A DNA stretch of 64,000 nucleotides from Streptomyces sp. 135 (lineage in GTDB: Bacteria; Actinomycetota; Actinomycetes; Streptomycetales; Streptomycetaceae): the NCBI RefSeq assembly GCF_020026305.1, contig NZ_CP075691.1, forward strand, positions 4,340,001 to 4,404,000, in the 5' to 3' direction. The notes under the pieces are model-generated. The model searched no databases. It saw nothing but the letters and a program-made list of their open reading frames with translations, and was not told where the DNA came from. Shown one piece after another: positions 1 through 64,000 of the stretch (positions are counted from its first letter, which is position 1; each line of letters starts with the position of its first letter). A program made the position numbers and the translations under genes.

Positions 1-861
1 ACACCCGCGCCGCCGACCGGCGAGCGGAAGCGGCGTGAGGGCGGCACGAGTTTCAACGACGCCCGTGCGCTGGACAAGGGCGTCTGGGGCGCCGACGTCG
101 AGCCCGGAGAGACGCTCTTCTACCGGGTGCCCGTCGACTGGGGCCAGCAGCTCTCCGTCAGCGCTGAGCTGGGCAGCACGGGTGAGAGGGGTGGGTCGGA
201 CGGCGGGGCAGGGCGCGGGTCGGCGACGCATGACAGCGGTTTCGTCTCCTCCGCGCTGGTCATGGCCCTGGCGAATCCGGCGCGCGTGGAGGTCGACGAC
301 GCGGACACGGCGTACGACGGCAAGCAGAAGACGACGGCGCTGGACCCGCTGCCACCGGTCGCGTACGAGAACCGTTACGCCCCGGCGGACGAGGTGGCCG
401 CGATGCGGTTCGCCGGCTGGTACTACCTGGCGGTCCACCTCAGCGCGGATGTCGCGGAGAAGTTCGGCGGCGGCCCCCTGGCCCTGACGCTCCGCGTGGA
501 CATCGGCGGGGCGGCGCGGCCGGGTCCGGAGTACGTGGGTCCGCACATGCCCGCCGAGGAGTTCGGTGTCACGGAGCGGGACGCGGAGGCCGCGCGGCGG
601 GGGGAGACGGCGGCGGCTGCCGGAAGCGGTGCGGGTAGCGGGGACGACCGGGTGATGGTGGTCCTTGCGGTCGGGGGTATCGGCGTGGGCGTGGCGCTGC
701 TGGGGGTCCTGGGTGGGTGGACGCTGATCGCTCGGCGGAGGGTGGCTGCGGTGTCAGGCTCGGCTGCGGCTTTCGCTGAGCCTGGGCGTGGTGCTTCGCC
801 TGGGGCCGCTGCCGCACCCGCTCCTGCTCAGCACGGATTCGGGCCGCCTCGGCGTTGGTGA
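1..861 (+). CDS. VWA-type surface protein, C-terminal part (5' end outside window)
   Basis: The reading frame is open from base 1 to the stop at 859-861, so only the C-terminal 286 residues are present. The visible part holds a conserved segment (TSFNDARALDKGVW, then TLFYRVPVDWGQQLS) that I associate with the region after the von Willebrand factor A domain in actinobacterial surface proteins. A short acidic/Ala-Gly linker follows, then one transmembrane helix (about DRVMVVLAVGGIGVGVALLG) and a basic then Ala/Pro-rich cytoplasmic tail. The VWA domain itself would lie upstream and is not visible, so the family call rests on recall of the C-terminal segment. It reads towards the convergent kinase gene. 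It probably acts outside the membrane; no substrate can be named. Confidence 0.6.
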   Translation, partial: TPAPPTGERKRREGGTSFNDARALDKGVWGADVEPGETLFYRVPVDWGQQLSVSAELGSTGERGGSDGGAGRGSATHDSGFVSSALVMALANPARVEVDDADTAYDGKQKTTALDPLPPVAYENRYAPADEVAAMRFAGWYYLAVHLSADVAEKFGGGPLALTLRVDIGGAARPGPEYVGPHMPAEEFGVTERDAEAARRGETAAAAGSGAGSGDDRVMVVLAVGGIGVGVALLGVLGGWTLIARRRVAAVSGSAAAFAEPGRGASPGAAAAPAPAQHGFGPPRRW

Positions 862-913
862 GCGGAGTGGCGCTGCGGGCGCTTCGGTCAGTGGCTGCTT
901 CGACCCGTGGTCG

Positions 914-2362
914 TCAGAGCCGCGTCAGTGCCCAGAGGCCGATCGTGAGGCAGGCCAGCGCGACGAACAGGATCGGCACCGCCACCTTCGCGGGCGGACC
1001 AGGCCGCCGCTGCGGGGCGGGAGAGGCCTGGACGTGGGGCTGAGGAATTGCCGGATTCCGATGTGGAACCTGAGCGGCGTGAGCGGTGTATGGATAAGTA
1101 GGAGCGTGGGGGCGCTGGGCCCCGGACGTCACGGCCTGGGCCGGTTCGTGGACTGCGGGGGTGGGGGCCGTGATGGGGCGGGGGGAGGGCACGTGTGTGG
1201 GTTCGGGCGCGGGGGCGCGCAGGGGCATGGGTGTGGGGGGAGTGGACGGATGGGGTGGTCGCTTGGGCGGTGGCGGGGGCAGGTGGAAGCCGTCGGTCTC
1301 CGCGCCGGGGCTGGTGGCCGGGGGCTGCCATGGGGGAGGCGTGGGGGGCTGTGGCTGTGGCTGGGGTCGCGGCTGTGCCTGTGGCTGGCCGGCGGGTGCG
1401 GAGACGGAGCCGGAAGCCGGGCCGTCCGGATGTGGACAAGGGGGTACGTGAGCGGGTGCGGTGCCCGGTCGTGGCGGCGAGGTCAGGGGGCCGTCGGGGC
1501 CGAAGCCCGCGGGAAGCGGGGCCAGTTGGTCGAAGATCTCGACGAGCTCGTCGTCGGGGCCCGGCTCGGGCAGCATCTCCGCGGCGGAGGACAGCGCCTT
1601 GCGCGCGCCGGTGGCGGTGCGGAAGCGCGCCTGGGGGTCGGGCTGGAGCAGCGTGGCGATGACCTGCCAGAGCGGCTCCGGTATGCCCTGGGGCGGGCCC
1701 GGGGTGCCGTGCTCGGCGAAGCGTTCGATCAGCGCCTTGGCGTCCGGCTTGGCGCCCTTCAGGAGGTACAGGGCGACCAGGCCGACGGCGAAGAGATCGG
1801 CGGTGAAATCCGGCTCGGCGCCCAGCATCTGCTCAGGAGCGAAGTAACCCGGCGTGCCCACCACATAGTCGGTCTCGGTCAGCCGGGGCTCGCCCTTGCG
1901 CATCGAGATGCCGAAGTCGGACAGCCGCAGGTGCGGGCGCCCGGAGCCGGTGGCTTCGAGCAGGATGTTGGCCGGTTTGATGTCACGGTGCACGACGCCT
2001 TCGGCGTGGACGGCCGCGAGGCCCGAGAGGAGCTGGTCGAGGAGCGTGCAGACGAAGCGGGGCGGAAGCGGGCCGTAGTCCCCGATGACATGGGCCAGCG
2101 AGCCACCGGCGACCAGGTCCATGGTGAACAGGACCTTGTCGTCGTCGGCGGCCCAGCTGGCGGGCGCGAGCACATGGGGGTGGTCGATCCGCAGAGCCTG
2201 CTCCCGCACGAACCGCAACAGGGCGTGGGCGTCGCTCTGTTGCAGGACCTTGGCGGCCACATACCGGCGCCGCCGGTGGTCCCATGCCCGCCAGACCGCT
2301 CCGACTCCCCCGCGTCCGATCGGGTCGACCAGTTCGTACCGACCGGCGAAGACCTCACCCAT
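914..2362 (-). CDS. Membrane-anchored Ser/Thr protein kinase (Hanks type)
   Basis: 482 residues. The kinase domain occupies about residues 1-270: a glycine loop IGRGGVGAVW, the ATP Lys in VAAKVL (Lys38), the catalytic loop VVHRDIKPANILL and DFGI. A long Pro-rich linker follows and a single transmembrane helix ends the protein (VAVPILFVALACLTIGLWAL). The anchor is at the very C-terminus with no extracellular sensor, unlike PknB. An upstream in-frame start at 2431 exists, but the ATG at 2362 is preceded by GGGGAGCGGAG and gives the normal kinase N-terminus (MGEVFAGRYELV). It follows the XRE regulator gene on the same strand by about 50 bp, so the two are probably co-transcribed. Substrates are unknown. 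Confidence 0.9.
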   Translation of the reverse strand: MGEVFAGRYELVDPIGRGGVGAVWRAWDHRRRRYVAAKVLQQSDAHALLRFVREQALRIDHPHVLAPASWAADDDKVLFTMDLVAGGSLAHVIGDYGPLPPRFVCTLLDQLLSGLAAVHAEGVVHRDIKPANILLEATGSGRPHLRLSDFGISMRKGEPRLTETDYVVGTPGYFAPEQMLGAEPDFTADLFAVGLVALYLLKGAKPDAKALIERFAEHGTPGPPQGIPEPLWQVIATLLQPDPQARFRTATGARKALSSAAEMLPEPGPDDELVEIFDQLAPLPAGFGPDGPLTSPPRPGTAPAHVPPCPHPDGPASGSVSAPAGQPQAQPRPQPQPQPPTPPPWQPPATSPGAETDGFHLPPPPPKRPPHPSTPPTPMPLRAPAPEPTHVPSPRPITAPTPAVHEPAQAVTSGAQRPHAPTYPYTAHAAQVPHRNPAIPQPHVQASPAPQRRPGPPAKVAVPILFVALACLTIGLWALTRL

Positions 2363-2411
2363 GGTCGCGCTCCGCTCCCCTTCCGGGCCGCGTGGCGGCC
2401 CGGTCGACGGC

Positions 2412-2960
2412 TCAGCTCTGGTGCGCCTCATAGTGGGCGACCGCGTCCGCGGTGCGCCCGGCGCCGTACACCCGGAGGAACTCTGCCAGCTCCGGGTGGG
2501 TCGGGGCGAGGGAGTCGGCGGCGTCGATGATGTCGCCGGCAGCCGCGACGGAGCGCAGCAGTGACTGGATCTCGCGCACCACGCGCTTGACCGTGGGAGC
2601 GCCCGAACTGGTCGTGGACTGCGCGGTGTTGGTCAGCACCGAGCCGCCCTGGGACTTCTTGATCTCGTCCATGCGGTCGGTCGCCTCGGCGGCGCTCACG
2701 CTGCCGTCCGCGACCTGGCCCGCGAGTTCCTGGAGCAGCTGGACGCGCTGGACGACCGCGGGGTTGCCGATCTTGGCGCGCTGGCCGCTCATCAGCTGGG
2801 ACAGCATGGGTGCCGACAGGCCGAGGACCCCGGCCAGACGGGCCTGATTCAGGCCCAGGTCATCGATGAGGCGACGGAAGAGCGCCCCCAGCGGCTCCCC
2901 GTACCAGTTCCGCTGGAGCTCTCGTGCTCTCGCGGTGGTGTCCTGCTGTGCGGCGTCCAT
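2412..2960 (-). CDS. XRE-family helix-turn-helix regulator
   Basis: 182 residues. The N-terminal third holds a Cro/C1-type helix-turn-helix (LGLNQARLAGVLGLSAPMLSQLMSGQR), followed by an all-helical region without recognisable enzyme motifs. This type of regulator next to a Ser/Thr kinase and a tRNA-Ala gene is a conserved arrangement in the Streptomyces core as I recall it. The gene starts at the ATG complementary to 2958-2960, upstream of and probably in one operon with the kinase. Its target is unknown; autoregulation or signalling with the kinase is plausible but only inferred. Confidence 0.85.
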   Translation of the reverse strand: MDAAQQDTTARARELQRNWYGEPLGALFRRLIDDLGLNQARLAGVLGLSAPMLSQLMSGQRAKIGNPAVVQRVQLLQELAGQVADGSVSAAEATDRMDEIKKSQGGSVLTNTAQSTTSSGAPTVKRVVREIQSLLRSVAAAGDIIDAADSLAPTHPELAEFLRVYGAGRTADAVAHYEAHQS

Positions 2961-3059
2961 TGCGTCTCCCCATCGCTTCCCCTAAGACCGCGGTTCGCTG
3001 CCGCGAACCACGTCGTGCATCTTACGGAGCGTGGTCGTCGACCGGGAGCCCCGATCCTT

Positions 3060-3090
3060 TTGCGAGATCCGGGGGAAGACCCGGTAGTCT
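3060..3090 (+). promoter_or_regulatory. Possible promoter of tRNA-Ala
   Basis: TTGCGA (3060-3065) and TAGTCT (3085-3090) could be the -35 and -10 elements upstream of the tRNA gene. The 19-bp spacing is longer than usual, so this is a weak call based only on resemblance to vegetative sigma-factor sites. Confidence 0.3.
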
Positions 3091-3142
3091 GGTGTGCGAT
3101 GCACGCCGGGAGGTGATTCTTCCGGGTCGGCGCATCGCTTCC

Positions 3143-3215
3143 GGGGCCTTAGCTCAGTTGGTAGAGCGCTGTCTTTGCATGGCAGATGTCAGGGGTTCGA
3201 CTCCCCTAGGCTCCA
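3143..3215 (+). tRNA. tRNA-Ala (anticodon UGC)
   Basis: 73 bases fold into a complete cloverleaf. The acceptor stem pairs GGGGCCT with AGGCTCC (one G-U), the D arm is GCTC-AGTTGGTA-GAGC, the anticodon arm is CTGTC-TTTGCAT-GGCAG with anticodon TGC, and the T arm is AGGGG-TTCGACT-CCCCT. CCA is not encoded. A strong hairpin follows immediately. tRNA genes are common integration sites, but no repeat of its 3' end was seen elsewhere in the window. Confidence 0.97.
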
Positions 3216-3223
3216 CCGTCCAG

Positions 3224-3264
3224 GAGCCCCTTGACCTGCGGAAACGCGGGTCAGGGGGCTCTTT
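3224..3264 (+). terminator. Intrinsic terminator after tRNA-Ala
   Basis: A 17-bp hairpin (arms 3224-3240 and 3245-3261, two G-U pairs) closes on a GAAA tetraloop and is followed by TTTG. It lies 8 bp after the tRNA and also sits beyond the convergent response-regulator gene. Confidence 0.85.
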
Positions 3265-3306
3265 GTGCGTCTTCCCGGCGACGGCATGGGGGCAACGCCG
3301 CCGGGG

Positions 3307-3951
3307 TCACTGCTCCAGGTACGCGAGGACGGCCAGTACGCGGCGGTTGTCGCCGTCGGCCGGGAGCAGGCCCAGCTTGGTGAAGATGCTGCTGATGTGC
3401 TTGGCGACGGCCTTCTCCGAGATGAAGAGGCCCTGAGCGATGCCGGCGTTGGACCGCCCCTGGGCCAGCCACTCCAGGACCTCGCGCTCGCGTCCAGTGA
3501 GGCTGGCCACGTTCTCGTCGCGCTCCTTGCGCATCAGGAGCTGGGTGATCACCTCGGGGTCCATCGCGGTGCCTCCCTCGGCCACGCGACGGATGGCGTC
3601 GAGGAACTGGGACCCGTTGGTCACCCGGTCCTTCAGCATGTAACCGACCCCGCGGCCGCCGCTGCCCAGCAACTCGCGGGCGTAGAGCGGCTCGACGTAC
3701 TGCGAGAGGAGCAGGACGGGGAGGTCGGGCATCTCACGGCGGGCCGCCAGGACGGCCCGCAGACCCTCGTCGGTGAAGTTCGGCGGCAGCCTCACGTCCA
3801 CGACGGCGACGTCGGGCTGCTCCTTGGTGAGCGACCTCAGGAGGTCCGCGCCGTTGTCCACCGCGGCCACGATCTCGTGGCCGTAGGCCTCCAGGAGCCG
3901 GACCAGACCGTCCCTCAGAAGGAAGTGGTCTTCGGCGAGGACAATACGCAC
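3307..3951 (-). CDS. LuxR/NarL-type response regulator
   Basis: 214 residues. The receiver domain spans about residues 1-120 with the acidic pair E7/D8, phospho-acceptor Asp52 in VAVVDVRLP and the switch Lys in MLKDRV. A LuxR-type DNA-binding domain forms the C-terminus (LTGREREVLEWLAQGRSNAGIAQGLFISEKAVAKHISSIF). The ATG at 3949-3951 lies inside the 3' end of the sensor kinase gene (37-bp overlap), so the pair is translationally linked. It should be phosphorylated by that kinase. Nothing ties it to the biosynthetic cluster 2 kb away except position. Confidence 0.95.
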   Translation of the reverse strand: MRIVLAEDHFLLRDGLVRLLEAYGHEIVAAVDNGADLLRSLTKEQPDVAVVDVRLPPNFTDEGLRAVLAARREMPDLPVLLLSQYVEPLYARELLGSGGRGVGYMLKDRVTNGSQFLDAIRRVAEGGTAMDPEVITQLLMRKERDENVASLTGREREVLEWLAQGRSNAGIAQGLFISEKAVAKHISSIFTKLGLLPADGDNRRVLAVLAYLEQ

Positions 3952-5237
3952 GGAAGCTCCATCGTCACCATCGTCGGGCCGTTGACGGGGCTGTTCACGG
4001 CCAGCACACCGTCGAATGTGGCGAGCCGTCGCTCGATGCCGCGCAGGCCGGTACCGCGGCTGGCATCCGCGCCGCCTTGCCCGTCGTCGGTGACGGTGAG
4101 GCGCAGCATGCCGTGATCGTAACGGATGTCGATCCAGGCCCGGCCGGCGTGCGCGTGCTTGGCGACGTTGGTGAGGATCTCCGAGACCGCGAAGTACGCG
4201 GCGGACTCGACCGGCATCTCGGGGCGGCCCGGGAGATCGACCGTCACCTCGGTGGTGACCGGGCAGACCATGGCCAAGGCCCGTACGGCGTCGGCGAGGC
4301 CGCGGTCGGCGAGCACCGGCGGGTGGATGCCGCGCACCAGGTTGCGCAGCTCCTCCAGCGCCTTGGAGGAGGACTGGCGGGCCTCGATCAGCAGGGCGCG
4401 CACGGCCTCGGGGTTGGCGTCCAGGAGATGCTCGGCGGCGTCCAGGGTCATGCCCATCGCCACCAGGCGGGCCTGGGCACCGTCGTGCAGATCGCGCTCG
4501 ATGCGGCGGATCTCGGTCATCTGGGTGTCCACCGCGTCCGACCGGGTCGTGGCGAGGTGCTCGATACGGCTGGCCATCAGTTCGTTCTCGCTCGGGGCGA
4601 GCATCGAGCGGGTGTAGAGGGCGTGCCTACGGACGGCTCGCGGCGCCGCCCACAGGGCCAGCGGCAGTTGCAGCGCGCCGAGCACCCCCGCGAGCACCGC
4701 GGTGACCGGGCCCTCGATCGGGATGAACTGGTACCAGAGGCCGTCCCACTCCACGGAGAGGGGGACACCGAAGAACGCGAGGCCGATGCCCCAGACGCCG
4801 CTGAGGACCAGCGCGATGGGGAAGAAGGCGAGAAAGGCGCCGGCGATGGGGTCGGCGAGGACCCAGACGAACTCCCGCCGGGTCTGGGGGTCGCTCATGA
4901 TCCAGCGGTAGCGGGCGACGGCACCGGAGGCTCCCGCGGGCACGGGCGGCAACGGACCCGGCGGGGGCGGGATGTGCACGCCGGACCAGCGGGCGGCCAG
5001 TTCACGACGGCGTGCGCTCAGGCTGCGTACGCCTTCCATGGCGCGCGGCACCATGCCGAGGCCCGGACCGACGAGGCTGATCGCCGAGGAGACGGCGAGG
5101 GAACGGCCGAGGGCCGCGAACGCCGTCCAGCACAGGGCGAGCGCATGCCGCAGGCCCACTGTCCCGGCCGAGACGGAGAATCCCTTGATCTCTTCCGGCG
5201 GGCGGGTTTCCGCCAGCTGCATAGTGCTGTGCTCCAT
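3915..5237 (-). CDS. NarL-family sensor histidine kinase
   Basis: 440 residues from the ATG at 5235-5237, which has GAGAGGA about 8 bp upstream; an earlier in-frame start at 5270 lacks this support. The N-terminal half has several hydrophobic segments (about residues 30-70 and 125-205), so it is a membrane sensor. The HisKA_3 phospho-acceptor is His251 in ERDLHDGAQARLV, and a HATPase_c domain follows (SEILTNVAKHAHAG; DDGQGG; GTGLRGIERRL). It precedes and overlaps its response regulator. The signal is unknown. Confidence 0.95.
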   Translation of the reverse strand: MEHSTMQLAETRPPEEIKGFSVSAGTVGLRHALALCWTAFAALGRSLAVSSAISLVGPGLGMVPRAMEGVRSLSARRRELAARWSGVHIPPPPGPLPPVPAGASGAVARYRWIMSDPQTRREFVWVLADPIAGAFLAFFPIALVLSGVWGIGLAFFGVPLSVEWDGLWYQFIPIEGPVTAVLAGVLGALQLPLALWAAPRAVRRHALYTRSMLAPSENELMASRIEHLATTRSDAVDTQMTEIRRIERDLHDGAQARLVAMGMTLDAAEHLLDANPEAVRALLIEARQSSSKALEELRNLVRGIHPPVLADRGLADAVRALAMVCPVTTEVTVDLPGRPEMPVESAAYFAVSEILTNVAKHAHAGRAWIDIRYDHGMLRLTVTDDGQGGADASRGTGLRGIERRLATFDGVLAVNSPVNGPTMVTMELPCVLSSPKTTSF

Positions 5238-5340
5238 CGGACTCGTTCCTCTCTCCAGTGCCACGCGCATCGCTGGGCCGAAGTGGCCGTGCCCTCATTG
5301 TGGCGGCGGGCGGGCACGGAAAGCGGTGGTACTAACTCCC

Positions 5341-5823
5341 CTATCCCGCGGCCGGGATGGGGAGGTTCTTCCCCCCGACGAAGAGCGACAGGGTGTCCGC
5401 CACACAGGCCGCCCGCGCCTCGCCCTCGATCTCCACCGTCATCCGCACGGCCGTCAGGTGGCCCGAAGGCCCCTCGCGCACACTGGTCAGCTCGGCACCG
5501 CCGCGGACCCGGGAGCCCACCGGGACAGGACGGGGAAAACGCACCTTGCCGAGGCCGAAATTGACGCCCAATTCGACGTTCTCTATCTCGAATATCTGCC
5601 GCATCATCGCGGGCAGCAGCGCGAGCGTCATATAGCCGTGGACGATGGTCCCGCCGAACGGGCCGGTCGCCGCCCGTTCCGGGTCCACGTGGATCCACTG
5701 GAGGTCACCGGTGGCTCCGGCGAACTGGTCCACCTTCTCCTGGGTGACTTCGAGCCACTCGCTGTAACCGAGGTGCTCACCCGTGGCGTCGACGAATTCG
5801 GCCAGGTCGGCGAAAGATCTCAT
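5341..5823 (-). CDS. MaoC-like (R)-hydratase/dehydratase
   Basis: 160 residues, one hot-dog fold. The family motif is intact: DLQWIHVDPERA with the catalytic Asp/His pair, followed by GPFGGTIVHGYMTLALLP. Such proteins hydrate or dehydrate enoyl thioesters. The gene lies on the same strand as the polyketide operon but is separated from SbnB by a perfect 19-bp terminator, so it probably has its own promoter. Two readings are possible: a housekeeping acyl-CoA hydratase, or the dehydratase the polyketide operon otherwise lacks. The sequence does not decide between them. The start is the ATG at 5821-5823. Confidence 0.9.
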   Translation of the reverse strand: MRSFADLAEFVDATGEHLGYSEWLEVTQEKVDQFAGATGDLQWIHVDPERAATGPFGGTIVHGYMTLALLPAMMRQIFEIENVELGVNFGLGKVRFPRPVPVGSRVRGGAELTSVREGPSGHLTAVRMTVEIEGEARAACVADTLSLFVGGKNLPIPAAG

Positions 5824-5839
5824 GGCCCCGATTGTGTGC

Positions 5840-5882
5840 GGCCCCGAAGGCCGGGGACAAGGCGTCCCCGGCCTTCGGGGCC
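5840..5882 (-). terminator. Terminator downstream of sbnB
   Basis: A perfect 19-bp inverted repeat (5840-5858 and 5864-5882) with a 5-base loop lies between the sbnB stop and the MaoC start. It marks the end of the leftward polyketide/SbnB transcript. It has no U-tract, as is usual for Streptomyces. Confidence 0.8.
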
Positions 5883-5884
5883 GT

Positions 5885-5913
5885 TCGGTCAGCGCGACGT
5901 CAGTTGCCCGTCA
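5885..5913 (+). promoter_or_regulatory. Three 11-bp-spaced GTCA heptamers (SARP-box-like), odd position
   Basis: TCGGTCA (5885-5891), GACGTCA (5896-5902) and CCCGTCA (5907-5913) repeat with exactly 11-bp spacing and share a near-identical stretch with the array upstream of the third NRPS. On the + strand this would direct rightward transcription, antisense into the sbnB 3' end, where no gene is seen. It may be a relic or an antisense promoter. Confidence 0.35.
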
Positions 5914-6942
5914 GCCGTACCGCTTGAGCTCGTGGAAGAAGCCGGGGACGGTGTGCAGCTGGCCCGCCTCCGCGACGCGGTCGTAGACGTACTTCGCCAC
6001 GGCCATGTCGAGGACGCCGAGGCCGAACGGTGAGAAGACCACCGGCCGGTCGGACGGCGGGGTGATCCGTCCGGTGAGGACGTCGTGGAGGGTGCCGGCG
6101 ACGAAGTCGCGGTGGCCGACCCGCTGCTCCGCCAGGTGGGGCGAGGTGTTGGCCTTCATGCAGTGGTCGATGTCGTCGACGGCGTTCCACGACTGGAGGA
6201 TGATCTCGGGCGACAGATCGCGCAGGGAGACGTGGAGCACCAGCGGGTTGTGCGTGAACCACTGCGGGTCGCTCACGTGCGGCTCGCCCGCGACGGTGGC
6301 GAAGACCACCAGGTCGCTGGAGCGGATCAGGTCCTCGGCCTTGTCGTGGACGGTGATCTCGCAGTCCTCGCCCTCGGCCCGCCGCAGATAGCCCTTGAAG
6401 CCGTCGGCGTGCTCGGCGGACAGGTCGTGCACGCCGATCGAGTCGAAGTCGAAGCCGGTGGCCGCGAGGTACATGTGGAGGTAGCGGGCGATCAGGCCGA
6501 CGCCGAAGAAGCCCACCCGGGTGGGACGGCCGCCGCGCGCCTCGCTGAGCCTGGCGGCGGCGAGGGCCGCGGAGGCCGCGGTGCGCGCCGCGCTGATGAT
6601 GGAGCTCTCCAGGCACGCGAACGGATAGCCGGTCTCGGCGTCGTTGAGGATGAGGACGGCCGAGGCCCGCGGCACTCCGGCGGCCACGTTCTCGGGGAAG
6701 CTGGAGATCCACTTGATGCCGTGCACCCCCACGTCGCCCTTGACCGACGCGGGCAGCGCGATGATCCGGGACGACGGGCGGTCGGGGAAGCGCAGGAAGT
6801 ACGAGTCGGGGTTGACCGTCTGTCCTTCGCCGTGCAGCCGGTAGGCGGCCTCGACCGCCGCGACGACCTCGTTCTCACGTCCGTCGAGGGCTTGGTGCAC
6901 CTGGGCGCCGGAGACCACGGCGAAGGGAGGTACCTGATTCAT
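5911..6942 (-). CDS. sbnB-like: SbnB-like dehydrogenase of 2,3-diaminopropionate synthesis
   Basis: 343 residues of the ornithine cyclodeaminase/mu-crystallin fold, with the Rossmann loop in VGFFGVGLIARYLHMYL (about residues 200-216). SbnB oxidatively splits N-(1-amino-1-carboxy-2-ethyl)-glutamate with NAD, giving L-2,3-diaminopropionate and 2-oxoglutarate. Presence of an SbnA homologue in the same cluster (30149-31249) favours this over ornithine cyclodeaminase. The ATG at 6940-6942 has AGGAG 10 bp upstream. It is the last gene of the ACP-KS-KS-KR-oxidoreductase operon, 78 bp after the oxidoreductase, far from SbnA although the two act in sequence. Dap is probably made for the NRPS. Confidence 0.85.
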   Translation of the reverse strand: MNQVPPFAVVSGAQVHQALDGRENEVVAAVEAAYRLHGEGQTVNPDSYFLRFPDRPSSRIIALPASVKGDVGVHGIKWISSFPENVAAGVPRASAVLILNDAETGYPFACLESSIISAARTAASAALAAARLSEARGGRPTRVGFFGVGLIARYLHMYLAATGFDFDSIGVHDLSAEHADGFKGYLRRAEGEDCEITVHDKAEDLIRSSDLVVFATVAGEPHVSDPQWFTHNPLVLHVSLRDLSPEIILQSWNAVDDIDHCMKANTSPHLAEQRVGHRDFVAGTLHDVLTGRITPPSDRPVVFSPFGLGVLDMAVAKYVYDRVAEAGQLHTVPGFFHELKRYG

Positions 6943-7020
6943 GGGAAGACTGCTCCTGGTCGGGAAGAAGAGAGGGAAAGGTGCACGGCCGGGCCCGTCG
7001 GCCGATGCGGGAGGCGCCCG

Positions 7021-8724
7021 TCAGCCGATGCGGGCCAGACCCTTCGCGTGCTGCCGCGCCCGCCCGCGCGACACCGCCAACGGATCCCAGTCCGGGGCCC
7101 GTTCGGGCAGCTGGGACGCGTCACCGAGCACCGTGCCCGCGTACACCTCGGCGAGCAGGGGACGGCCGAGGATCTGCGACGCGGCGGCGACCCCGCCCGT
7201 CGCGACGCCGCCCACTCCGCTGCCGTAGCGGACGTTCTGCCCGACCACGTACAGCCCTTCGACTCCGGTGCGCACGTCGGGCCGCTGGCCGGCGCCGCCC
7301 CACGTGGCCATGCCGTACGGGGTGCCGCCACTGGCGCGGATGTACCGCTCGTTGGTGAGCGGGGTGGCCGTCTCCACATGCGTGATGCGGTCCCGGAACG
7401 GGCCGAGGACCTTCTCGGCGGTGTCCAGGATCGTCTCGGTCAGCTGCCGCTTGCGCGCCAGGTAGGCGGGGTTGCGGCGGTAGGGCTCGCCGTCGACCGG
7501 GCCGCCCTCGAGGCCCCAGAACGCGTAGCCGGGCGGGCAACCCGTCATGATCTGGAAGTTGCTGTGGCCGGGCGGGCAGACGGCGGGGGCGCCCGCGTCC
7601 TTGATGGAGGCGAAGGAGAACGCCAGCTGCGGCACCGACTCCATGGTGCCGTCACGCTCGTAGCGCTCCTGCACCGCCGCGTGCGCGCCCTCCATGTCGT
7701 CGCTGTCGTGCCACCAGATGTTGGCGTTGGGCAGGCCGGGCAGCTCGGTGTCGAGTGCGACGTACACCGCGACGACGGCGCTGCGCATGACCGCGTCACG
7801 GGTCCGCGCGACCAGGTCGGCGGGGAAGGCCGCCTCACCGCCGCACAGGTCCAGGACGGTGCGGCGGTAGTCGGCGTTGGAGATGACCAGGGGCGCCGAT
7901 ATCCGCTGCCCGTCGGTGAGTTCCACTCCGGTGGCGCGCCCGCCCTCGATGAGGATGCGGCGCACCGCGCACCGGGTGCGCAGTTCGCCGCCGTAGGCTT
8001 CCAGGGCCTCGACCAGGGCGGCCACCAGCGCCTGGCCGCCGCCCTCGGGGTAGTACGCGCCGCGCAGGTAGTGGTCCATGATGTTGACGTGCTCGGCGAA
8101 GCCGATGCCGTCCGGCATGGCGCCGTAGTTGCCCGCCTGCGCCGCCACCAGGGTGCGGCCCTTGGCGGACAGGCCGCAGTGGTCGAGGGCCTGGCCCAGG
8201 GTGCGGCGGCTCCAGCGCATCGTCTGCGGGGACTTGCGGAACAGCTCCACCATGGGCTCGCCCAGCAGACCGGCCCGGCTCGCGGTGGCCACGGCCACGG
8301 CGAGGTCGATGAACCGGTCGATCCGGTCGGCCTCTTCGGGCACGGCCTGCTTGAGGCGGTGACGGTAGGGTTCCCAGCCCGCGGGGACGTCCACGGTGGC
8401 CGTGGGCGTCATGATCCGGTCGAAGCCGCCCTCGTTGTCCATGGGCCTGAAGCGCACCCGGTCACGGACGCCGAGGCCGGACAGGATGGCGGGGATGAGC
8501 CCGTCGGGCCCGCAGTCACCGAGGTAGTGCGTACCGACGTCGAACTCGTACTTGCGGCGCCTGCGGAAGACGTGCGCGTTGCCGCCCGCCACGTCGTGCT
8601 GTTCGAGTACGAGGACGCGGCGGCCGTCGGCGGCCAGGTAGCCGCCGCCGACCAGGCCCCCGATGCCGCTGCCGACGACGATGGCGTCGTACCGGCTCTG
8701 GTCCCCCTGCATTGCCGCTCCCAT
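7021..8724 (-). CDS. CrtI/phytoene-desaturase-like FAD oxidoreductase
   Basis: 567 residues. The N-terminal FAD fold is clear (DAIVVGSGIGGLVGGGYLA, then VLVLEQHDVAGGNA), and the C-terminal flavin motif of the family is seen in GLYVVGQNVRYGSGVGGVATGG. The ATG at 8722-8724 overlaps the ketoreductase stop by one base. CrtI relatives desaturate or isomerise polyenes. From memory, phytoene-desaturase-like proteins also occur with type II ketosynthases in cinnamoyl-peptide clusters, where they help turn a polyene into an aryl group. Here it is embedded in a KS/CLF/KR/ACP operon, so action on an ACP-bound unsaturated chain is the likely role. The exact reaction is inferred. Confidence 0.8.
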   Translation of the reverse strand: MGAAMQGDQSRYDAIVVGSGIGGLVGGGYLAADGRRVLVLEQHDVAGGNAHVFRRRRKYEFDVGTHYLGDCGPDGLIPAILSGLGVRDRVRFRPMDNEGGFDRIMTPTATVDVPAGWEPYRHRLKQAVPEEADRIDRFIDLAVAVATASRAGLLGEPMVELFRKSPQTMRWSRRTLGQALDHCGLSAKGRTLVAAQAGNYGAMPDGIGFAEHVNIMDHYLRGAYYPEGGGQALVAALVEALEAYGGELRTRCAVRRILIEGGRATGVELTDGQRISAPLVISNADYRRTVLDLCGGEAAFPADLVARTRDAVMRSAVVAVYVALDTELPGLPNANIWWHDSDDMEGAHAAVQERYERDGTMESVPQLAFSFASIKDAGAPAVCPPGHSNFQIMTGCPPGYAFWGLEGGPVDGEPYRRNPAYLARKRQLTETILDTAEKVLGPFRDRITHVETATPLTNERYIRASGGTPYGMATWGGAGQRPDVRTGVEGLYVVGQNVRYGSGVGGVATGGVAAASQILGRPLLAEVYAGTVLGDASQLPERAPDWDPLAVSRGRARQHAKGLARIG

Positions 8725-9452
8725 CAGAAGGTGCCGCCGCCGTGGATCTCGAAGACCGACCCCGTGATGTACGTGGCGCGGTCGGAGACCAGGAAGGACA
8801 CCAGGTCGGCCACCTCCTCGGGGCGGCCGAAGCGGCCGAGGGCCACGTTCTTCAGCTGCCGGGCCACCGCCGCCTCCGTCATGTCGCGGACCATGTCGGT
8901 GTCGATGAGGCCCGGCGCGACCACGTTGGCGCGCACACCGCGCGGCCCGCACTCCTTGGCGAGGGACTTGGTGAAGCCGATGATCCCCGCCTTGGACGCG
9001 GCGTAGTTGGCCTGGCCCGTGTTGCCGTAGATACCGGACACGGACGACAGGTTGACGATGGTGCCCGCCTTGCGCTTGCTCATCGAGAACGCGGCGGCGC
9101 GGCACACGTGGTAGACGCCGTCCAGGTTGGTGCGCAGAACCTGGTTCCAGTCGTCCTCGGGCATGAGGAGGACGGGCCGGTCCTTGGTGATGCCCGCCGA
9201 GGTGACGACGGCGTCGACGGGGCCGAGCTCGCGCTCGGTCCGCGTGTACCAGTCGCGTACGTCGGCGGCGTCCGAGACGTCGCAGCGCGTCGCCGCCACG
9301 CGGGTGCCGTACTCGGCCGCCTCCTTGGTGAGCTGCTCGGCGGCGTCCTCGTTGGAGCGGTAGCAGAAGGCGACGTCGTACCCGTCCTGGGCCAGGCGCA
9401 GCACGATCGCCTTGCCGATGCCCCGGGACCCGCCGCTGACCAGCGCGATCAC
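8724..9452 (-). CDS. 3-ketoacyl-ACP reductase (FabG-like, SDR)
   Basis: 242 residues of the classical short-chain dehydrogenase family. The cofactor loop is SGGSRGIG (residues 7-14), the catalytic Ser is in NLSSVSG and YAASK supplies Tyr and Lys. The GTG start at 9450-9452 overlaps the stop of the chain-length-factor gene (GTGA). It should reduce the 3-keto group after each KS extension on the cluster ACP, using NADPH. No enoyl reductase is present, which suggests that double bonds are kept in the chain. Confidence 0.9.
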   Translation of the reverse strand: MIALVSGGSRGIGKAIVLRLAQDGYDVAFCYRSNEDAAEQLTKEAAEYGTRVAATRCDVSDAADVRDWYTRTERELGPVDAVVTSAGITKDRPVLLMPEDDWNQVLRTNLDGVYHVCRAAAFSMSKRKAGTIVNLSSVSGIYGNTGQANYAASKAGIIGFTKSLAKECGPRGVRANVVAPGLIDTDMVRDMTEAAVARQLKNVALGRFGRPEEVADLVSFLVSDRATYITGSVFEIHGGGTF

Positions 9453-10573
9453 GCGTTCTCCCCCATCAGTCGCAGTACGGCACAGGCCACGGCACCGTCC
9501 TGGTCGACCGCGGACACCAGGGCGATTCGCCCCTGGGCGTCGTGGTCGGACCCGGCGATGGCGAGCACCGCCCCGATCTGGAGGGACGCCGACGCGGCGC
9601 CGGTGTCACCGAGCAGCTCCATGGACGGCACGCGGGACAGCGCGGCGGCCGGCAGCAGCGCGGCCAGCGCCTCGTGCTCGGCCCGTCCGGCGGCGGAGGG
9701 CGCCGCGCACGGAACGGCGGCCCACACCTCGTCGGCGCCGACTCCGGCGCGGTCCAGGGCGCGGCGGGCGCACGCGGTGACGGCCGCGTACGGGTCGTCG
9801 TCGATGTCGACGCGGGTCTCGACGCTCAGCACCGCGGCCAGCGGCGGGCGCTCGGCGGTGCCCGCGTGCTCGACGAGGAGGAGGCCGCAGCCCTCGCCGA
9901 GCAGCGGCGCGGGCTCGCCCGGCGCGGCGGTGTGCTCGTACCAGGCGTGGGCGGCGGAGAACTCCTCGGCGGAGCCCACCAGGTACTTCGTCGCGCGGCC
10001 CTGGCTCATCAGGCGCCGCGCGTAGTTGAGGGCGAGCAGTCCACTGGCGCGGCCGCCCGCGACCGTGGTGTTGGGGCCCTTGAGGCCGTGCCGGATCGCG
10101 GTGGCGCCGGCGGCGTGGTTGAGGCTGCCGAAGGGGATGCGGCCCGCGTCCACGTGGAAGGGGCGTGCCTGGGTGTACGACTGGCGCAGGAAGTTCGTGA
10201 CGTTCTCCAGGCTGCCCATGGTGATGCCGAGGACGACCCCGGTGCTGTCGTCGGTCCGCACCGTCCTGTTGCCCTCGCCGTCCAGGAGCAGCCCGTCGGA
10301 GGCGACCAGGGCCAGGGCGGTGAGCCGGTCCATTTTGGCCGTGCCCTTCTTGCCGAGCAGGCCCTGGATGTCGAAGCCCGGCACCATGCACGCGTCGGGC
10401 GACGGCAGCGGGCCCAGCTCCGGGTCCGCCCGCACGGCGGTCTTCGCGCCGCCGCGCAGACCCGCGGCGAACTCCTCGCGGCCGAGGCCGTACGGCGAGA
10501 CGGCCGACCATCCGGTGATGACGGGTGTCTGGGGCGGCAACGGTGCCGCCGGGGTGGCTGCTGCGGTACTCAT
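9449..10573 (-). CDS. Chain-length-factor-like ketosynthase partner (KS-beta), no active-site Cys
   Basis: 374 residues with the thiolase fold of type II ketosynthases. All catalytic residues are replaced. At the position of the KS-alpha nucleophile (TTACAAG) this protein has Arg175 (AGGRASG); the HGTGT motif reads CAAPSA and GHSMGA reads GDTGAA. This is the usual sign of a CLF, which pairs with KS-alpha and shapes the tunnel, although CLFs commonly have Gln rather than Arg there. The ATG at 10571-10573 overlaps the KS-alpha stop (ATGA), implying coupled translation and a heterodimer. It should have no condensing activity alone. Confidence 0.85.
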   Translation of the reverse strand: MSTAAATPAAPLPPQTPVITGWSAVSPYGLGREEFAAGLRGGAKTAVRADPELGPLPSPDACMVPGFDIQGLLGKKGTAKMDRLTALALVASDGLLLDGEGNRTVRTDDSTGVVLGITMGSLENVTNFLRQSYTQARPFHVDAGRIPFGSLNHAAGATAIRHGLKGPNTTVAGGRASGLLALNYARRLMSQGRATKYLVGSAEEFSAAHAWYEHTAAPGEPAPLLGEGCGLLLVEHAGTAERPPLAAVLSVETRVDIDDDPYAAVTACARRALDRAGVGADEVWAAVPCAAPSAAGRAEHEALAALLPAAALSRVPSMELLGDTGAASASLQIGAVLAIAGSDHDAQGRIALVSAVDQDGAVACAVLRLMGENA

Positions 10574-11844
10574 GGGCGGACTCGCTCCCCGTACGTGCCG
10601 AGAATCAGGATGGCGTTGTTGCCGGCGAAGGCGCTGGAGTTGTTCTGCACGATCCGTACGTCCGCCTCGACGGCCGCGTTGGGTACGACGTCGAGCGGGC
10701 ACTCCGGGTCGGTTTCCCGGTGGTTGATGGTGGGCGGGATGAACCCGTGCTCGATGGCGAGGCCGCAGGCGATCGCGCCGAGTGCGCTGGCCGCCCCCAT
10801 GGAGTGGCCGAGCATCGACTTCACGGCGACGGTGCGCGGCGGTGCGTCGCCGTACACGTCGAGGATGGCGGCCGACTCCGTGCGGTCGTTGGCCTTGGTG
10901 CCGGTGCCGTGCGCGGAGATGAAGTCGATCTCCTCCTGCTTGACCCCGGCGTCGTCGAGGGCGAGGCGGATGCCGCGCGCGATGCCGTCGCGGTCCGGCG
11001 CGGTGGGGTGGTTGGCGTCGCAGCTGAGGCCGTACCCGAGGACCTCGGCGTAGATGTGCGCGCCCCGCGCGAGCGCCGACTCCAGGCTCTCCAGGACGAG
11101 GATGCCCGCGCCCTCACCGGTGAGGATGCCCTGCCGGTCCTTGTCGAAGGGCCGCACCACGTCCGGGGTGAGCGCGCCGAACCTCTTGAAGAGGGCGAAC
11201 GCCTTGCGGCACACGGCGTCGGCGCCGCCGCACAGCGCGATGTCGACGTCACCGGAGCGGATGGAGTCCAGTCCGTAGCCGATGGAGTAGTTGCCCGCCG
11301 CGCAGGCCGTGGTGATCGTCGTGGGCTCCACGTTCGGCATGCGCAGCTCGCGGGCGATCACGGTGGTCAGGCGGCCCGCGTTGATGCGGCGGGACAGGAC
11401 CGGGTCCATCGCCTCGGGGTCGCCGGCGGCCAGCTCCTGCTCCAGGAGTACGGCGATGTCGTGCGACTCGCCGTCGGTCGTGCCGACGCTGATGACCGCC
11501 TGCCGCTCGCCCAGGTCGTCCTCGGTGAGCCCCGCGTCCTCCACGGCCATCCGCGCGGCGGCGACCGCGAACTGCCCGGCGCGGCCCATGTCGTCGAGCG
11601 GTACGTTGCGGATCCAGCGCTCCGGTTCGAAGTCGGGGACCTCGCAGGCGACGTTCTGGCCGAATCCCTCGGTGTCGAAGCGGGTGATCGGCCGTGCGCC
11701 GGAGCGGCCGGTGCGCAGCCCCTGCGCGTACTCCTCGAGGCCCGTGCCGATGCTGGAGATCGCCCCCATGCCGGTGAGGACGACCCTTCGGCGGTCCGTC
11801 GGCGCGGGGGCCTCGGACGCAGCCGGTGACTGTGCGGTGGACAT
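10570..11844 (-). CDS. Type II ketosynthase alpha
   Basis: 424 residues, complete KAS II/KS-alpha. The catalytic triad is Cys181 (TTACAAGNYS), His312 (SAHGTGTKAND) and His347 (LGHSMGA). It elongates an acyl chain on the cluster ACP by decarboxylative Claisen condensation with malonyl-ACP, with the adjacent Cys-less partner. The ATG at 11842-11844 has AAGGAG close upstream. It follows the ACP gene by 54 bp in the operon led by the SARP-type repeats at 12221. Together with one KR and no enoyl reductase it resembles highly reducing type II systems that make polyenes. Chain length cannot be read from the sequence. Confidence 0.92.
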   Translation of the reverse strand: MSTAQSPAASEAPAPTDRRRVVLTGMGAISSIGTGLEEYAQGLRTGRSGARPITRFDTEGFGQNVACEVPDFEPERWIRNVPLDDMGRAGQFAVAAARMAVEDAGLTEDDLGERQAVISVGTTDGESHDIAVLLEQELAAGDPEAMDPVLSRRINAGRLTTVIARELRMPNVEPTTITTACAAGNYSIGYGLDSIRSGDVDIALCGGADAVCRKAFALFKRFGALTPDVVRPFDKDRQGILTGEGAGILVLESLESALARGAHIYAEVLGYGLSCDANHPTAPDRDGIARGIRLALDDAGVKQEEIDFISAHGTGTKANDRTESAAILDVYGDAPPRTVAVKSMLGHSMGAASALGAIACGLAIEHGFIPPTINHRETDPECPLDVVPNAAVEADVRIVQNNSSAFAGNNAILILGTYGERVRP

Positions 11845-11898
11845 GGAACTCCTTAAGCAGTGGGATGCCTGTGGGACGGGGCCAAGGCCCCGTCCCGC

Positions 11899-12150
11899 TC
11901 ACCAGCCGGCGGCCTCGGCGGTCACCTGGTACGTGGCCTCCACGTTCACCATCTTGGGCAGCTCGTTCATGTCGATGTCGATGGAGTACTCCATCTCCAG
12001 GGCGCTGAGCACGTCGATGAGCTTCAGCGAGTCGGCGCCGAGCTCATCGACGAAAAGGGCCGTGTCCGAGATGCGTTCGACATCGACTTCGATGTTCTCG
12101 GCGATGATTTCCCGGATTCGTGAAAGTCTCTCCGGCGCAACTGTCGTCAC
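11899..12150 (-). CDS. Acyl carrier protein of the type II PKS
   Basis: 83 residues from the GTG at 12148-12150, chosen because GGAGG lies 7 bp upstream; an in-frame ATG at 12189 lacks a site and would add an atypical tail. The 4'-phosphopantetheine Ser is Ser41 in DELGADSLKLID. This is the first gene of the leftward polyketide operon and carries the growing chain for the ketosynthase pair and KR. The holo form probably needs the Sfp-type transferase at 42506. The chain is presumably handed to the starter-type C domain of the NRPS at 21893-30082. Confidence 0.9.
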   Translation of the reverse strand: MTTVAPERLSRIREIIAENIEVDVERISDTALFVDELGADSLKLIDVLSALEMEYSIDIDMNELPKMVNVEATYQVTAEAAGW

Positions 12151-12220
12151 GTTCGTTCCTCCGTTTTTGAGTTTCAGAGTGTTTCTCAATCGCTTCGCGA
12201 TGAAAATTAGACAGCGTCGA

Positions 12221-12249
12221 TGACGTCCAAGTGACCGTTCACTGACGGT
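12221..12249 (-). promoter_or_regulatory. SARP-box array upstream of the ACP operon
   Basis: On the transcribed strand three heptamers ACCGTCA, ACGGTCA and GACGTCA repeat at exactly 11-bp spacing (plus-strand positions 12243, 12232 and 12221). About 9 bp after the last repeat comes TCTAAT, a fair -10 element, and the ACP start is 71 bp away. SARP activators bind such repeats overlapping the -35 region. The consensus is the same as in the arrays at 31309, 31376 and 50213. Confidence 0.75.
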
Positions 12250-12258
12250 CTTTGCGGG

Positions 12259-13200
12259 TCAGTTGCCGACGGCCTTGCGGAAGCCCCGGACGCTGCCGGT
12301 GACCGCGATGAGCAGCAGGACAGACAGGGTGATGGCGGTGACGAGGCCGGGGTGGTCGGCCGGGAATCCGCTGCCGGTCGCGCCCGCCGGATCATTGCCC
12401 CACAGCCTGCGGCACGTGGTGATGACCGAGGTGACGGGGTTCCATTCGGCGACCGGGCGCAGCCATCCCGGCAGGCCGCTCACACCGACGTACGCATTGG
12501 AAAGGAAGCTGAAGACGACAAGGACGAGCGCGCCCGTCCCGTCAATGGCCTCGACGTTCTTCTGCGTGGTTCCGAGCAGAATTCCGACCCACAGCATCGT
12601 GTAGATGAAGGCGAGCAGGACGCCGAATCCGGCGGCGGTGCGCAAGAAGCCCTCGTGCGGCCGCCAGCCGACGGCCAGGCCGACCAGCGAGACCACCGTC
12701 AGGCTGAACGCGCCGACCACCAGGTCCGACAGGGTGCGGCCGATCAGCACCGAGCTCGGCGCGATCGGCAGCGAGCGGAACCGGTCCACCAGGCCGTGCC
12801 GGAGGTCGAGCGCGACACCGATGGCCGTGGGGCCCACGCTGGTCAGACCGACCTGGATGGCGATGCCCGCCATGATGAAGTCCTCGTACGCGATGCCGCC
12901 GGGGACGTTCATGGAGTTGCGGAAGATGTAGCCGACGGCGATCAGCATCACCAGCGGGTTCATCGTGACGAGCACGAGCCGGCCGGGGGACCGGCGCAGA
13001 TGCGTCAGGTGCCGTCCGGCCAGGGCGAACGAGTCACCGAGATAGCCGAGCAGCGCGCCCCGGGACTCCGCGGGCCGCACGGGCGCACCGCCGGGCGGAC
13101 GCCCGGCGGCGGACCGGGCCGTGTCGGCGGGCCCGGTGTCCGGGTCCGCGGTGCCGTCGGTGGAGGTCGTGGTGGTCGTGGTGGTCGTGGTCGGCGTCAT
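12259..13200 (-). CDS. ABC-2 type transport permease (DrrB-like)
   Basis: 313 residues with a Thr/Gly/Pro-rich N-terminal tail (a run of Thr near the start) and about six membrane segments typical of ABC-2 permeases, ending in LVTAITLSVLLLIAVTGSVRG. The start ATG (13198-13200) overlaps the stop of the ATPase gene (ATGA). With the ATPase it should form an exporter of the peptide product, possibly giving self-resistance, as DrrAB does for daunorubicin. It is the last gene of the central NRPS operon. The substrate is inferred from position only. Confidence 0.88.
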   Translation of the reverse strand: MTPTTTTTTTTTSTDGTADPDTGPADTARSAAGRPPGGAPVRPAESRGALLGYLGDSFALAGRHLTHLRRSPGRLVLVTMNPLVMLIAVGYIFRNSMNVPGGIAYEDFIMAGIAIQVGLTSVGPTAIGVALDLRHGLVDRFRSLPIAPSSVLIGRTLSDLVVGAFSLTVVSLVGLAVGWRPHEGFLRTAAGFGVLLAFIYTMLWVGILLGTTQKNVEAIDGTGALVLVVFSFLSNAYVGVSGLPGWLRPVAEWNPVTSVITTCRRLWGNDPAGATGSGFPADHPGLVTAITLSVLLLIAVTGSVRGFRKAVGN

Positions 13201-14168
13201 CGCCGGGCCTCCTTGCGCTCTCCCGCGCCGGTGAGGTCGAAGAACACGTCGTCGAGGGTGGGTCTGCGCAGTTCGAAGTCGACGGTGTGCACGCCCTTGT
13301 CGCGCAGTGCCGTGGCGGCGCGGGCCACGTCGTCGAGGACGCCCTCGCCGAGCTGCACCGACACCCGCGAGGTGGCCGCGTCGGCCACCGGGGGGTGAGC
13401 GCCGCCGAGGCCGGCGAGCGCGGCGACCGCGTCGTCCAGGCTCTCCGGGCGGGCCACGGTCACCTCAAGGCGGTCGCTGCCGACCTGGCGCTTGAGGGAT
13501 TCGGGGGTGCCTTCGGCGATGACCCGGCCGGCGTCGATCACGGCGATCCGGTCGGCGAGCTCGTCCGCCTCCTCCAGGTACTGGGTGGTGAGCAGGATGG
13601 TCACCCCGCCGGCCACCAGGTCGCGCACCACGTCCCACAGGACGGTCCTGCTGGTGGGGTCGAGGCCGGTGGTGGGCTCGTCGAGGAAGAGGACCTCCGG
13701 CTCGCCGATGACGCAGGTGGCCAGGTCGAGGCGGCGGCGCATGCCACCGGAGTAGGTGCTCACGGGACGGTCGGCGGCCTCCGTGAGCTCGAACCGGTCG
13801 AGCAGTTCGACGGCCCGCCGGGCCGCGCCGCGCCGGCCGAACCGGAGCAGCTTGCCCAGCAGCACCATGTTCTCGCGTCCGGTGAGGAGTTCGTCGACGG
13901 CCGCGTACTGCCCGGCGAGGCCGATGCGCCGCCGTACTTCCTTGCTCTGGCCGACCACGTCGTGTCCGGCCACGGTGGCCCGGCCCCCGGACGGTTCGAC
14001 GAGGGTGGCCAGGATCCGGACCGTGGTGGTCTTGCCCGCGCCGTTGGGGCCGAGCACGCCGAGTACGCTGCCGGCCGGCACCGAGAGGTCGATGCCGTGC
14101 AGCGCGGTGTGCGTGCGGTACTGCTTGCGCAGCCCCTCGGCGTGGATGGCGATGTCGGTGGAGGCCAC
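13197..14168 (-). CDS. ABC transporter ATP-binding protein (DrrA-like)
   Basis: 323 residues. Walker A is GPNGAGKTTT, the signature is YSGGMRRRLDLA and Walker B is EVLFLDEPTTGLD; the C-terminal extension is that of the DrrA antibiotic-exporter group. The start is taken as the GTG at 14166-14168, one base after the MbtH stop; a longer frame upstream only reads through MbtH in another frame. It pairs with the permease that overlaps it downstream. Co-transcription with the NRPS genes points to export of the finished compound. Confidence 0.9.
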   Translation of the reverse strand: MASTDIAIHAEGLRKQYRTHTALHGIDLSVPAGSVLGVLGPNGAGKTTTVRILATLVEPSGGRATVAGHDVVGQSKEVRRRIGLAGQYAAVDELLTGRENMVLLGKLLRFGRRGAARRAVELLDRFELTEAADRPVSTYSGGMRRRLDLATCVIGEPEVLFLDEPTTGLDPTSRTVLWDVVRDLVAGGVTILLTTQYLEEADELADRIAVIDAGRVIAEGTPESLKRQVGSDRLEVTVARPESLDDAVAALAGLGGAHPPVADAATSRVSVQLGEGVLDDVARAATALRDKGVHTVDFELRRPTLDDVFFDLTGAGERKEARR

Positions 14169-14169
14169 C

Positions 14170-14376
14170 TCAGCCCGCCTGACGCTGGAGGCTGAGCGGA
14201 CGCATGTCCGTCCAGTTGCTTTCCACGTGGGCGACGGCTGTGGCGCGGTCGCTCGCCGGCAGCTCCACCCGCCAGCCGTCGGGCACCGCGGCGAAGGAAG
14301 GCCACAGTGAGTACTGACCCTCCTCGTTGACGAGGACGAGGAACGTGCCGTCTTCGCTGTCAAAGGGGTTGGCCAT
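14170..14376 (-). CDS. MbtH-like protein
   Basis: 68 residues, the usual length. It has the family pattern MANPFDSEDGTFLVLVNEEGQ, then SLWP, PDGW and SNWTDMRP. MbtH-like proteins bind A domains and are often needed for their folding and adenylation activity. It lies 74 bp after the stop of the TE-bearing NRPS, in the same operon as five of the cluster's proteins, and probably serves the A domains of all three NRPS subunits. Confidence 0.97.
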   Translation of the reverse strand: MANPFDSEDGTFLVLVNEEGQYSLWPSFAAVPDGWRVELPASDRATAVAHVESNWTDMRPLSLQRQAG

Positions 14377-14450
14377 GACTTTCTCCAGATCTCTTGATGC
14401 CGTGATGCCGTGATGCCTTGAGGGCTTGGTGCCTTGGTGGTGCTGAAGCG

Positions 14451-21892
<7,442 letters not shown>

Positions 21893-21896
<4 letters not shown>

Positions 21897-24800
21897 GACA
21901 AATCCTCACTCAGCTCGAGTTCGAGGTCGGCGAGTTCCTCGTCGGAGAGGGCGATCAGGCTGCTCTCCGGGTCCACGGCGGGCACGGGCGGCTCGTCCCG
22001 CTCCCGCTCGGCGGCGGTGTGGGCGAGGGCGGCGACGGTCTTGTGGGTGAAGATGTCGCGGGTGGTGAGGGGGAGTCCGGCCTTGCGGGCGCGGCTGACG
22101 ACCTGGATGGAGCGGATGCTGTCGCCGCCGAGGGCGAAGAAGTCCTCGTCGATGCCGACGGCTGACTGGCCGAGGACCTCGCCGAAGATGCCGCACAGGA
22201 CCCTCTCCGGCTCGTCGCGCGGCCCGCGCCGCTCCGCCTCGTCCATGTGTGCGGGCTTGGGCAGGGCCTTGCGGTCGAGCTTGCCGTTGGGGGTGAGCGG
22301 CATGGCGTCAAGGACCAGCCAGGAGGCGGGGATCATGTACGCGGGCAGCAGCCCGGACAGGTGCTGCTGGACGCGTTCGGGGTCGGGGGCCGTTCCCACG
22401 CCGGAGAGGTAGCCGACGAGCCGCGGGTTGCCGGAGGCGTCGGGCACTACGGCGACGGCGGCGTCCGCGACGCCGTCGAGCCCTCGGACGACGGCCTCGA
22501 TCTCGCCCAGTTCCACGCGGCGTCCGCGGATTTTGACTTGGTGGTCGCGGCGTTCGATGAATTCGAGTTGTTCGTCGGGGCGTTGGATGACGCGGTCGCC
22601 GGTGCGGTACATGCGGGTGCCGGGTCCGGCGAAGGGGTCGGCCATGAAGGTGGTGGCGGTGCGGGCGGGGTCGTGGAGGTAGCCGCGGCCGACGCCGGCT
22701 CCTCCGACGTAGAGCTCGCCGGGGGTTCCGGTGGGGACGGGCTGGAGTTCGTCGCTGAGGACGTACAGGCGGGTGTTGCGGACCGGGGCGCCGATGGGGA
22801 CGCGTCCGTTGAGGGTGTCGGTTGCCGTGATGACGGCGTGGGTGACGTCGTCGGAGCACTCGGTGGGTCCGTAGGCGTTCATGAGGGGGATGTGCGGGTA
22901 GCGGGTGTGCCACCGTGCGCACAGGTCGGCGGGGAGGGCCTCGCCGGTGACCATGAGCCAGCGCAGGTCGGGGAGTTGGGGGGCGTCGTCTTGTATGTCC
23001 CAGGCGTCCAGGGCGGCTCGCAGGAGTGAGGGCACTACTTCGAGGACGGTGATCTGTTCGGTGTGGGCCATGGTGAACAGGGCGGCGGGGTCGGCGGCCA
23101 TCTCGGTGCCGGAGACCCGTACCTGGCCGCCTACGAGGAGGGGTGCCAGCATCTGCCATACGGACACGTCGAAGGTCAGGGGCGCGTTCTGCACCACGGT
23201 CTCGCCTGCTGCCAGGTCCAGGTCGCCGACCTTGGCCCACAGGTGGTTGACCATGCCCGAGCGCTGCACCATCGCACCCTTGGGACGGCCCGTCGAACCC
23301 GATGTGAACATCACATACGCCAGATCCAGACCGTCACCCACGGCCGGCGGCACCGCCCGCGCGGTCAGACCGTCCTCCAGAGCGATGACGGTGACGGGAG
23401 CGGCCGCGTCCTGTACGGCGGTCAGCTCGCGGGCGCTTACCTCGTACCCGGCACCGACGAGCAGGAAGCGGGCCCCGCTGTCCGCCAGCAGAGCGGCGTT
23501 GCGGGCCACCGGAGCCGCCGGGTCCAGCGGCAGGTAGGCACCGCCCGCACCCAGGACACCCAGCACACCCGCCACGAACGGCACACCCGGATCGGCCAGC
23601 ATCGCCACCACCGAACCCGTGGCCACACCGCGCCCGGTGAGTGACTGGGACAGGCCGCCGGCCGACTCCACCAGCTCCCGGTAGGTGACGGATCCTGCGT
23701 TGTCCGTGACGGCGGTCCCGTCGGGGATCCGGTCGGCGACGGAGCGTACGCGCTCGACGACGCCGAGGCTCTCCTCGGTGATCGACGGGTCCCAGGTGCC
23801 CAGCAGGCCGCCGAGCTCACCGGGCGCACCGGCTCTGCCGAGGATCGCGGGAGCCGTCACGTCGATCCGGGCGATGGGCAGCTCGGGGTGTTCGGCCACC
23901 GTGCGCAGCAGGTGCTCGAACATCACGGCGATCCGCTCGACGTCCGCACGCGTGAACAGGTCCGGCGCGTAGTCCAGGCGCAGGTTCAGGGTGTCGCCGG
24001 GGAAGACGGCCATGCTCAGCGGGTGGTGACGTGCGTCCCTGGCCTCGGCGCTCACCACGCGCGGGCCCCCGTCGGAGGTACCGGTGTCCAGACCACCCGC
24101 GTCCAGCGGGAAGTTCTCGAAGAGCACCACCGTGTCGAAGACCTCGCCGGAGAGCCCGGCGGCCTTGTGGATCTCGACGAGGCCGAGGTGCTCGTGCGGG
24201 AGCAGCGCCGTCTGCTGGTCCTGGAGGGCGCGCAGCAGCTCCGTCAGGGTGGCCCCGGGGTGCAGGCGGGTGCGGACCGGGACCGTGGTGAGGAACATGC
24301 CGATCATCGACTCGACGTCCGGCACCTCGGCGGGGCGGCCTGAGGTGACGGCGCCGAAGACGACGTCCTGGCGTCCGGTGAGCCGTCCGAGGAGCAGTGC
24401 CCAGCAGCCCTGGACGACGGAGTTGAGGGTGAGCCCCTGGCCGCGGGCCCAGCCGGCGAGCGCCGCCGTCAGCTCCGGGGACACCTCGGCCCGTACGGAG
24501 TCGGGCAGCACCGGCGCGCGGTCGGGGTCGGCCGGGACGAGCAGCGTGGGCTCGGTCACGTCGCCGAGCACCGCGCTCCAGGCCCGCCGGGCCTCGTCGC
24601 GGTCCTGCGCCGTGAGCCAGGCCAGGTAGGAGCGGTACGGGGCGGGGTCCGGCAGTGCAGTGACGTCCGCGCCGGGCGCGCAGAGCGCGAACAGCTCCTT
24701 CACGAGGAGCGGCATCGACCAGCCGTCGACCAGGATGTGGTGGCTGGTCCAGATGAAGCGGTGCCGTCCCTCGCCGTGGGTGACGAGCGTGAAGCGCAGC

Positions 24801-27800
24801 AGCGGCGGGGCCGCCAGGTCGAAGCGCCGGGTGCGCTCGGATTCGGTGATCCGGTCGAGCTCGGCGGCGCGCTCGGCCTCGGGGAGGTGGCGCAGGTCGG
24901 CCTCGCGCCAGGGCAGCTCGGCGCTCTGCGGGACGATCTGCACCGGAGTGCCGCCGGGGCGGGCCCGGAAGCCGGCGCGCAGGTTCGGGTGCCGGTCGAG
25001 GAGGGCCTGCCCGGCGGCGCGCAGCACGGCGGGGTCGAGGCCGCCCGCCACCTCGGCGACGATCTGCAGGGTGTAGACGTCCACGGCCTCCTGGCCGTCC
25101 TGCCCGGCCCGGCCGACCTGGCCGTCCTGGCCGTTCCTGCCGTCCTCGGCGCCGGCGGCGTCGTACTCCGCGTGGAACAGCATGCCCTGTTGCAGGGGCG
25201 TGAGCGGCAGGATGTCGGCCAGCGCCGTGCCGGAGCGCGCGAGGTCGGCCTCGTACTCCTCGATCTCCTCCTGGGCCACCTCCACCAGCGGCAGGTCGGA
25301 GGGGGTGCGGCCACCCGCGTCCGGGTGGGCGGCGTGCCGGGACAGCAGCTCCAGGGCACGGAACCAGGTCTGCGCGATGTCGTGCGCGTCCTCGTCCGCC
25401 ACGGCCTGTCCGGCCCAGGCCCAGTTCGCGATCAGGTGCGGGCCGTCGTGGCGGTCCTCGGTCGCGGGCGTGACGTCGATGAGGTGCGGCAGCGGCATGC
25501 CGGGGTGCGCCCCGGTGCCGACGACGCCGTCACCGCCGGCGGGCTCCCACAGCCCGGCCTCGCGGGCGTCGAAGCGGCCCATGTAGTTGAAGCCGATCTG
25601 CGGCCGGTGGTAACCGGACAGGGTGCGGGCGGCGTGGGGGTTGAGGTAGCGCAGCAGGCCGTGGCCGACGCCTCGGTCGGGCAGGGCGCGCAGTTGTTCC
25701 TTGATCCGCTTCAGGGCACCGGACAGCGCCGGGCCGCCCGCCCACACCTCGTCCCAGTCCAGGGGACCGGGGTCGAGACGCACCGGGAAGGCGCTGGTGA
25801 ACCAGCCGACGGTGCGCGACAGGTCCAGGCCGTCGACGAGCTGTTCGCGGCCGTGGCCCTCCAGTTCGATCAGGGTCTGTGCGTAGTGGGCGTGGCCGTG
25901 CCGCCTGCGCCAGTCCGCGACGGCGAGGGCGAGTCCGGTCAGGAGGACGTCGTTGACCTCCGCGTGGAAGGCCGCGGGGACGTCGGTGAGCAGCGGGCCG
26001 GTGAGGTCGGGGCCCAGTTCGAGGCGCAGGCCGCGCCGGGTGCCGTAGATGTCCTGGGCGGGATCGAGCCTGCGGGTGCCGACCAGCGGGTCGGGACCCT
26101 CCAGGATGTCCTGCCACAGGGCGAGTTCGCCGCCGCGCACCTGGGTGCGGGCCTGCTCGATGAGCAGCCGGGACCAGCTGCGGTACGAGGTGCCCACGGG
26201 GTCGAGGGCCGGGGTGCGGCCCTCGGCGAGCGCCTGGCAGGCGGCCTCCAGGTCGGGCAGCAGGATGCGCCAGGACACGCCGTCGACGACGAGGTGGTGG
26301 GCGCAGAGCACCAGCCAGCCGGTGCCGGCGCCGGGGCCCGCGTCGAGCAGTACGGCCTGGATCATGACGGCGGCGGCGGGGTCGAGGCGTGCGCGGGCCG
26401 CCGCGGCCTGCCGCTCGGCGAGGCCGAGGATGTCCTTGGCGTCCTTGGCGTCCTTGGCGTCCTTGGCATCCTCCGTGCCCGCGCCCGTCGTGCTGTCCGT
26501 GCTGCTGTCCGTGCTGTCTGTGGTGTCCGTACTGTCTGTGGTGTCTGTGGTGTCTGCGGGCCTGTTGATGCCGTACGCGCCGCCCGCGTCCACGGTCGCG
26601 ACCAGGCGTACGCCGTTCAGCGCGCCGGGCGCGAGGACCTCCGTCTGCCAGAGCCCGGGGGACGGCTCGGTGGCCCGGGTGCGCAGGGCGTCGTGGTGGT
26701 CGACGACGGCGTGCAGGGCGGCGTCGAGGTGGTCGGCGTCGAGGCCGGCCGGGACGCGTACGACGACGTGCTGGCTGTACTTGACGACGGGACCGGTCAG
26801 ACTCCGGGTGTCCTCGTGCAACTGCCCCATGATCGGCGTGAGTTCGTACACGCCGACACCTGTGCCGTCGTCACCCGTGCCGATTCCGCTCACGGAGTCC
26901 GTGTCGACCCCGCCCGCGGTGCGGGCGAGGGCGGCGACGGTCTTGTGGGTGAAGATGTCGCGGGTGGTGAGGGAGAGTCCGGCCTTGCGGGCGCGGCTGA
27001 CGACCTGGATGGAGCGGATGCTGTCGCCGCCGAGGGCGAAGAAGTCCTCGTCGATGCCGACGGTTGACTGGCCGAGGACCTCGCCGAAGATGCCGCACAG
27101 GATCCTCTCGCGCTCGTCGCGCGGACCGCGTGTCGTGTCCTGCTCGACGGCCGCGGGCTTGGGCAGGGCCTTGCGGTCGAGCTTGCCGTTGGGGGTGAGC
27201 GGCATGGCGTCAAGGACCAGCCAGGAGGCGGGGATCATGTACGCGGGCAGCAGCTGGGCGAGCTCGGCGCGGACCCGGGCGGCGTCCACGTCGGGACCGG
27301 TCAGGTAACCGAAGAGGCGCGGGTTGCCGGAGGCGTCGGGCAGGACGGCGACCGCGGCGTCGACCACGGTGTCCAGTCCCCTGATGACGGCTTCGATCTC
27401 ACCGGTCTCCACGCGGCGTCCGCGGATTTTGACTTGGTGGTCGCGGCGTTCGATGAATTCGAGTTGTTCGTCGGGGCGTTGGATGACGCGGTCGCCGGTG
27501 CGGTACATGCGGGTGCCGGGTCCGGCGAAGGGGTCGGCCATGAAGGTGGTGGCGGTGCGGGCGGGGTCGTGGAGGTAGCCGCGGCCGACGCCGGCTCCTC
27601 CGACGTAGAGCTCGCCGGGGGTTCCGGTGGGGACGGGCTGGAGTTCGTCGCTGAGGACGTACAGGCGGGTGTTGCGGACCGGGGCGCCGATGGGGACGCG
27701 TCCGTTGAGGGTGTCGGTTGCCGTGATGACGGCGTGGGTGACGTCGTCGGAGCACTCGGTGGGTCCGTAGGCGTTCATGAGGGGGATGTGCGGGTAGCGG

Positions 27801-30082
27801 GTGTGCCACCGTGCGCACAGGTCGGCGGGGAGGGCCTCGCCGGTGACCATGAGCCAGCGCAGGTCGGGGAGTTGGGGGGCGTCGTCTTGTATGTCCCAGG
27901 CGTCCAGGGCGGCTCGCAGGAGTGAGGGCACTACTTCGAGGACGGTGATCTGTTCGGTGTGGGCCATGGTGAACAGGGCGGCGGGGTCGGCGGCCATCTC
28001 GGTGCCGGAGACCCGTACCTGGCCGCCTACGAGGAGGGGTGCCAGCATCTGCCATACGGACACGTCGAAGGTCAGGGGCGCGTTCTGCACCACGGTCTCG
28101 CCTGCTGCCAGGTCCAGGTCGCCGACCTTGGCCCACAGGTGGTTGACCATGCCCGAGCGCTGCACCATCGCACCCTTGGGACGGCCCGTCGAACCCGATG
28201 TGAACATCACATACGCCAGATCCAACCCACTTCCCACCGCCGGGAGTTCCGTGGCGCAGTCGGCGTCGGCGGGCTCGGCGAGCGCGAGCGCGGTCAGTTC
28301 CGTCCGGTCTCCGTCAGCAGCCGTGAGCGCGGACGTGAGCGCGGCCGCCGCCTCCCGGTAGGCGCTGCCCGTGAGCAGGAAGCGGGCGCCGCTGTCCTTC
28401 AGCAGAGCGGCGTTGCGGGCCACCGGAGCCGCCGGGTCCAGCGGCAGGTAGGCACCGCCCGCACCCAGGACACCCAGCACACCCGCCACGAACGGCACAC
28501 CCGGATCGGCCAGCATCGCCACCACCGAACCCGTGGCGATCCGTGCGGTGCCCAGCCGGGAGGCGACGCCCGCGGCCCGTGTCAGCAGCTCGCGGTAGGT
28601 GACGCTCCGCGTGCCGTCGGCCACGGCCACGGCGTCGGGGGTGCGCGCCGCCACGGCCCGCACCCGTTCGACGAGTCCCTCGTACGCCTCCCGCTCGGCG
28701 GCCGGGTCCCAGGCGCCGAGCACACCGAGGGGCTCACCGGGCGCACCGAGGCCGGTCTGCCCGAGGGGCCGGTCGGCGGGCATCGCGGCGAGGTCGGCCA
28801 AGAAGGCCACGAAGCGGGCGAGATGGGCGGCCAGCTCCGCCGAGCCGTACAGCTCGGGGTTGCCGTCGAGGTGGATCTCCATCGTGCCGTCGGCCGTGTT
28901 GAGGACGGTCATGATCAGGTCGTTGACGATGCCGGTGGAGAGGTTGACGACCGTGCCCCGGCAGGTGTCGCCGAAGCCGAGCTGCGGGTCCTGGTTGAGG
29001 ACGTTGATGAACGGCCCGAAAGCACGCCGGTCGTCGATGTGCAGGCCGATGTCCCGGCGGATGCGGTCGCCCCGGTAGCGCTGGTGCTTGAGGGCGCCCG
29101 ACACCTCCACCCAGGCCTGGCGCAGGAGCTGCGAGCGGGTCATCTCCGGCCGCACGCGCACGGCGAGCGGGAGGTAGTTGGCGAGCATGCCGGGGATCTC
29201 ACGGCTGACGGCGCCGACGCGTCCGGTCACCGGCAGGGTGAGCAGCGGTTCGGCGACGCCGGTCATGCGCTGCGCGTAGGCGGCCATCGCGGCGACCATC
29301 AGGACGGGCATGGTGACCTTGCCGTCCGCGGCCATGGCGCGCAGCGCGTCCGTGGCTTCGGCGTCGAGGCGGCAGGTGTGCCGCAGGGCACCGCGCCCCC
29401 GGGCGGGCTCCTGCGCGGAGAAGGAGACGAGCTCGGGCGCCCGCCCGTCTTGGCCACCGGCGGTGAGGCGCCCGGTCCAGTAGGCGCGGTCCCGGTCGAC
29501 CTTCGGCGAGTCCAGGTAGTCGCGCTCGGCGTCCAGGAGGCGGTGGAAGGGCGGGATGGCATCGCCGTCGAGTTCCGCCTCGGTACCGCCGGCGGCGAGC
29601 CGGGTGTAGAGGGCGGCGAGCTTCGGGTACAGCAGCGCGCGGCTGAAGCCGTCGGCGAGGATGTGGTGCATGCAGAGGTAGAGCAGGTGGTGCTCGGGGC
29701 CCAGGGTGATGAGCGCGCCGCGGAACAGCGGGAAGTCGGTGACCCTCATGGGCTCGGCGTGATCGGCGCGCATCCACCGTTCGGCGGCGGCGAGCGGATC
29801 GTCCTCGCCGCTGAAGTCCATGGGTTTCAGGGGGAGTTGGGCGAGCGGCCGGACGATCTGGCCCGGGGCCCCGGCCTCCTCGACGAACTGCACGCGCAGT
29901 CCCTCGGCCTCGTGACCGAGGCGCTGGAGCGCCCGTCCGAGCAGCTCGGTGTCGAGCGGGCCGCGCAGGTCGATGTAGTCGGCCATGTTGTAGGCGAGCG
30001 GTCCGGTGGTGAACTGCTCGTCGAACCAGATCTCGGCCTGCGCCGCGGTGAGCGGGAGGACGGCGCCTCGCTTGGTCGTCAT
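21893..30082 (-). CDS. NRPS, C-A-T-E-C-A-T (two identical acidic A-domain pockets)
   Basis: 2729 residues from the ATG at 30080-30082; starts at 30100 and 30148 are also in frame. C1 (about 8-430, HHILADG near 137) resembles starter C domains and probably joins the fatty/polyketide acyl group. A1 is about 485-990; T1 has LGGDSI near 1015; E is about 1070-1530 with [16 protein letters not shown] and [10 protein letters not shown]2 (about 1628 on) starts [13 protein letters not shown], the DCL type expected after an E domain. A2 is about 2125-2600 and T2 near 2650. There is no TE. Both A pockets read D-V-W-E-M-T-A-D-D, with acidic residues at 278, 330 and 331, fitting a cationic side chain. SbnA/SbnB in the cluster make Dap the best guess, the first residue becoming D. 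The A-domain cores are identical DNA. Confidence 0.95.
22512..23328 (-). repeat. 817-bp identical repeat, copy 1 (A2 core of the C-A-T-E-C-A-T NRPS)
   Basis: This stretch matches 27408-28224 base for base at an offset of 4896. It encodes the A domain from [12 protein letters not shown] to the [13 protein letters not shown] region, so it includes every specificity residue up to A8. Flanking A-domain sequence diverges sharply on both sides, so the match reflects recent gene conversion or duplication, not whole-module copying. Confidence 0.9.
26432..26467 (-). repeat. Four 9-bp tandem repeats inside the E domain gene
   Basis: GTCCTTGGC is repeated four times in phase and encodes a run of Asp-Ala-Lys units. 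Just upstream in the protein (26485-26570) is a second low-complexity stretch rich in Thr-Asp-Ser. Both sit in a loop of the epimerization domain between the N-terminal strand region and HHLVVDG. Confidence 0.9.
27408..28224 (-). repeat. 817-bp identical repeat, copy 2 (A1 core)
   Basis: Partner of 22512-23328; all lines compared by eye are the same. It fixes the same substrate pocket in module 1 as in module 2. A shorter identical patch also exists around the A10 motif (22251-22340 and 27153-27242, offset 4902), separated from this one by diverged sequence. Confidence 0.9.
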
Positions 30083-30148
30083 TTCTTTCTTCCCCGTCAT
30101 TCTCAGCCTCAGCTCTGCCCCGACTCCGGACCCAACCGTCCCTGCCAC

Positions 30149-31249
30149 TCAGCCGGAAACCGTCTCGAATCCGGCGTCGAATTCCGTGGCGAGGTCGCCT
30201 TCCGCGAGGGCGCCTTCCGCGAGGGTGCCTTCCATGAGGCCGCCCCCCGCGATCCCGCCCTCCGTGATTCCGTCGCTCGTGAGGATTTCGGAACCGAGCG
30301 AATTCCGTACCCAGTCGTCGTGGTAGACGGTGTCCATATAGCGCTCGCCCAGGTCCGGCGAAATGGTCACGGCGGTCACCTCGTCGCGAACGCCTCCGGC
30401 TCCGTCCCCGTACTGCTCGGAGAGCCAGCGCAGCGAGCCGGCCACGACGGTGCCCGTGGAGCCACCGAAGAGGAATCCGTGCCGCATCAGCTCCCGGCAG
30501 GCGCGCACGGTGTCCGCCTCCGCGACGTGGACCGTGTCGTCGACCAGGGACTCGTCGAGGAGGGCGGGCCGCACGCTGGTGCCGAGGCCCGGGATGTGCC
30601 GGGTGGCCGCGGGGCCGCCGAAGGTGACGGAGCCGACGCTGTCGACGGCGACGACCCGCACCGAGGGCCGCCGCTCACGGAAGTAGCGGGCACAGCCCAT
30701 CAGGGTGCCCGTGGTGCCCGCGCCGATGAACAGCACGTTCAGGTCGGGGAACTGCCGGGCGATGGCCGGCGCGGTGGTCCGGTAGTGGGCCAGCGCGTTC
30801 CCGGGGCTCAGGTACTGGTTGAGCCAGACCTTCTTCTCGTCGGCGGCCAGCAGCGCCTTGACGTGGCGGATCCGCGCGCCGAGGAAGCCCTCGGTCTCGT
30901 GCGGCTCGGTGATGACGTGGACCTCGGCGCCGTAGGACTCCATGGTGCGCCGGGTCACGGCGTTGCAGCGGGAGTCGGTCACGCACAGGAACTTGAAGCC
31001 CTTGGCGGCGGCGAGCACGCTCAGGGCGACTCCCATGTTCCCCGATGAGGACTCCACCAGGGTCGAGCCGGCGCCGAGCACACCGGCGGCCTCCGCCTGC
31101 GCGACCATCTCGCGAGCGGCCTTCAGCTTGATGGATCCGGCGAAGTTGAATCCCTCGACCTTCAGAAAGAGACGGCGTCCGAAGAACGGCTGCAGATTCA
31201 CGAAGAGGTCGCTGACATCGAATTCATGCGACGCGGATATAACCGGCAC
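30149..31249 (-). CDS. sbnA-like: SbnA-like PLP synthase of 2,3-diaminopropionate synthesis
   Basis: 366 residues of the cysteine-synthase fold. The PLP Lys is Lys41 in NFAGSIKLKAA, the substrate loop is SSSGNMG and the phosphate loop is GAGTTGTLMG. SbnA joins O-phospho-L-serine and L-glutamate to N-(1-amino-1-carboxy-2-ethyl)-glutamate, which SbnB then cleaves to Dap. The VSDLF...FFGRRLFLKVEGFNFAGSIK N-terminus fits SbnA better than cysteine synthase. The GTG start at 31247-31249 follows AGGAG by 6 bp. It leads the central operon just before the NRPS with two acidic pockets, which supports Dap as its substrate. A C-terminal Glu/Gly/Ala-rich tail (about residues 335-366) looks dispensable. 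Confidence 0.88.
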   Translation of the reverse strand: MPVISASHEFDVSDLFVNLQPFFGRRLFLKVEGFNFAGSIKLKAAREMVAQAEAAGVLGAGSTLVESSSGNMGVALSVLAAAKGFKFLCVTDSRCNAVTRRTMESYGAEVHVITEPHETEGFLGARIRHVKALLAADEKKVWLNQYLSPGNALAHYRTTAPAIARQFPDLNVLFIGAGTTGTLMGCARYFRERRPSVRVVAVDSVGSVTFGGPAATRHIPGLGTSVRPALLDESLVDDTVHVAEADTVRACRELMRHGFLFGGSTGTVVAGSLRWLSEQYGDGAGGVRDEVTAVTISPDLGERYMDTVYHDDWVRNSLGSEILTSDGITEGGIAGGGLMEGTLAEGALAEGDLATEFDAGFETVSG

Positions 31250-31308
31250 TGACGACTCCTGGCCTTCGGTAACGAATTAGCCTCGCCGTGCACACTCCCT
31301 CCGCGCGC

Positions 31309-31337
31309 TGACGATGGGCTGACGGACTGATGACGGT
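31309..31337 (-). promoter_or_regulatory. SARP-box array for the sbnA-NRPS operon
   Basis: On the leftward strand ACCGTCA, TCCGTCA and ATCGTCA repeat at exactly 11-bp spacing (plus-strand cores at 31331, 31320 and 31309), 60 bp upstream of sbnA. The -10 is less clear: GCTAAT lies further downstream than usual. The array sits back to back with the one for the divergent NRPS. Confidence 0.75.
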
Positions 31338-31375
31338 CCCGGCATCGCAGGCCGGAGGCGGTGCCGGGCGCGTTT

Positions 31376-31415
31376 CGTCAGCGGGACGTCAGCCCCTCGT
31401 CAGTTGCCGGTCAGT
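31376..31415 (+). promoter_or_regulatory. SARP-box array for the divergent NRPS
   Basis: Four cores CGTCA/CGTCA/CGTCA/GGTCA (31376, 31387, 31398, 31409) repeat at exactly 11-bp spacing, pointing rightward, and end 53 bp before the NRPS start at 31469. The shared intergenic region can thus fire both large NRPS transcripts from one regulator. Confidence 0.78.
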
Positions 31416-31468
31416 GCCATCGGAAATTGTCGAATTCCGATATCTGGCTCTTCCGTGAGGAGCACGGC

Positions 31469-34400
31469 TTGAATCGCCCGTCCGCCATCAGTGAAGTACT
31501 TCCGCTCTCGCCTTTGCAACAGGGTCTGCTCTTTCTTTCCGAGTACCACCGCGAGGAAACGGACGTCTACACCATTCAGCTGGTGGTGGATTTCGAGGAG
31601 ATGACCGGCTCCGACGTCACCGCCCTGCGCGGTGCGGCCGGCGCGCTTTTGGAACGGCACCCCAATCTGAAGGCCTGCTTCCGGCACCGGAAGAGTGGTG
31701 AGGCGATCCAGGTGATCCCCGCCTCGGTGGAGCTTCCGTGGCGCGAGGTGGACCTGGGCGCAGGCGACCGGACGCCCACGGCGGCGGAGCTCGACCTCGT
31801 GGCGGAGGAGGACCGGCTGCGCCGCTTCGACCTGTCCCGCCCGCCCCTGCACCGCTTCACGCTGATCAGGGCGGGTGGCGGGCGCTGCCGCCTGGTGTGG
31901 ACGGTGCACCACATCCTGGTCGACGGGTGGTCGATGGCGGAGCTGATCCGCGAACTCGCGGAACTGGCGAAGGAGTCCGCGTCGGAGCCGCCCGCCGTCT
32001 CCACCGCCACCGCCGCCCCCGTGCCCGCCCCCGCCGGACGGGACCTGCCCGCCACCGCCCCCTACCGCGCCCACCTGTCCTGGCTCGACGCGCAGGACAA
32101 GGAGGCCGCCAGGCAGGCCTGGTCGGACGCGCTCGCGGGCGTGTCGGAACCGACGCGGCTCGTCCCCGCGGAGGCCGGGAGCGGCGCCCGGGCAAAGGAC
32201 CGCGGGGCACTGCCCGAGCAGGTCCCCGTCGACCTCACGCCCGAGGCCTCCGCCGCGCTCGTGCGGTTCGCCCGCTCCCGCGGCCTGACCGTCAACGCCG
32301 TGGTGCAGGGCTGCTGGGCCCTGCTCCTGTCCAGGCTGACCGGCCAGGACACCGTGGTGTTCGGCGCCGTGACATCGGGCAGGCCGGCGCAGATCCCCGA
32401 CGTCGAGCGCATGGTGGGCCTGTTCGCCAACACGCTTCCCGTCGCCGTCCACGTGGACCCGTCCCGCACACCGGCCGACCTCTTCGCCGCCGTGCAGCGG
32501 GCCCAGACGGACCTCCTCCCGCACGAGCACCTGACGCTGGCGGAGGTGCAGCAGCTCACCCCCGTACGCGGCGAACTCTTCGACACGGCCCTGATGTTCC
32601 AGAACTACCCGATAGGACAGCTGCCGCTCACCACGGACGCGAGCCCTCGGGTGACCGGCGTCGACATCCGCTCCGCCACGCACTACCCCGTGACCCTCAC
32701 CGTCTTTCCCGGCACGCCCCTCGGGCTGACCGTCAACCACATCCCCTCCCGCCTCCCGCACGCCGCCGCCCACCGCGTCGGGCGCCGCTTCGCGCGCCTC
32801 CTGGAGGACGCCGTCACCCGGCCCGACGTGCCGTGCGGACGCCTCGACGTCCTGGACCGGGCCGAGCGGGCGGACGTCATCGACGTACGCAACGACACCG
32901 CCGCGGACCTCCCCGGGCACTGGCTGGCACCGCTCCTGGAGGAGTGGGCCGTCCGGAGCCCCGACGCCCCGGCGGTCACCTGCGGCGACGAGCGGCTCAG
33001 CCACCGGGAGCTGCACGCGCGGGCCGACCGGCTGGCCCACGCCCTGTGCGCGGCGGGCGCGGGACCGGAACGGGTGGTGGCCATCGCGCTCGACCGGTCC
33101 TGCGACCTGGTCGTCGCCGCCCTGGCCGTACTCAAGTCCGGCGCGGCCTACCTCCCGCTCGACCCCGACTACCCCGTCGACCGCCTCCACTACATGCTGG
33201 CGGACGCCGCGCCCGTGGTGACGCTCACCCACCGCCGCGTCCGGGCCCTCCTCGCCGAGGAGGACGGGGCGAGCGCGGGCGAGCTGTGGGTCCTCGACGA
33301 ACCGGACGCCTCCGCCGGTCCGCCGGCCGCCGGAGACCTCGGCCTGCCGGGGCCCTTCCCTTCCCCGCGCGCCGACCACCCGGCCTACGTCATCTACACC
33401 TCGGGCTCGACCGGCCGTCCCAAGGGCGTCGTCGTGCCGCACGGCGCCCTCACCAACCTGGTCCACGACATGTGCGGGCGCTCCGGCGTCACCGCGGTCG
33501 ACCGGTTCCTCGCGGTCACGACGTTCGGCTTCGACATCGCCAACCTGGAGCTGTTCGTGCCGCTCGCGGCCGGTGCCGAGCTGCTCGTCGCCGACCGGGA
33601 GACCGTGCGCGACCCGGCCGCCCTGGCCACCGCCGTCACGTCGCTCGGTGCCACCCTGATGCAGGCCACACCCAGCCTCTGGCAGGCCCTCGCCGCCGAC
33701 CACGGGCCCCGGCTGGCCGGGGTCCGTGCCCTGGTGGGCGGCGAGGCGCTGCCCGGGCCGCTCGCCCGCGCACTCACCGCGCATTGCGCGTCCGTCACCA
33801 ATGTGTACGGCCCGACGGAGACGACGATCTGGTCGACGGCCGCGGCCCTGACAGCCCCCGTGCCCACCGCGCCGCCCACCCCGCGTACGACGGACGACGC
33901 GCCGTCCGAGCCGGGCCCGCCCCCCATCGGCGGCCCCCTCGCCAACACCCGCGTGTACGTCCTCGACAGCGCCCTGCGCCCCGTCCCCGACGGCACCTTC
34001 GGCGAGCTGTACATCGCCGGGTCGGGGCTCGCCCGCGGATACCTGGGCCGTCCGGGCCTGACGGCGGAGCGTTTCATCGCCGACCCGTTCGGGCCGCCCG
34101 GGGCGCGCATGTACCGCACCGGGGACATCGTGCGCTGGGACCCCGCCGGCACGGCCCTCGAGTACGCGGGCCGCAGCGACCACCAGGTCAAGATCCGCGG
34201 CTACCGGATCGAGCTCGGCGAGATCGAGTCCGTGCTCGGCGCGCAGCCCGGTGTCCAGCAGGCCGTCGTCACGGCCCGCACCGACCACGGCGGGGAGACC
34301 CGCCTGGTCGCCTATGTCGTACCGGCAGGGACCGACCACGACCGGCTGCGGGAGCGCGCGTCCGTGGTGCTGCCCAAGCACATGGTCCCTGCCGTGTACG

Positions 34401-37400
34401 TTCCCCTGGACGCCCTGCCCCTGACCCCGAACGGCAAGGTCGACCGGAAGGCGCTGCCCGCGCCCCCCGGCGAGCGCGCCGGGGCGGGCAGGGCGCCGGT
34501 GGGGGCACAGGAGGAACTGCTGTGCGCGGTCTTCGCGGAGGTGCTCGGCCTGGAGCGGATCGGCGCCGACGACGACTTCTTCGCCCTCGGCGGTCACTCG
34601 CTGTCCGCGATCCGGGTCGCCAACCGGCTGCGCTCGGCCCTCGGCGTGGACGTCCCCGTGCGCGCCCTGTTCGACGCCCGCACCGCGCAGGCCCTGGCCC
34701 GCACGCTGCCCGAGGCCTCCGGCGCCCCCGCGGGGCCGCCCACCGCGTCCGGCACCCGCCGCCCGCCCCTGCGCGCCCTCCCGCACCGGCCGACCGCCGT
34801 CCCCCTCTCGTACGCACAGGAACGCCTGTGGTTCCTGAACCGGATGGACGGCGCGTCCGGCACGTACAACATCCCCCTGGTCGTCCGCCTCCGCGGCCCG
34901 CTCGACCCCGCGGCGATGACGGAGGCGGTACGTGATGTGGTCGCCCGGCACGAGAGCCTGCGCACCGTCTTCGCGGAGGCCGACGGACTCCCCGCCCAGC
35001 TGCTCCTCTCCCGCGAGGAGGCCGACGAGGCGGGCGCCCGCCTGGAGCACGTGCACCTGCCCGGCGAATCCGCTCTCGCCGCGGTCCTCGCCGCCGAGGC
35101 CGCCCACCCCTTCGACCTGTCGTCCCAGGCACCCGTGCGCGCCCGGCTCCTCACCCTGGGCGCCGACTCCCACGTCCTCGCCCTGACGGTGCACCACATC
35201 GCCGCCGACGGCTGGTCCCTCGGGCCGCTCGCCCGCGATCTGACGACCGCCTACCGGGCCCGGCTCACGGGCGCGGCACCGCGGTGGGAGCCGCTGCCCG
35301 TGCAGTACGCGGACCACGCCCTGTGGCAGCGGGAGCTGCTCGGCGCCAAGAGCGACCCGGACAGCCTGCTCGCGAAGGAACTCGCGCACTGGCGCGAGGC
35401 GCTGGCCGGCCTCCCCGAGGAGCTTGACCTGCCCACCGACTTCCCGCGCCCCGCGCGGGCCGGACACCGCGGCAGAAGCGTCGCGTGCACGGTCCCCGCC
35501 ACAACCCACGCCCGCCTGGCGGATCTCGCGCGGCGCACCACCGCGAGTCTCTTCATGACCGTCCACGCCGGGCTCGCCGCCCTGCTGACCAGGCTGGGCG
35601 CGGGCACCGACATCCCACTGGGCAGCCCCGTGGCGGGGCGCACCGACGAGGCGGTCCGCGATCTGGTCGGCTTCTTCGTCAACACGCTCGTCCTGCGCGC
35701 CGACACCAGCGGCGACCCCACGTTCACCCACCTGCTCTCCCGGGTGCGGGAGAGCGACCTGACGGCGTACGCCCACGCCGAGCTGCCCTTCGAGCACCTC
35801 GTCGAGGAGCTCAACCCGGCCCGCTCACTGGCCCGGCACCCCCTCTTCCAGGTCATGCTGGCCTTCCAGAACAGCGCGGACCCGCTGCCCGAACTGCCGG
35901 GCCTCACGGCCGAGGTCGAGCCGGTCGGCACGGTCACGGCGAAGTTCGACCTCTCCTTCCAGGTGACGGAGCGGACGGCCGCGGACGGCACCCCCGACGG
36001 CCTGGACATCCTCCTTGAGTACAGCGAGGACCTGTTCACCGAGGCGACGGCGGCTCGTATCGCGCAGGCCCTCGCCACCCTGCTCGACGCCGCGGCGCAC
36101 ACCCCCGACGCCCCGCTCAGCTCGCTGGCCCTGCTCACCCCCGAGGAGCGCCACACGCTCCTCACGGTGTGGAACGGTCACCCCCACCCGCAGCCGCCGG
36201 CCACCCTCGTCTCCCTCTTCGAGGCGAACGCGGCCCGCACCCCGGACCAGCCGGCACTGATCGCACCCGATCCGGGCCACGCCGGGCCCGCCCACCTCAC
36301 CTACGCCGAACTCGACACCCGGGCCAACCAGCTCGCCCACCTCCTCCTGCGGCGCGGTGTCGGACCCGGTGACCTCGTCGCCCTGGCCCTGCCACGCTCC
36401 GCCCGGCTGGTGGTCGCGCTGCTCGCCGTCCTCAAGACCGGCGCGGCCTATCTGCCGGTCGACCCGGACTACCCGGCCGAGCGCATCGCGTACATGCTCG
36501 GGGACGCGGCACCCGCCGAGGTCCTGACCGACGCGGCGGCCGCCGAGGGCCTTCCCGCGCTGCCCGCCGGAGCCGCCTGCCTCGTCCTCGACGACCCGGA
36601 CACCCTTGCCCGGCTCGCCGAGGGGCCCGGCACCGGCCCCACCGACGCCGACCGCACCCGCCCGCTGACGCCGCGGGATCGCGCGTACGTCATCTACACC
36701 TCGGGCTCGACGGGGCGCCCCAAGGGCGTCGTCGTGCCCCACGCGGGTGCGGCCAACCTGGCCGCCAACCAGCGGGCACGCCTCGGCACCGGGCCCGGCA
36801 CGCGGGTCCTTCAGTTCGCCTCGTTCAGCTTCGACGCCAGCGTGTGGGAGCTGTGCGCCTCGCTCTTCTCGGGCGGCACACTCGTCCTCGCCACCGCCGA
36901 CAGCAGACTCTCCCCGGAGATCCTGGTCGACCTGCTGATGGAGCACGGCATCAACCACGTGGTCCTGCCGCCCACCGTGGTCGCCTCGTTCCCGGAGGCC
37001 GCCGAGTTCCCCGATGATCTGTGCCTGCTCGTCGGCGGCGAGGCGTGTCCCCCCGCCGTGGCCGAGCGTCTCGCCCGGCTCGGCACCCCGCTGCGCAACG
37101 CCTACGGGCCGACCGAGACCTCGGTCTGCGCCACCTGGAGCGAGCCGCTGGCCACGGGCGGCAAGCCGCCGATCGGGCGCCCCCTGGACAACGTCCGGGT
37201 GTACGTCCTCGACCCGGCCCTCTCACCGGCACCCGTCGGTGTCACCGGTGAGCTCTACGTCGCCGGTGACGGCCTCGCCCACGGATATCTGGGCCGCCCC
37301 GCCACCACGGCCGACCGCTTCGTCGCGGACCCGTTCGGGCCGCCCGGAGCGCGCATGTACCGCACCGGTGACCTCGTGCGCTGGCGGCCCGACGGCACCC

Positions 37401-38725
37401 TCGACTTCCTCGGCCGCGCCGACCACCAGGTCAAGCTCCGCGGCTTCCGCATCGAGCCGGGCGAGATCGAGGCCACCCTCACCCGCCACCCGGTGGTCGA
37501 CCAGGCCGCCGTCACCCTCATGCCGTCACGGACCGGCGCCCCGCAGCTGACCGGGTACGTCGTGCCCGTCTCCGGCGTCGCCGCCGTCGACGTGCCCGTC
37601 CTGCGCGCGTACGTCGCCGAGTCCCTGCCCGCGCACATGGTGCCCGCGGCCCTGGTGACCCTGCCCGCGCTGCCCCTGACGGCGAACGGCAAGCTCGACA
37701 CCCGTGCCCTGCCCGACCCCACGGCGGCCGGCGCCACCGAGGCGGTCGCCCCCGGGCGCCCGCCGCGGACGGCCGCCGAGGAGATCCTGGCCGGCGTCTT
37801 CTGCGAGCTGCTCGGCCTGGAAGAGGTGGACGCCGACGGCGACTTCTTCGCCCTGGGCGGCGACAGCCTGCGGTCGGTACAGATCGTCAGCCGCGCCGCG
37901 AAGGCGGGACTCACGCTCTCGCTGGCCGACGTCTTCGCCCACAAGACGGTGGCGGCCCTCGCCGCGGCCGCCCGCACCACCGCCCCCTCGGCGCCCACCG
38001 AGGCCGTCCCGCTCGCCCCACTCCTGCCCATCCGGCCCACCGGCACCGCCGCCCCCCTCTTCTGTGTCCACGGCGGGGTCGGTTTCGGGTTGCCGTACGC
38101 GGAACTCGCCCCGCACATCGACGCGGACCGGCCGCTGTACGCCCTCCAGTCCGACGGCATCGCGGCGGACGCGGACGGCTGGGACCGGCCGAAGGACATC
38201 CCGGCGCTCGCGGCGACGTACGTCGAACGCGTCAGGCAGGTGCAGCCGCACGGGCCCTACCACCTGCTGGGCTGGTCGTTCGGGGGCCTGGTCGCGCACG
38301 AGATGGCCGTCCGGCTCCAGGCGGCGGGCGAGGAGGTCGCCTTCCTGGCGGCACTGGACGTCTATCCCGTGGCGCCCGACGACCCGAACCCCTCCGACGA
38401 GGAGATCCGCGCCGCGTTCCTCGAACACCACGCCACGGGCGCCGACATCGGCGCGGAGGACCTGCGCCGTCTCATGGCCGTCATGCGCCACCACACCGAC
38501 ATCGCCCGCGAGTTCAGCCCCGGGCGGTTCGCCGGACCGCTGACACTCTTCGTCGCCGCCGGTGAACAGCAGGCCCCGGACGCCGCACTCCCGCAGCGCT
38601 GGCTCCCGCACCTGGAGGGGCCGCTCACCGTGCACGAAGTGCCCTGCGGCCACGAGGAGATGCTCACCCCGCGAGCCGCCCGGGACATCGGCGCCCTGGT
38701 CGACGCGGCTCTGGGACATCGCTGA
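31469..38725 (+). CDS. NRPS, C-A-T-C-A-T-TE (Gly, then hydrophobic/aromatic residue)
   Basis: 2418 residues. The start is taken as TTG at 31469, with GAGGAG 6 bp upstream; the frame stays open further left but has no better site. C1 begins [12 protein letters not shown] with HHILVDG near 148. A1 (about 505-1000) reads D-I-L-Q-L-G-V-I-W, the Gly code. T1 has LGGHSL near 1040. C2 begins [10 protein letters not shown] near 1113 with HHIAADG. A2 (about 1590-2075) reads D-A-W-V-L-G-A-V-C, a hydrophobic pocket close to Phe types. T2 has LGGDSL near 2129 and the thioesterase has GWSFGG near 2268. It is the only cluster gene on the + strand. Its N-terminus closely resembles that of the other TE-bearing NRPS, so both may accept the chain from the same upstream subunit. 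Confidence 0.95.
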
Positions 38726-38790
38726 ACGCGGCGGCGCGCAGCTCGCTACGGAGCCGCGCCGCGACAGGGTGAACGGCTGTCACCCGGACC

Positions 38791-39552
38791 TCAGAGCGAG
38801 GGGTCCTGCATCAGGATCGCCTGGTAGAGGTGGTGCAGCCGGCGGCTCGGCTTGAGCCCCAGCTCGTCGTCGAGCCACTTGCGTGTGCGGTGGAAGATAT
38901 CGACGGCCTCGGACTGCCGCCCACAGCGGTACAGGGCGATCATCAGCTGCTCGCTGAACCGCTCGCGCTCCGGATACTGCGCGAGCAGCTGCTTCAACTC
39001 GGCGACGACGACCCCCGCTTCGCCGGCCTGGAGTTGAGCCGCGATGAGATTCTCCCTCGCGGTCTTGCGCTGTTCGTCGAGACGGAGCGCCACGGCTCTG
39101 CACCGCGGGCCGTCGCTGGCGTCGAGCAGGGCGGGGCCCCGCCACATGGAAAGGGACTCGCGCAGCAGGTCCATGGCCTCGTGCGGCCGCTCGTCGACCA
39201 GGCTCGCGCCCTTCTCCGCCGTACGCAGGAAGCGGTACGCGTCCAGGGAGCCCTCAGGGGCCTCAAGGACGTAGCCGTTGTCCACCGTACGGATGTGGAC
39301 CCGGTCGGGGCCGTCGAGGCCCAGTTCCCCCAATGACTGGCGCATGCGCTTCACGTTCGCATGCAGGGCGTTCCGCGCGTTCTTGAGTGTGGTCTCCCCC
39401 CACAACTCGTCGATGAGTTCATCAAATGCGACCACCAGCCCGGAGTTCAGGGCCAGCATCGCGAGCATGACTCGATTCTTCTTCGCCCGCATGCCGACGG
39501 TTCTATGACCGTCCCCGATCAGCAGCGGGCCCAATATGGAGATGTGTACCAA
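38791..39552 (-). CDS. SARP-family transcriptional activator
   Basis: 253 residues from the TTG at 39550-39552, with GGGGA 6 bp upstream. The N-terminus is the OmpR-like winged helix of SARPs (ISILGPLLIGDGH...LWGETTLKNARNALHANVKRMRQ), followed by the bacterial transcriptional activation domain (YRFLRTAEKGASLVDERPHEAMDLLRESLSMWRGPAL...). There is no ATPase domain, so it is a small SARP such as ActII-ORF4, not an AfsR-size one. It is the obvious candidate to bind the 11-bp-spaced GTCA repeats found at four cluster promoters. It converges with the third NRPS and follows the HTH-only LuxR gene. Confidence 0.93.
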   Translation of the reverse strand: MVHISILGPLLIGDGHRTVGMRAKKNRVMLAMLALNSGLVVAFDELIDELWGETTLKNARNALHANVKRMRQSLGELGLDGPDRVHIRTVDNGYVLEAPEGSLDAYRFLRTAEKGASLVDERPHEAMDLLRESLSMWRGPALLDASDGPRCRAVALRLDEQRKTARENLIAAQLQAGEAGVVVAELKQLLAQYPERERFSEQLMIALYRCGRQSEAVDIFHRTRKWLDDELGLKPSRRLHHLYQAILMQDPSL

Positions 39553-39668
39553 TTCCCGTCCCCTAGCTAAGAATTGAAGCCATAGAATCCCACCTTGCAC
39601 CTTGCGGTGTCGGGCCCGGGGCGCAAAACAGCGGTCGACTGTTCGGCCCGGTCTGACAGAGGGAAAGC

Positions 39669-39684
39669 CTGGGGTAAACCCCTA
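39669..39684. promoter_or_regulatory. Palindromic LuxR-type operator candidate upstream of the SARP gene
   Basis: CTGGGGTAAACCCCTA is a near-perfect palindrome between the luxR stop and the SARP start. It resembles the CTVGGGAWWTCCCBAG operators known for PAS-LuxR regulators such as PimM. The LuxR protein encoded next door may use it to control the SARP gene. Confidence 0.45.
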
Positions 39685-39689
39685 ACCGG

Positions 39690-39980
39690 TCAATTATCAG
39701 TCACAGTCGGCTGATCCGGCACTGTACCTTCGTACATGAGCTGATGTGCCTGGGCCACCAGGCCGACTTGAAGTCGGGATTCCACTTCCAGCTTGGCGAG
39801 AATGGCCGCGACGTGGGCCTTGACCGTGCGTTCCGTGACGTGGAGCCGGGCCGCGATACCGCGGTTGGAATAACCGGCCCCCAGCAATCCGAATACCTGG
39901 GTCTCCCGTTCGGAGAGGGACCCCACCCGAGCGAGCTCGATCTGCCAACGCACCGCGGGCACCTCGGCGTCATTGCCCAT
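39690..39980 (-). CDS. Small LuxR-type DNA-binding protein (HTH only)
   Basis: 96 residues. About 60 residues form a complete LuxR/NarL helix-turn-helix (LSERETQVFGLLGAGYSNRGIAARLHVTERTVKAHVAAILAKL). The protein lacks a receiver, PAS or other sensory domain and is shorter than PAS-LuxR regulators. No phospho-acceptor is present, so activity should depend on its amount or on a partner. It lies just upstream of the SARP gene on the same strand with 137 bp between them, which contains a palindrome it may bind. A role as higher-level switch for the SARP is inferred. Confidence 0.85.
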   Translation of the reverse strand: MGNDAEVPAVRWQIELARVGSLSERETQVFGLLGAGYSNRGIAARLHVTERTVKAHVAAILAKLEVESRLQVGLVAQAHQLMYEGTVPDQPTVTDN

Positions 39981-40141
39981 GACTCGCTCCCCCTGGTCGA
40001 CCTACTCCCCCTGTGCGTACGCCGTAAGGTCGCCAGCGAACGCACACGCGAGTCTACAACTCCCACCACTTTCAGCCACAGCCATCACAAGTTGAACACA
40101 GGACATCCAGCTGGTCCGCCAGGCGAAGAGCATGCAAAGAC

Positions 40142-40179
40142 GGCTGCTGGGGGAGGGCTCTTGCCCTCCCCCAGCAGCC
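40142..40179 (-). terminator. Terminator after the MMPL gene
   Basis: A perfect 17-bp inverted repeat (40142-40158 and 40163-40179) with a TCTT loop lies 31 bp past the MMPL stop. It separates the long rightmost operon from the regulator pair. The rest of 39981-40210 shows no gene. Confidence 0.85.
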
Positions 40180-40210
40180 GGGGATATGTCTTTCGGGAGT
40201 TGAATACCGG

Positions 40211-42406
40211 TCAGTAGACGGTCGTTCGCTCCTCGACCGCGGCCGGCAGGCGCGTCGGCTTCGACTCGTCCTGGTGCGCGAGCCGCGAGGGCCACCACGT
40301 CTTCCAGCCGAGCAGCGTGACCACGGCCGGCAGGACGACGATCCGGATGAGCGTGGCGTCCAGGAACACCGCGCACGCCATGCCGACGCCCATCTGCTTC
40401 ATCTCGATGAAGTTCAACGAGGCGAGCAGGGCGAACACGCAGACCATCACCACCGCGGCGCTCGTCACCACCCCCGCCGTCCGCGTGATTCCCTGCTCGA
40501 CGGCGTCCCGGATGGACAGCCCGCCGCGCGCCGCCTCCCTGATCCGGCTGACGACGAAGACGTGATAGTCCATCGACAGGCCCAGCAGGATGACGAAGAG
40601 CATCAGCGGCAGCCAGGCCACCACCCGGCCCGTGGACTCGAAGTCGAGGATGCCCTCCGCCCAGGTCCGCTGGAAGATCAGCGCGAGCAGGCCGAACGAC
40701 GCCACCGCAGACAGGACGTTGAGGACCACCGTGATCAGGGCGAGCATGAGCGACCGGAAGGCGATGGCCATGACCAGGAAGGTCAGCAGCAGCGCGACAC
40801 CGAGCACCCAGGGCATCTTCTCGACGACGTTCGCGCGGTAGTCCACGTCGTAGGCCACGTCGCTGCCGCCGACCGCGAACTCGGCGCCCTCGACCGAGCC
40901 GACGGTGTTCGGCGCGATGTCCTCGCGCAGCACGGACAGGGACTCCCGGGCCTTCTCGGAGCTGCTGTTGAAGCGGGTGCCGACGGCGATCGTGGCGACC
41001 GTGCCGTCCTTGGACGTATGGACCTCGGGCGGCGGGGTGTGCGTGAAGAGCTTGTTCCGCTCGGCGCTTTCGACCAGCGCCGCGACCGCGGTGCGCAGCT
41101 CGCCGCGCTGCCCGTCGGGCACCTTCACGGCGACGGTGTGGGTGTCCGCCTGGCTCGGGAAGGACTGGGTCAGGCGCGCGTTGGCCTGCATCGCGGGTAT
41201 CGACTTGGGCAGGTCGTCGATGCCGGTGGCCTTCAGCTTCAGGTCGAGGGCCGGCAGCGCGAGGGCCAGCAGTACGCCGACGGAGAGCACCAGGGCGATG
41301 ACCGGGTGGCGCAGGGACGGCTTGAGCATCGTCGACCACAGACGGGGCTTGAGGCCGCCCTTCTGCGTGAGTCGCCACACCAGGGGCACCCGCGGCTTGT
41401 CCAGGTAGGAGCCGAACTTGGACAGCATGGCCGGCAGCACGGTCAGCGAGGCGAGCATCGCGATGGCGACGACCAGCACCGCTCCGGTCGCCATCGACTC
41501 GAAGGCGATGTGCCCGGCCAGGTAGAGCGCGCCCATGGAGACCATGACGACCAGGCCCGACACCATCACGGAGTGGCCGGAGGTGGCCGCGGCGATCTCG
41601 ATGGCGTCGATGTTGCGGGCGCCGAGAGCGCGTTCCTCGCGCTGCCGTTTGAGGTAGAAGAGCGAGTAGTCGACGCCGATGGCCATCCCCATCAGGACGA
41701 TGATGTGCGTCACCGGGCCCGGGTCCGGCACGAGTTGGGAGGCGACCCCCCACAGGCCGAGGCCGGCGAGGACCGACGAGATGCCGAGGACGACGGGGAC
41801 GCTCGCGGCGACGATCGCGCCGAAGACGAAGACCATGACGATCAGCGTCACCGGCAGGCTCAGCCCGGTCGCCTTCGTGAGGTCCTTCGCCAGCATGTCG
41901 TCGAGGCCGGCCTTGATGGTCCCGGCGCCGACCAGCTCGACGCGTACGTCCGTGTGGGACCGGCGGGTCTCGTCCAGCCTGTCGAGCAGCGGCTGCACCC
42001 GGTCGGCGGCCGTCTCCGGATCGCCCTTGAGCGTCACCGGCACCAGCAGCGCCGAGCCGTCCGGCGCCCGGACGGGCCTGCCGATCGAGGCGACGCCCTT
42101 GGCGCCCTTCAGCGCGGCCACCGCGTCGTCGGCCGCCGCCCGCGCCACACCCGGGTCGAGCTTGTCCCGGTACGGAGTGACCAGGATGTTCTCCACCGCA
42201 TGGTCTTCCAGGCCGCCGCTCTTGGCGATGGCGGCCGACCGGCCGGACTGGCCTATGGCCAGGTCCGAGTCGGTGGCCGACCGGGTACCGGCCATGCCGC
42301 CGACCACCAGCGCGCCCAGGACGAACACCACCCAGAGCGTCATCGCCCACCACGGATGGACGGCGCTCCACCGGGCGGACCTGGTGATCAGGTTCCTGCC
42401 TCCCAC
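40211..42406 (-). CDS. MMPL/RND-family transporter
   Basis: 731 residues from the GTG at 42404-42406, which has GAGGAGGGG about 9 bp upstream; a longer frame from 42436 is less likely. There are twelve membrane segments in the MMPL pattern: one helix, an outer loop of about 140 residues, five helices, then the same arrangement repeated. Typical MMPL motifs are present in the second and fifth-sixth helices (GVDYSLF, LSMDYHVFVVSRI). Actinobacterial MMPL proteins export lipids, siderophores and lipopeptides. It closes the rightmost operon, so the cluster has two exporters (ABC pair and MMPL). That may reflect two products or an acylated product. Confidence 0.93.
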   Translation of the reverse strand: MGGRNLITRSARWSAVHPWWAMTLWVVFVLGALVVGGMAGTRSATDSDLAIGQSGRSAAIAKSGGLEDHAVENILVTPYRDKLDPGVARAAADDAVAALKGAKGVASIGRPVRAPDGSALLVPVTLKGDPETAADRVQPLLDRLDETRRSHTDVRVELVGAGTIKAGLDDMLAKDLTKATGLSLPVTLIVMVFVFGAIVAASVPVVLGISSVLAGLGLWGVASQLVPDPGPVTHIIVLMGMAIGVDYSLFYLKRQREERALGARNIDAIEIAAATSGHSVMVSGLVVMVSMGALYLAGHIAFESMATGAVLVVAIAMLASLTVLPAMLSKFGSYLDKPRVPLVWRLTQKGGLKPRLWSTMLKPSLRHPVIALVLSVGVLLALALPALDLKLKATGIDDLPKSIPAMQANARLTQSFPSQADTHTVAVKVPDGQRGELRTAVAALVESAERNKLFTHTPPPEVHTSKDGTVATIAVGTRFNSSSEKARESLSVLREDIAPNTVGSVEGAEFAVGGSDVAYDVDYRANVVEKMPWVLGVALLLTFLVMAIAFRSLMLALITVVLNVLSAVASFGLLALIFQRTWAEGILDFESTGRVVAWLPLMLFVILLGLSMDYHVFVVSRIREAARGGLSIRDAVEQGITRTAGVVTSAAVVMVCVFALLASLNFIEMKQMGVGMACAVFLDATLIRIVVLPAVVTLLGWKTWWPSRLAHQDESKPTRLPAAVEERTTVY

Positions 42407-42505
42407 GATTACTTTCCCCTCCTCGAACGAAAACACGGGATCGCGGGACGCAGGCCTGGCTTCACGTTCCGGCCGGTCTTTACCGCGCGCTCTTACGCTT
42501 TCAAT

Positions 42506-43240
42506 CTAGTGACGCCCCGATTCCGGGCCACGGGTACAAGTACGTTGATTGGAGGGGGAGTTTCTTCCACTTGACACGGCGGGACACCACATCCTCAGCG
42601 ACACATGAAAAGGCCTTTCGCCCACCAACGCAACGGCTCCGGCACGTCCTTCGGGGAGTGGCAGGTCGGCGACTCTCCAGGGCCCGGTGAGCGGCCCGGT
42701 GGAGGGCCGCACAATAGCCTGCCCGTCGGCGTGGGCGACAGGGAGTCCCATACCTTGAGTGAGCCGGGCGCCCGCGGCCTTCACACACGCCTCTTTCCTG
42801 ACCCACAGGCGCGTGAAGGCCGCGCGGCCGCCGGATGCCACCAACTGCCTTTCCGTTTCCGGGAAGAAGCGCTGAGCGAGGCGCATGCCGTCCAAGTCCG
42901 CGCGGGCCTCTTCCACGTCCACGCCGACCGGCCGGGGAGCCAGGGCGAGCAGGGCCAGGTCACCCGAGTGCGACAGGTTGAAGTGCGGTCGCCCCGCCCC
43001 CGCGACGAGCGGCTTGCCCCAGCGGCCCCGCTCGAAGCGCAGGGTGTCCGGCGCCCGGCCCACGTGCTCACCGATGATGATCCGTGCGGCGGCGTGCGCG
43101 ATCACGAAACGGCGCCGCATGCCGGGACGCAGTCCGAGGCGTGCGCGCGCCGTCTCCTCCTCGTCGAGGAGGTCTTCGAGGGCGGGCGGATACCCGTCCG
43201 GGCCGCTCCCCGCACCGAGCGGTATGTGCCACACCACCAC
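42506..43240 (-). CDS. Sfp-type 4'-phosphopantetheinyl transferase
   Basis: About 244 residues. The Mg/CoA motifs are GVDVEEA and LWVRKEACVKAAG, and FNLSHSGDLALLAL is the Sfp-type substrate motif. No ATG is available; one of three consecutive GTG codons (43240, 43237, 43234) just after the dehydrogenase gene is used as start, so the N-terminus is uncertain by a few residues. It converts apo-carriers to holo form and should serve the six NRPS T domains and the two discrete ACPs. Residues after WCPAV at the C-terminus (about 25) have no counterpart that I recall and may be non-essential. Confidence 0.92.
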   Translation of the reverse strand: MVVWHIPLGAGSGPDGYPPALEDLLDEEETARARLGLRPGMRRRFVIAHAAARIIIGEHVGRAPDTLRFERGRWGKPLVAGAGRPHFNLSHSGDLALLALAPRPVGVDVEEARADLDGMRLAQRFFPETERQLVASGGRAAFTRLWVRKEACVKAAGARLTQGMGLPVAHADGQAIVRPSTGPLTGPWRVADLPLPEGRAGAVALVGERPFHVSLRMWCPAVSSGRNSPSNQRTCTRGPESGRH

Positions 43241-43272
43241 CTGGTCCGTCTCACGGCGAAGGGGTGCCCGGT

Positions 43273-44433
43273 TCAGCGTCTCCCCACCTTCCCCGTGTGG
43301 AGCCCCTGGAAGAGGTTGAGCTTCTGGATGGTGCGCGTCCCCTCCATGAACTCCACGCCCCGCGCGTCCCTGGCGAGCTTGTCCAGGAGCGGGTGGTCGA
43401 GGCGGGCGCCGGGCCCGAAGAAGCCGAGGGCCTGGATCGTCACGTCCTCCGCGAGCTCGCACGCGCGGGCCTTCGCCGCCGACGCGAGATGCCCCGCGGA
43501 CGGCCGGGCGTCCACGGCGCGAGCGGCGCGGTAGGTCAGCTGCCGGGCGGCGTCGATGCGCCGGCCCAGCTCGTCGAACAGCTCGCGCTCCGCGCCCCGC
43601 AGCAGCTGCCGGTGCTCGGCCACGTACTCGTGGGCCGCGCGGGCGATGCCGAGGGCGATCGCCGCGACGCTGGGGCGCAGCTGGTTGAAGACGTTGACGA
43701 TGCTCCACATGCCGCGGCGCGTCGGCGGGAGGTGCGTGCCGAGCACCCGCCCGGCCGGGACCCGTACCGAGTCGAGCGTGATGTGGGTGAGCTGGACGCC
43801 GCGCAGCCCGACCGTGGGCAGCGGCTCCGCCCGGAAGCCGGGGTCGGAGGTGTCCACGAGGACGGCCGTCACGCCGAGCCGCTCGGTACCGGCGACGCGC
43901 GCGAAGACGGCGGCGATGTCGGCGCGCGCGGCGTTGCCGACGTACCGCTTCTGGCCGTCGAGGACGTAGGAGCCGTCGCCCGCCGGGGTCAGCGTGACGG
44001 TCATCTCCCCGATGGCGGAGCCCCGCTCGGGCTCGGTCAGGGCGAAGCAGGTCCAGGTGGGGCGCTCGGCGAGCCTGCCGTACACCCAGTCCCGCTGCTC
44101 CTGGCTGCCGAGGACGCCCAGCAGTACCCCGCACATCGAGGGGCCGGGCGAGGCCAGCATCATCCCGGCGTCACCGCGCGCCAGTTCCTCGCTCACCAGG
44201 ACCCGTTCGAGCGTGGCCAGTCCGTGCGCGGGACCGCTGCCCGCGTCCCGGCTCGACCGCTCCCAGCCGGGCGGGACCTCGTGCCCGGCGAGGAAGCGCA
44301 CCGCGGGCAGGTCCAGGTACCGGTGGATGGCGTCCGGGTCCCGGTCGAGCTCCAGGGCGCCCGCGCGCAGGCCGTCGGCCCAGTCCCGTACGTACCGGTG
44401 CGTGGTGAGGAGCGAGCCGGGCAGGCTGATCAC
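43273..44433 (-). CDS. Acyl-CoA/acyl-ACP dehydrogenase
   Basis: 386 residues, a complete flavin-dependent ACAD. The FAD/substrate stretch is WTCFALTEPERGSAIGEM, the beta-domain has GQKRYVGNAARADIAAVFARV, and the C-terminus carries ARGVEFMEGTRTIQKLNLFQG with the catalytic Glu region. It would oxidise a saturated thioester to a 2,3-enoyl thioester. The ATG overlaps the stop of the next upstream gene (ATGA). Located in the operon with an ACP, an ATP-grasp ligase and a PLP decarboxylase, its likely substrate is an ACP-bound aminoacyl group or another acyl-ACP of the pathway, not a beta-oxidation intermediate. This is inferred from context. Confidence 0.9.
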   Translation of the reverse strand: MISLPGSLLTTHRYVRDWADGLRAGALELDRDPDAIHRYLDLPAVRFLAGHEVPPGWERSSRDAGSGPAHGLATLERVLVSEELARGDAGMMLASPGPSMCGVLLGVLGSQEQRDWVYGRLAERPTWTCFALTEPERGSAIGEMTVTLTPAGDGSYVLDGQKRYVGNAARADIAAVFARVAGTERLGVTAVLVDTSDPGFRAEPLPTVGLRGVQLTHITLDSVRVPAGRVLGTHLPPTRRGMWSIVNVFNQLRPSVAAIALGIARAAHEYVAEHRQLLRGAERELFDELGRRIDAARQLTYRAARAVDARPSAGHLASAAKARACELAEDVTIQALGFFGPGARLDHPLLDKLARDARGVEFMEGTRTIQKLNLFQGLHTGKVGRR

Positions 44434-45230
44434 ACGGCCCCCTTGGCGGTATGGCCGGTATGCCCGGTATGGCTGGTGTCACCGGTATCGCCGGTCCGGT
44501 CGGTCTCGTACGAGGTGCCGGGCCGTGGCCCGCAGTACACGTCGGCGAGGAGTTCGGAGGCGTGGGCGGCCGTGCCGGGCCCCGCCGAGGTGAAGCCGTG
44601 CGCGCCGAGCAGCCGCAGCAGCGCCCGGTCGGTCCGGGTGATCTGCGCCTGGATCCGGGTGAGCGTGTGCTCGTCCACCGGCAGGCGGGGGCCGAGGGGC
44701 GTGTCGTCGGCCGCGGCGCCGTCGGCGAGGTCATCGAGGACGCCCTCGATCTCCAGGTGCTCGATCAGCACGTCGGCGAGCGCGCCCTTGACCATCTGCT
44801 GCATCAGCAGCGAGACCCCTTCGACCTGCCGTGCCGCCAGATAGGCGATGCAGTCGTCCCGCAGCCGTTCGGACATGCCGAGCCGCAGCCAGGCGAGACT
44901 GGCGTTCCAGTCGAGGGGCGCGGGTCCGGCGCCGGGCCGTGGTTCCCGGCCGCCCGCACCGGGCCGCAGGACGGCGAGGCCCGGCAGCGGTTCCTCGTCC
45001 TCGCTCGCGCTCCGGCCTCCGTCGCTCCCGCTCCGGGCGTCCCGCGAGCCCTCCATGGCGGCGAACTCGTCGAGCAGCTCCTTCGGCAGGACGGCATGGC
45101 CACGCGGCCCGCGTGGCGGCACCCCGGGGGACAGGGCCCGGGCCAGCAGCGTCAGCGCGGGCACCAATCCGTCCGCGCGTGCGTTCACCCGTGCCTCGTG
45201 TCCGTGCTCACGCACCTCGGCCGAGACCAT
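44430..45230 (-). CDS. Acyl-CoA-dehydrogenase-like half protein (degenerate partner?)
   Basis: 266 residues from the ATG at 45228-45230, which lies inside the end of the upstream gene (23-bp overlap). It is not confidently recognised. Residues about 105-225 look like the helical C-terminal part of acyl-CoA dehydrogenases (WLRLGMSERLRDDCIAYLAARQVEG..., LLRLLGAHGFTSAGPGTAAHASELLADVY). The FAD-binding middle domain and catalytic Glu segment are absent. The tail is a short Gly-Asp/His-Thr repeat. Its junction with the complete dehydrogenase (ATGA) suggests a heteromeric enzyme with one catalytic and one non-catalytic subunit. It could instead be an unrelated helical protein. Confidence 0.45.
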   Translation of the reverse strand: MVSAEVREHGHEARVNARADGLVPALTLLARALSPGVPPRGPRGHAVLPKELLDEFAAMEGSRDARSGSDGGRSASEDEEPLPGLAVLRPGAGGREPRPGAGPAPLDWNASLAWLRLGMSERLRDDCIAYLAARQVEGVSLLMQQMVKGALADVLIEHLEIEGVLDDLADGAAADDTPLGPRLPVDEHTLTRIQAQITRTDRALLRLLGAHGFTSAGPGTAAHASELLADVYCGPRPGTSYETDRTGDTGDTSHTGHTGHTAKGAV

Positions 45231-46122
45231 CAGCAGTCCCCCATTCCCCCGTGTCGAGCGTGCAGTAGGCCAAGAAGTCCCGCTCGCGGTCGTAGTCGGC
45301 CACGACCAGGTGCCGGGCCGGGGCCGCGGCCTCCAGGAGCGCGGTCCACACGCCCGTGCACGGCTGCCCGAGCGCACCCCTCGCCACCACTTCGCCGCGC
45401 GGCGGGAGCGTGGGCCCCGCCGCGCCTTCCTCATCGGCTCCGCGAGCGGGGAGACCCGCCCCGGCCACGACCGCCGCCCGCTCGTCCCACTGCGTGAAGA
45501 CCTCGGCCGACGGCCTGCCCTGCGCCATGCCCCGCACGGCGCCCTCGCCCCCCGGCCACTCCACGAGCAGCGCCACCGCCGCGTCGGCACGGACGGCCGC
45601 CTGGCCCGAGTCCGGCACGGCGTACGGCTGTGTGCCCTGATCGACGATCATCACAAGGAGCCGGCACAAGCCACAGCGTCGGGCGTACTCCACCGCCACC
45701 CGCAGCGCGCTGAACGGCGCGAGGACACCCTGGTCGGAGAGGGCGAACGACAGGGGCTCGCCCGGCAGCCGCCGCTTCAGGCAGGACGCGACCAGCTCGG
45801 CGTGCTCGAAATCCGGGGTGGCGTAGGCGACCACCACCACCTCGGGGCACTCCTGCGCGGACAGCGGCCCCAACGCGTCGAGTGCGCCGTACGCCAGCTC
45901 CACGGAGGTGCGCCGGCCCGAGGCGGCGTACCGCTCGCGGTCGAAGGACGCCCCGTAGGGGGCGCCCATCTCGCGGAAGAAGCCCTCCCGCACGGGATCG
46001 GGCTCGTAGACCCCGCCCGGCTCCGGCGCGGTATGCCGCGCCGCCCGGATGATCCGGGGCACGGCCGCCGGGGTGTCGGCCCCGGCGGGGGGACGCCGCA
46101 CGGGCGCAGTCGTGCGGAACAT
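45208..46122 (-). CDS. KAS III/thiolase-like protein without the catalytic Cys
   Basis: 304 residues. The segment VVVVAYATPDFEHAELVASCLKRRL...FALSDQGVLAPFSALRVAVEYARRCG has the layout of the KAS III N-terminal half. Where the nucleophile (AACAGFxYAL) is expected there is SDQGVLAPFSAL, with no Cys. The C-terminal half is short and lacks the HN and GN motifs. The protein is therefore probably a non-catalytic partner, as CLF is to KS-alpha, perhaps for the full KAS III encoded at 49256-50188 in the same operon. It starts 3 bp after the ACP stop. The family call is moderate; the pairing is inference. Confidence 0.55.
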   Translation of the reverse strand: MFRTTAPVRRPPAGADTPAAVPRIIRAARHTAPEPGGVYEPDPVREGFFREMGAPYGASFDRERYAASGRRTSVELAYGALDALGPLSAQECPEVVVVAYATPDFEHAELVASCLKRRLPGEPLSFALSDQGVLAPFSALRVAVEYARRCGLCRLLVMIVDQGTQPYAVPDSGQAAVRADAAVALLVEWPGGEGAVRGMAQGRPSAEVFTQWDERAAVVAGAGLPARGADEEGAAGPTLPPRGEVVARGALGQPCTGVWTALLEAAAPARHLVVADYDRERDFLAYCTLDTGEWGTADGLGRGA

Positions 46123-46124
46123 GC

Positions 46125-46409
46125 TCAGCCGCTCGTTTCCGCCGCGACGAAGCCGGCGAGGGAGCCCACCGTCTCGAAGTGCGTCATCTCCAGCTCATCG
46201 GCGTCGAACTGGACGCCGAGGATCTCCTCGATGGTGATGAGCAGTTCGAGTGCGCTGCTGGAGTCCAGGCCCAGCTCGTCGAAGAGCCGCACACTCTCCT
46301 CGGCCCCGGTCACGTCCTTGTTCAGGACCTCCGAAAGGCCTTCGCGGACAGCGTTCACATACCGCTCGCGGTCCGCGGTGCTCAGGGCGACTGCGGTGTT
46401 CTCGGTCAT
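46125..46409 (-). CDS. Acyl carrier protein of the aminoacyl cassette (BtrI-like)
   Basis: 94 residues with the phosphopantetheine Ser at Ser50 (FDELGLDSSSALELL). It differs from the polyketide ACP and lies between the Cys-less KAS III-like gene (2 bp away) and the PLP decarboxylase (96 bp). In butirosin synthesis BtrI carries glutamate added by an ATP-grasp ligase and decarboxylated in place. Gene content here matches that scheme, so this ACP probably carries an amino acid thioester. It needs the Sfp-type transferase of the same operon. Confidence 0.9.
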   Translation of the reverse strand: MTENTAVALSTADRERYVNAVREGLSEVLNKDVTGAEESVRLFDELGLDSSSALELLITIEEILGVQFDADELEMTHFETVGSLAGFVAAETSG

Positions 46410-46505
46410 GTCGATCTCCTTGTTCAGGGGTGGGTCGTTCGGCGGGTGAATGGTTCGGTGCGTGGGTGACGCGGGCGCGGGGACGGTCGGTCCGGCGGGC
46501 GGGGC

Positions 46506-47792
46506 TCAGCTCTCGTCGGTGCCCGTGGCGTCGTACAGCCGCTGCCGCCCGAGCATCACCTCGACGTCGTCCCGCTCGCGGATCAGCCGCGCCCGGCCGT
46601 CCAGGACCAGGACCTCCGCCGGGTATCCGTGGCTCAGGAAGTGCACCGGCGAGGCCGTCGGGCCGTAGGCGCCGGAGCGCTGCACTCCCACCAGCTCGCC
46701 GGCCCGCAGCGCCGGCATCGGCACCTTCTTGCCGATGACATCGTTCGGGGTGCACAGCGGTCCCGTGATGTGCCACGGCTCGGTGGCCGGCTCGTCCATG
46801 CGCTCCAGGGCGGCCATCGGGAAGTTCCGCTTCACGTACGAGCCGATGCCGACCGCCGCCATGTGGTGGTTGGTGCCGCCGTCGGTGACGGCGAAGTTCT
46901 CCCCCATCGACGTCTTGGTGTAGCGCACGCGCGTCACATAGGTGCCGGACGCGGCGACGAGGAAGCGGCCCAACTCCATGATCATGCGGGTGTCGGGGTG
47001 CCGGGACGTGAACCCCTCGATGAGGGGGTTGAGGTGTGCGGAGAGCTCCGCGAGGTCCAGGTCCTTCTCGTTGTCGAAGTAGGCGATGCCGAGGCCGCCC
47101 CCGATGTCGACCATCTCCAGGGGGAAGTCCAGGTGGGCCGAGACGCGTTCGGCCAGGTCCAGGATGCGGCGGGTGTTCTCGACGACCGTCTCCTCGCCGA
47201 GGATGCGCGTGCCCAGGTAGACCTGGACGCCCATGAGCCGCACGGCGGGGTAGCGGGCGGCCAGCTCCGGGGTCTCGGCGAGGAGCTGCTCCTCGTCCAT
47301 GCCGAACTGGCGCGGCTTGCCGCCCATCGTCAGGCCCGAGCCCTTCACGGAGAAGCTCGGGTTGACGCGCAGCGCGACGCGCGCCGTGACGCCGCGCTCA
47401 CGCGCCACCTCGTCGATGAGGGCCAGTTCGCCGAGGGACTCGCAGACGAGCGCGTAGATGCCCTCGTCCAGGCAGGCCGCCAGTTCGGCGCGGCTCTTGC
47501 CGGGGCCGAGGAAGATGATGTCGCGCGGTGCGACACCCGCGCGGCGCGCCGTCACCAGCTCGGTCAGCGAGGAGACCTCGGCCCGGGCACCGCAGCGGTA
47601 CAGCAGGGAGCAGATGGAGATGTTGGGGTTGGCCTTGAGGGAGTAGAAGACCTCCAGGGAGGGGTGCAGCTGCTCGCGCAGCCCCTGGAAGCGGGTGGTG
47701 ATCTCCTCGCCGTCGTACAGGTAGAGGGGGGTGCCGAACTCCTCGGCGAGTTCGGTGATGCCGACGCCTTGCACCTCAAATGCGACGCTCAC
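46506..47792 (-). CDS. Fold-type III PLP decarboxylase (LysA/BtrK-like)
   Basis: 428 residues from the GTG at 47790-47792, two bases after the ATP-grasp stop. The PLP Lys is Lys53 in VFYSLKANPN; GGGLG (phosphate binding), CTPND and SGAYGPTASPVHF are the other family motifs. Relatives include diaminopimelate decarboxylase and BtrK, which removes the alpha-carboxylate of Glu bound to an ACP, giving GABA-S-ACP. The adjoining ACP and ATP-grasp genes favour the BtrK-type role over lysine synthesis. The true amino acid (Glu or another) cannot be read from the sequence. Confidence 0.9.
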   Translation of the reverse strand: MSVAFEVQGVGITELAEEFGTPLYLYDGEEITTRFQGLREQLHPSLEVFYSLKANPNISICSLLYRCGARAEVSSLTELVTARRAGVAPRDIIFLGPGKSRAELAACLDEGIYALVCESLGELALIDEVARERGVTARVALRVNPSFSVKGSGLTMGGKPRQFGMDEEQLLAETPELAARYPAVRLMGVQVYLGTRILGEETVVENTRRILDLAERVSAHLDFPLEMVDIGGGLGIAYFDNEKDLDLAELSAHLNPLIEGFTSRHPDTRMIMELGRFLVAASGTYVTRVRYTKTSMGENFAVTDGGTNHHMAAVGIGSYVKRNFPMAALERMDEPATEPWHITGPLCTPNDVIGKKVPMPALRAGELVGVQRSGAYGPTASPVHFLSHGYPAEVLVLDGRARLIRERDDVEVMLGRQRLYDATGTDES

Positions 47793-47794
47793 GT

Positions 47795-49207
47795 TCAGCT
47801 CCGTTCCGTGTGGGCCGCGAGGCGGCGGGTGATGTCGGCGTCGAGTGCGCCGACCAGGTCGTCGGAGGCCGCCACGAGCACGCCGTACAGCCGGCCCTCG
47901 AAGCCGTCCGCACCGTCGGTGGCGGCGGCGTTCACCGTGGCGTAGTTGTTCACGAAGAGGCCGTGGGGGCGCGGGCCCCGCTCCTCCAGCAGCAGCCCGG
48001 ACAGGACCTCGCGCAGCTCCGCGAAGGGGAGCGGCCGGTCCAGGCGGACCGTGAAGTGCCGGGCGACGGCGACCTCGTCGGGGCCGGCGAGCCCTTCGTG
48101 CACGACGTTCTGGTACGTGGACATGTTGTTGCGGGCGTTGATCTCGATGACGGGGTAGAGGCCCTCGTCCGGGTCGACCATCGCGTCGACGCCGACCACT
48201 CCGAAGTAGCCGTCGGCGTGGAGCCGCTCCCCGAGCCGGTGCGCGGTGCGGGTGATCTCCTCGACCTGCTCCTCGCTCAGCCGGGCAGGCATGCGGTGGC
48301 CCTTGTGGACGCCGTTCTCGGTGAGCAGTTCCTTGACGAAGTCGAAGTGGGTGGAGCCGTCCCGGCCGACCGTGAACTGGTAGTTGAGGTCGGCCCGCTT
48401 GGCGACCCACTCCTCGATCACGAGGGCGGTACGCGGACTCGTGCCGTCGGCGGCCGCCGCGCGCTCGGCCTGCGCGACCGCCATCCGGTGCAGCCGGGCG
48501 AGACGCTTGGCGCTGTCGAGGACGACGATGCCCTTGCCGGACACGCCGAAGGCGTCCTTGACGACGACCTTGCGCCCCGCGTCGAGCAGTTCCCCGGCCG
48601 CGGTGACGGCATCGGCCAGTTCGTCGAGCGTCTCGCAGGCCCAGCCCCGCGCCTGCCGGATGCCGAGCTCATCGGCGAGCCTGCGGCTGTACACCTTGCT
48701 GTTGACCCGCTTGCAGACGCCGGCCGGGGGAGCGCCCAGGCGCAGCCCGGTCCGCTCGGCCAGCTCTTCCTCCACGGTGGAGATGCCGTGCGCCGTCAGC
48801 CGGGCCCCGTCGTCGGCGAGCGCTGACAGGGTGCGCAGCAGCTCCGGGTCGGCGAGGGCGTCCTCGCTGACCGTGCGCTGCGGGTCCTGGTCGGCGACCA
48901 CGTGCACGGTGGGCAGGGTGAGGCCGAGCCCCTCCAAGTAGGCGCGGTAGCCGTCGTCCAGGGGCGTCTTGAGGACGACGTGGTCGTCCTTGCCGCCGAG
49001 CAGCAGCGCGAACTCGTCCATGCGGTTCACGACGGCGCTCCCCGCGTGGGAGGCGACCCGGGGCAGCGCCGGTTCGCCGAGCGCCCACTGGTTCTCCACC
49101 TCGAAGTTGCCCAGGAACACCAGGGGCGTGTCGACGGCCCCGGTGACGGCGTGCTTGAGGCGCCCGCTGAAGCCGGCGGACGGAAGATGCATGTCGACCT
49201 CGTTCAT
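47795..49207 (-). CDS. ATP-grasp ligase (BtrJ-like aminoacyl-ACP ligase candidate)
   Basis: 470 residues. The ATP-grasp fold shows as KVVVKDAFGVSGKGIVVLD (P-loop-like lysine strand), ALVIEEWV, and the metal site GVDAMVDPDEGLYPVIEINARNN. ATP-grasp enzymes couple a carboxylate to a nucleophile through an acyl phosphate. BtrJ does so between glutamate and the phosphopantetheine thiol of BtrI. Peptide ligases of the PGM1 type are the main alternative. It lies in the order KAS III - ligase - decarboxylase - ACP, with tight spacing to the decarboxylase, which supports loading of the cassette ACP. Confidence 0.88.
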   Translation of the reverse strand: MNEVDMHLPSAGFSGRLKHAVTGAVDTPLVFLGNFEVENQWALGEPALPRVASHAGSAVVNRMDEFALLLGGKDDHVVLKTPLDDGYRAYLEGLGLTLPTVHVVADQDPQRTVSEDALADPELLRTLSALADDGARLTAHGISTVEEELAERTGLRLGAPPAGVCKRVNSKVYSRRLADELGIRQARGWACETLDELADAVTAAGELLDAGRKVVVKDAFGVSGKGIVVLDSAKRLARLHRMAVAQAERAAAADGTSPRTALVIEEWVAKRADLNYQFTVGRDGSTHFDFVKELLTENGVHKGHRMPARLSEEQVEEITRTAHRLGERLHADGYFGVVGVDAMVDPDEGLYPVIEINARNNMSTYQNVVHEGLAGPDEVAVARHFTVRLDRPLPFAELREVLSGLLLEERGPRPHGLFVNNYATVNAAATDGADGFEGRLYGVLVAASDDLVGALDADITRRLAAHTERS

Positions 49208-49255
49208 TTCTCTGTGTGCGCCCGCTCGGGTGCGCGGTGTACGGCTGACGGGTAC

Positions 49256-50188
49256 TCAGTGCTCGAAGACCATGGCGGCGAAGGTCGCCCCGAGCCCCAC
49301 GCTGGTCATGAGGTAGCGGTCGCCGGGCCGTAGCCGTCCCAGCTCCCCGGCCCTCTGCAGATTGATGAAGGGATCGGCGCAGAAGCAGTGGCCGGTCTCC
49401 GGCACCAGGTCGAGGAAGACCCGGTCGAGGGGCAGCCCGAGCGTCTTGCAGACGCCGATCCACGACAGCCGGTTGACGTTGTGCGGCAGCACGAGTGCCA
49501 GGTCGTCGAGGCCGCACCCCGCTTCCTCCAGGGCCGCGCTGATCACCTCGCACAGGCCGGGCCCGTAGAGGTCCTGGAACTCCTTGGCCGCCTCGGCGCC
49601 CATGATGAACTCGTCGCCGAACCGCGTGTGGGTGCGCGCCGCGTACCCGAGCATCCGGTCGCCCCCGGCAGGGTTCGCGCTCACCAGAACGGCGACCGTG
49701 CCCTCGCCCATCACCGTGACGTCAGGGATGGACTGCGTCTGGACCGTGCACACCTTCTCCCCGGCGAGGACGAGGGCGAGCGCGTCCGGGTCCGGGTCGG
49801 CGGCGAGCAGCGTCCCCGCGATGTCCACGGCGAGCAGCCCCGAGGCGCAGGCGTGGTGGGAGACGACGAACCCGGCGGCGTGCTCCAGGCCGAGTTCGGC
49901 CTGCACCGGGCGGAGCGAGGTGAGTGGGTACGGCAGCGGCGAGGGCATGGTCCGCGCCTGGAGGACGTACTTGACGCGCTGTTCCTGTCCCCGCAACTCC
50001 ACGAGCTTCGTCGCGGCCCGCAGGAGCAGCTCGGGCTCGGTCGCCTGCGGGTCCCGGCAGACCTCGGACAGCCCGTAGAAACGCTCGTAACGCCTTAGCT
50101 GGACATCTGTGAGCTGGAGTTCCTTCTGGAAGCGGGAGATCGGGATGGTGTCGGGAAGGCAGCTGGAGACCGCCACGATCGACGTCAT
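49256..50188 (-). CDS. KAS III-family condensing enzyme with altered triad
   Basis: 310 residues. The nucleophile is Cys114 (SHHACASGLLA) and the His is His236 (LPHNVN). At the usual Asn (GNTSAAS) the protein has His267 (ETGHCFCAD). KAS III relatives with changed triads include acyltransferases such as CerJ, which make esters or amides instead of C-C bonds. The ATG at 50186-50188 gives the usual N-terminus (MTSIVAVSSCLP) but has no ribosome-binding site. The SARP repeats end only 25 bp upstream, so the message may be leaderless. It is the first gene of the rightmost operon. Its substrates are unknown; an aminoacyl-ACP of the cassette is the natural guess. Confidence 0.88.
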   Translation of the reverse strand: MTSIVAVSSCLPDTIPISRFQKELQLTDVQLRRYERFYGLSEVCRDPQATEPELLLRAATKLVELRGQEQRVKYVLQARTMPSPLPYPLTSLRPVQAELGLEHAAGFVVSHHACASGLLAVDIAGTLLAADPDPDALALVLAGEKVCTVQTQSIPDVTVMGEGTVAVLVSANPAGGDRMLGYAARTHTRFGDEFIMGAEAAKEFQDLYGPGLCEVISAALEEAGCGLDDLALVLPHNVNRLSWIGVCKTLGLPLDRVFLDLVPETGHCFCADPFINLQRAGELGRLRPGDRYLMTSVGLGATFAAMVFEH

Positions 50189-50212
50189 GGCGGTAACAGT
50201 CGCCGGAGACAC

Positions 50213-50241
50213 TGACGACCCGGTGACGGTGGACTGACTGT
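50213..50241 (-). promoter_or_regulatory. SARP-box array upstream of the KAS III/aminoacyl operon
   Basis: Plus-strand cores TGACGAC (50213), TGACGGT (50224) and TGACTGT (50235) are spaced exactly 11 bp. On the leftward strand they read ACAGTCA, ACCGTCA and GTCGTCA. This places the right-hand operon under the same regulator as the NRPS and PKS operons. The array is 22 bp from a parS site. Confidence 0.75.
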
Positions 50242-50263
50242 TCCGCGAGGTGGGCGCGGCACT

Positions 50264-50277
50264 GTTTCACGTGAAAC
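50264..50277. other. parS: parS chromosome-partition site
   Basis: GTTTCACGTGAAAC is a perfect 14-bp palindrome identical to the ParB-binding core of Streptomyces parS sites, which cluster around oriC. It lies between the cluster's rightmost promoter and the terminator of the DUF5324 gene, so it marks the boundary of the cluster with the core chromosome. ParB bound here would spread into both. Confidence 0.92.
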
Positions 50278-50285
50278 GCCGAAAC

Positions 50286-50325
50286 GCCGAGGGACGACGG
50301 ACCGTGTGGTCCGCCGTCCCTCGGC
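50286..50325 (-). terminator. Terminator after the DUF5324 gene
   Basis: An 18-base-arm hairpin (50286-50303 and 50308-50325, one mismatch) with a GTGT loop lies 40 bp beyond the DUF5324 stop. Confidence 0.8.
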
Positions 50326-50364
50326 GTCGCGTCTTCGCCGGGTGGCGCGGGTGAGCCGCTGGGG

Positions 50365-51072
50365 TCAGCTCCGCTTGTCCCGGTCCGCCTCCTCGGCCTC
50401 CGCCTCGGCCTGCTTGGCCTGGACCTCGGGGTCGAGGGACGTCTGGTCGCTGCCGTCGACCGAGGTCAGCGGCGTGGTGTCCGGGACCTCGGTGGCCGCG
50501 GGCGGCTCGACCAGCCAGTCGGGGTTGGCCTGCTTGTCCCACCACTTCCAGGCGGCGATGGCGCCACCCGCGAGGATGCCCAAGACGGCGATCCTCTTGG
50601 CGATGCGACCGTTCCTGGCCCGGCGCTCGTGCTTGCGGACCAGGCGCTGGATCTCCTTGGCCGAGACCTGACCGCGCAGCGCGGCGAGGGCCGCGGCGCT
50701 GCGGGAGGCGGCTTCCTCGCGGACGGGCTGCGCGGCGGCCACCGCGTGCTCGATGCGGGGCTTGGAGTAGTCGGCCGCCTGTCGGGCGGCCTTGCGGGTG
50801 CGTGCGGCGGCCTCCTGCGCGGCATGGTCGACCTTCGGCGGCACGTGCGTACGCGCCTGCTCGACGCGGGGGGCGACGTGGGCGCCGTACTGGACACGGG
50901 CCTGTTCGGCCGCCTGCGACACCTTGGGCGCCAGCCGCGCACGCGCCTCCTGGGCGTACTGTGCGGCCCGGTCCTTGGCCGTGTCGGCGTATGGCGCCAC
51001 CGCGTCCGCGGCGTGCCGCACGCTGTCCTTGGCCGAGCCGGTCGCGGCGCGCACGCTGTCGATGCGGGTCAC
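50365..51072 (-). CDS. DUF5324-family conserved protein
   Basis: 235 residues from the GTG at 51070-51072, chosen for GGAGGAGGATCAC just upstream; the frame begins 12 codons earlier. The first 150 residues are amphipathic, Ala-rich helix with heptad-like repeats (AKDRAAQYAQEARARLAPKV...), like apolipoprotein or phasin-type helices. One hydrophobic segment follows (RIAVLGILAGGAIAAWKWW), then an acidic tail. It probably lies on the membrane surface with a single anchor. The family is common in Streptomyces and has no assigned function that I know. It is divergent from the cyclophilin gene. Confidence 0.8.
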   Translation of the reverse strand: MTRIDSVRAATGSAKDSVRHAADAVAPYADTAKDRAAQYAQEARARLAPKVSQAAEQARVQYGAHVAPRVEQARTHVPPKVDHAAQEAAARTRKAARQAADYSKPRIEHAVAAAQPVREEAASRSAAALAALRGQVSAKEIQRLVRKHERRARNGRIAKRIAVLGILAGGAIAAWKWWDKQANPDWLVEPPAATEVPDTTPLTSVDGSDQTSLDPEVQAKQAEAEAEEADRDKRS

Positions 51073-51344
51073 GTGATCCTCCTCCTCGGTGGCGTATACG
51101 TATGTCACCTTTCCACCCTTTCAAGGATCATGCCTTCCGGATCGCCCCCAGGTATGAGAGGACGGGCATCCGGCTCAGTCACGTGTACCCGGCTGGCCCT
51201 TGATCAGGCGGAGAATCGGTGCGAGAAGACCTCTTCGCCGACAATGCCACGGATCGCTTCGGCGCGCGCCCACTCGGTGGCTACTCGTCCCGATCCGGTC
51301 CGTGCGAGGATCGGGGTGTCACAGAAGACAACGGAAGGCAGATC

Positions 51345-51878
51345 GTGGCTGAGCAGCTTTACGCCACCCTGAAGACCAACCACGGCGACATCGAGGTGCG
51401 GCTGCTGCCGAATCACGCGCCGAAGACGGTCAAGAACTTTGTGGAGCTCGCCCAGGGCGAGCGCGAGTGGGTCCACCCGCAGACCGGCAAGAAGACGACG
51501 GACCGCCTGTACGACGGCACGGTCTTCCACCGGGTGATCAGCGGTTTCATGATCCAGGGCGGTGACCCGCTGGGCAACGGCACGGGCGGCCCGGGTTACG
51601 AGTTCGAGGACGAGTTCCACCCGGACCTCTCCTTCGACAAGCCGTACCTGCTGGCCATGGCCAACGCCGGTCCGGGCACGAACGGCTCGCAGTTCTTCGT
51701 GACTGTGTCGCCGACCGCGTGGCTGACCCGCAAGCACACGATCTTCGGCGAGGTCACCGACCCGGCCAGCCAGAAGGTCGTGGACGCCATCGCGGCCACC
51801 AAGACCAACCCGCGCACCGACCGTCCGGTCAACGACGTGGTCATCCAGTCCGTGGTCATCGAGACCCGCGACGCCTGA
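51345..51878 (+). CDS. Cyclophilin-type peptidyl-prolyl cis-trans isomerase
   Basis: 177 residues from the GTG at 51345, with GGAAGG upstream. Cyclophilin motifs are complete: FHRVISGFMIQGGDP (catalytic Arg), MANAGPGTNGSQFFV and HTIFGEV. There is no signal peptide, so it acts in the cytoplasm on proline peptide bonds during folding. The 51073-51344 stretch upstream is the divergent promoter region shared with the DUF5324 gene; no other gene is seen there. Confidence 0.95.
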   Translation: MAEQLYATLKTNHGDIEVRLLPNHAPKTVKNFVELAQGEREWVHPQTGKKTTDRLYDGTVFHRVISGFMIQGGDPLGNGTGGPGYEFEDEFHPDLSFDKPYLLAMANAGPGTNGSQFFVTVSPTAWLTRKHTIFGEVTDPASQKVVDAIAATKTNPRTDRPVNDVVIQSVVIETRDA

Positions 51879-51915
51879 TCAGCGCGTACCCGAGCCCATC
51901 GGCGAGGGAACCGAA

Positions 51916-51949
51916 CCGCCCCGCCCATCCGTAAGGAAGGGCGGGGCGG
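51916..51949 (+). terminator. Terminator after the cyclophilin gene
   Basis: An 11-bp GC-only inverted repeat (51916-51926 and 51939-51949) with a 12-base loop lies 38 bp past the stop codon. Confidence 0.75.
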
Positions 51950-52023
51950 CGTGTTGCCATGTGCGCCGCGCCGGCGCAGGCAGCGCCGCACAGTGTTCTT
52001 CGTACGGAGATTGAGGGGATCCC

Positions 52024-52920
52024 ATGGACCAGGTGCCAGGCAGCCCGCAGGACCCGCAAGGAGCGTCGGGCCTGCCCGGCTGCTACCGGCATCCGGACCG
52101 GGAGACCGGCATCAGCTGCACGCGCTGCGAGCGGCCCATCTGCCCCGAGTGCATGATCAGCGCCTCGGTCGGTTTCCAGTGCCCGGAGTGCGTCCGCGAG
52201 GGCTCGGGCACCGGCCACGCGCCGGCGGCCAACCAGCCGCGCACGGTCGCGGGCGGCGCGGTCACCGCGGACCCGCGCCTGATCACCAAGATCCTGGTGG
52301 GGATGAACCTCGCCCTGTTCCTGGTGCAGCAGTCGGTGGGGGACCGCTTCACGGATCAGTACGTCCTGCTCGGTCAGGCGTTCGTGCCGGAGTTCGGGTC
52401 GGTCGAGGGTGTCGCCGAGGGGCAGTGGTACCGCCTCGTGACGGCGATGTTCCTGCACGGCAGCATCATGCACATCGCCTTCAACATGCTGAGCCTGTGG
52501 TGGATCGGCGGTCCGCTCGAAGCGGCACTCGGCCGGGTCCGCTACATCGCCCTGTATCTGGCGTCCGGCATCGCGGGAAGCGCGCTGACCTACCTACTCG
52601 ACGAGCAGAACCAGCCCTCGCTCGGCGCGTCCGGCGCGATCTTCGGTCTCTTCGGCGCGACCGCCATCCTGATGCGGCGGCTGAACTACGACATGCGGCC
52701 GGTCATCGCCCTGCTGGCGATCAACCTGCTCATCACGGCCTTCTGGCCCAACATCGCGTGGCAGGCCCACGTCGGAGGGCTCGTCGGAGGTGTCATCGTC
52801 GGCTACGCGATGGTGCATGCGCCCCGCGAGCGGCGGAGCCTCATCCAGTTCGGCAGCTGCGCGCTGGTGCTGCTCGCGGCCGTGGTGATGGTGGTCGTCA
52901 GGACCGGGCAGCTCACATGA
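52024..52920 (+). CDS. Rhomboid-family intramembrane serine protease
   Basis: 298 residues. The N-terminus has a zinc-binding B-box-like segment (CYRHPDRETGISCTRCERPI, then CPECMISASVGFQCPEC). About six transmembrane helices follow, with the rhomboid residues HGSIMHIAFNM, the catalytic Ser in GASGAIFGLFG and His in AHVGGLVGG. It cleaves membrane-anchored proteins within the bilayer. Its substrate is unknown. The gene is next to the cyclophilin gene and followed by the DnaA-box region. Confidence 0.94.
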   Translation: MDQVPGSPQDPQGASGLPGCYRHPDRETGISCTRCERPICPECMISASVGFQCPECVREGSGTGHAPAANQPRTVAGGAVTADPRLITKILVGMNLALFLVQQSVGDRFTDQYVLLGQAFVPEFGSVEGVAEGQWYRLVTAMFLHGSIMHIAFNMLSLWWIGGPLEAALGRVRYIALYLASGIAGSALTYLLDEQNQPSLGASGAIFGLFGATAILMRRLNYDMRPVIALLAINLLITAFWPNIAWQAHVGGLVGGVIVGYAMVHAPRERRSLIQFGSCALVLLAAVVMVVVRTGQLT

Positions 52921-52931
52921 GGTGACGCACG

Positions 52932-53131
52932 TTGTCCACAGCGTGTACTCGACCCTGTGCACGCTGTGGGGAACAGCTGTGCCCCTCGTCACTGACCTGG
53001 GTTTCCCCAGGAAGGACAAGGGGCGAGCCGGGGAGGCAACGCGAGGAGCCAGTCACACCGGTGTCAACCGGCGGAGAGTTATCCACAGATCTTCAGACCT
53101 TTTCCACTCGTGTGGATAGCGCTGTGGATAA
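52932..53131. promoter_or_regulatory. Cluster of DnaA boxes outside oriC
   Basis: Four good DnaA boxes lie in 200 bp: TTGTCCACA (52932-52940), TTATCCACA (53079-53087), TGTGGATAG (53111-53119) and TGTGGATAA (53123-53131). Weaker matches are at 52965-52973 and 53100-53108. The last two strong boxes are 12 bp apart. No dnaA or dnaN gene is present, so this is not oriC. DnaA-box clusters near oriC that titrate DnaA have been described in S. coelicolor, and this may be one. Confidence 0.8.
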
Positions 53132-53167
53132 CTCAGGGCAGGGCTTGCGCGGAGAGGCCGGAAGAGG

Positions 53168-53425
53168 CTACTTCCACTGCGTCGAGACGCCGAACCCGGC
53201 CGCGATGAAGCCGAAGCCGACCACGATGTTCCAGTTGCCGAGCGTGTCGATCGGCAGCTTGCCGTCCGTGACGTAGAAGACGACGATCCAGGCGAGTCCG
53301 ATGAGGAAGAGCGCCAGCATCACCGGGGCCACCCAGCTGCGATTGGTCAGCTTGATGGCCGTCGCCTTCTTGGACGGCGGCGGCGTGTAGTCGTCTGCCT
53401 TCTTGCGGATACGTGACTTCGGCAC
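53168..53425 (-). CDS. crgA: Cell division protein CrgA
   Basis: 85 residues, the family length. A basic N-terminus ([17 protein letters not shown]) is followed by two transmembrane helices ([21 protein letters not shown] and [17 protein letters not shown]) with a short periplasmic loop. CrgA interacts with FtsZ, FtsQ and FtsI and delays Z-ring formation in aerial hyphae. Its placement near pknB, pbpA and ftsW is the conserved actinobacterial arrangement. It is transcribed leftward, divergent from the DUF881 gene. Confidence 0.96.
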
Positions 53426-53563
53426 GAGGGTCTCTCCTGTCGATGCGCTGCGTGGCCGCGCAGGTAACTGTGGTCTGGCCGGGCGGGCTTCACCGGGAGC
53501 TGAGCCTCCCCCGGGCGTCCGTTAGCGTAGTGCTTCCGCGGCGCTGAAGGAGATAAGGGTACG

Positions 53564-54334
53564 TTGAGCAATTCTGCCGACTCCCCCGAAGGTGCCGGGC
53601 GCCGCCCCCGATGGCGTCCGGTTCGCGTGCTTACGGGCGCCGTTTTCGCGCTCGCGGGCCTGATTTTCTTCACCAGTTTCAACACGGCCAAGGGCACCAA
53701 CATCCGCACCGATGCCTCGCTGCTGAAACTGTCGGACCTGATTCAGGAGCGCAGCCACAAGAACGGCACACTGGACGAGTCGAACGGCTCCCTGCGGGAC
53801 GACGTGGAAGCCCTCGCCCAGCGCGACAACGGCTCCACCAAGGCCGACGACGCCCGGCTCAAGGCCCTGGAGGCCAACGCGGGCACCAAGGAGCTGAGCG
53901 GCAAGGCGGTCACGGTCACCCTCGCCGACGCCCCGCCCGACGCCACCGCCAAGCTCCCCGGCTACCCCGAGCCCCAGCCGAACGACCTGGTCATCCACCA
54001 GCAGGACCTCCAGGCCGTGGTCAACGCCCTGTGGCAGGGCGGCGCCAAGGGCATCAGGGTCATGGACCAGCGGCTGATCTCCACGAGCGCCGTGCGCTGC
54101 GTCGGCAACACCCTGATCCTCCAGGGCCGGGTCTACTCGCCGCCCTACAAGGTGACCGCCGTGGGCGACCCCGACAAGCTCAAGGACGCCCTCGCCGCGT
54201 CCCCCGAGATCCAGAACTACATGCTGTACGTCAACGCGTACGGTCTCGGCTGGAAAGTGGACGACGACGGGGCGGTGACTCTTCCCGGCTACTCGGGCAC
54301 AGTGGATCTCCACTACGCGAAGCCTGTGGAGTGA
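53564..54334 (+). CDS. DUF881-family membrane protein
   Basis: 256 residues from a TTG start (53564) with AAGG nearby. One N-terminal transmembrane helix (VLTGAVFALAGLIFFTSFNTAKG) is followed by a coiled-coil-like stretch and the DUF881 domain (LPGYPEPQPNDLVIHQQDLQAVVNALWQGGAKGIRVMDQRL...). The domain faces outside. DUF881 proteins are common next to crgA and septation genes in actinobacteria; no activity is established. It leads the rightward group containing the sortases. Confidence 0.9.
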   Translation: MSNSADSPEGAGRRPRWRPVRVLTGAVFALAGLIFFTSFNTAKGTNIRTDASLLKLSDLIQERSHKNGTLDESNGSLRDDVEALAQRDNGSTKADDARLKALEANAGTKELSGKAVTVTLADAPPDATAKLPGYPEPQPNDLVIHQQDLQAVVNALWQGGAKGIRVMDQRLISTSAVRCVGNTLILQGRVYSPPYKVTAVGDPDKLKDALAASPEIQNYMLYVNAYGLGWKVDDDGAVTLPGYSGTVDLHYAKPVE

Positions 54335-54365
54335 GACGGAGCGAGCCCCGGGGAGGGACCGTCCT

Positions 54366-55073
54366 GTGTCCGTGCGTATGTCCGTGCGTGTGCTCGTCAG
54401 GACGTTCAGCGAACTCTGCGTCACCATCGGCGCGCTGATCGTGCTCTTTGTCGTGTACGTCCTGTTCTGGACCGGCGTGAAGGCCGACAACGCCATGGAC
54501 AGCCAGATCGACGCCTTGCAGGACCAGTGGGCGCAGGGCGCGGTCTCCTCGGGGGCGGGCGACGAGCCGGCCGGGACATCGCCCGCGAAGCCCGCCCCCT
54601 ACAAGGACGGCAAGCCCTTCGCCGTCATGTACATCCCCCGGTTCGGTTTCACGTGGAACAAGCCCGTGCTCCAGGGCACCGGCACCGACGTACTGAAGAA
54701 GGGCCTCGGTCACTACGCCTCCACCGCCCAGCTGGGACAGAAGGGCAACTTCTCCGTGGCCGGCCACCGCCGCACCTACGGCGACCCCTTCAAGGACTTC
54801 CCGAAGCTGCGCCCCGGCGACCCCGTCGTCCTGACCGACGGCGCGACCTGGTTCACGTACCGCATCGACAAGAAGCCCTACCGGACCCTGCCCGGCGACA
54901 TCGGCGTCATCGACCCCGTCCCGCGCAAATCCGGCTTCGACGGGCCGGGCCGTTACCTCACCCTTACGACCTGTGAACCGGAGTGGGGGCACAGCCACCG
55001 GCTGATCGTCTGGGCGCATCTGGACGCCACTCAGCCCGTGGAGGCCGGGAAACCGGAGGCACTGCGCCGTTAG
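54366..55073 (+). CDS. Class E sortase (first of three)
   Basis: 235 residues from GTG 54366. An N-terminal membrane anchor (ELCVTIGALIVLFVVYVLFWTG) is followed by the sortase barrel. The catalytic His is in NFSVAGHRRTYG, the Cys in LTLTTCEPEW and the Arg in HRLIVWAH. Class E sortases in Streptomyces attach LAXTG proteins such as chaplins to peptidoglycan. Three sortase genes in 3.7 kb suggests division of labour or assembly partners. Confidence 0.93.
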   Translation: MSVRMSVRVLVRTFSELCVTIGALIVLFVVYVLFWTGVKADNAMDSQIDALQDQWAQGAVSSGAGDEPAGTSPAKPAPYKDGKPFAVMYIPRFGFTWNKPVLQGTGTDVLKKGLGHYASTAQLGQKGNFSVAGHRRTYGDPFKDFPKLRPGDPVVLTDGATWFTYRIDKKPYRTLPGDIGVIDPVPRKSGFDGPGRYLTLTTCEPEWGHSHRLIVWAHLDATQPVEAGKPEALRR

Positions 55074-55127
55074 TCTGTTGCCGTACGGCGAGGGAGGCCC
55101 GTTGCCGTACGCGACGGAAGGGACGGC

Positions 55128-55289
55128 ATGTACGGCTGGATCTGGCGGCATCTGCCGGGAAACGCATGGGTAAGGGCGCTGATTTCTCTGGTGCTCGTCT
55201 TCGCGGTGGTCTATGTGCTGTTCCAATACGTCTTCCCGTGGGCCGAGCCGCTGCTCCCCTTCAACGACGTCACCGTGGACGGCCAGTGA
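55128..55289 (+). CDS. Small single-pass membrane protein
   Basis: 53 residues: MYGWIWRHLPGN, then one transmembrane helix (ALISLVLVFAVVYVLFQYVFPW) and a short acidic tail ending VTVDGQ. The ATG (55128-55130) has GGAAGG upstream. The stop overlaps the GTG start of the amidotransferase gene (GTGA), which supports translation. I recall it as a conserved small protein of this Streptomyces locus; the function is unknown. Confidence 0.8.
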   Translation: MYGWIWRHLPGNAWVRALISLVLVFAVVYVLFQYVFPWAEPLLPFNDVTVDGQ

Positions 55290-55942
55290 GTACCGCCGGC
55301 GGCCGCCGCAGCCGCGTCCTGGTCGTGGACAACTACGACAGCTTCGTCTTCAACCTCGTCCAGTACCTGTACCAGCTGGGTGCCGAGTGCGAGGTGCTGC
55401 GCAACGACGAGGTGGAGCTCCGGCACGCGCAGGACGGCTTCGACGGCGTCCTGCTCTCGCCGGGGCCCGGCACCCCTGAGCAGGCGGGCGTCTGCGTCGA
55501 GATGGTGCGCCACTGCGCCACGACCGGCGTGCCCGTCTTCGGCGTCTGCCTCGGCATGCAGTCGATGGCGGTGGCGTACGGCGGCGTGGTGGACCGCGCC
55601 CCTGAGCTCCTGCACGGAAAGACCTCGCTGGTGAGCCACGAGGGCAAGGGAGTCTTCGCGGGCCTGCCCTCGCCCTTCACCGCGACCCGCTACCACTCGC
55701 TCGCCGCCGAGCCCGCCACGGTCCCCGCCGAGCTTGAGGTCACCGCGCGCACGGAGGACGGCATCATCATGGGCCTGCGCCATCGGGAACTGCCGGTCGA
55801 GGGCGTGCAGTTCCATCCGGAGTCCGTACTGACCGAGCACGGTCACCTGATGCTCGCCAACTGGCTGGCGGAGTGCGGCGACACCGGCGCCGTCGAGCGA
55901 TCGAGTGGGCTGGCCCCGGTGGTGGGCAGGGCCACGGCGTGA
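55286..55942 (+). CDS. Glutamine amidotransferase, PabA/TrpG type
   Basis: 218 residues of class I amidotransferase: the oxyanion segment LLSPGPGTPEQAG, the nucleophile Cys in FGVCLGMQ and HPE in QFHPESVLTEHG. It supplies ammonia for chorismate-using enzymes (4-amino-4-deoxychorismate or anthranilate). No PabB/TrpE partner is nearby, so PabA for folate is more likely than TrpG. The GTG start overlaps the small membrane protein gene, and its stop overlaps the next sortase start (GTGA). It is an odd enzyme to find inside a sortase operon. Confidence 0.93.
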   Translation: MSTAGGRRSRVLVVDNYDSFVFNLVQYLYQLGAECEVLRNDEVELRHAQDGFDGVLLSPGPGTPEQAGVCVEMVRHCATTGVPVFGVCLGMQSMAVAYGGVVDRAPELLHGKTSLVSHEGKGVFAGLPSPFTATRYHSLAAEPATVPAELEVTARTEDGIIMGLRHRELPVEGVQFHPESVLTEHGHLMLANWLAECGDTGAVERSSGLAPVVGRATA

Positions 55943-57255
55943 CGGCCCTGCGCCCCGAGCACGACTCCTCCGGAGCCCCGTACGGCGCGAGCGGCGCGCA
56001 CGGGGACGGCGGCGGTTACGCGCACGGAGGCGCCGGGGGCCCGGACGAGACCGCGGCTCTGGAGGAAGCGGTCGATCACCTGGCCGACCCGCTGACCGAT
56101 CCACTGCCGGGCCAGCACCCCTCGCCGTGGTTCCGCAGCACGTCGGCGGGGCCGCAGCTGCCGCAACAGCCGCAGAGCCCCGCACAGGAGCGTCAGCAGG
56201 CGCCGCAGCCCCAGCGCCTCCCGCAGGAGCAGCGGCAGGCGGCGCCGCAGCCCCAGGGCCTCCCGCAGCAGCGGCAGCAGCAGCCGCGGCAGCAAGCGCG
56301 GCCGCAGGGGGCGTCTGAACCCACGTACGAGCAGCTGTACGGCGCCTATGCCCCCGGGCCGACAGCCGACGACGAGACGGTGGGTCTGCGGACCGCCGAC
56401 ACCCGCCGTGCGGCGGAACCCCGTCCCACCGGGGGCAGGGCCGCCCGCCGCAAGGCAGCCAAGAAGGGCGGCACGCGCCCCGCGCAGACCCGGCAGCCCG
56501 CACAGACCCAGACCCCGCGGACCCGGCCGGACGGCACTCCGCTCTCCCGGCTGGAGGCCCGCCGTGCCGAGCGCGCCCGCAGGCCCTCGCCCGGTGCGGC
56601 GATCAGCAGGGGGCTCGGCGAACTCTTCATCACCGTGGGCGTCTTGATGCTGCTGTTCGTCACCTACCAGCTGTGGTGGACGAACATCCGGGCCCAGCAG
56701 CAGGCGGACGGCGCCGCCCACGACCTCCAGGAGGAGTGGGCGAAGGGCAAGGGCAAGCCCGGGACCTTCGAACCCGGCCAGGGCTTCGCGCTCCTGCACA
56801 TCCCCCGGCTGGACGTCGTCGTGCCGGTCGCCGAGGGCATCGACAAGCAGAAGGTGCTCGACCGCGGCATGGTCGGCCACTACAACGAGGGCGCGACCAA
56901 GACCGCCATGCCGGACGCCAGGACGGGCAACTTCGCGGTGGCCGGCCACCGCAACACCCACGGCGAGCCGTTCCGCTACATCAACCGCCTGGAGCCGGGC
57001 GACCCCATCGTCGTGGAGACGCGGGACAAGTACTACGTCTACAAGATGGCGAGCATCCTGCCGCAGACGGACCCCGGCAACACGAGCGTCATCGGCCCGG
57101 TCCCGCCGGGCTCCGGCTTCACGAAACCAGGCCGCTACATCACACTGACCACCTGTACCCCGGAATTCACGAGCAAGTATCGAATGATCGTCTGGGGCAA
57201 GATGGCCGAGGAACGGCCGCGCAGCAAGGGCAAGCCGAGCGCGCTGGTCGACTAG
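55939..57255 (+). CDS. Class E sortase with long Gln/Pro-rich cytoplasmic N-terminus
   Basis: 438 residues from GTG 55939. The first 230 or so are low-complexity (many Gln-Pro repeats, then a basic Arg/Ala stretch). One transmembrane helix follows (ELFITVGVLMLLFVTYQLWW), then the sortase domain with NFAVAGHRNTHGEPF, LTTCTPEF and KYRMIVWGK. The extended N-terminus distinguishes it from the flanking sortases and may bind a cytoplasmic or divisome partner. The start overlaps the amidotransferase stop. Confidence 0.93.
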   Translation: MTALRPEHDSSGAPYGASGAHGDGGGYAHGGAGGPDETAALEEAVDHLADPLTDPLPGQHPSPWFRSTSAGPQLPQQPQSPAQERQQAPQPQRLPQEQRQAAPQPQGLPQQRQQQPRQQARPQGASEPTYEQLYGAYAPGPTADDETVGLRTADTRRAAEPRPTGGRAARRKAAKKGGTRPAQTRQPAQTQTPRTRPDGTPLSRLEARRAERARRPSPGAAISRGLGELFITVGVLMLLFVTYQLWWTNIRAQQQADGAAHDLQEEWAKGKGKPGTFEPGQGFALLHIPRLDVVVPVAEGIDKQKVLDRGMVGHYNEGATKTAMPDARTGNFAVAGHRNTHGEPFRYINRLEPGDPIVVETRDKYYVYKMASILPQTDPGNTSVIGPVPPGSGFTKPGRYITLTTCTPEFTSKYRMIVWGKMAEERPRSKGKPSALVD

Positions 57256-57279
57256 CAGTGTGAGAACGGGGCAGATCCA

Positions 57280-58017
57280 GTGGCAGCCACGACCGAAGAC
57301 GACGAGAAGCAGGCCGAGGCGCCCGCTCCGGCGCCCGCACCACGACGCAGGGGCCGCGGCCCCATCGCCACGGCGGTCAGCGTCTTCGGCGAACTCCTGA
57401 TCACCGCGGGCCTCGTGCTCGGGCTCTTCGTCGTCTACTCCCTGTGGTGGACGAACGTCGTCGCCGACCGCGAGGCGCACAAGCAGGGCGAGAGGGTGCG
57501 CGACCGCTGGGCGGGCGGTCCGGGCAGCGTCGACACCAGGGGCGGCATCGGCTTCCTCCACGTACCCGCGATGGGCAACGGCGAGATCCTGGTCAAGCCG
57601 GGCACCGACAGCAAGCTCCTGAACGACGGCGTCGCCGGCTACTACAAGAAGCCGGTCAAGTCCGCCCTGCCCGAGGACAAGAAGGGCAACTTCACGCTGG
57701 CCGCGCACCGCGACGGACACGGCGCGAAGTTCCACAAGATCGACAAGATCAAGAAGGGCGACGCGATCGTCTACGAGTCGCGGGACAAGTGGTACGTCTA
57801 CAAGGTGTACGCGACGCTGCCGTCGACCTCGAAGTACAACGTGAAGGTCCTGGACCCGATCCCCAAGGAGTCCGGCGCGAAGAAGCCGGGCCGCTACATC
57901 ACGCTGACGACCTGCACGCCCGTCTTCACCTCGAACTACCGCTACGTGGTGTGGGGCAAGCTGGAGCGGATCGAGAAGGTCGACAACCAGCGAACGCCTC
58001 CGGCGGAACTGAAGTGA
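57280..58017 (+). CDS. Class E sortase (third of three)
   Basis: 245 residues from GTG 57280. A short acidic/Pro-rich N-terminus precedes one transmembrane helix (LLITAGLVLGLFVVYSLWW). The sortase residues are His in NFTLAAHRDGHGAKF, Cys in LTTCTPVF and Arg in NYRYVVWGK. It ends the rightward sortase group and converges with pknB; a shared terminator lies between. Confidence 0.93.
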   Translation: MAATTEDDEKQAEAPAPAPAPRRRGRGPIATAVSVFGELLITAGLVLGLFVVYSLWWTNVVADREAHKQGERVRDRWAGGPGSVDTRGGIGFLHVPAMGNGEILVKPGTDSKLLNDGVAGYYKKPVKSALPEDKKGNFTLAAHRDGHGAKFHKIDKIKKGDAIVYESRDKWYVYKVYATLPSTSKYNVKVLDPIPKESGAKKPGRYITLTTCTPVFTSNYRYVVWGKLERIEKVDNQRTPPAELK

Positions 58018-58057
58018 TCCGCTGACGGTCCGCCGGCGCCCCGCGGATCGACATGAC

Positions 58058-58092
58058 AGAGCCCCGGGACCGCTGAGCGGTACCGGGGCTCT
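58058..58092. terminator. Bidirectional terminator between sortase and pknB
   Basis: AGAGCCCCGG pairs with CCGGGGCTCT and ACCGCT with AGCGGT, giving a long hairpin between the convergent genes. Confidence 0.8.
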
Positions 58093-58117
58093 GCTTCATG
58101 CGGTGTGCCGAGCCGGA

Positions 58118-60184
<2,067 letters not shown>

Positions 60185-60351
60185 AGCTAATCCAGCCCTC
60201 TCCGTCGGTCCCGACCGCACCTTGTGTGGTCCGGCGGTGTGCTGTCCGGGCATACCGTACCCGGCTCGACTTGCGTGACCCGGCCTCGACCGTCACCCGA
60301 TACCGGACCGGTACCGCAACGTGCACCGATGTGGAGGGGCCGTGACAGGGG

Positions 60352-61815
60352 TCACTTCTTGCTGGCGATGACTGCCTTCATGACGTCCTTGGCGATGGGC
60401 GCCGCGAGCCCGCCACCGGAGATGTCGCCCCGGTCGGCGGCGCTGTCCTCGACGACCACGGCGACGGCTACCGGCGACCCGGAGTCCGTCTTGGCGTACG
60501 AGATGAACCAGGCGTACGGGTTCTTGCTGTTCGCGACGCCGTGCTGGGCCGTACCCGTCTTGCCGCCGACGGTGACGCCGGGGATCTGCGCCCGGGTGCC
60601 CGTACCCGTCTTGACGACCGTCTCCATCATTTCCTGGAGCTTCTGGGCGTTCTCCTTCGAGAGCGGCTCGCTCATCTCCTTGGGCGAGTGCTTCTCGACG
60701 ACGTCGAGGTTGCGCGCCTGGAGCTCGCTGACCATGTACGGCTCCATGAGCGTGCCGTCGTTGGCGATCGCGGAAGCGACCATGGCCATCTGGAGCGGCG
60801 TCGCGGCGGTCTCGAACTGGCCGATGGAGGACAGCGCCGTCTGCGGCTTGTCCATGTCCTCGGGGAAGTTGGAGGCGTTGGAGCGCACCGGGACGAACTG
60901 CTCGGAGTTGAACCCGAACTTCTTCGCCGTCTCCAGCATCTTGTCCTTGCCGAGATCGGAGCCGATCTTGCCGAAGACGGTGTTGCAGGAGACCCGCAGC
61001 GCCTCACGCAGCGAGGCGTTCTTGCAGGGGAGGTCGCCCTCGTTCTTCAGCGGGGTGGTGGTGTTCGGCATGACCCACGGCAGCGGCGAGCGCGTCTTGC
61101 CGTCGATGTCGTCGTACAGGCCGTGCTCCAGGGCGGCCGCCGCCGTGACCACCTTGAAGGTGGAGCCGGGCGGGTAGGTCTCGCGCAGCGCGCGGTTGAC
61201 CAGCGGCTTGTCCTTGTCCTTGTCCAGCTCGATGAACTTCTCGGCCTCTTCGTTCGTGTTGCCCGCGAAGTCACCGGGGTCGTACGAAGGGGTGGAGGCG
61301 AGGGCGAGGATCGCGCCCGTGGACGGGTCGATCGCGGCGACGGCACCCTTGCCGCGGCCCTTCAGGCCCTCGTACGCGGCCTTCTGCGCGGCGCCGTTGA
61401 GAGTGGTGACGACATTGCCGCCCTCCTTCTTCTCGCCGGTCAGCATGTCGAGCGTGCGGCGGAAGAAGAGCCGGTCGTCGTTGCCGGTGAGGATGCCGTC
61501 GTCGATGTACTCCAGCTGGTTGGCACCGATGCGCTGCGAGGAGTAGCCGGTGACGGGGGCCCACATGGGCCCGTCCTTCCAGGTCCGCTTGTACTTCAGG
61601 TCGCTGCCCGGGGTGGCCTTGGAGCCGGTGATGGGCTTGCCGTCCACGATGATGTCGCCGCGCGGCTGGGAGTAGCGCTCGATGGTGACGCGGGGGTTGG
61701 CCTTGTCGCTCTCGAGGTCGCTGGCTGCGACGTATTGAAGCCAGTTGTCGCGGATGAGCAGCGCGAGGACCAGCAGACCACAAAAGACAGCGATCCGGCG
61801 TAGCGGCTTGTTCAC
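60352..61815 (-). CDS. pbpA: Penicillin-binding protein PbpA (class B transpeptidase)
   Basis: 487 residues. One N-terminal membrane helix (IAVFCGLLVLALLIRDNW), a dimerisation region (YSQPRGDIIVDG), and the transpeptidase domain with STFK (nucleophile Ser in YPPGSTFKVV), SCN in VSCNTVFGK and KTGTAQHG. It cross-links peptidoglycan, normally with the SEDS polymerase encoded just upstream. Here the two genes are separated by 444 bp holding a transposase remnant, although they are usually almost contiguous. Confidence 0.96.
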   Translation of the reverse strand: MNKPLRRIAVFCGLLVLALLIRDNWLQYVAASDLESDKANPRVTIERYSQPRGDIIVDGKPITGSKATPGSDLKYKRTWKDGPMWAPVTGYSSQRIGANQLEYIDDGILTGNDDRLFFRRTLDMLTGEKKEGGNVVTTLNGAAQKAAYEGLKGRGKGAVAAIDPSTGAILALASTPSYDPGDFAGNTNEEAEKFIELDKDKDKPLVNRALRETYPPGSTFKVVTAAAALEHGLYDDIDGKTRSPLPWVMPNTTTPLKNEGDLPCKNASLREALRVSCNTVFGKIGSDLGKDKMLETAKKFGFNSEQFVPVRSNASNFPEDMDKPQTALSSIGQFETAATPLQMAMVASAIANDGTLMEPYMVSELQARNLDVVEKHSPKEMSEPLSKENAQKLQEMMETVVKTGTGTRAQIPGVTVGGKTGTAQHGVANSKNPYAWFISYAKTDSGSPVAVAVVVEDSAADRGDISGGGLAAPIAKDVMKAVIASKK

Positions 61816-61929
61816 GGTCCGAACCTCTTCGACTTGCGATCACCATGGCCAGGTGCGGAGGAGTCTAGTACTACAGCCGATGGCTTCACGATGAGTGAGC
61901 GGGAGACAGCCCGCGCCTAAACGTCAGCT

Positions 61930-62230
61930 CAGTTGGTGTGCTTGCGGCAGCCTGGTGTGACGACTGCTGCGTTGGTCGAACGGTGGCGCCGAAAGACCAG
62001 TGGGAGCGGTTTCAGCGGGTGGTCCCAACAGCTCCGCAACGTCCGTAGGGCGGAGGAGCACGTCGGCGAGGGCACCGCGAACCTCCATGACAACCAGGCC
62101 CTGATTCCGCTGGGTCGGCACCGCTGCGTCGCCGTCGAGCGGACCATGTCCTTGCTGTCCGATGGCCGACACCTCCACCGCCGCTACGAGCGGAGACCGG
62201 AAGATGGCATCACAGCCTCGCCGTGATGCC
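61930..62230 (+). pseudogene. Degenerate IS5-like transposase remnant
   Basis: The + strand reads a short frame that ends with RHRCVAVERTMSLLSDGRHLHRRYERR (62116-62200). This matches the C-terminal signature of IS5-family transposases as I know it (WVVERT-SWL-RRL--RYER). The frame is then lost (RPEDGITASP, stop), and the upstream DDE domain is missing or unrecognisable. The fragment fills the gap between pbpA and ftsW and is not expected to be active. No inverted repeats were found. The match rests on a 25-residue motif. Confidence 0.55.
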
Positions 62231-62259
62231 ATCGAAGACTCACCCACTGAGATGATGTC

Positions 62260-63699
62260 TTACTCTGGCCGGACAATCTGGGTCATCTCGGCATCGGGGC
62301 TGGCTGCTGGTGAAGGTGCGGGCCTTCTGGCGGTGTCGCTGATGCGCATCAGGATGCCGACCAAGGCCCAGTTGGCGATGACGGAGGAACCGCCATATGC
62401 GAGGAAGGGCATGGTCATGCCTGTCAGCGGGATCAAGCCCATGACGCCTCCGGCGACGACGAAGACTTGGATGGCGAAGGCACCGGACAGGCCAGCCGCG
62501 AGCAGCTTGCCGAACGGATCACGAGCAGCGAGCGCGGTGCGAAGACCGCGCTCCGTGATCAGACCGTAAATCAACAAGATCGCCATGACTCCGGCGAGTC
62601 CGATCTCCTCGCCGAAAGTTGCGAGGACGAAGTCGGAGTTGGCAGCAAACTTGATCAGATCCGAGTGGCCTTGCCCGAGACCAGCACCGAGCACACCGCC
62701 GGAACCAAAGGACCAAAGAGCCTGCATCGCTTGCTCGGAGTGGCCAGGCACACCCTGGCGGCTGAGCATGTACTCACGCATTGGATCCAACCAAGCCTGC
62801 ACACGGCTCTGCACATGCGGCTCGAAGCTCGCCACACCAACCGCGCCGACTGCAGACATCAACAAACCGAAGATGATCCAGCTCGTACGCTCTGTGGCGA
62901 CGTACAGCATGACGACGAACATTCCGAAGAAAAGCAGCGACGTACCAAGGTCGGTCTCGAAGACGAGGATGAGGATCGACATCGCCCAAACGACGATGAT
63001 CGGACCGAGGTCGCGACCCCGAGGCAGGTAGAGCCCCATGAAGCGACGTGACGCCAGGGCCAGGGCATCCCGCTTCACCATCAGGTAACCAGCAAAGAAG
63101 ACGGCAATAACGATCTTCGCGAACTCACCGGGCTGGATGGAGAAACCGCCGACGCTGATCCAGATCTTGGCGCCGAAGACATTCATGCCGAGGCCTGGGA
63201 CCAATGGAAGCAGCAACAATACGAGCGCGCTGACCATTGAGATATAGGTGTAACGCTGCAGAACCCGGTGGTCCTTCATCAGCAGGAGCACTCCGACGAA
63301 CAGAGCGATACCGATCGCCGAGTACATCAGCTGATTCGGAGCTGAGGGGCTGAAGGATCCGTACTGGTCCTTCGCCAGCTGTTGGAGCCGCTCAGACTGG
63401 TCCAGCCGCCAGATGATCACCAGACCGAGGCCGTTGAGCAGCGTGGCCAACGGCAACAACAGCGGGTCCGCGTACGCGGCGAACTTGCGTACGACGATGT
63501 GGCCGACGGCTGCAAGCAGGCCGAGCCCCATCCCGTACCCGAGCATGCCGGTGGGCACCTCGCCCGTCAGTGCGAGTCCCACATTCATGTAGGCGAACAA
63601 CGGGATGACGACCGCGAAAGCGAGCAGCGCGAGTTCGGTGTTGCGCCGGCTCGGCGCTCCGATCGCGCCGATCGTCGACGTTTGTGTAGTACTGCTCAT
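62260..63699 (-). CDS. ftsW: FtsW/RodA-family (SEDS) peptidoglycan polymerase, AT-richer than neighbours
   Basis: 479 residues with about ten transmembrane helices. SEDS residues are present: the conserved Asp in ETDLGTSLLFFG, GGFSIQPGEFAKI, and GLIPLTGMTMPFLAYGGSS. It polymerises lipid II together with PbpA. Hand counts of three 60-base lines (62581, 62821, 63301) give 62, 57 and 58 per cent G+C, against 67 per cent for a pbpA line. Codon choice is correspondingly loose (AAC/AAG normal but many third-position A/T). With the transposase remnant beside it, replacement by transfer is possible. The protein sequence itself looks like a normal Streptomyces SEDS protein. Confidence 0.95.
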   Translation of the reverse strand: MSSTTQTSTIGAIGAPSRRNTELALLAFAVVIPLFAYMNVGLALTGEVPTGMLGYGMGLGLLAAVGHIVVRKFAAYADPLLLPLATLLNGLGLVIIWRLDQSERLQQLAKDQYGSFSPSAPNQLMYSAIGIALFVGVLLLMKDHRVLQRYTYISMVSALVLLLLPLVPGLGMNVFGAKIWISVGGFSIQPGEFAKIVIAVFFAGYLMVKRDALALASRRFMGLYLPRGRDLGPIIVVWAMSILILVFETDLGTSLLFFGMFVVMLYVATERTSWIIFGLLMSAVGAVGVASFEPHVQSRVQAWLDPMREYMLSRQGVPGHSEQAMQALWSFGSGGVLGAGLGQGHSDLIKFAANSDFVLATFGEEIGLAGVMAILLIYGLITERGLRTALAARDPFGKLLAAGLSGAFAIQVFVVAGGVMGLIPLTGMTMPFLAYGGSSVIANWALVGILMRISDTARRPAPSPAASPDAEMTQIVRPE

Positions 63700-63725
63700 G
63701 GCGTGCAGAGGCCCCCAACGGCTGC

Positions 63726-64000
63726 TTACTGCTTACCGCACAGCGGGACCAGCTTCTGCTCATCCTCGGAGAGGCTGGGGCCGGGTGTGGGAGTCGGTGC
63801 GGTCTTGGACTTGTTCTTGTCGGTGGTGCTGTTCTTGTCGTTCTTGTCGGCCGGGTCCGACGGGTTCGTGGTGGGGTCGTCGCCCGGAGCCTTGGTCAAG
63901 CCGGTCGTGCCGCCCGCCTCGCCCTCACCGGGCTTGGCGTTCTCCTGGCGGTTCTCGCGCTCCACCTCGCGGCGCTCGGCGTCCTTCTTGCACGCGGAGG
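63726..64000 (-). CDS. C-terminal tail of probable PstP-type phosphatase (truncated by window end)
   Basis: Only the last 90 or so residues are in the window, open to base 64000. They are low-complexity: charged Lys/Glu/Arg, then Pro/Thr/Asp/Lys-rich, ending EDEQKLVPLCGKQ, with no catalytic motif. The call as a PP2C phosphatase is by synteny only, since pstP precedes ftsW in the actinobacterial pknB locus and such proteins often have charged tails. Confidence 0.5.
   Translation of the reverse strand, partial: SACKKDAERREVERENRQENAKPGEGEAGGTTGLTKAPGDDPTTNPSDPADKNDKNSTTDKNKSKTAPTPTPGPSLSEDEQKLVPLCGKQ

Follow-up and report, generated by a model that had tools for sequence, protein, structure and literature searches.

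The cores of the two A domains in a two-module NRPS gene of Streptomyces sp. 135 have very probably been kept alike by recurrent gene conversion, that is, by concerted evolution, and the last event in this strain appears recent enough to have left 817 bp identical. The two copies lie about 4.9 kb apart in the same gene. The window, by which the whole analysed stretch of 64,000 nucleotides is meant, was taken from contig NZ_CP075691.1, and all positions given below for this strain are window positions unless genome positions are named.

An 817-bp tract shared by two A domains

The host gene was delimited by open reading frame and Pfam analysis as follows.

21893 to 30148, minus strand: two-module NRPS gene, 2751 amino acids, domain order C-A-T-E-C-A-T

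Pfam matches within this gene comprised three Condensation-type stretches, two AMP-binding domains and two PP-binding domains. The middle Condensation-type stretch was assigned to E because it carries the [10 protein letters not shown] motif. Pairwise alignment gave a single 817-bp run with zero mismatches between the two modules. This confirmed the initial annotation, which had reported identical A3-A8 DNA in modules 1 and 2 over an interval (22512-28224) that corresponds to the outer ends of the two copies. The copies were located by alignment, a genome DNA search and codon arithmetic.

27408 to 28224, minus strand: 817-bp identical tract, A-domain core of module 1 (A3 into A8), residues 642-914
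22512 to 23328, minus strand: 817-bp identical tract, A-domain core of module 2 (A3 into A8), residues 2274-2546

In module 1 the tract starts with the codon for residue 642 ([15 protein letters not shown]3) and ends inside the codon of residue 914 (IRGRRVE, A8); the labels A3 and A8 at the tract ends are the usual A-domain motif names. A DNA search of the whole genome (8,832,922 bases, 43 matches) found copies at 100% identity in these two places only. The third-best match was 72% identical over 271 bases, which excludes chance as the source of the identity. Outside the tract the A domains are far less alike, with the exception of shorter identical patches. The earlier statement that the flanks differ thus held for the surrounding domains, which are much less similar overall, and failed for identical runs of 138, 102, 89 and 51 bp within them, each matched by a partner some 4.9 kb distant.

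23486 to 23623, minus strand: 138-bp identical run, N-terminal part of A, module 2 (partner 28400-28537; repeat family D5, 98% over 165 nt)
28400 to 28537, minus strand: 138-bp identical run, N-terminal part of A, module 1 (partner 23486-23623)
22251 to 22352, minus strand: 102-bp identical run, end of A (A10 region), module 2 (partner 27153-27254)
22021 to 22161, minus strand: near-identical T-domain patch, module 2, made of identical runs at 22073-22161 (89 bp) and 22021-22071 (51 bp) (partner 26923-27063)

Relationships of cores and flanks across ten genomes

A scan of genome contigs for relatives yielded 23 loci. At E <= 1e-190, 4 genomes in a genus sample of 392 and 9 in a family sample of 394 had the domain; the samples overlap, and the genome of the window is counted in them. 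Ten genomes with a complete gene were compared: the window genome (WIN), Kitasatospora sp. SUK 42 (L009), Embleya hyalina (L010), Streptomyces sp. MJM8645 (L011), S. spinosus (L012), Streptomyces sp. uw30 (L025), L040, L041, L042 and, as the outgroup to these nine, S. rimosus (L021). Sixteen loci with incomplete genes (L013-L020, L022-L024, L026-L029 and L031), the distant L030 (35%) and the partial L043 were left out. G063, G486, G420, G556 and G591 were dropped as apparent repeats of loci already in the set, judged from equal ORF length, and G500 was dropped with a contig identical to that of L013. Both modules were present in the same order in all ten genomes.

Core identity between the two modules of a genome was mostly 85-100% per 20-codon window in all ten genomes, including the single-contig L040 and the two-contig L041. 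The 20-codon window just before A3 (column 160) showed 36-48% identity in eight of the ten, the exceptions being L010 (81%) and L042 (77%). The longest identical run between modules was 817 bp in the window genome, 454 bp in L041, 338 bp in L011 and 311 bp in L012, and both runs and tract edges vary from genome to genome. At fourfold sites of the core, modules 1 and 2 differed at 0 of 175 positions in the window genome; L041 had 2 differences in 178, and the seven remaining ingroup genomes had 13 to 37 in 170-176. The mean core difference at such sites was 0.123 within the nine ingroup genomes versus 0.492 between genomes for the same module; for the N-flank the values were 0.373 within and 0.409 between genomes. 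The paralogous segments are therefore closer within a genome than to their orthologues, silent sites included.

Phylogenetic analysis gave the same reversal. Same-genome cores were sisters in nine of ten genomes in the core tree, and a single clade of the nine A1 cores was rejected (AU p 6e-5). The cores of L009 were not sisters in the ten-genome tree (66/65) and were weakly sisters in a seven-genome tree (52/54). Together with the runs and edges that differ per genome, the sisterhood of cores in nine of ten genomes indicates recurrence in several lineages. In the N-flank tree the nine A1 sequences fell on one side of a branch with support 90/99, so that the N-flanks outside the tract keep an older module-wise history, though the A2 N-flanks form a grade and not a clade. 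Sisterhood of same-genome flanks was rejected in five of the six genomes tested; for L010 it was not (p 0.395). When flank and variable segment were combined, the nine A1 sequences did not form one clade in the best tree, and the clade was not rejected (p 0.42). Such weakening would be expected if L010 and L042 had converted the variable segment too, as their 77-81% identity there suggests. The comparison of both modules in related clusters, proposed as a check in the initial annotation, thus showed N-flanks grouping by module and cores grouping by genome, and with no fourfold difference in the core of the window genome it supports the recent gene conversion proposed there.

Alternative explanations

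An assembly or polishing artefact, by which copies that differ in the organism were made identical in the consensus, is improbable. Near-identical A cores do disrupt assemblies at this gene: 15 of the 16 truncated relatives (L013-L020, L022-L024, L026, L027, L029 and L031) end at a contig end in or beside an A domain, and the gene is for this reason often fragmented in draft genomes. The exception is L028 (4521-6044), in which the gene match ends at residue 520 and the contig continues for 10 kb; the gene may be truncated or rearranged there, or the contig misassembled. Four strains each have one contig ending in module 1 and another ending in module 2, and the homologous residue at which both end is identical (679, 775, 683 and 637, after subtraction of an offset of 1632 residues). 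The two ends share their last 99, 95 and 58 bases in three of these strains and only 3 in L024/L018. Matching contig ends fit repeat collapse during assembly, which would imply identical tracts in those strains too. The genome of the window, however, is one 8.83 Mb contig with distinct flanks at each copy, and the pattern recurs in the nine other genomes, L040 and L041 among them, where the copies retain some differences particular to each genome.

A recent tandem duplication of the whole module, with flanks diverging afterwards, is less credible still. The domain order common to both modules and the several further near-identical patches would agree with it, but both modules occur in the same order in every genome compared, and in nine of them the N-flanks cluster module-wise, which places the duplication before these genomes split. 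Contradicted by the flank and core trees, a recent duplication was rejected. Strong purifying selection on the protein, which the invariant substrate pocket might suggest, can be dismissed with near certainty, since silent sites are identical within the window genome and 49% different between genomes with the same pocket, and the fourfold-site data thereby rule out protein conservation as the cause.

Under gene conversion, the favoured explanation, the core of one module was recently copied over that of the other in this strain, and relatives have very probably undergone such events more than once in this gene. Homologous recombination presumably carries out the conversion, and the indel-rich stretch between A2 and A3 may often halt the tract. 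Because no differences were observed at 175 fourfold sites, silent divergence since the last event in the window strain is probably below about 2% by the rule of three, which is small against the 49% seen between genomes.

Substrate pocket and possible direction of conversion

The pocket code was read via motif anchors and the GrsA numbering of the pocket positions. All 18 ingroup domains carried the inferred pocket residues DVWEMTADD, both L021 domains carried DIWEVTADD, and within each of the ten genomes the two modules had the same pocket. Two further claims of the initial annotation were not supported by this comparison. Conversion was said to have fixed one substrate pocket in both modules, but the pocket was already common to them in every genome; and the tract was called a natural example of sub-domain exchange, but no specificity changed, because the inferred pockets are the same. 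A-subdomain exchange with a change of specificity would entail a recipient pocket that departs from its orthologues or ancestor; the two modules have the same pocket in each of the ten genomes, and a change of specificity was rejected. What happened was homogenisation between modules whose pockets already agreed, probably with the building block unchanged.

Both modules are predicted, as a probable assignment from the pocket code and the biosynthesis genes in the cluster, to load 2,3-diaminopropionate, in which case the product would be unaltered by the conversion. The relevant genes are as follows.

30149 to 31249, minus strand: SbnA-type 2,3-diaminopropionate biosynthesis enzyme, adjoining the NRPS gene (TIGR03945, 375.3 bits, cut-off 349.95)
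5911 to 6942, minus strand: ornithine cyclodeaminase-family protein (PF02423, 109.8 bits, cut-off 24)

The latter, from the family to which SbnB belongs, is a probable SbnB-type partner of SbnA.

The A8 motif, just outside the tract of the window genome, bears on direction. Module 1 has ETGEIE in all nine ingroup genomes; module 2 has ELGEIE in three (the window genome, L040 and L025) and ETGEIE in the other six; both copies of the outgroup L021 have ELGEIE. This is most simply read as an overwriting of module 2 by module 1 in the six ETGEIE genomes or their ancestors. A stronger version, in which conversion is directional and kept by selection, with module 1 as the usual donor repeatedly overwriting module 2 and the two modules thereby held to one unusual amino acid, is speculative and rather unlikely.

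Surrounding gene cluster

The converted gene is flanked by two NRPS genes, each with its own thioesterase, identified by ORF and Pfam analysis.

14451 to 21896, minus strand: downstream NRPS gene, two modules, terminal thioesterase
31361 to 38725, plus strand: divergent NRPS gene, two modules, own terminal thioesterase

Either flanking NRPS may receive the product of the converted gene, which could make the assembly line branch towards two products. A-domain matches occur with the same order and strands across the NRPS gene set in L009-L012. Among the repeat families within the window, no comparable tract was found between the A-domain pairs of the two neighbouring NRPS genes. Genes for a MaoC-type dehydratase, an FAD-dependent oxidoreductase, a ketosynthase pair, a carrier protein and a KS III-type protein lie at 5341-11844, 46125-46409 and 49256-50212. 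The SbnA-type enzyme, taken together with the ketosynthase pair, the dehydratase, the carrier protein and the KS III-type protein, suggests a diaminopropionate-containing peptide that carries a type II PKS-derived acyl chain. A literature search at screening level tied no product name to the cluster.

Other shared tracts in the genome

A shorter tract is common to the C domain of module 2 and the C domain that comes first in the downstream NRPS gene.

24255 to 24554, minus strand: C domain of module 2 (family D3, 85% over 300 nt; two 25-codon windows at 99% and 97%)
20950 to 21249, minus strand: partner C-domain tract in the downstream NRPS gene (family D3; window comparison)

Five of the ten genomes were included in this comparison. 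Compared between module 2 and the first module of the next gene, the two 25-codon windows were 99 and 97% alike here and 83-97% alike in the four other genomes, and their two neighbouring windows reached 44-79%. The window's genome matched the others at these C-domain positions at 84-96%. Homogenisation of the C domain is clear in the window genome and L009; the L012 values (83 and 92%) are not above the between-genome level.

As a control for exact repeats, 11 chosen NRPS/PKS stretches (about 207 kb) were searched along with the window. The 817-bp tract was the longest exact repeat in these stretches, followed by 410, 404 and 353 bp. Other megasynthase stretches at genome positions 7695000-7764500 and 7960000-7976000 (L051-L054) contain many exact repeats of 150-410 bp. 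Given the C-domain tract and the other exact repeats, the process is common in this genome, and the 817-bp tract is its longest example in the sampled stretches.

Discussion

In the hormaomycin and microcystin synthetases, A-subdomain exchange has been described as changing specificity, with tracts that span the substrate-binding core. The present tract likewise covers that core, but the inferred pocket here is the same in both modules. An intragenomic A-domain recombination tract is described for wollamide biosynthesis (Booth et al. 2022, PMC9205934); it reaches from the vicinity of A2 to A5/A6 and leaves the outer portions of the domain in place. Recombination within an A domain is common to both cases, but the donor A domain in that account was of another predicted specificity, whereas here the pocket was already common to both modules. 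Concerted evolution in PKS and NRPS genes is discussed by Medema et al. 2014 (PMC4256081), whose examples include cluster-specific branching of A domains by internal recombination in daptomycin, A54145 and CDA and, likewise, the KS and AT domains of the rapamycin family. The likeness to those examples is that A domains are alike within a cluster through internal recombination; here the unit is sub-domain in size (A3 into A8), its edges are mapped, and two modules are followed across ten genomes. The 817-bp tract is one more case of this published process, and a well-resolved one, but not a new kind of event.

The tract is no evidence of a change in product, and assemblies of related strains tend to lose precisely the A-core regions, which calls for caution in their use. 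The ten genomes provide a natural series of conversion tracts of varied ages and edges in one NRPS gene, which should help to learn what A-domain breakpoints are tolerated in nature.

What the first reader, a model, noticed from the sequence alone, without database searches (positions are those of the whole stretch)
42506..50188. Butirosin-like aminoacyl-ACP cassette fused to condensing-enzyme and dehydrogenase pairs
ATP-grasp ligase, ACP and LysA-fold PLP decarboxylase stand together, as in butirosin (BtrJ, BtrI, BtrK: Glu loaded and decarboxylated to GABA-ACP). In the same operon are a KAS III, a Cys-less KAS III-like protein, a full acyl-CoA dehydrogenase and a dehydrogenase-like half protein. 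I know of no described pathway with this combination. A possible route is Glu-ACP to GABA-ACP, then desaturation to a 4-aminocrotonyl-type unit or condensation or acyl transfer by KAS III, to decorate or extend the peptide. Gene families are seen; the route is inferred.
Basis: partly seen in the sequence, partly recalled or inferred. Interest (0 to 1): 0.9.

Follow-up and report, generated by a model that had tools for sequence, protein, structure and literature searches.

The report
Enamide starter cassette for a lipopeptide
The seven genes very probably build a fatty chain joined to dehydro-beta-alanine on a carrier protein, the starting block of an enamidonin-type antibiotic lipopeptide, in a gene cluster closely related to the known ishigamide cluster; it is a further member of a known kind rather than a new pathway.

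Summary
An ATP-grasp ligase, BtrK-type decarboxylase, ACP, KAS III (KASA), Cys-less KAS III-like partner (KASB), acyl-CoA dehydrogenase (ACAD) and half-ACAD form one operon. It recurs, all seven genes in the same order, in 48 of 80 named loci; the ligase occurs in 29 of 393 genomes sampled from the window's genus. The proposed route is only half right. The wider cluster has Dap genes (SbnA, SbnB), an NRPS reading Dap(E)-Dap, two TE-ended bimodular NRPSs (Gly + Phe-like; Thr + X) and a type II PKS whose KS and CLF are 92% and 84% identical to those of ishigamide, a tetraenoyl-beta-alanine. Dap-Dap-Gly-Phe is the ring of enamidonin/autucedine, which carry acyl-dehydro-beta-alanine. With the bolagladin and AFC-BC11 precedents, the best reading is: Asp (not Glu) loaded by its side chain, decarboxylated to beta-alanyl-ACP, N-acylated by KASA/KASB (KASA has the Cys-His-Asp residues of acyl-transferring KAS III proteins), desaturated by ACAD/half-ACAD, and passed to the NRPS starter C domain. 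Substrate and step order are inferred. Its own features are the polyene PKS and two alternative terminating NRPSs.

The parts
49256..50188 (-). KASA: KAS III-like protein with Cys114, His236, His267, Asp272; proposed N-acyltransferase
   Evidence: the four residues invariant in 86 homologues
47795..49207 (-). ATP-grasp ligase (PreAtp-grasp + ATP-grasp), proposed amino acid:ACP ligase
46506..47792 (-). BtrK-type PLP decarboxylase with CTP motif
46125..46409 (-). free-standing ACP of the cassette (Ser50)
45208..46122 (-). KASB: KAS III fold without conserved Cys or His, proposed inactive partner of KASA
44430..45230 (-). half acyl-CoA dehydrogenase (C-terminal helical domain only)
43273..44433 (-). 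acyl-CoA dehydrogenase with catalytic-position Glu364 (EGT)
42506..43240 (-). 4'-phosphopantetheinyl transferase
40211..42436 (-). MMPL-family exporter
38791..39600 (-). SARP/BTAD activator
31361..38725 (+). NRPS3: C-A(Gly)-T-C-A(DAWVLGAVC, Phe-like)-T-TE
30149..31249 (-). SbnA, Dap biosynthesis (TIGR03945 above cut-off)
21893..30148 (-). NRPS2: C-A-T-E-C-A-T, two A domains DVWEMTADD (Dap by inference)
14451..21896 (-). NRPS1: C-A(Thr)-T-C-A(DAFALGVTF)-T-TE
12259..14363 (-). ABC exporter genes (permease 12259-13200, ATPase 13197-14363)
11902..12144 (-). ACP of the type II PKS (start approximate)
   Evidence: DELGADSLKLIDV motif read in the translation
10570..11844 (-). KS of the polyene PKS, 92.4% identical to 6kxd_A (ishigamide KS)
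9449..10702 (-). CLF, 84% identical to 6kxd_B
8724..9452 (-). ketoreductase
7021..8727 (-). flavin amine-oxidase-fold oxidoreductase (start approximate)
5911..6942 (-). SbnB, Dap biosynthesis (TIGR03944 above cut-off)
5341..5823 (-). MaoC-like dehydratase

Best explanation
The seven genes are a starter-unit cassette that makes an N-acyl-dehydro-beta-alanyl thioester (an enamide) for a lipopeptide of the enamidonin/autucedine type. Inferred steps: (1) the ATP-grasp ligase loads L-Asp by its side-chain carboxylate onto the free ACP; (2) the BtrK-type enzyme decarboxylates it to beta-alanyl-ACP; (3) KASA, with KASB as a catalytically dead partner, takes an acyl chain onto Cys114 and transfers it to the amine of beta-alanyl-ACP, the chain coming in this genome from the ishigamide-type polyene PKS at 5-12 kb; (4) ACAD with the half-ACAD desaturates N-acyl-beta-alanyl-ACP to the enamide; (5) the starter C domain of NRPS2 joins this to Dap, NRPS2 makes D-Dap-Dap, and NRPS3 adds Gly and a Phe-like residue and cyclises. 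NRPS1 (Thr-X-TE) is a second, alternative terminator. Ishigamide, a tetraenoyl-beta-alanine, would then be the released product of step 3. Shown here: gene families, motifs, conservation, cluster composition. Not shown: substrate identity, step order, product.
For: BtrK is the closest solved relative of the decarboxylase, far above LysA. Seven-gene order kept in 48 of 80 loci. SbnA and SbnB above curated cut-offs. NRPS2 C-A-T-E-C-A-T with twin codes, then Gly and a Phe-like code with TE = D-Dpr-L-Dpr-Gly-Phe, the ring of olenamidonins/autucedines, which carry acyl-dehydro-beta-alanine (PMC11204786). KS 92.4% and CLF 84% identical to the ishigamide pair 6kxd (PMC7949117); ishigamide is a tetraenoyl-beta-alanine (PMC11022428). 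KASA Cys114, His267, Asp272 invariant in 86, with the TGH...D motif of CerJ and DpsC. Bolagladin: deletion of the ACAD gene bolQ gives the beta-alanine congener, deletion of the BtrK-like bolN abolishes product (PMC7756342). AFC-BC11: Asp decarboxylated on the carrier protein and a KAS III-like protein transferring the chain to an amine, in vitro (PMC12186527).
Against: Asp against Glu cannot be told from sequence here. The aut and iga cluster sequences could not be read, so presence of this cassette in them is not shown. In S. alfalfae, scored as 100% ishigamide in another strain, cassette and KS lie on different contigs. NRPS1 has no place in a plain autucedine pathway. KASA also keeps a FabH-like His236.
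Confidence: 0.82

Rival explanations
1. One reading: Glu-ACP is decarboxylated to GABA-ACP, which is desaturated to a 4-aminocrotonyl unit and acylated or extended.
For: BtrK, the closest solved relative, acts on Glu-ACP (butirosin knowledge). Side-chain loading followed by decarboxylation fits Glu as well as Asp.
Against: No product of the related clusters (ishigamide, autucedine/enamidonin) is described with GABA; they carry beta-alanine or dehydro-beta-alanine. BtrK-like enzymes BolN and AfcP are assigned to Asp.
Confidence: 0.1
2. KASA/KASB is a condensing pair that extends the aminoacyl-ACP with malonyl-ACP, so the amino acid primes a polyketide.
For: KASA keeps a FabH-like His236 besides Cys114; a FabG-like reductase lies near the cassette on a S. 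decoyicus plasmid.
Against: FabH's Asn is replaced by His267, with Asp272, as in CerJ and DpsC. Several loci carry the pair with no KR, DH or PKS hit in the stretch held. AFC-BC11 shows a KAS III-like protein forming an amide.
Confidence: 0.08

Closest known systems
Ishigamide (iga) cluster, Streptomyces sp. MSC090213JE08, MIBiG BGC0001623
   Same: KS 92.4% and CLF 84% identical; polyene type II PKS with NRPS genes; product is a polyene amide of beta-alanine
   Different: Described product is only acyl-beta-alanine; whether iga holds this cassette could not be read here
Enamidonin / autucedine / olenamidonin / kutzneridine lipopeptides (aut cluster)
   Same: Acyl-dehydro-beta-alanine, D-Dpr, L-Dpr, Gly and Phe match the cassette plus NRPS2 and NRPS3; a KAS III protein is proposed to join the acyl chain on the ACP
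   Different: Simple C7-C13 chains proposed from acyl-CoA, whereas this cluster has its own polyene PKS and an extra Thr-X-TE NRPS
Bolagladin (bol) cluster, Burkholderia gladioli
   Same: Amino acid loaded on a free ACP, BtrK-like decarboxylase, KAS III acylation proposed, ACAD desaturation, NRPS starter
   Different: VinN-like adenylation enzyme instead of ATP-grasp; KAS III proteins with Ser or Thr for Cys; no half-ACAD mentioned
AFC-BC11 (afc) cluster, Burkholderia cepacia complex
   Same: Asp to beta-alanine on a carrier protein; KAS III-like protein makes an amide; dehydro-beta-alanine residues
   Different: No C domains; FAAL acylates; three dehydro-beta-alanines
Butirosin BtrI/BtrJ/BtrK
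   Same: ATP-grasp ligase, ACP and BtrK-type decarboxylase
   Different: Glu substrate; no KAS III, ACAD or NRPS step; product goes onto an aminoglycoside (from knowledge of the pathway)

Membership tests
Enamidonin/autucedine-type lipopeptide cluster | Two Dap modules with epimerisation after the first | tested here: met
   NRPS2 C-A-T-E-C-A-T, identical codes; SbnA and SbnB above cut-off. Dap itself is inferred.
Enamidonin/autucedine-type lipopeptide cluster | Gly and Phe modules with a terminal TE | tested here: inconclusive
   NRPS3: Gly code clear, second code DAWVLGAVC only Phe-like, TE present
Enamidonin/autucedine-type lipopeptide cluster | Genes for acyl-dehydro-beta-alanine on an ACP | tested here: met
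   ligase, ACP, BtrK-type decarboxylase, KAS III, ACAD; function not assayed
Enamidonin/autucedine-type lipopeptide cluster | Sequence orthology to aut genes | not testable with these tools
   aut sequences and Org Lett 2022 paper not held
Ishigamide (iga) type II PKS | Orthologous KS-CLF | tested here: met
   92.4% and 84% identity to 6kxd chains A and B
Ishigamide (iga) type II PKS | Dedicated ACP, KR and DH | tested here: met
   ACP 11902-12144, KR and MaoC DH
Ishigamide (iga) cluster | Same seven-gene cassette in the iga cluster | tested here: inconclusive
   contiguous with the KS in the window and G117; iga itself not held; S. alfalfae has both, on two contigs
Butirosin side-chain cassette | ATP-grasp ligase + ACP + BtrK-type decarboxylase together | tested here: met
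Butirosin side-chain cassette | Glu as substrate | not testable with these tools
   needs an ACP loading assay
Bolagladin-type cassette | BtrK-like decarboxylase + KAS III + ACAD feeding an NRPS | tested here: met
Bolagladin-type cassette | VinN-like adenylation enzyme for Asp | tested here: not met
   the ligase here is PreAtp-grasp/ATP-grasp; no free AMP-binding enzyme among the cluster proteins scanned

The most novel reading that the evidence does not exclude
One Dap-Dap initiating NRPS, fed with a polyene enamide starter, is shared by two alternative TE-ended NRPSs on opposite strands, so that a single ishigamide-type cluster makes two families of polyene-enamide lipopeptides, and ishigamide is only their released starter unit.
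Probability: 0.4. Interest if true: 0.55.

Novelty: new member of a known kind. Interest (0 to 1): 0.42.

Why it matters
It links two literatures that no paper listed in my searches joins (ishigamide polyenes; enamidonin/autucedine lipopeptides), gives a reason why ishigamide carries beta-alanine, and predicts an undescribed polyene-enamide lipopeptide. It also marks a widespread actinomycete enamide-making unit with two unusual subunit pairs, an active KAS III with a dead partner and an acyl-CoA dehydrogenase with a half-sized partner, ready for reconstitution.

Tried and rejected
Streptoaminal/5aTHQ cluster of S. nigrescens HEK616 (a cassette bearer, L131): rejected, because the stm cluster is described with nine genes, two KS/CLF sets and an aminotransferase. 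Ordinary diaminopimelate decarboxylase: rejected (BtrK far closer). GABA-primed polyketide: see rivals. Literature searches for BtrJ/BtrK with ACP, and for KASIII with ATP-grasp and Dap, found nothing; the lead came from a search for glutamyl-ACP/BtrK. The plasmid search gave one full-length relative, on a S. decoyicus plasmid. My regex for A-domain codes failed on NRPS2 of the window; those codes were read by hand and agree with the regex result for the same domains in G117.

Full report
What is there. The span 42506-50188 holds, in transcription order on the minus strand, KASA, an ATP-grasp ligase, a PLP decarboxylase, an ACP, a Cys-less KAS III-like protein (KASB), a half acyl-CoA dehydrogenase, a full acyl-CoA dehydrogenase and a PPTase; an MMPL exporter and a SARP activator follow. 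The two proteins without Pfam hits were tested with family alignments. KASB's profile hits FabH structures (6e-8) and the listed relatives of its model (pLDDT 88) are all KAS III or type III PKS structures, though with poor global superposition (TM about 0.5). The half-ACAD matches the C-terminal helical domain of acyl-CoA dehydrogenases weakly but repeatedly (23 of 32 members; Foldseek top hits are ACADs at TMq about 0.4).

Conservation. A scan with the ligase family gave 80 loci from Streptomyces, Kitasatospora, Amycolatopsis, Saccharothrix, Actinomadura, Micromonospora, Thermobifida and others. In 48 of them all seven genes stand in the same order on one strand; others are truncated, rearranged or lack the ACAD pair. 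The ligase occurs in 29 of 393 sampled genomes of the window's genus. Within these 80 loci of about 20 kb, 30 hold a close Dap gene (SbnA or SbnB) and 16 an ishigamide-like KS, 15 of these with a Dap gene. The context varies: Dap-NRPS with PKS (window, G117), Dap-NRPS with no such KS found nearby (G084, S. nigrescens HEK616), and clusters with a FAAL-like AMP ligase, an ACP, a MatE exporter and a free C domain (Thermobifida).

Wider cluster. I take the cluster to run from about 3.3 to 50.2 kb. SbnA and SbnB pass curated cut-offs. NRPS2 is C-A-T-E-C-A-T with two identical A codes DVWEMTADD; I read these as Dap because of the acidic pocket and the Dap genes, not from a reference table. NRPS3 is Gly plus DAWVLGAVC plus TE; NRPS1 is Thr plus DAFALGVTF plus TE. 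The codes were derived with motif rules recalled from GrsA and EntF. The KS and CLF are 92.4% and 84% identical to the solved pair 6kxd; that this is Iga11-Iga12 rests on PMC7949117, which names the sister entry 6KXF as the ishigamide ACP-KS-CLF.

Meaning. Ishigamide is a tetraenoyl-beta-alanine (PMC11022428). [quoted passage not shown] In bolagladin a BtrK-like decarboxylase and an ACAD make acyl-dehydro-beta-alanine as NRPS starter, supported by deletions (PMC7756342). In AFC-BC11 decarboxylation of carrier-bound Asp and chain transfer by a KAS III-like protein were shown in vitro (PMC12186527). The window combines these parts. KASA has Cys114, His267 and Asp272 invariant in 86 homologues; in the alignments His267 takes the place of FabH's Asn, with the TGH...D motif of CerJ and DpsC, which fits acyl transfer rather than condensation. 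ACAD keeps Glu364 in 59 of 59. KASB has no conserved Cys or His, which fits a structural partner.

Step order. PMC11204786 words it as ligation to DHA-ACP; bolagladin's authors favour acylation before desaturation. Ishigamide, which is saturated at the beta-alanine, and the expected instability of a free 3-aminoacrylyl thioester favour acylation first; this is inference.

Limits. No residue-level test for Asp against Glu was possible. The S. alfalfae link is indirect: its cassette and KS lie on different contigs, and the 100% ishigamide score is for another strain. No paper appeared in both the enamidonin and the ishigamide result lists, which concerns this library only.

Verdict. Observation confirmed; interpretation partly supported, with the amino acid and the KAS III role probably wrong; a new member of a known kind, with a polyene PKS and two terminators as its own features.

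Noticed in passing
window 21893-30148: The two Dap A domains of NRPS2 share a 1.34 kb stretch 94.6% identical with an 817-base exact repeat, as after recent duplication or gene conversion.
   Followed up: partly
window 14451-21896 and 31361-38725: Two different TE-ended bimodular NRPSs on opposite strands serve one initiating NRPS2; G117 (Kitasatospora) keeps both, other relatives seem to have only one.
   Followed up: partly
L036-L040, L042-L045, L047: A shorter cassette KASA-ACP-KASB-PPTase without ligase, decarboxylase or ACAD, beside an ABC exporter; in L045 also an FMN dehydrogenase, an aminotransferase and a DUF6271 protein. What loads its ACP is unknown.
   Followed up: partly
L106 6604-19302 (Thermobifida cellulosilytica): FAAL-like ligase, ACP, full cassette, MatE exporter, free C domain and PPTase in a small cluster: perhaps a minimal N-acyl-dehydro-beta-alanine amide pathway.
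   Followed up: no
L138, L139, L141, L142: Five-gene form (ligase, decarboxylase, ACP, KASB, KASA) with no ACAD gene found; an MFS exporter seen in L139 and L142.
   Followed up: no
L131 (Streptomyces nigrescens HEK616) and L148 (S. decoyicus plasmid): Cassette clusters in a strain known for streptoaminals and on a linear plasmid.
   Followed up: no
window 51219-61815: Next to the cluster lie core genes (rhomboid, sortases, PASTA kinase, penicillin-binding protein) and the window is in the middle of the 8.8 Mb chromosome, an uncommon place for such a cluster in Streptomyces.
   Followed up: no
window 46506-47792: The decarboxylase scores higher on TIGR03099 (exosortase A-associated decarboxylase, 380 bits, below cut-off) than on LysA (292 bits): the exosortase-linked enzymes may also act on ACP-bound amino acids.
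   Followed up: no
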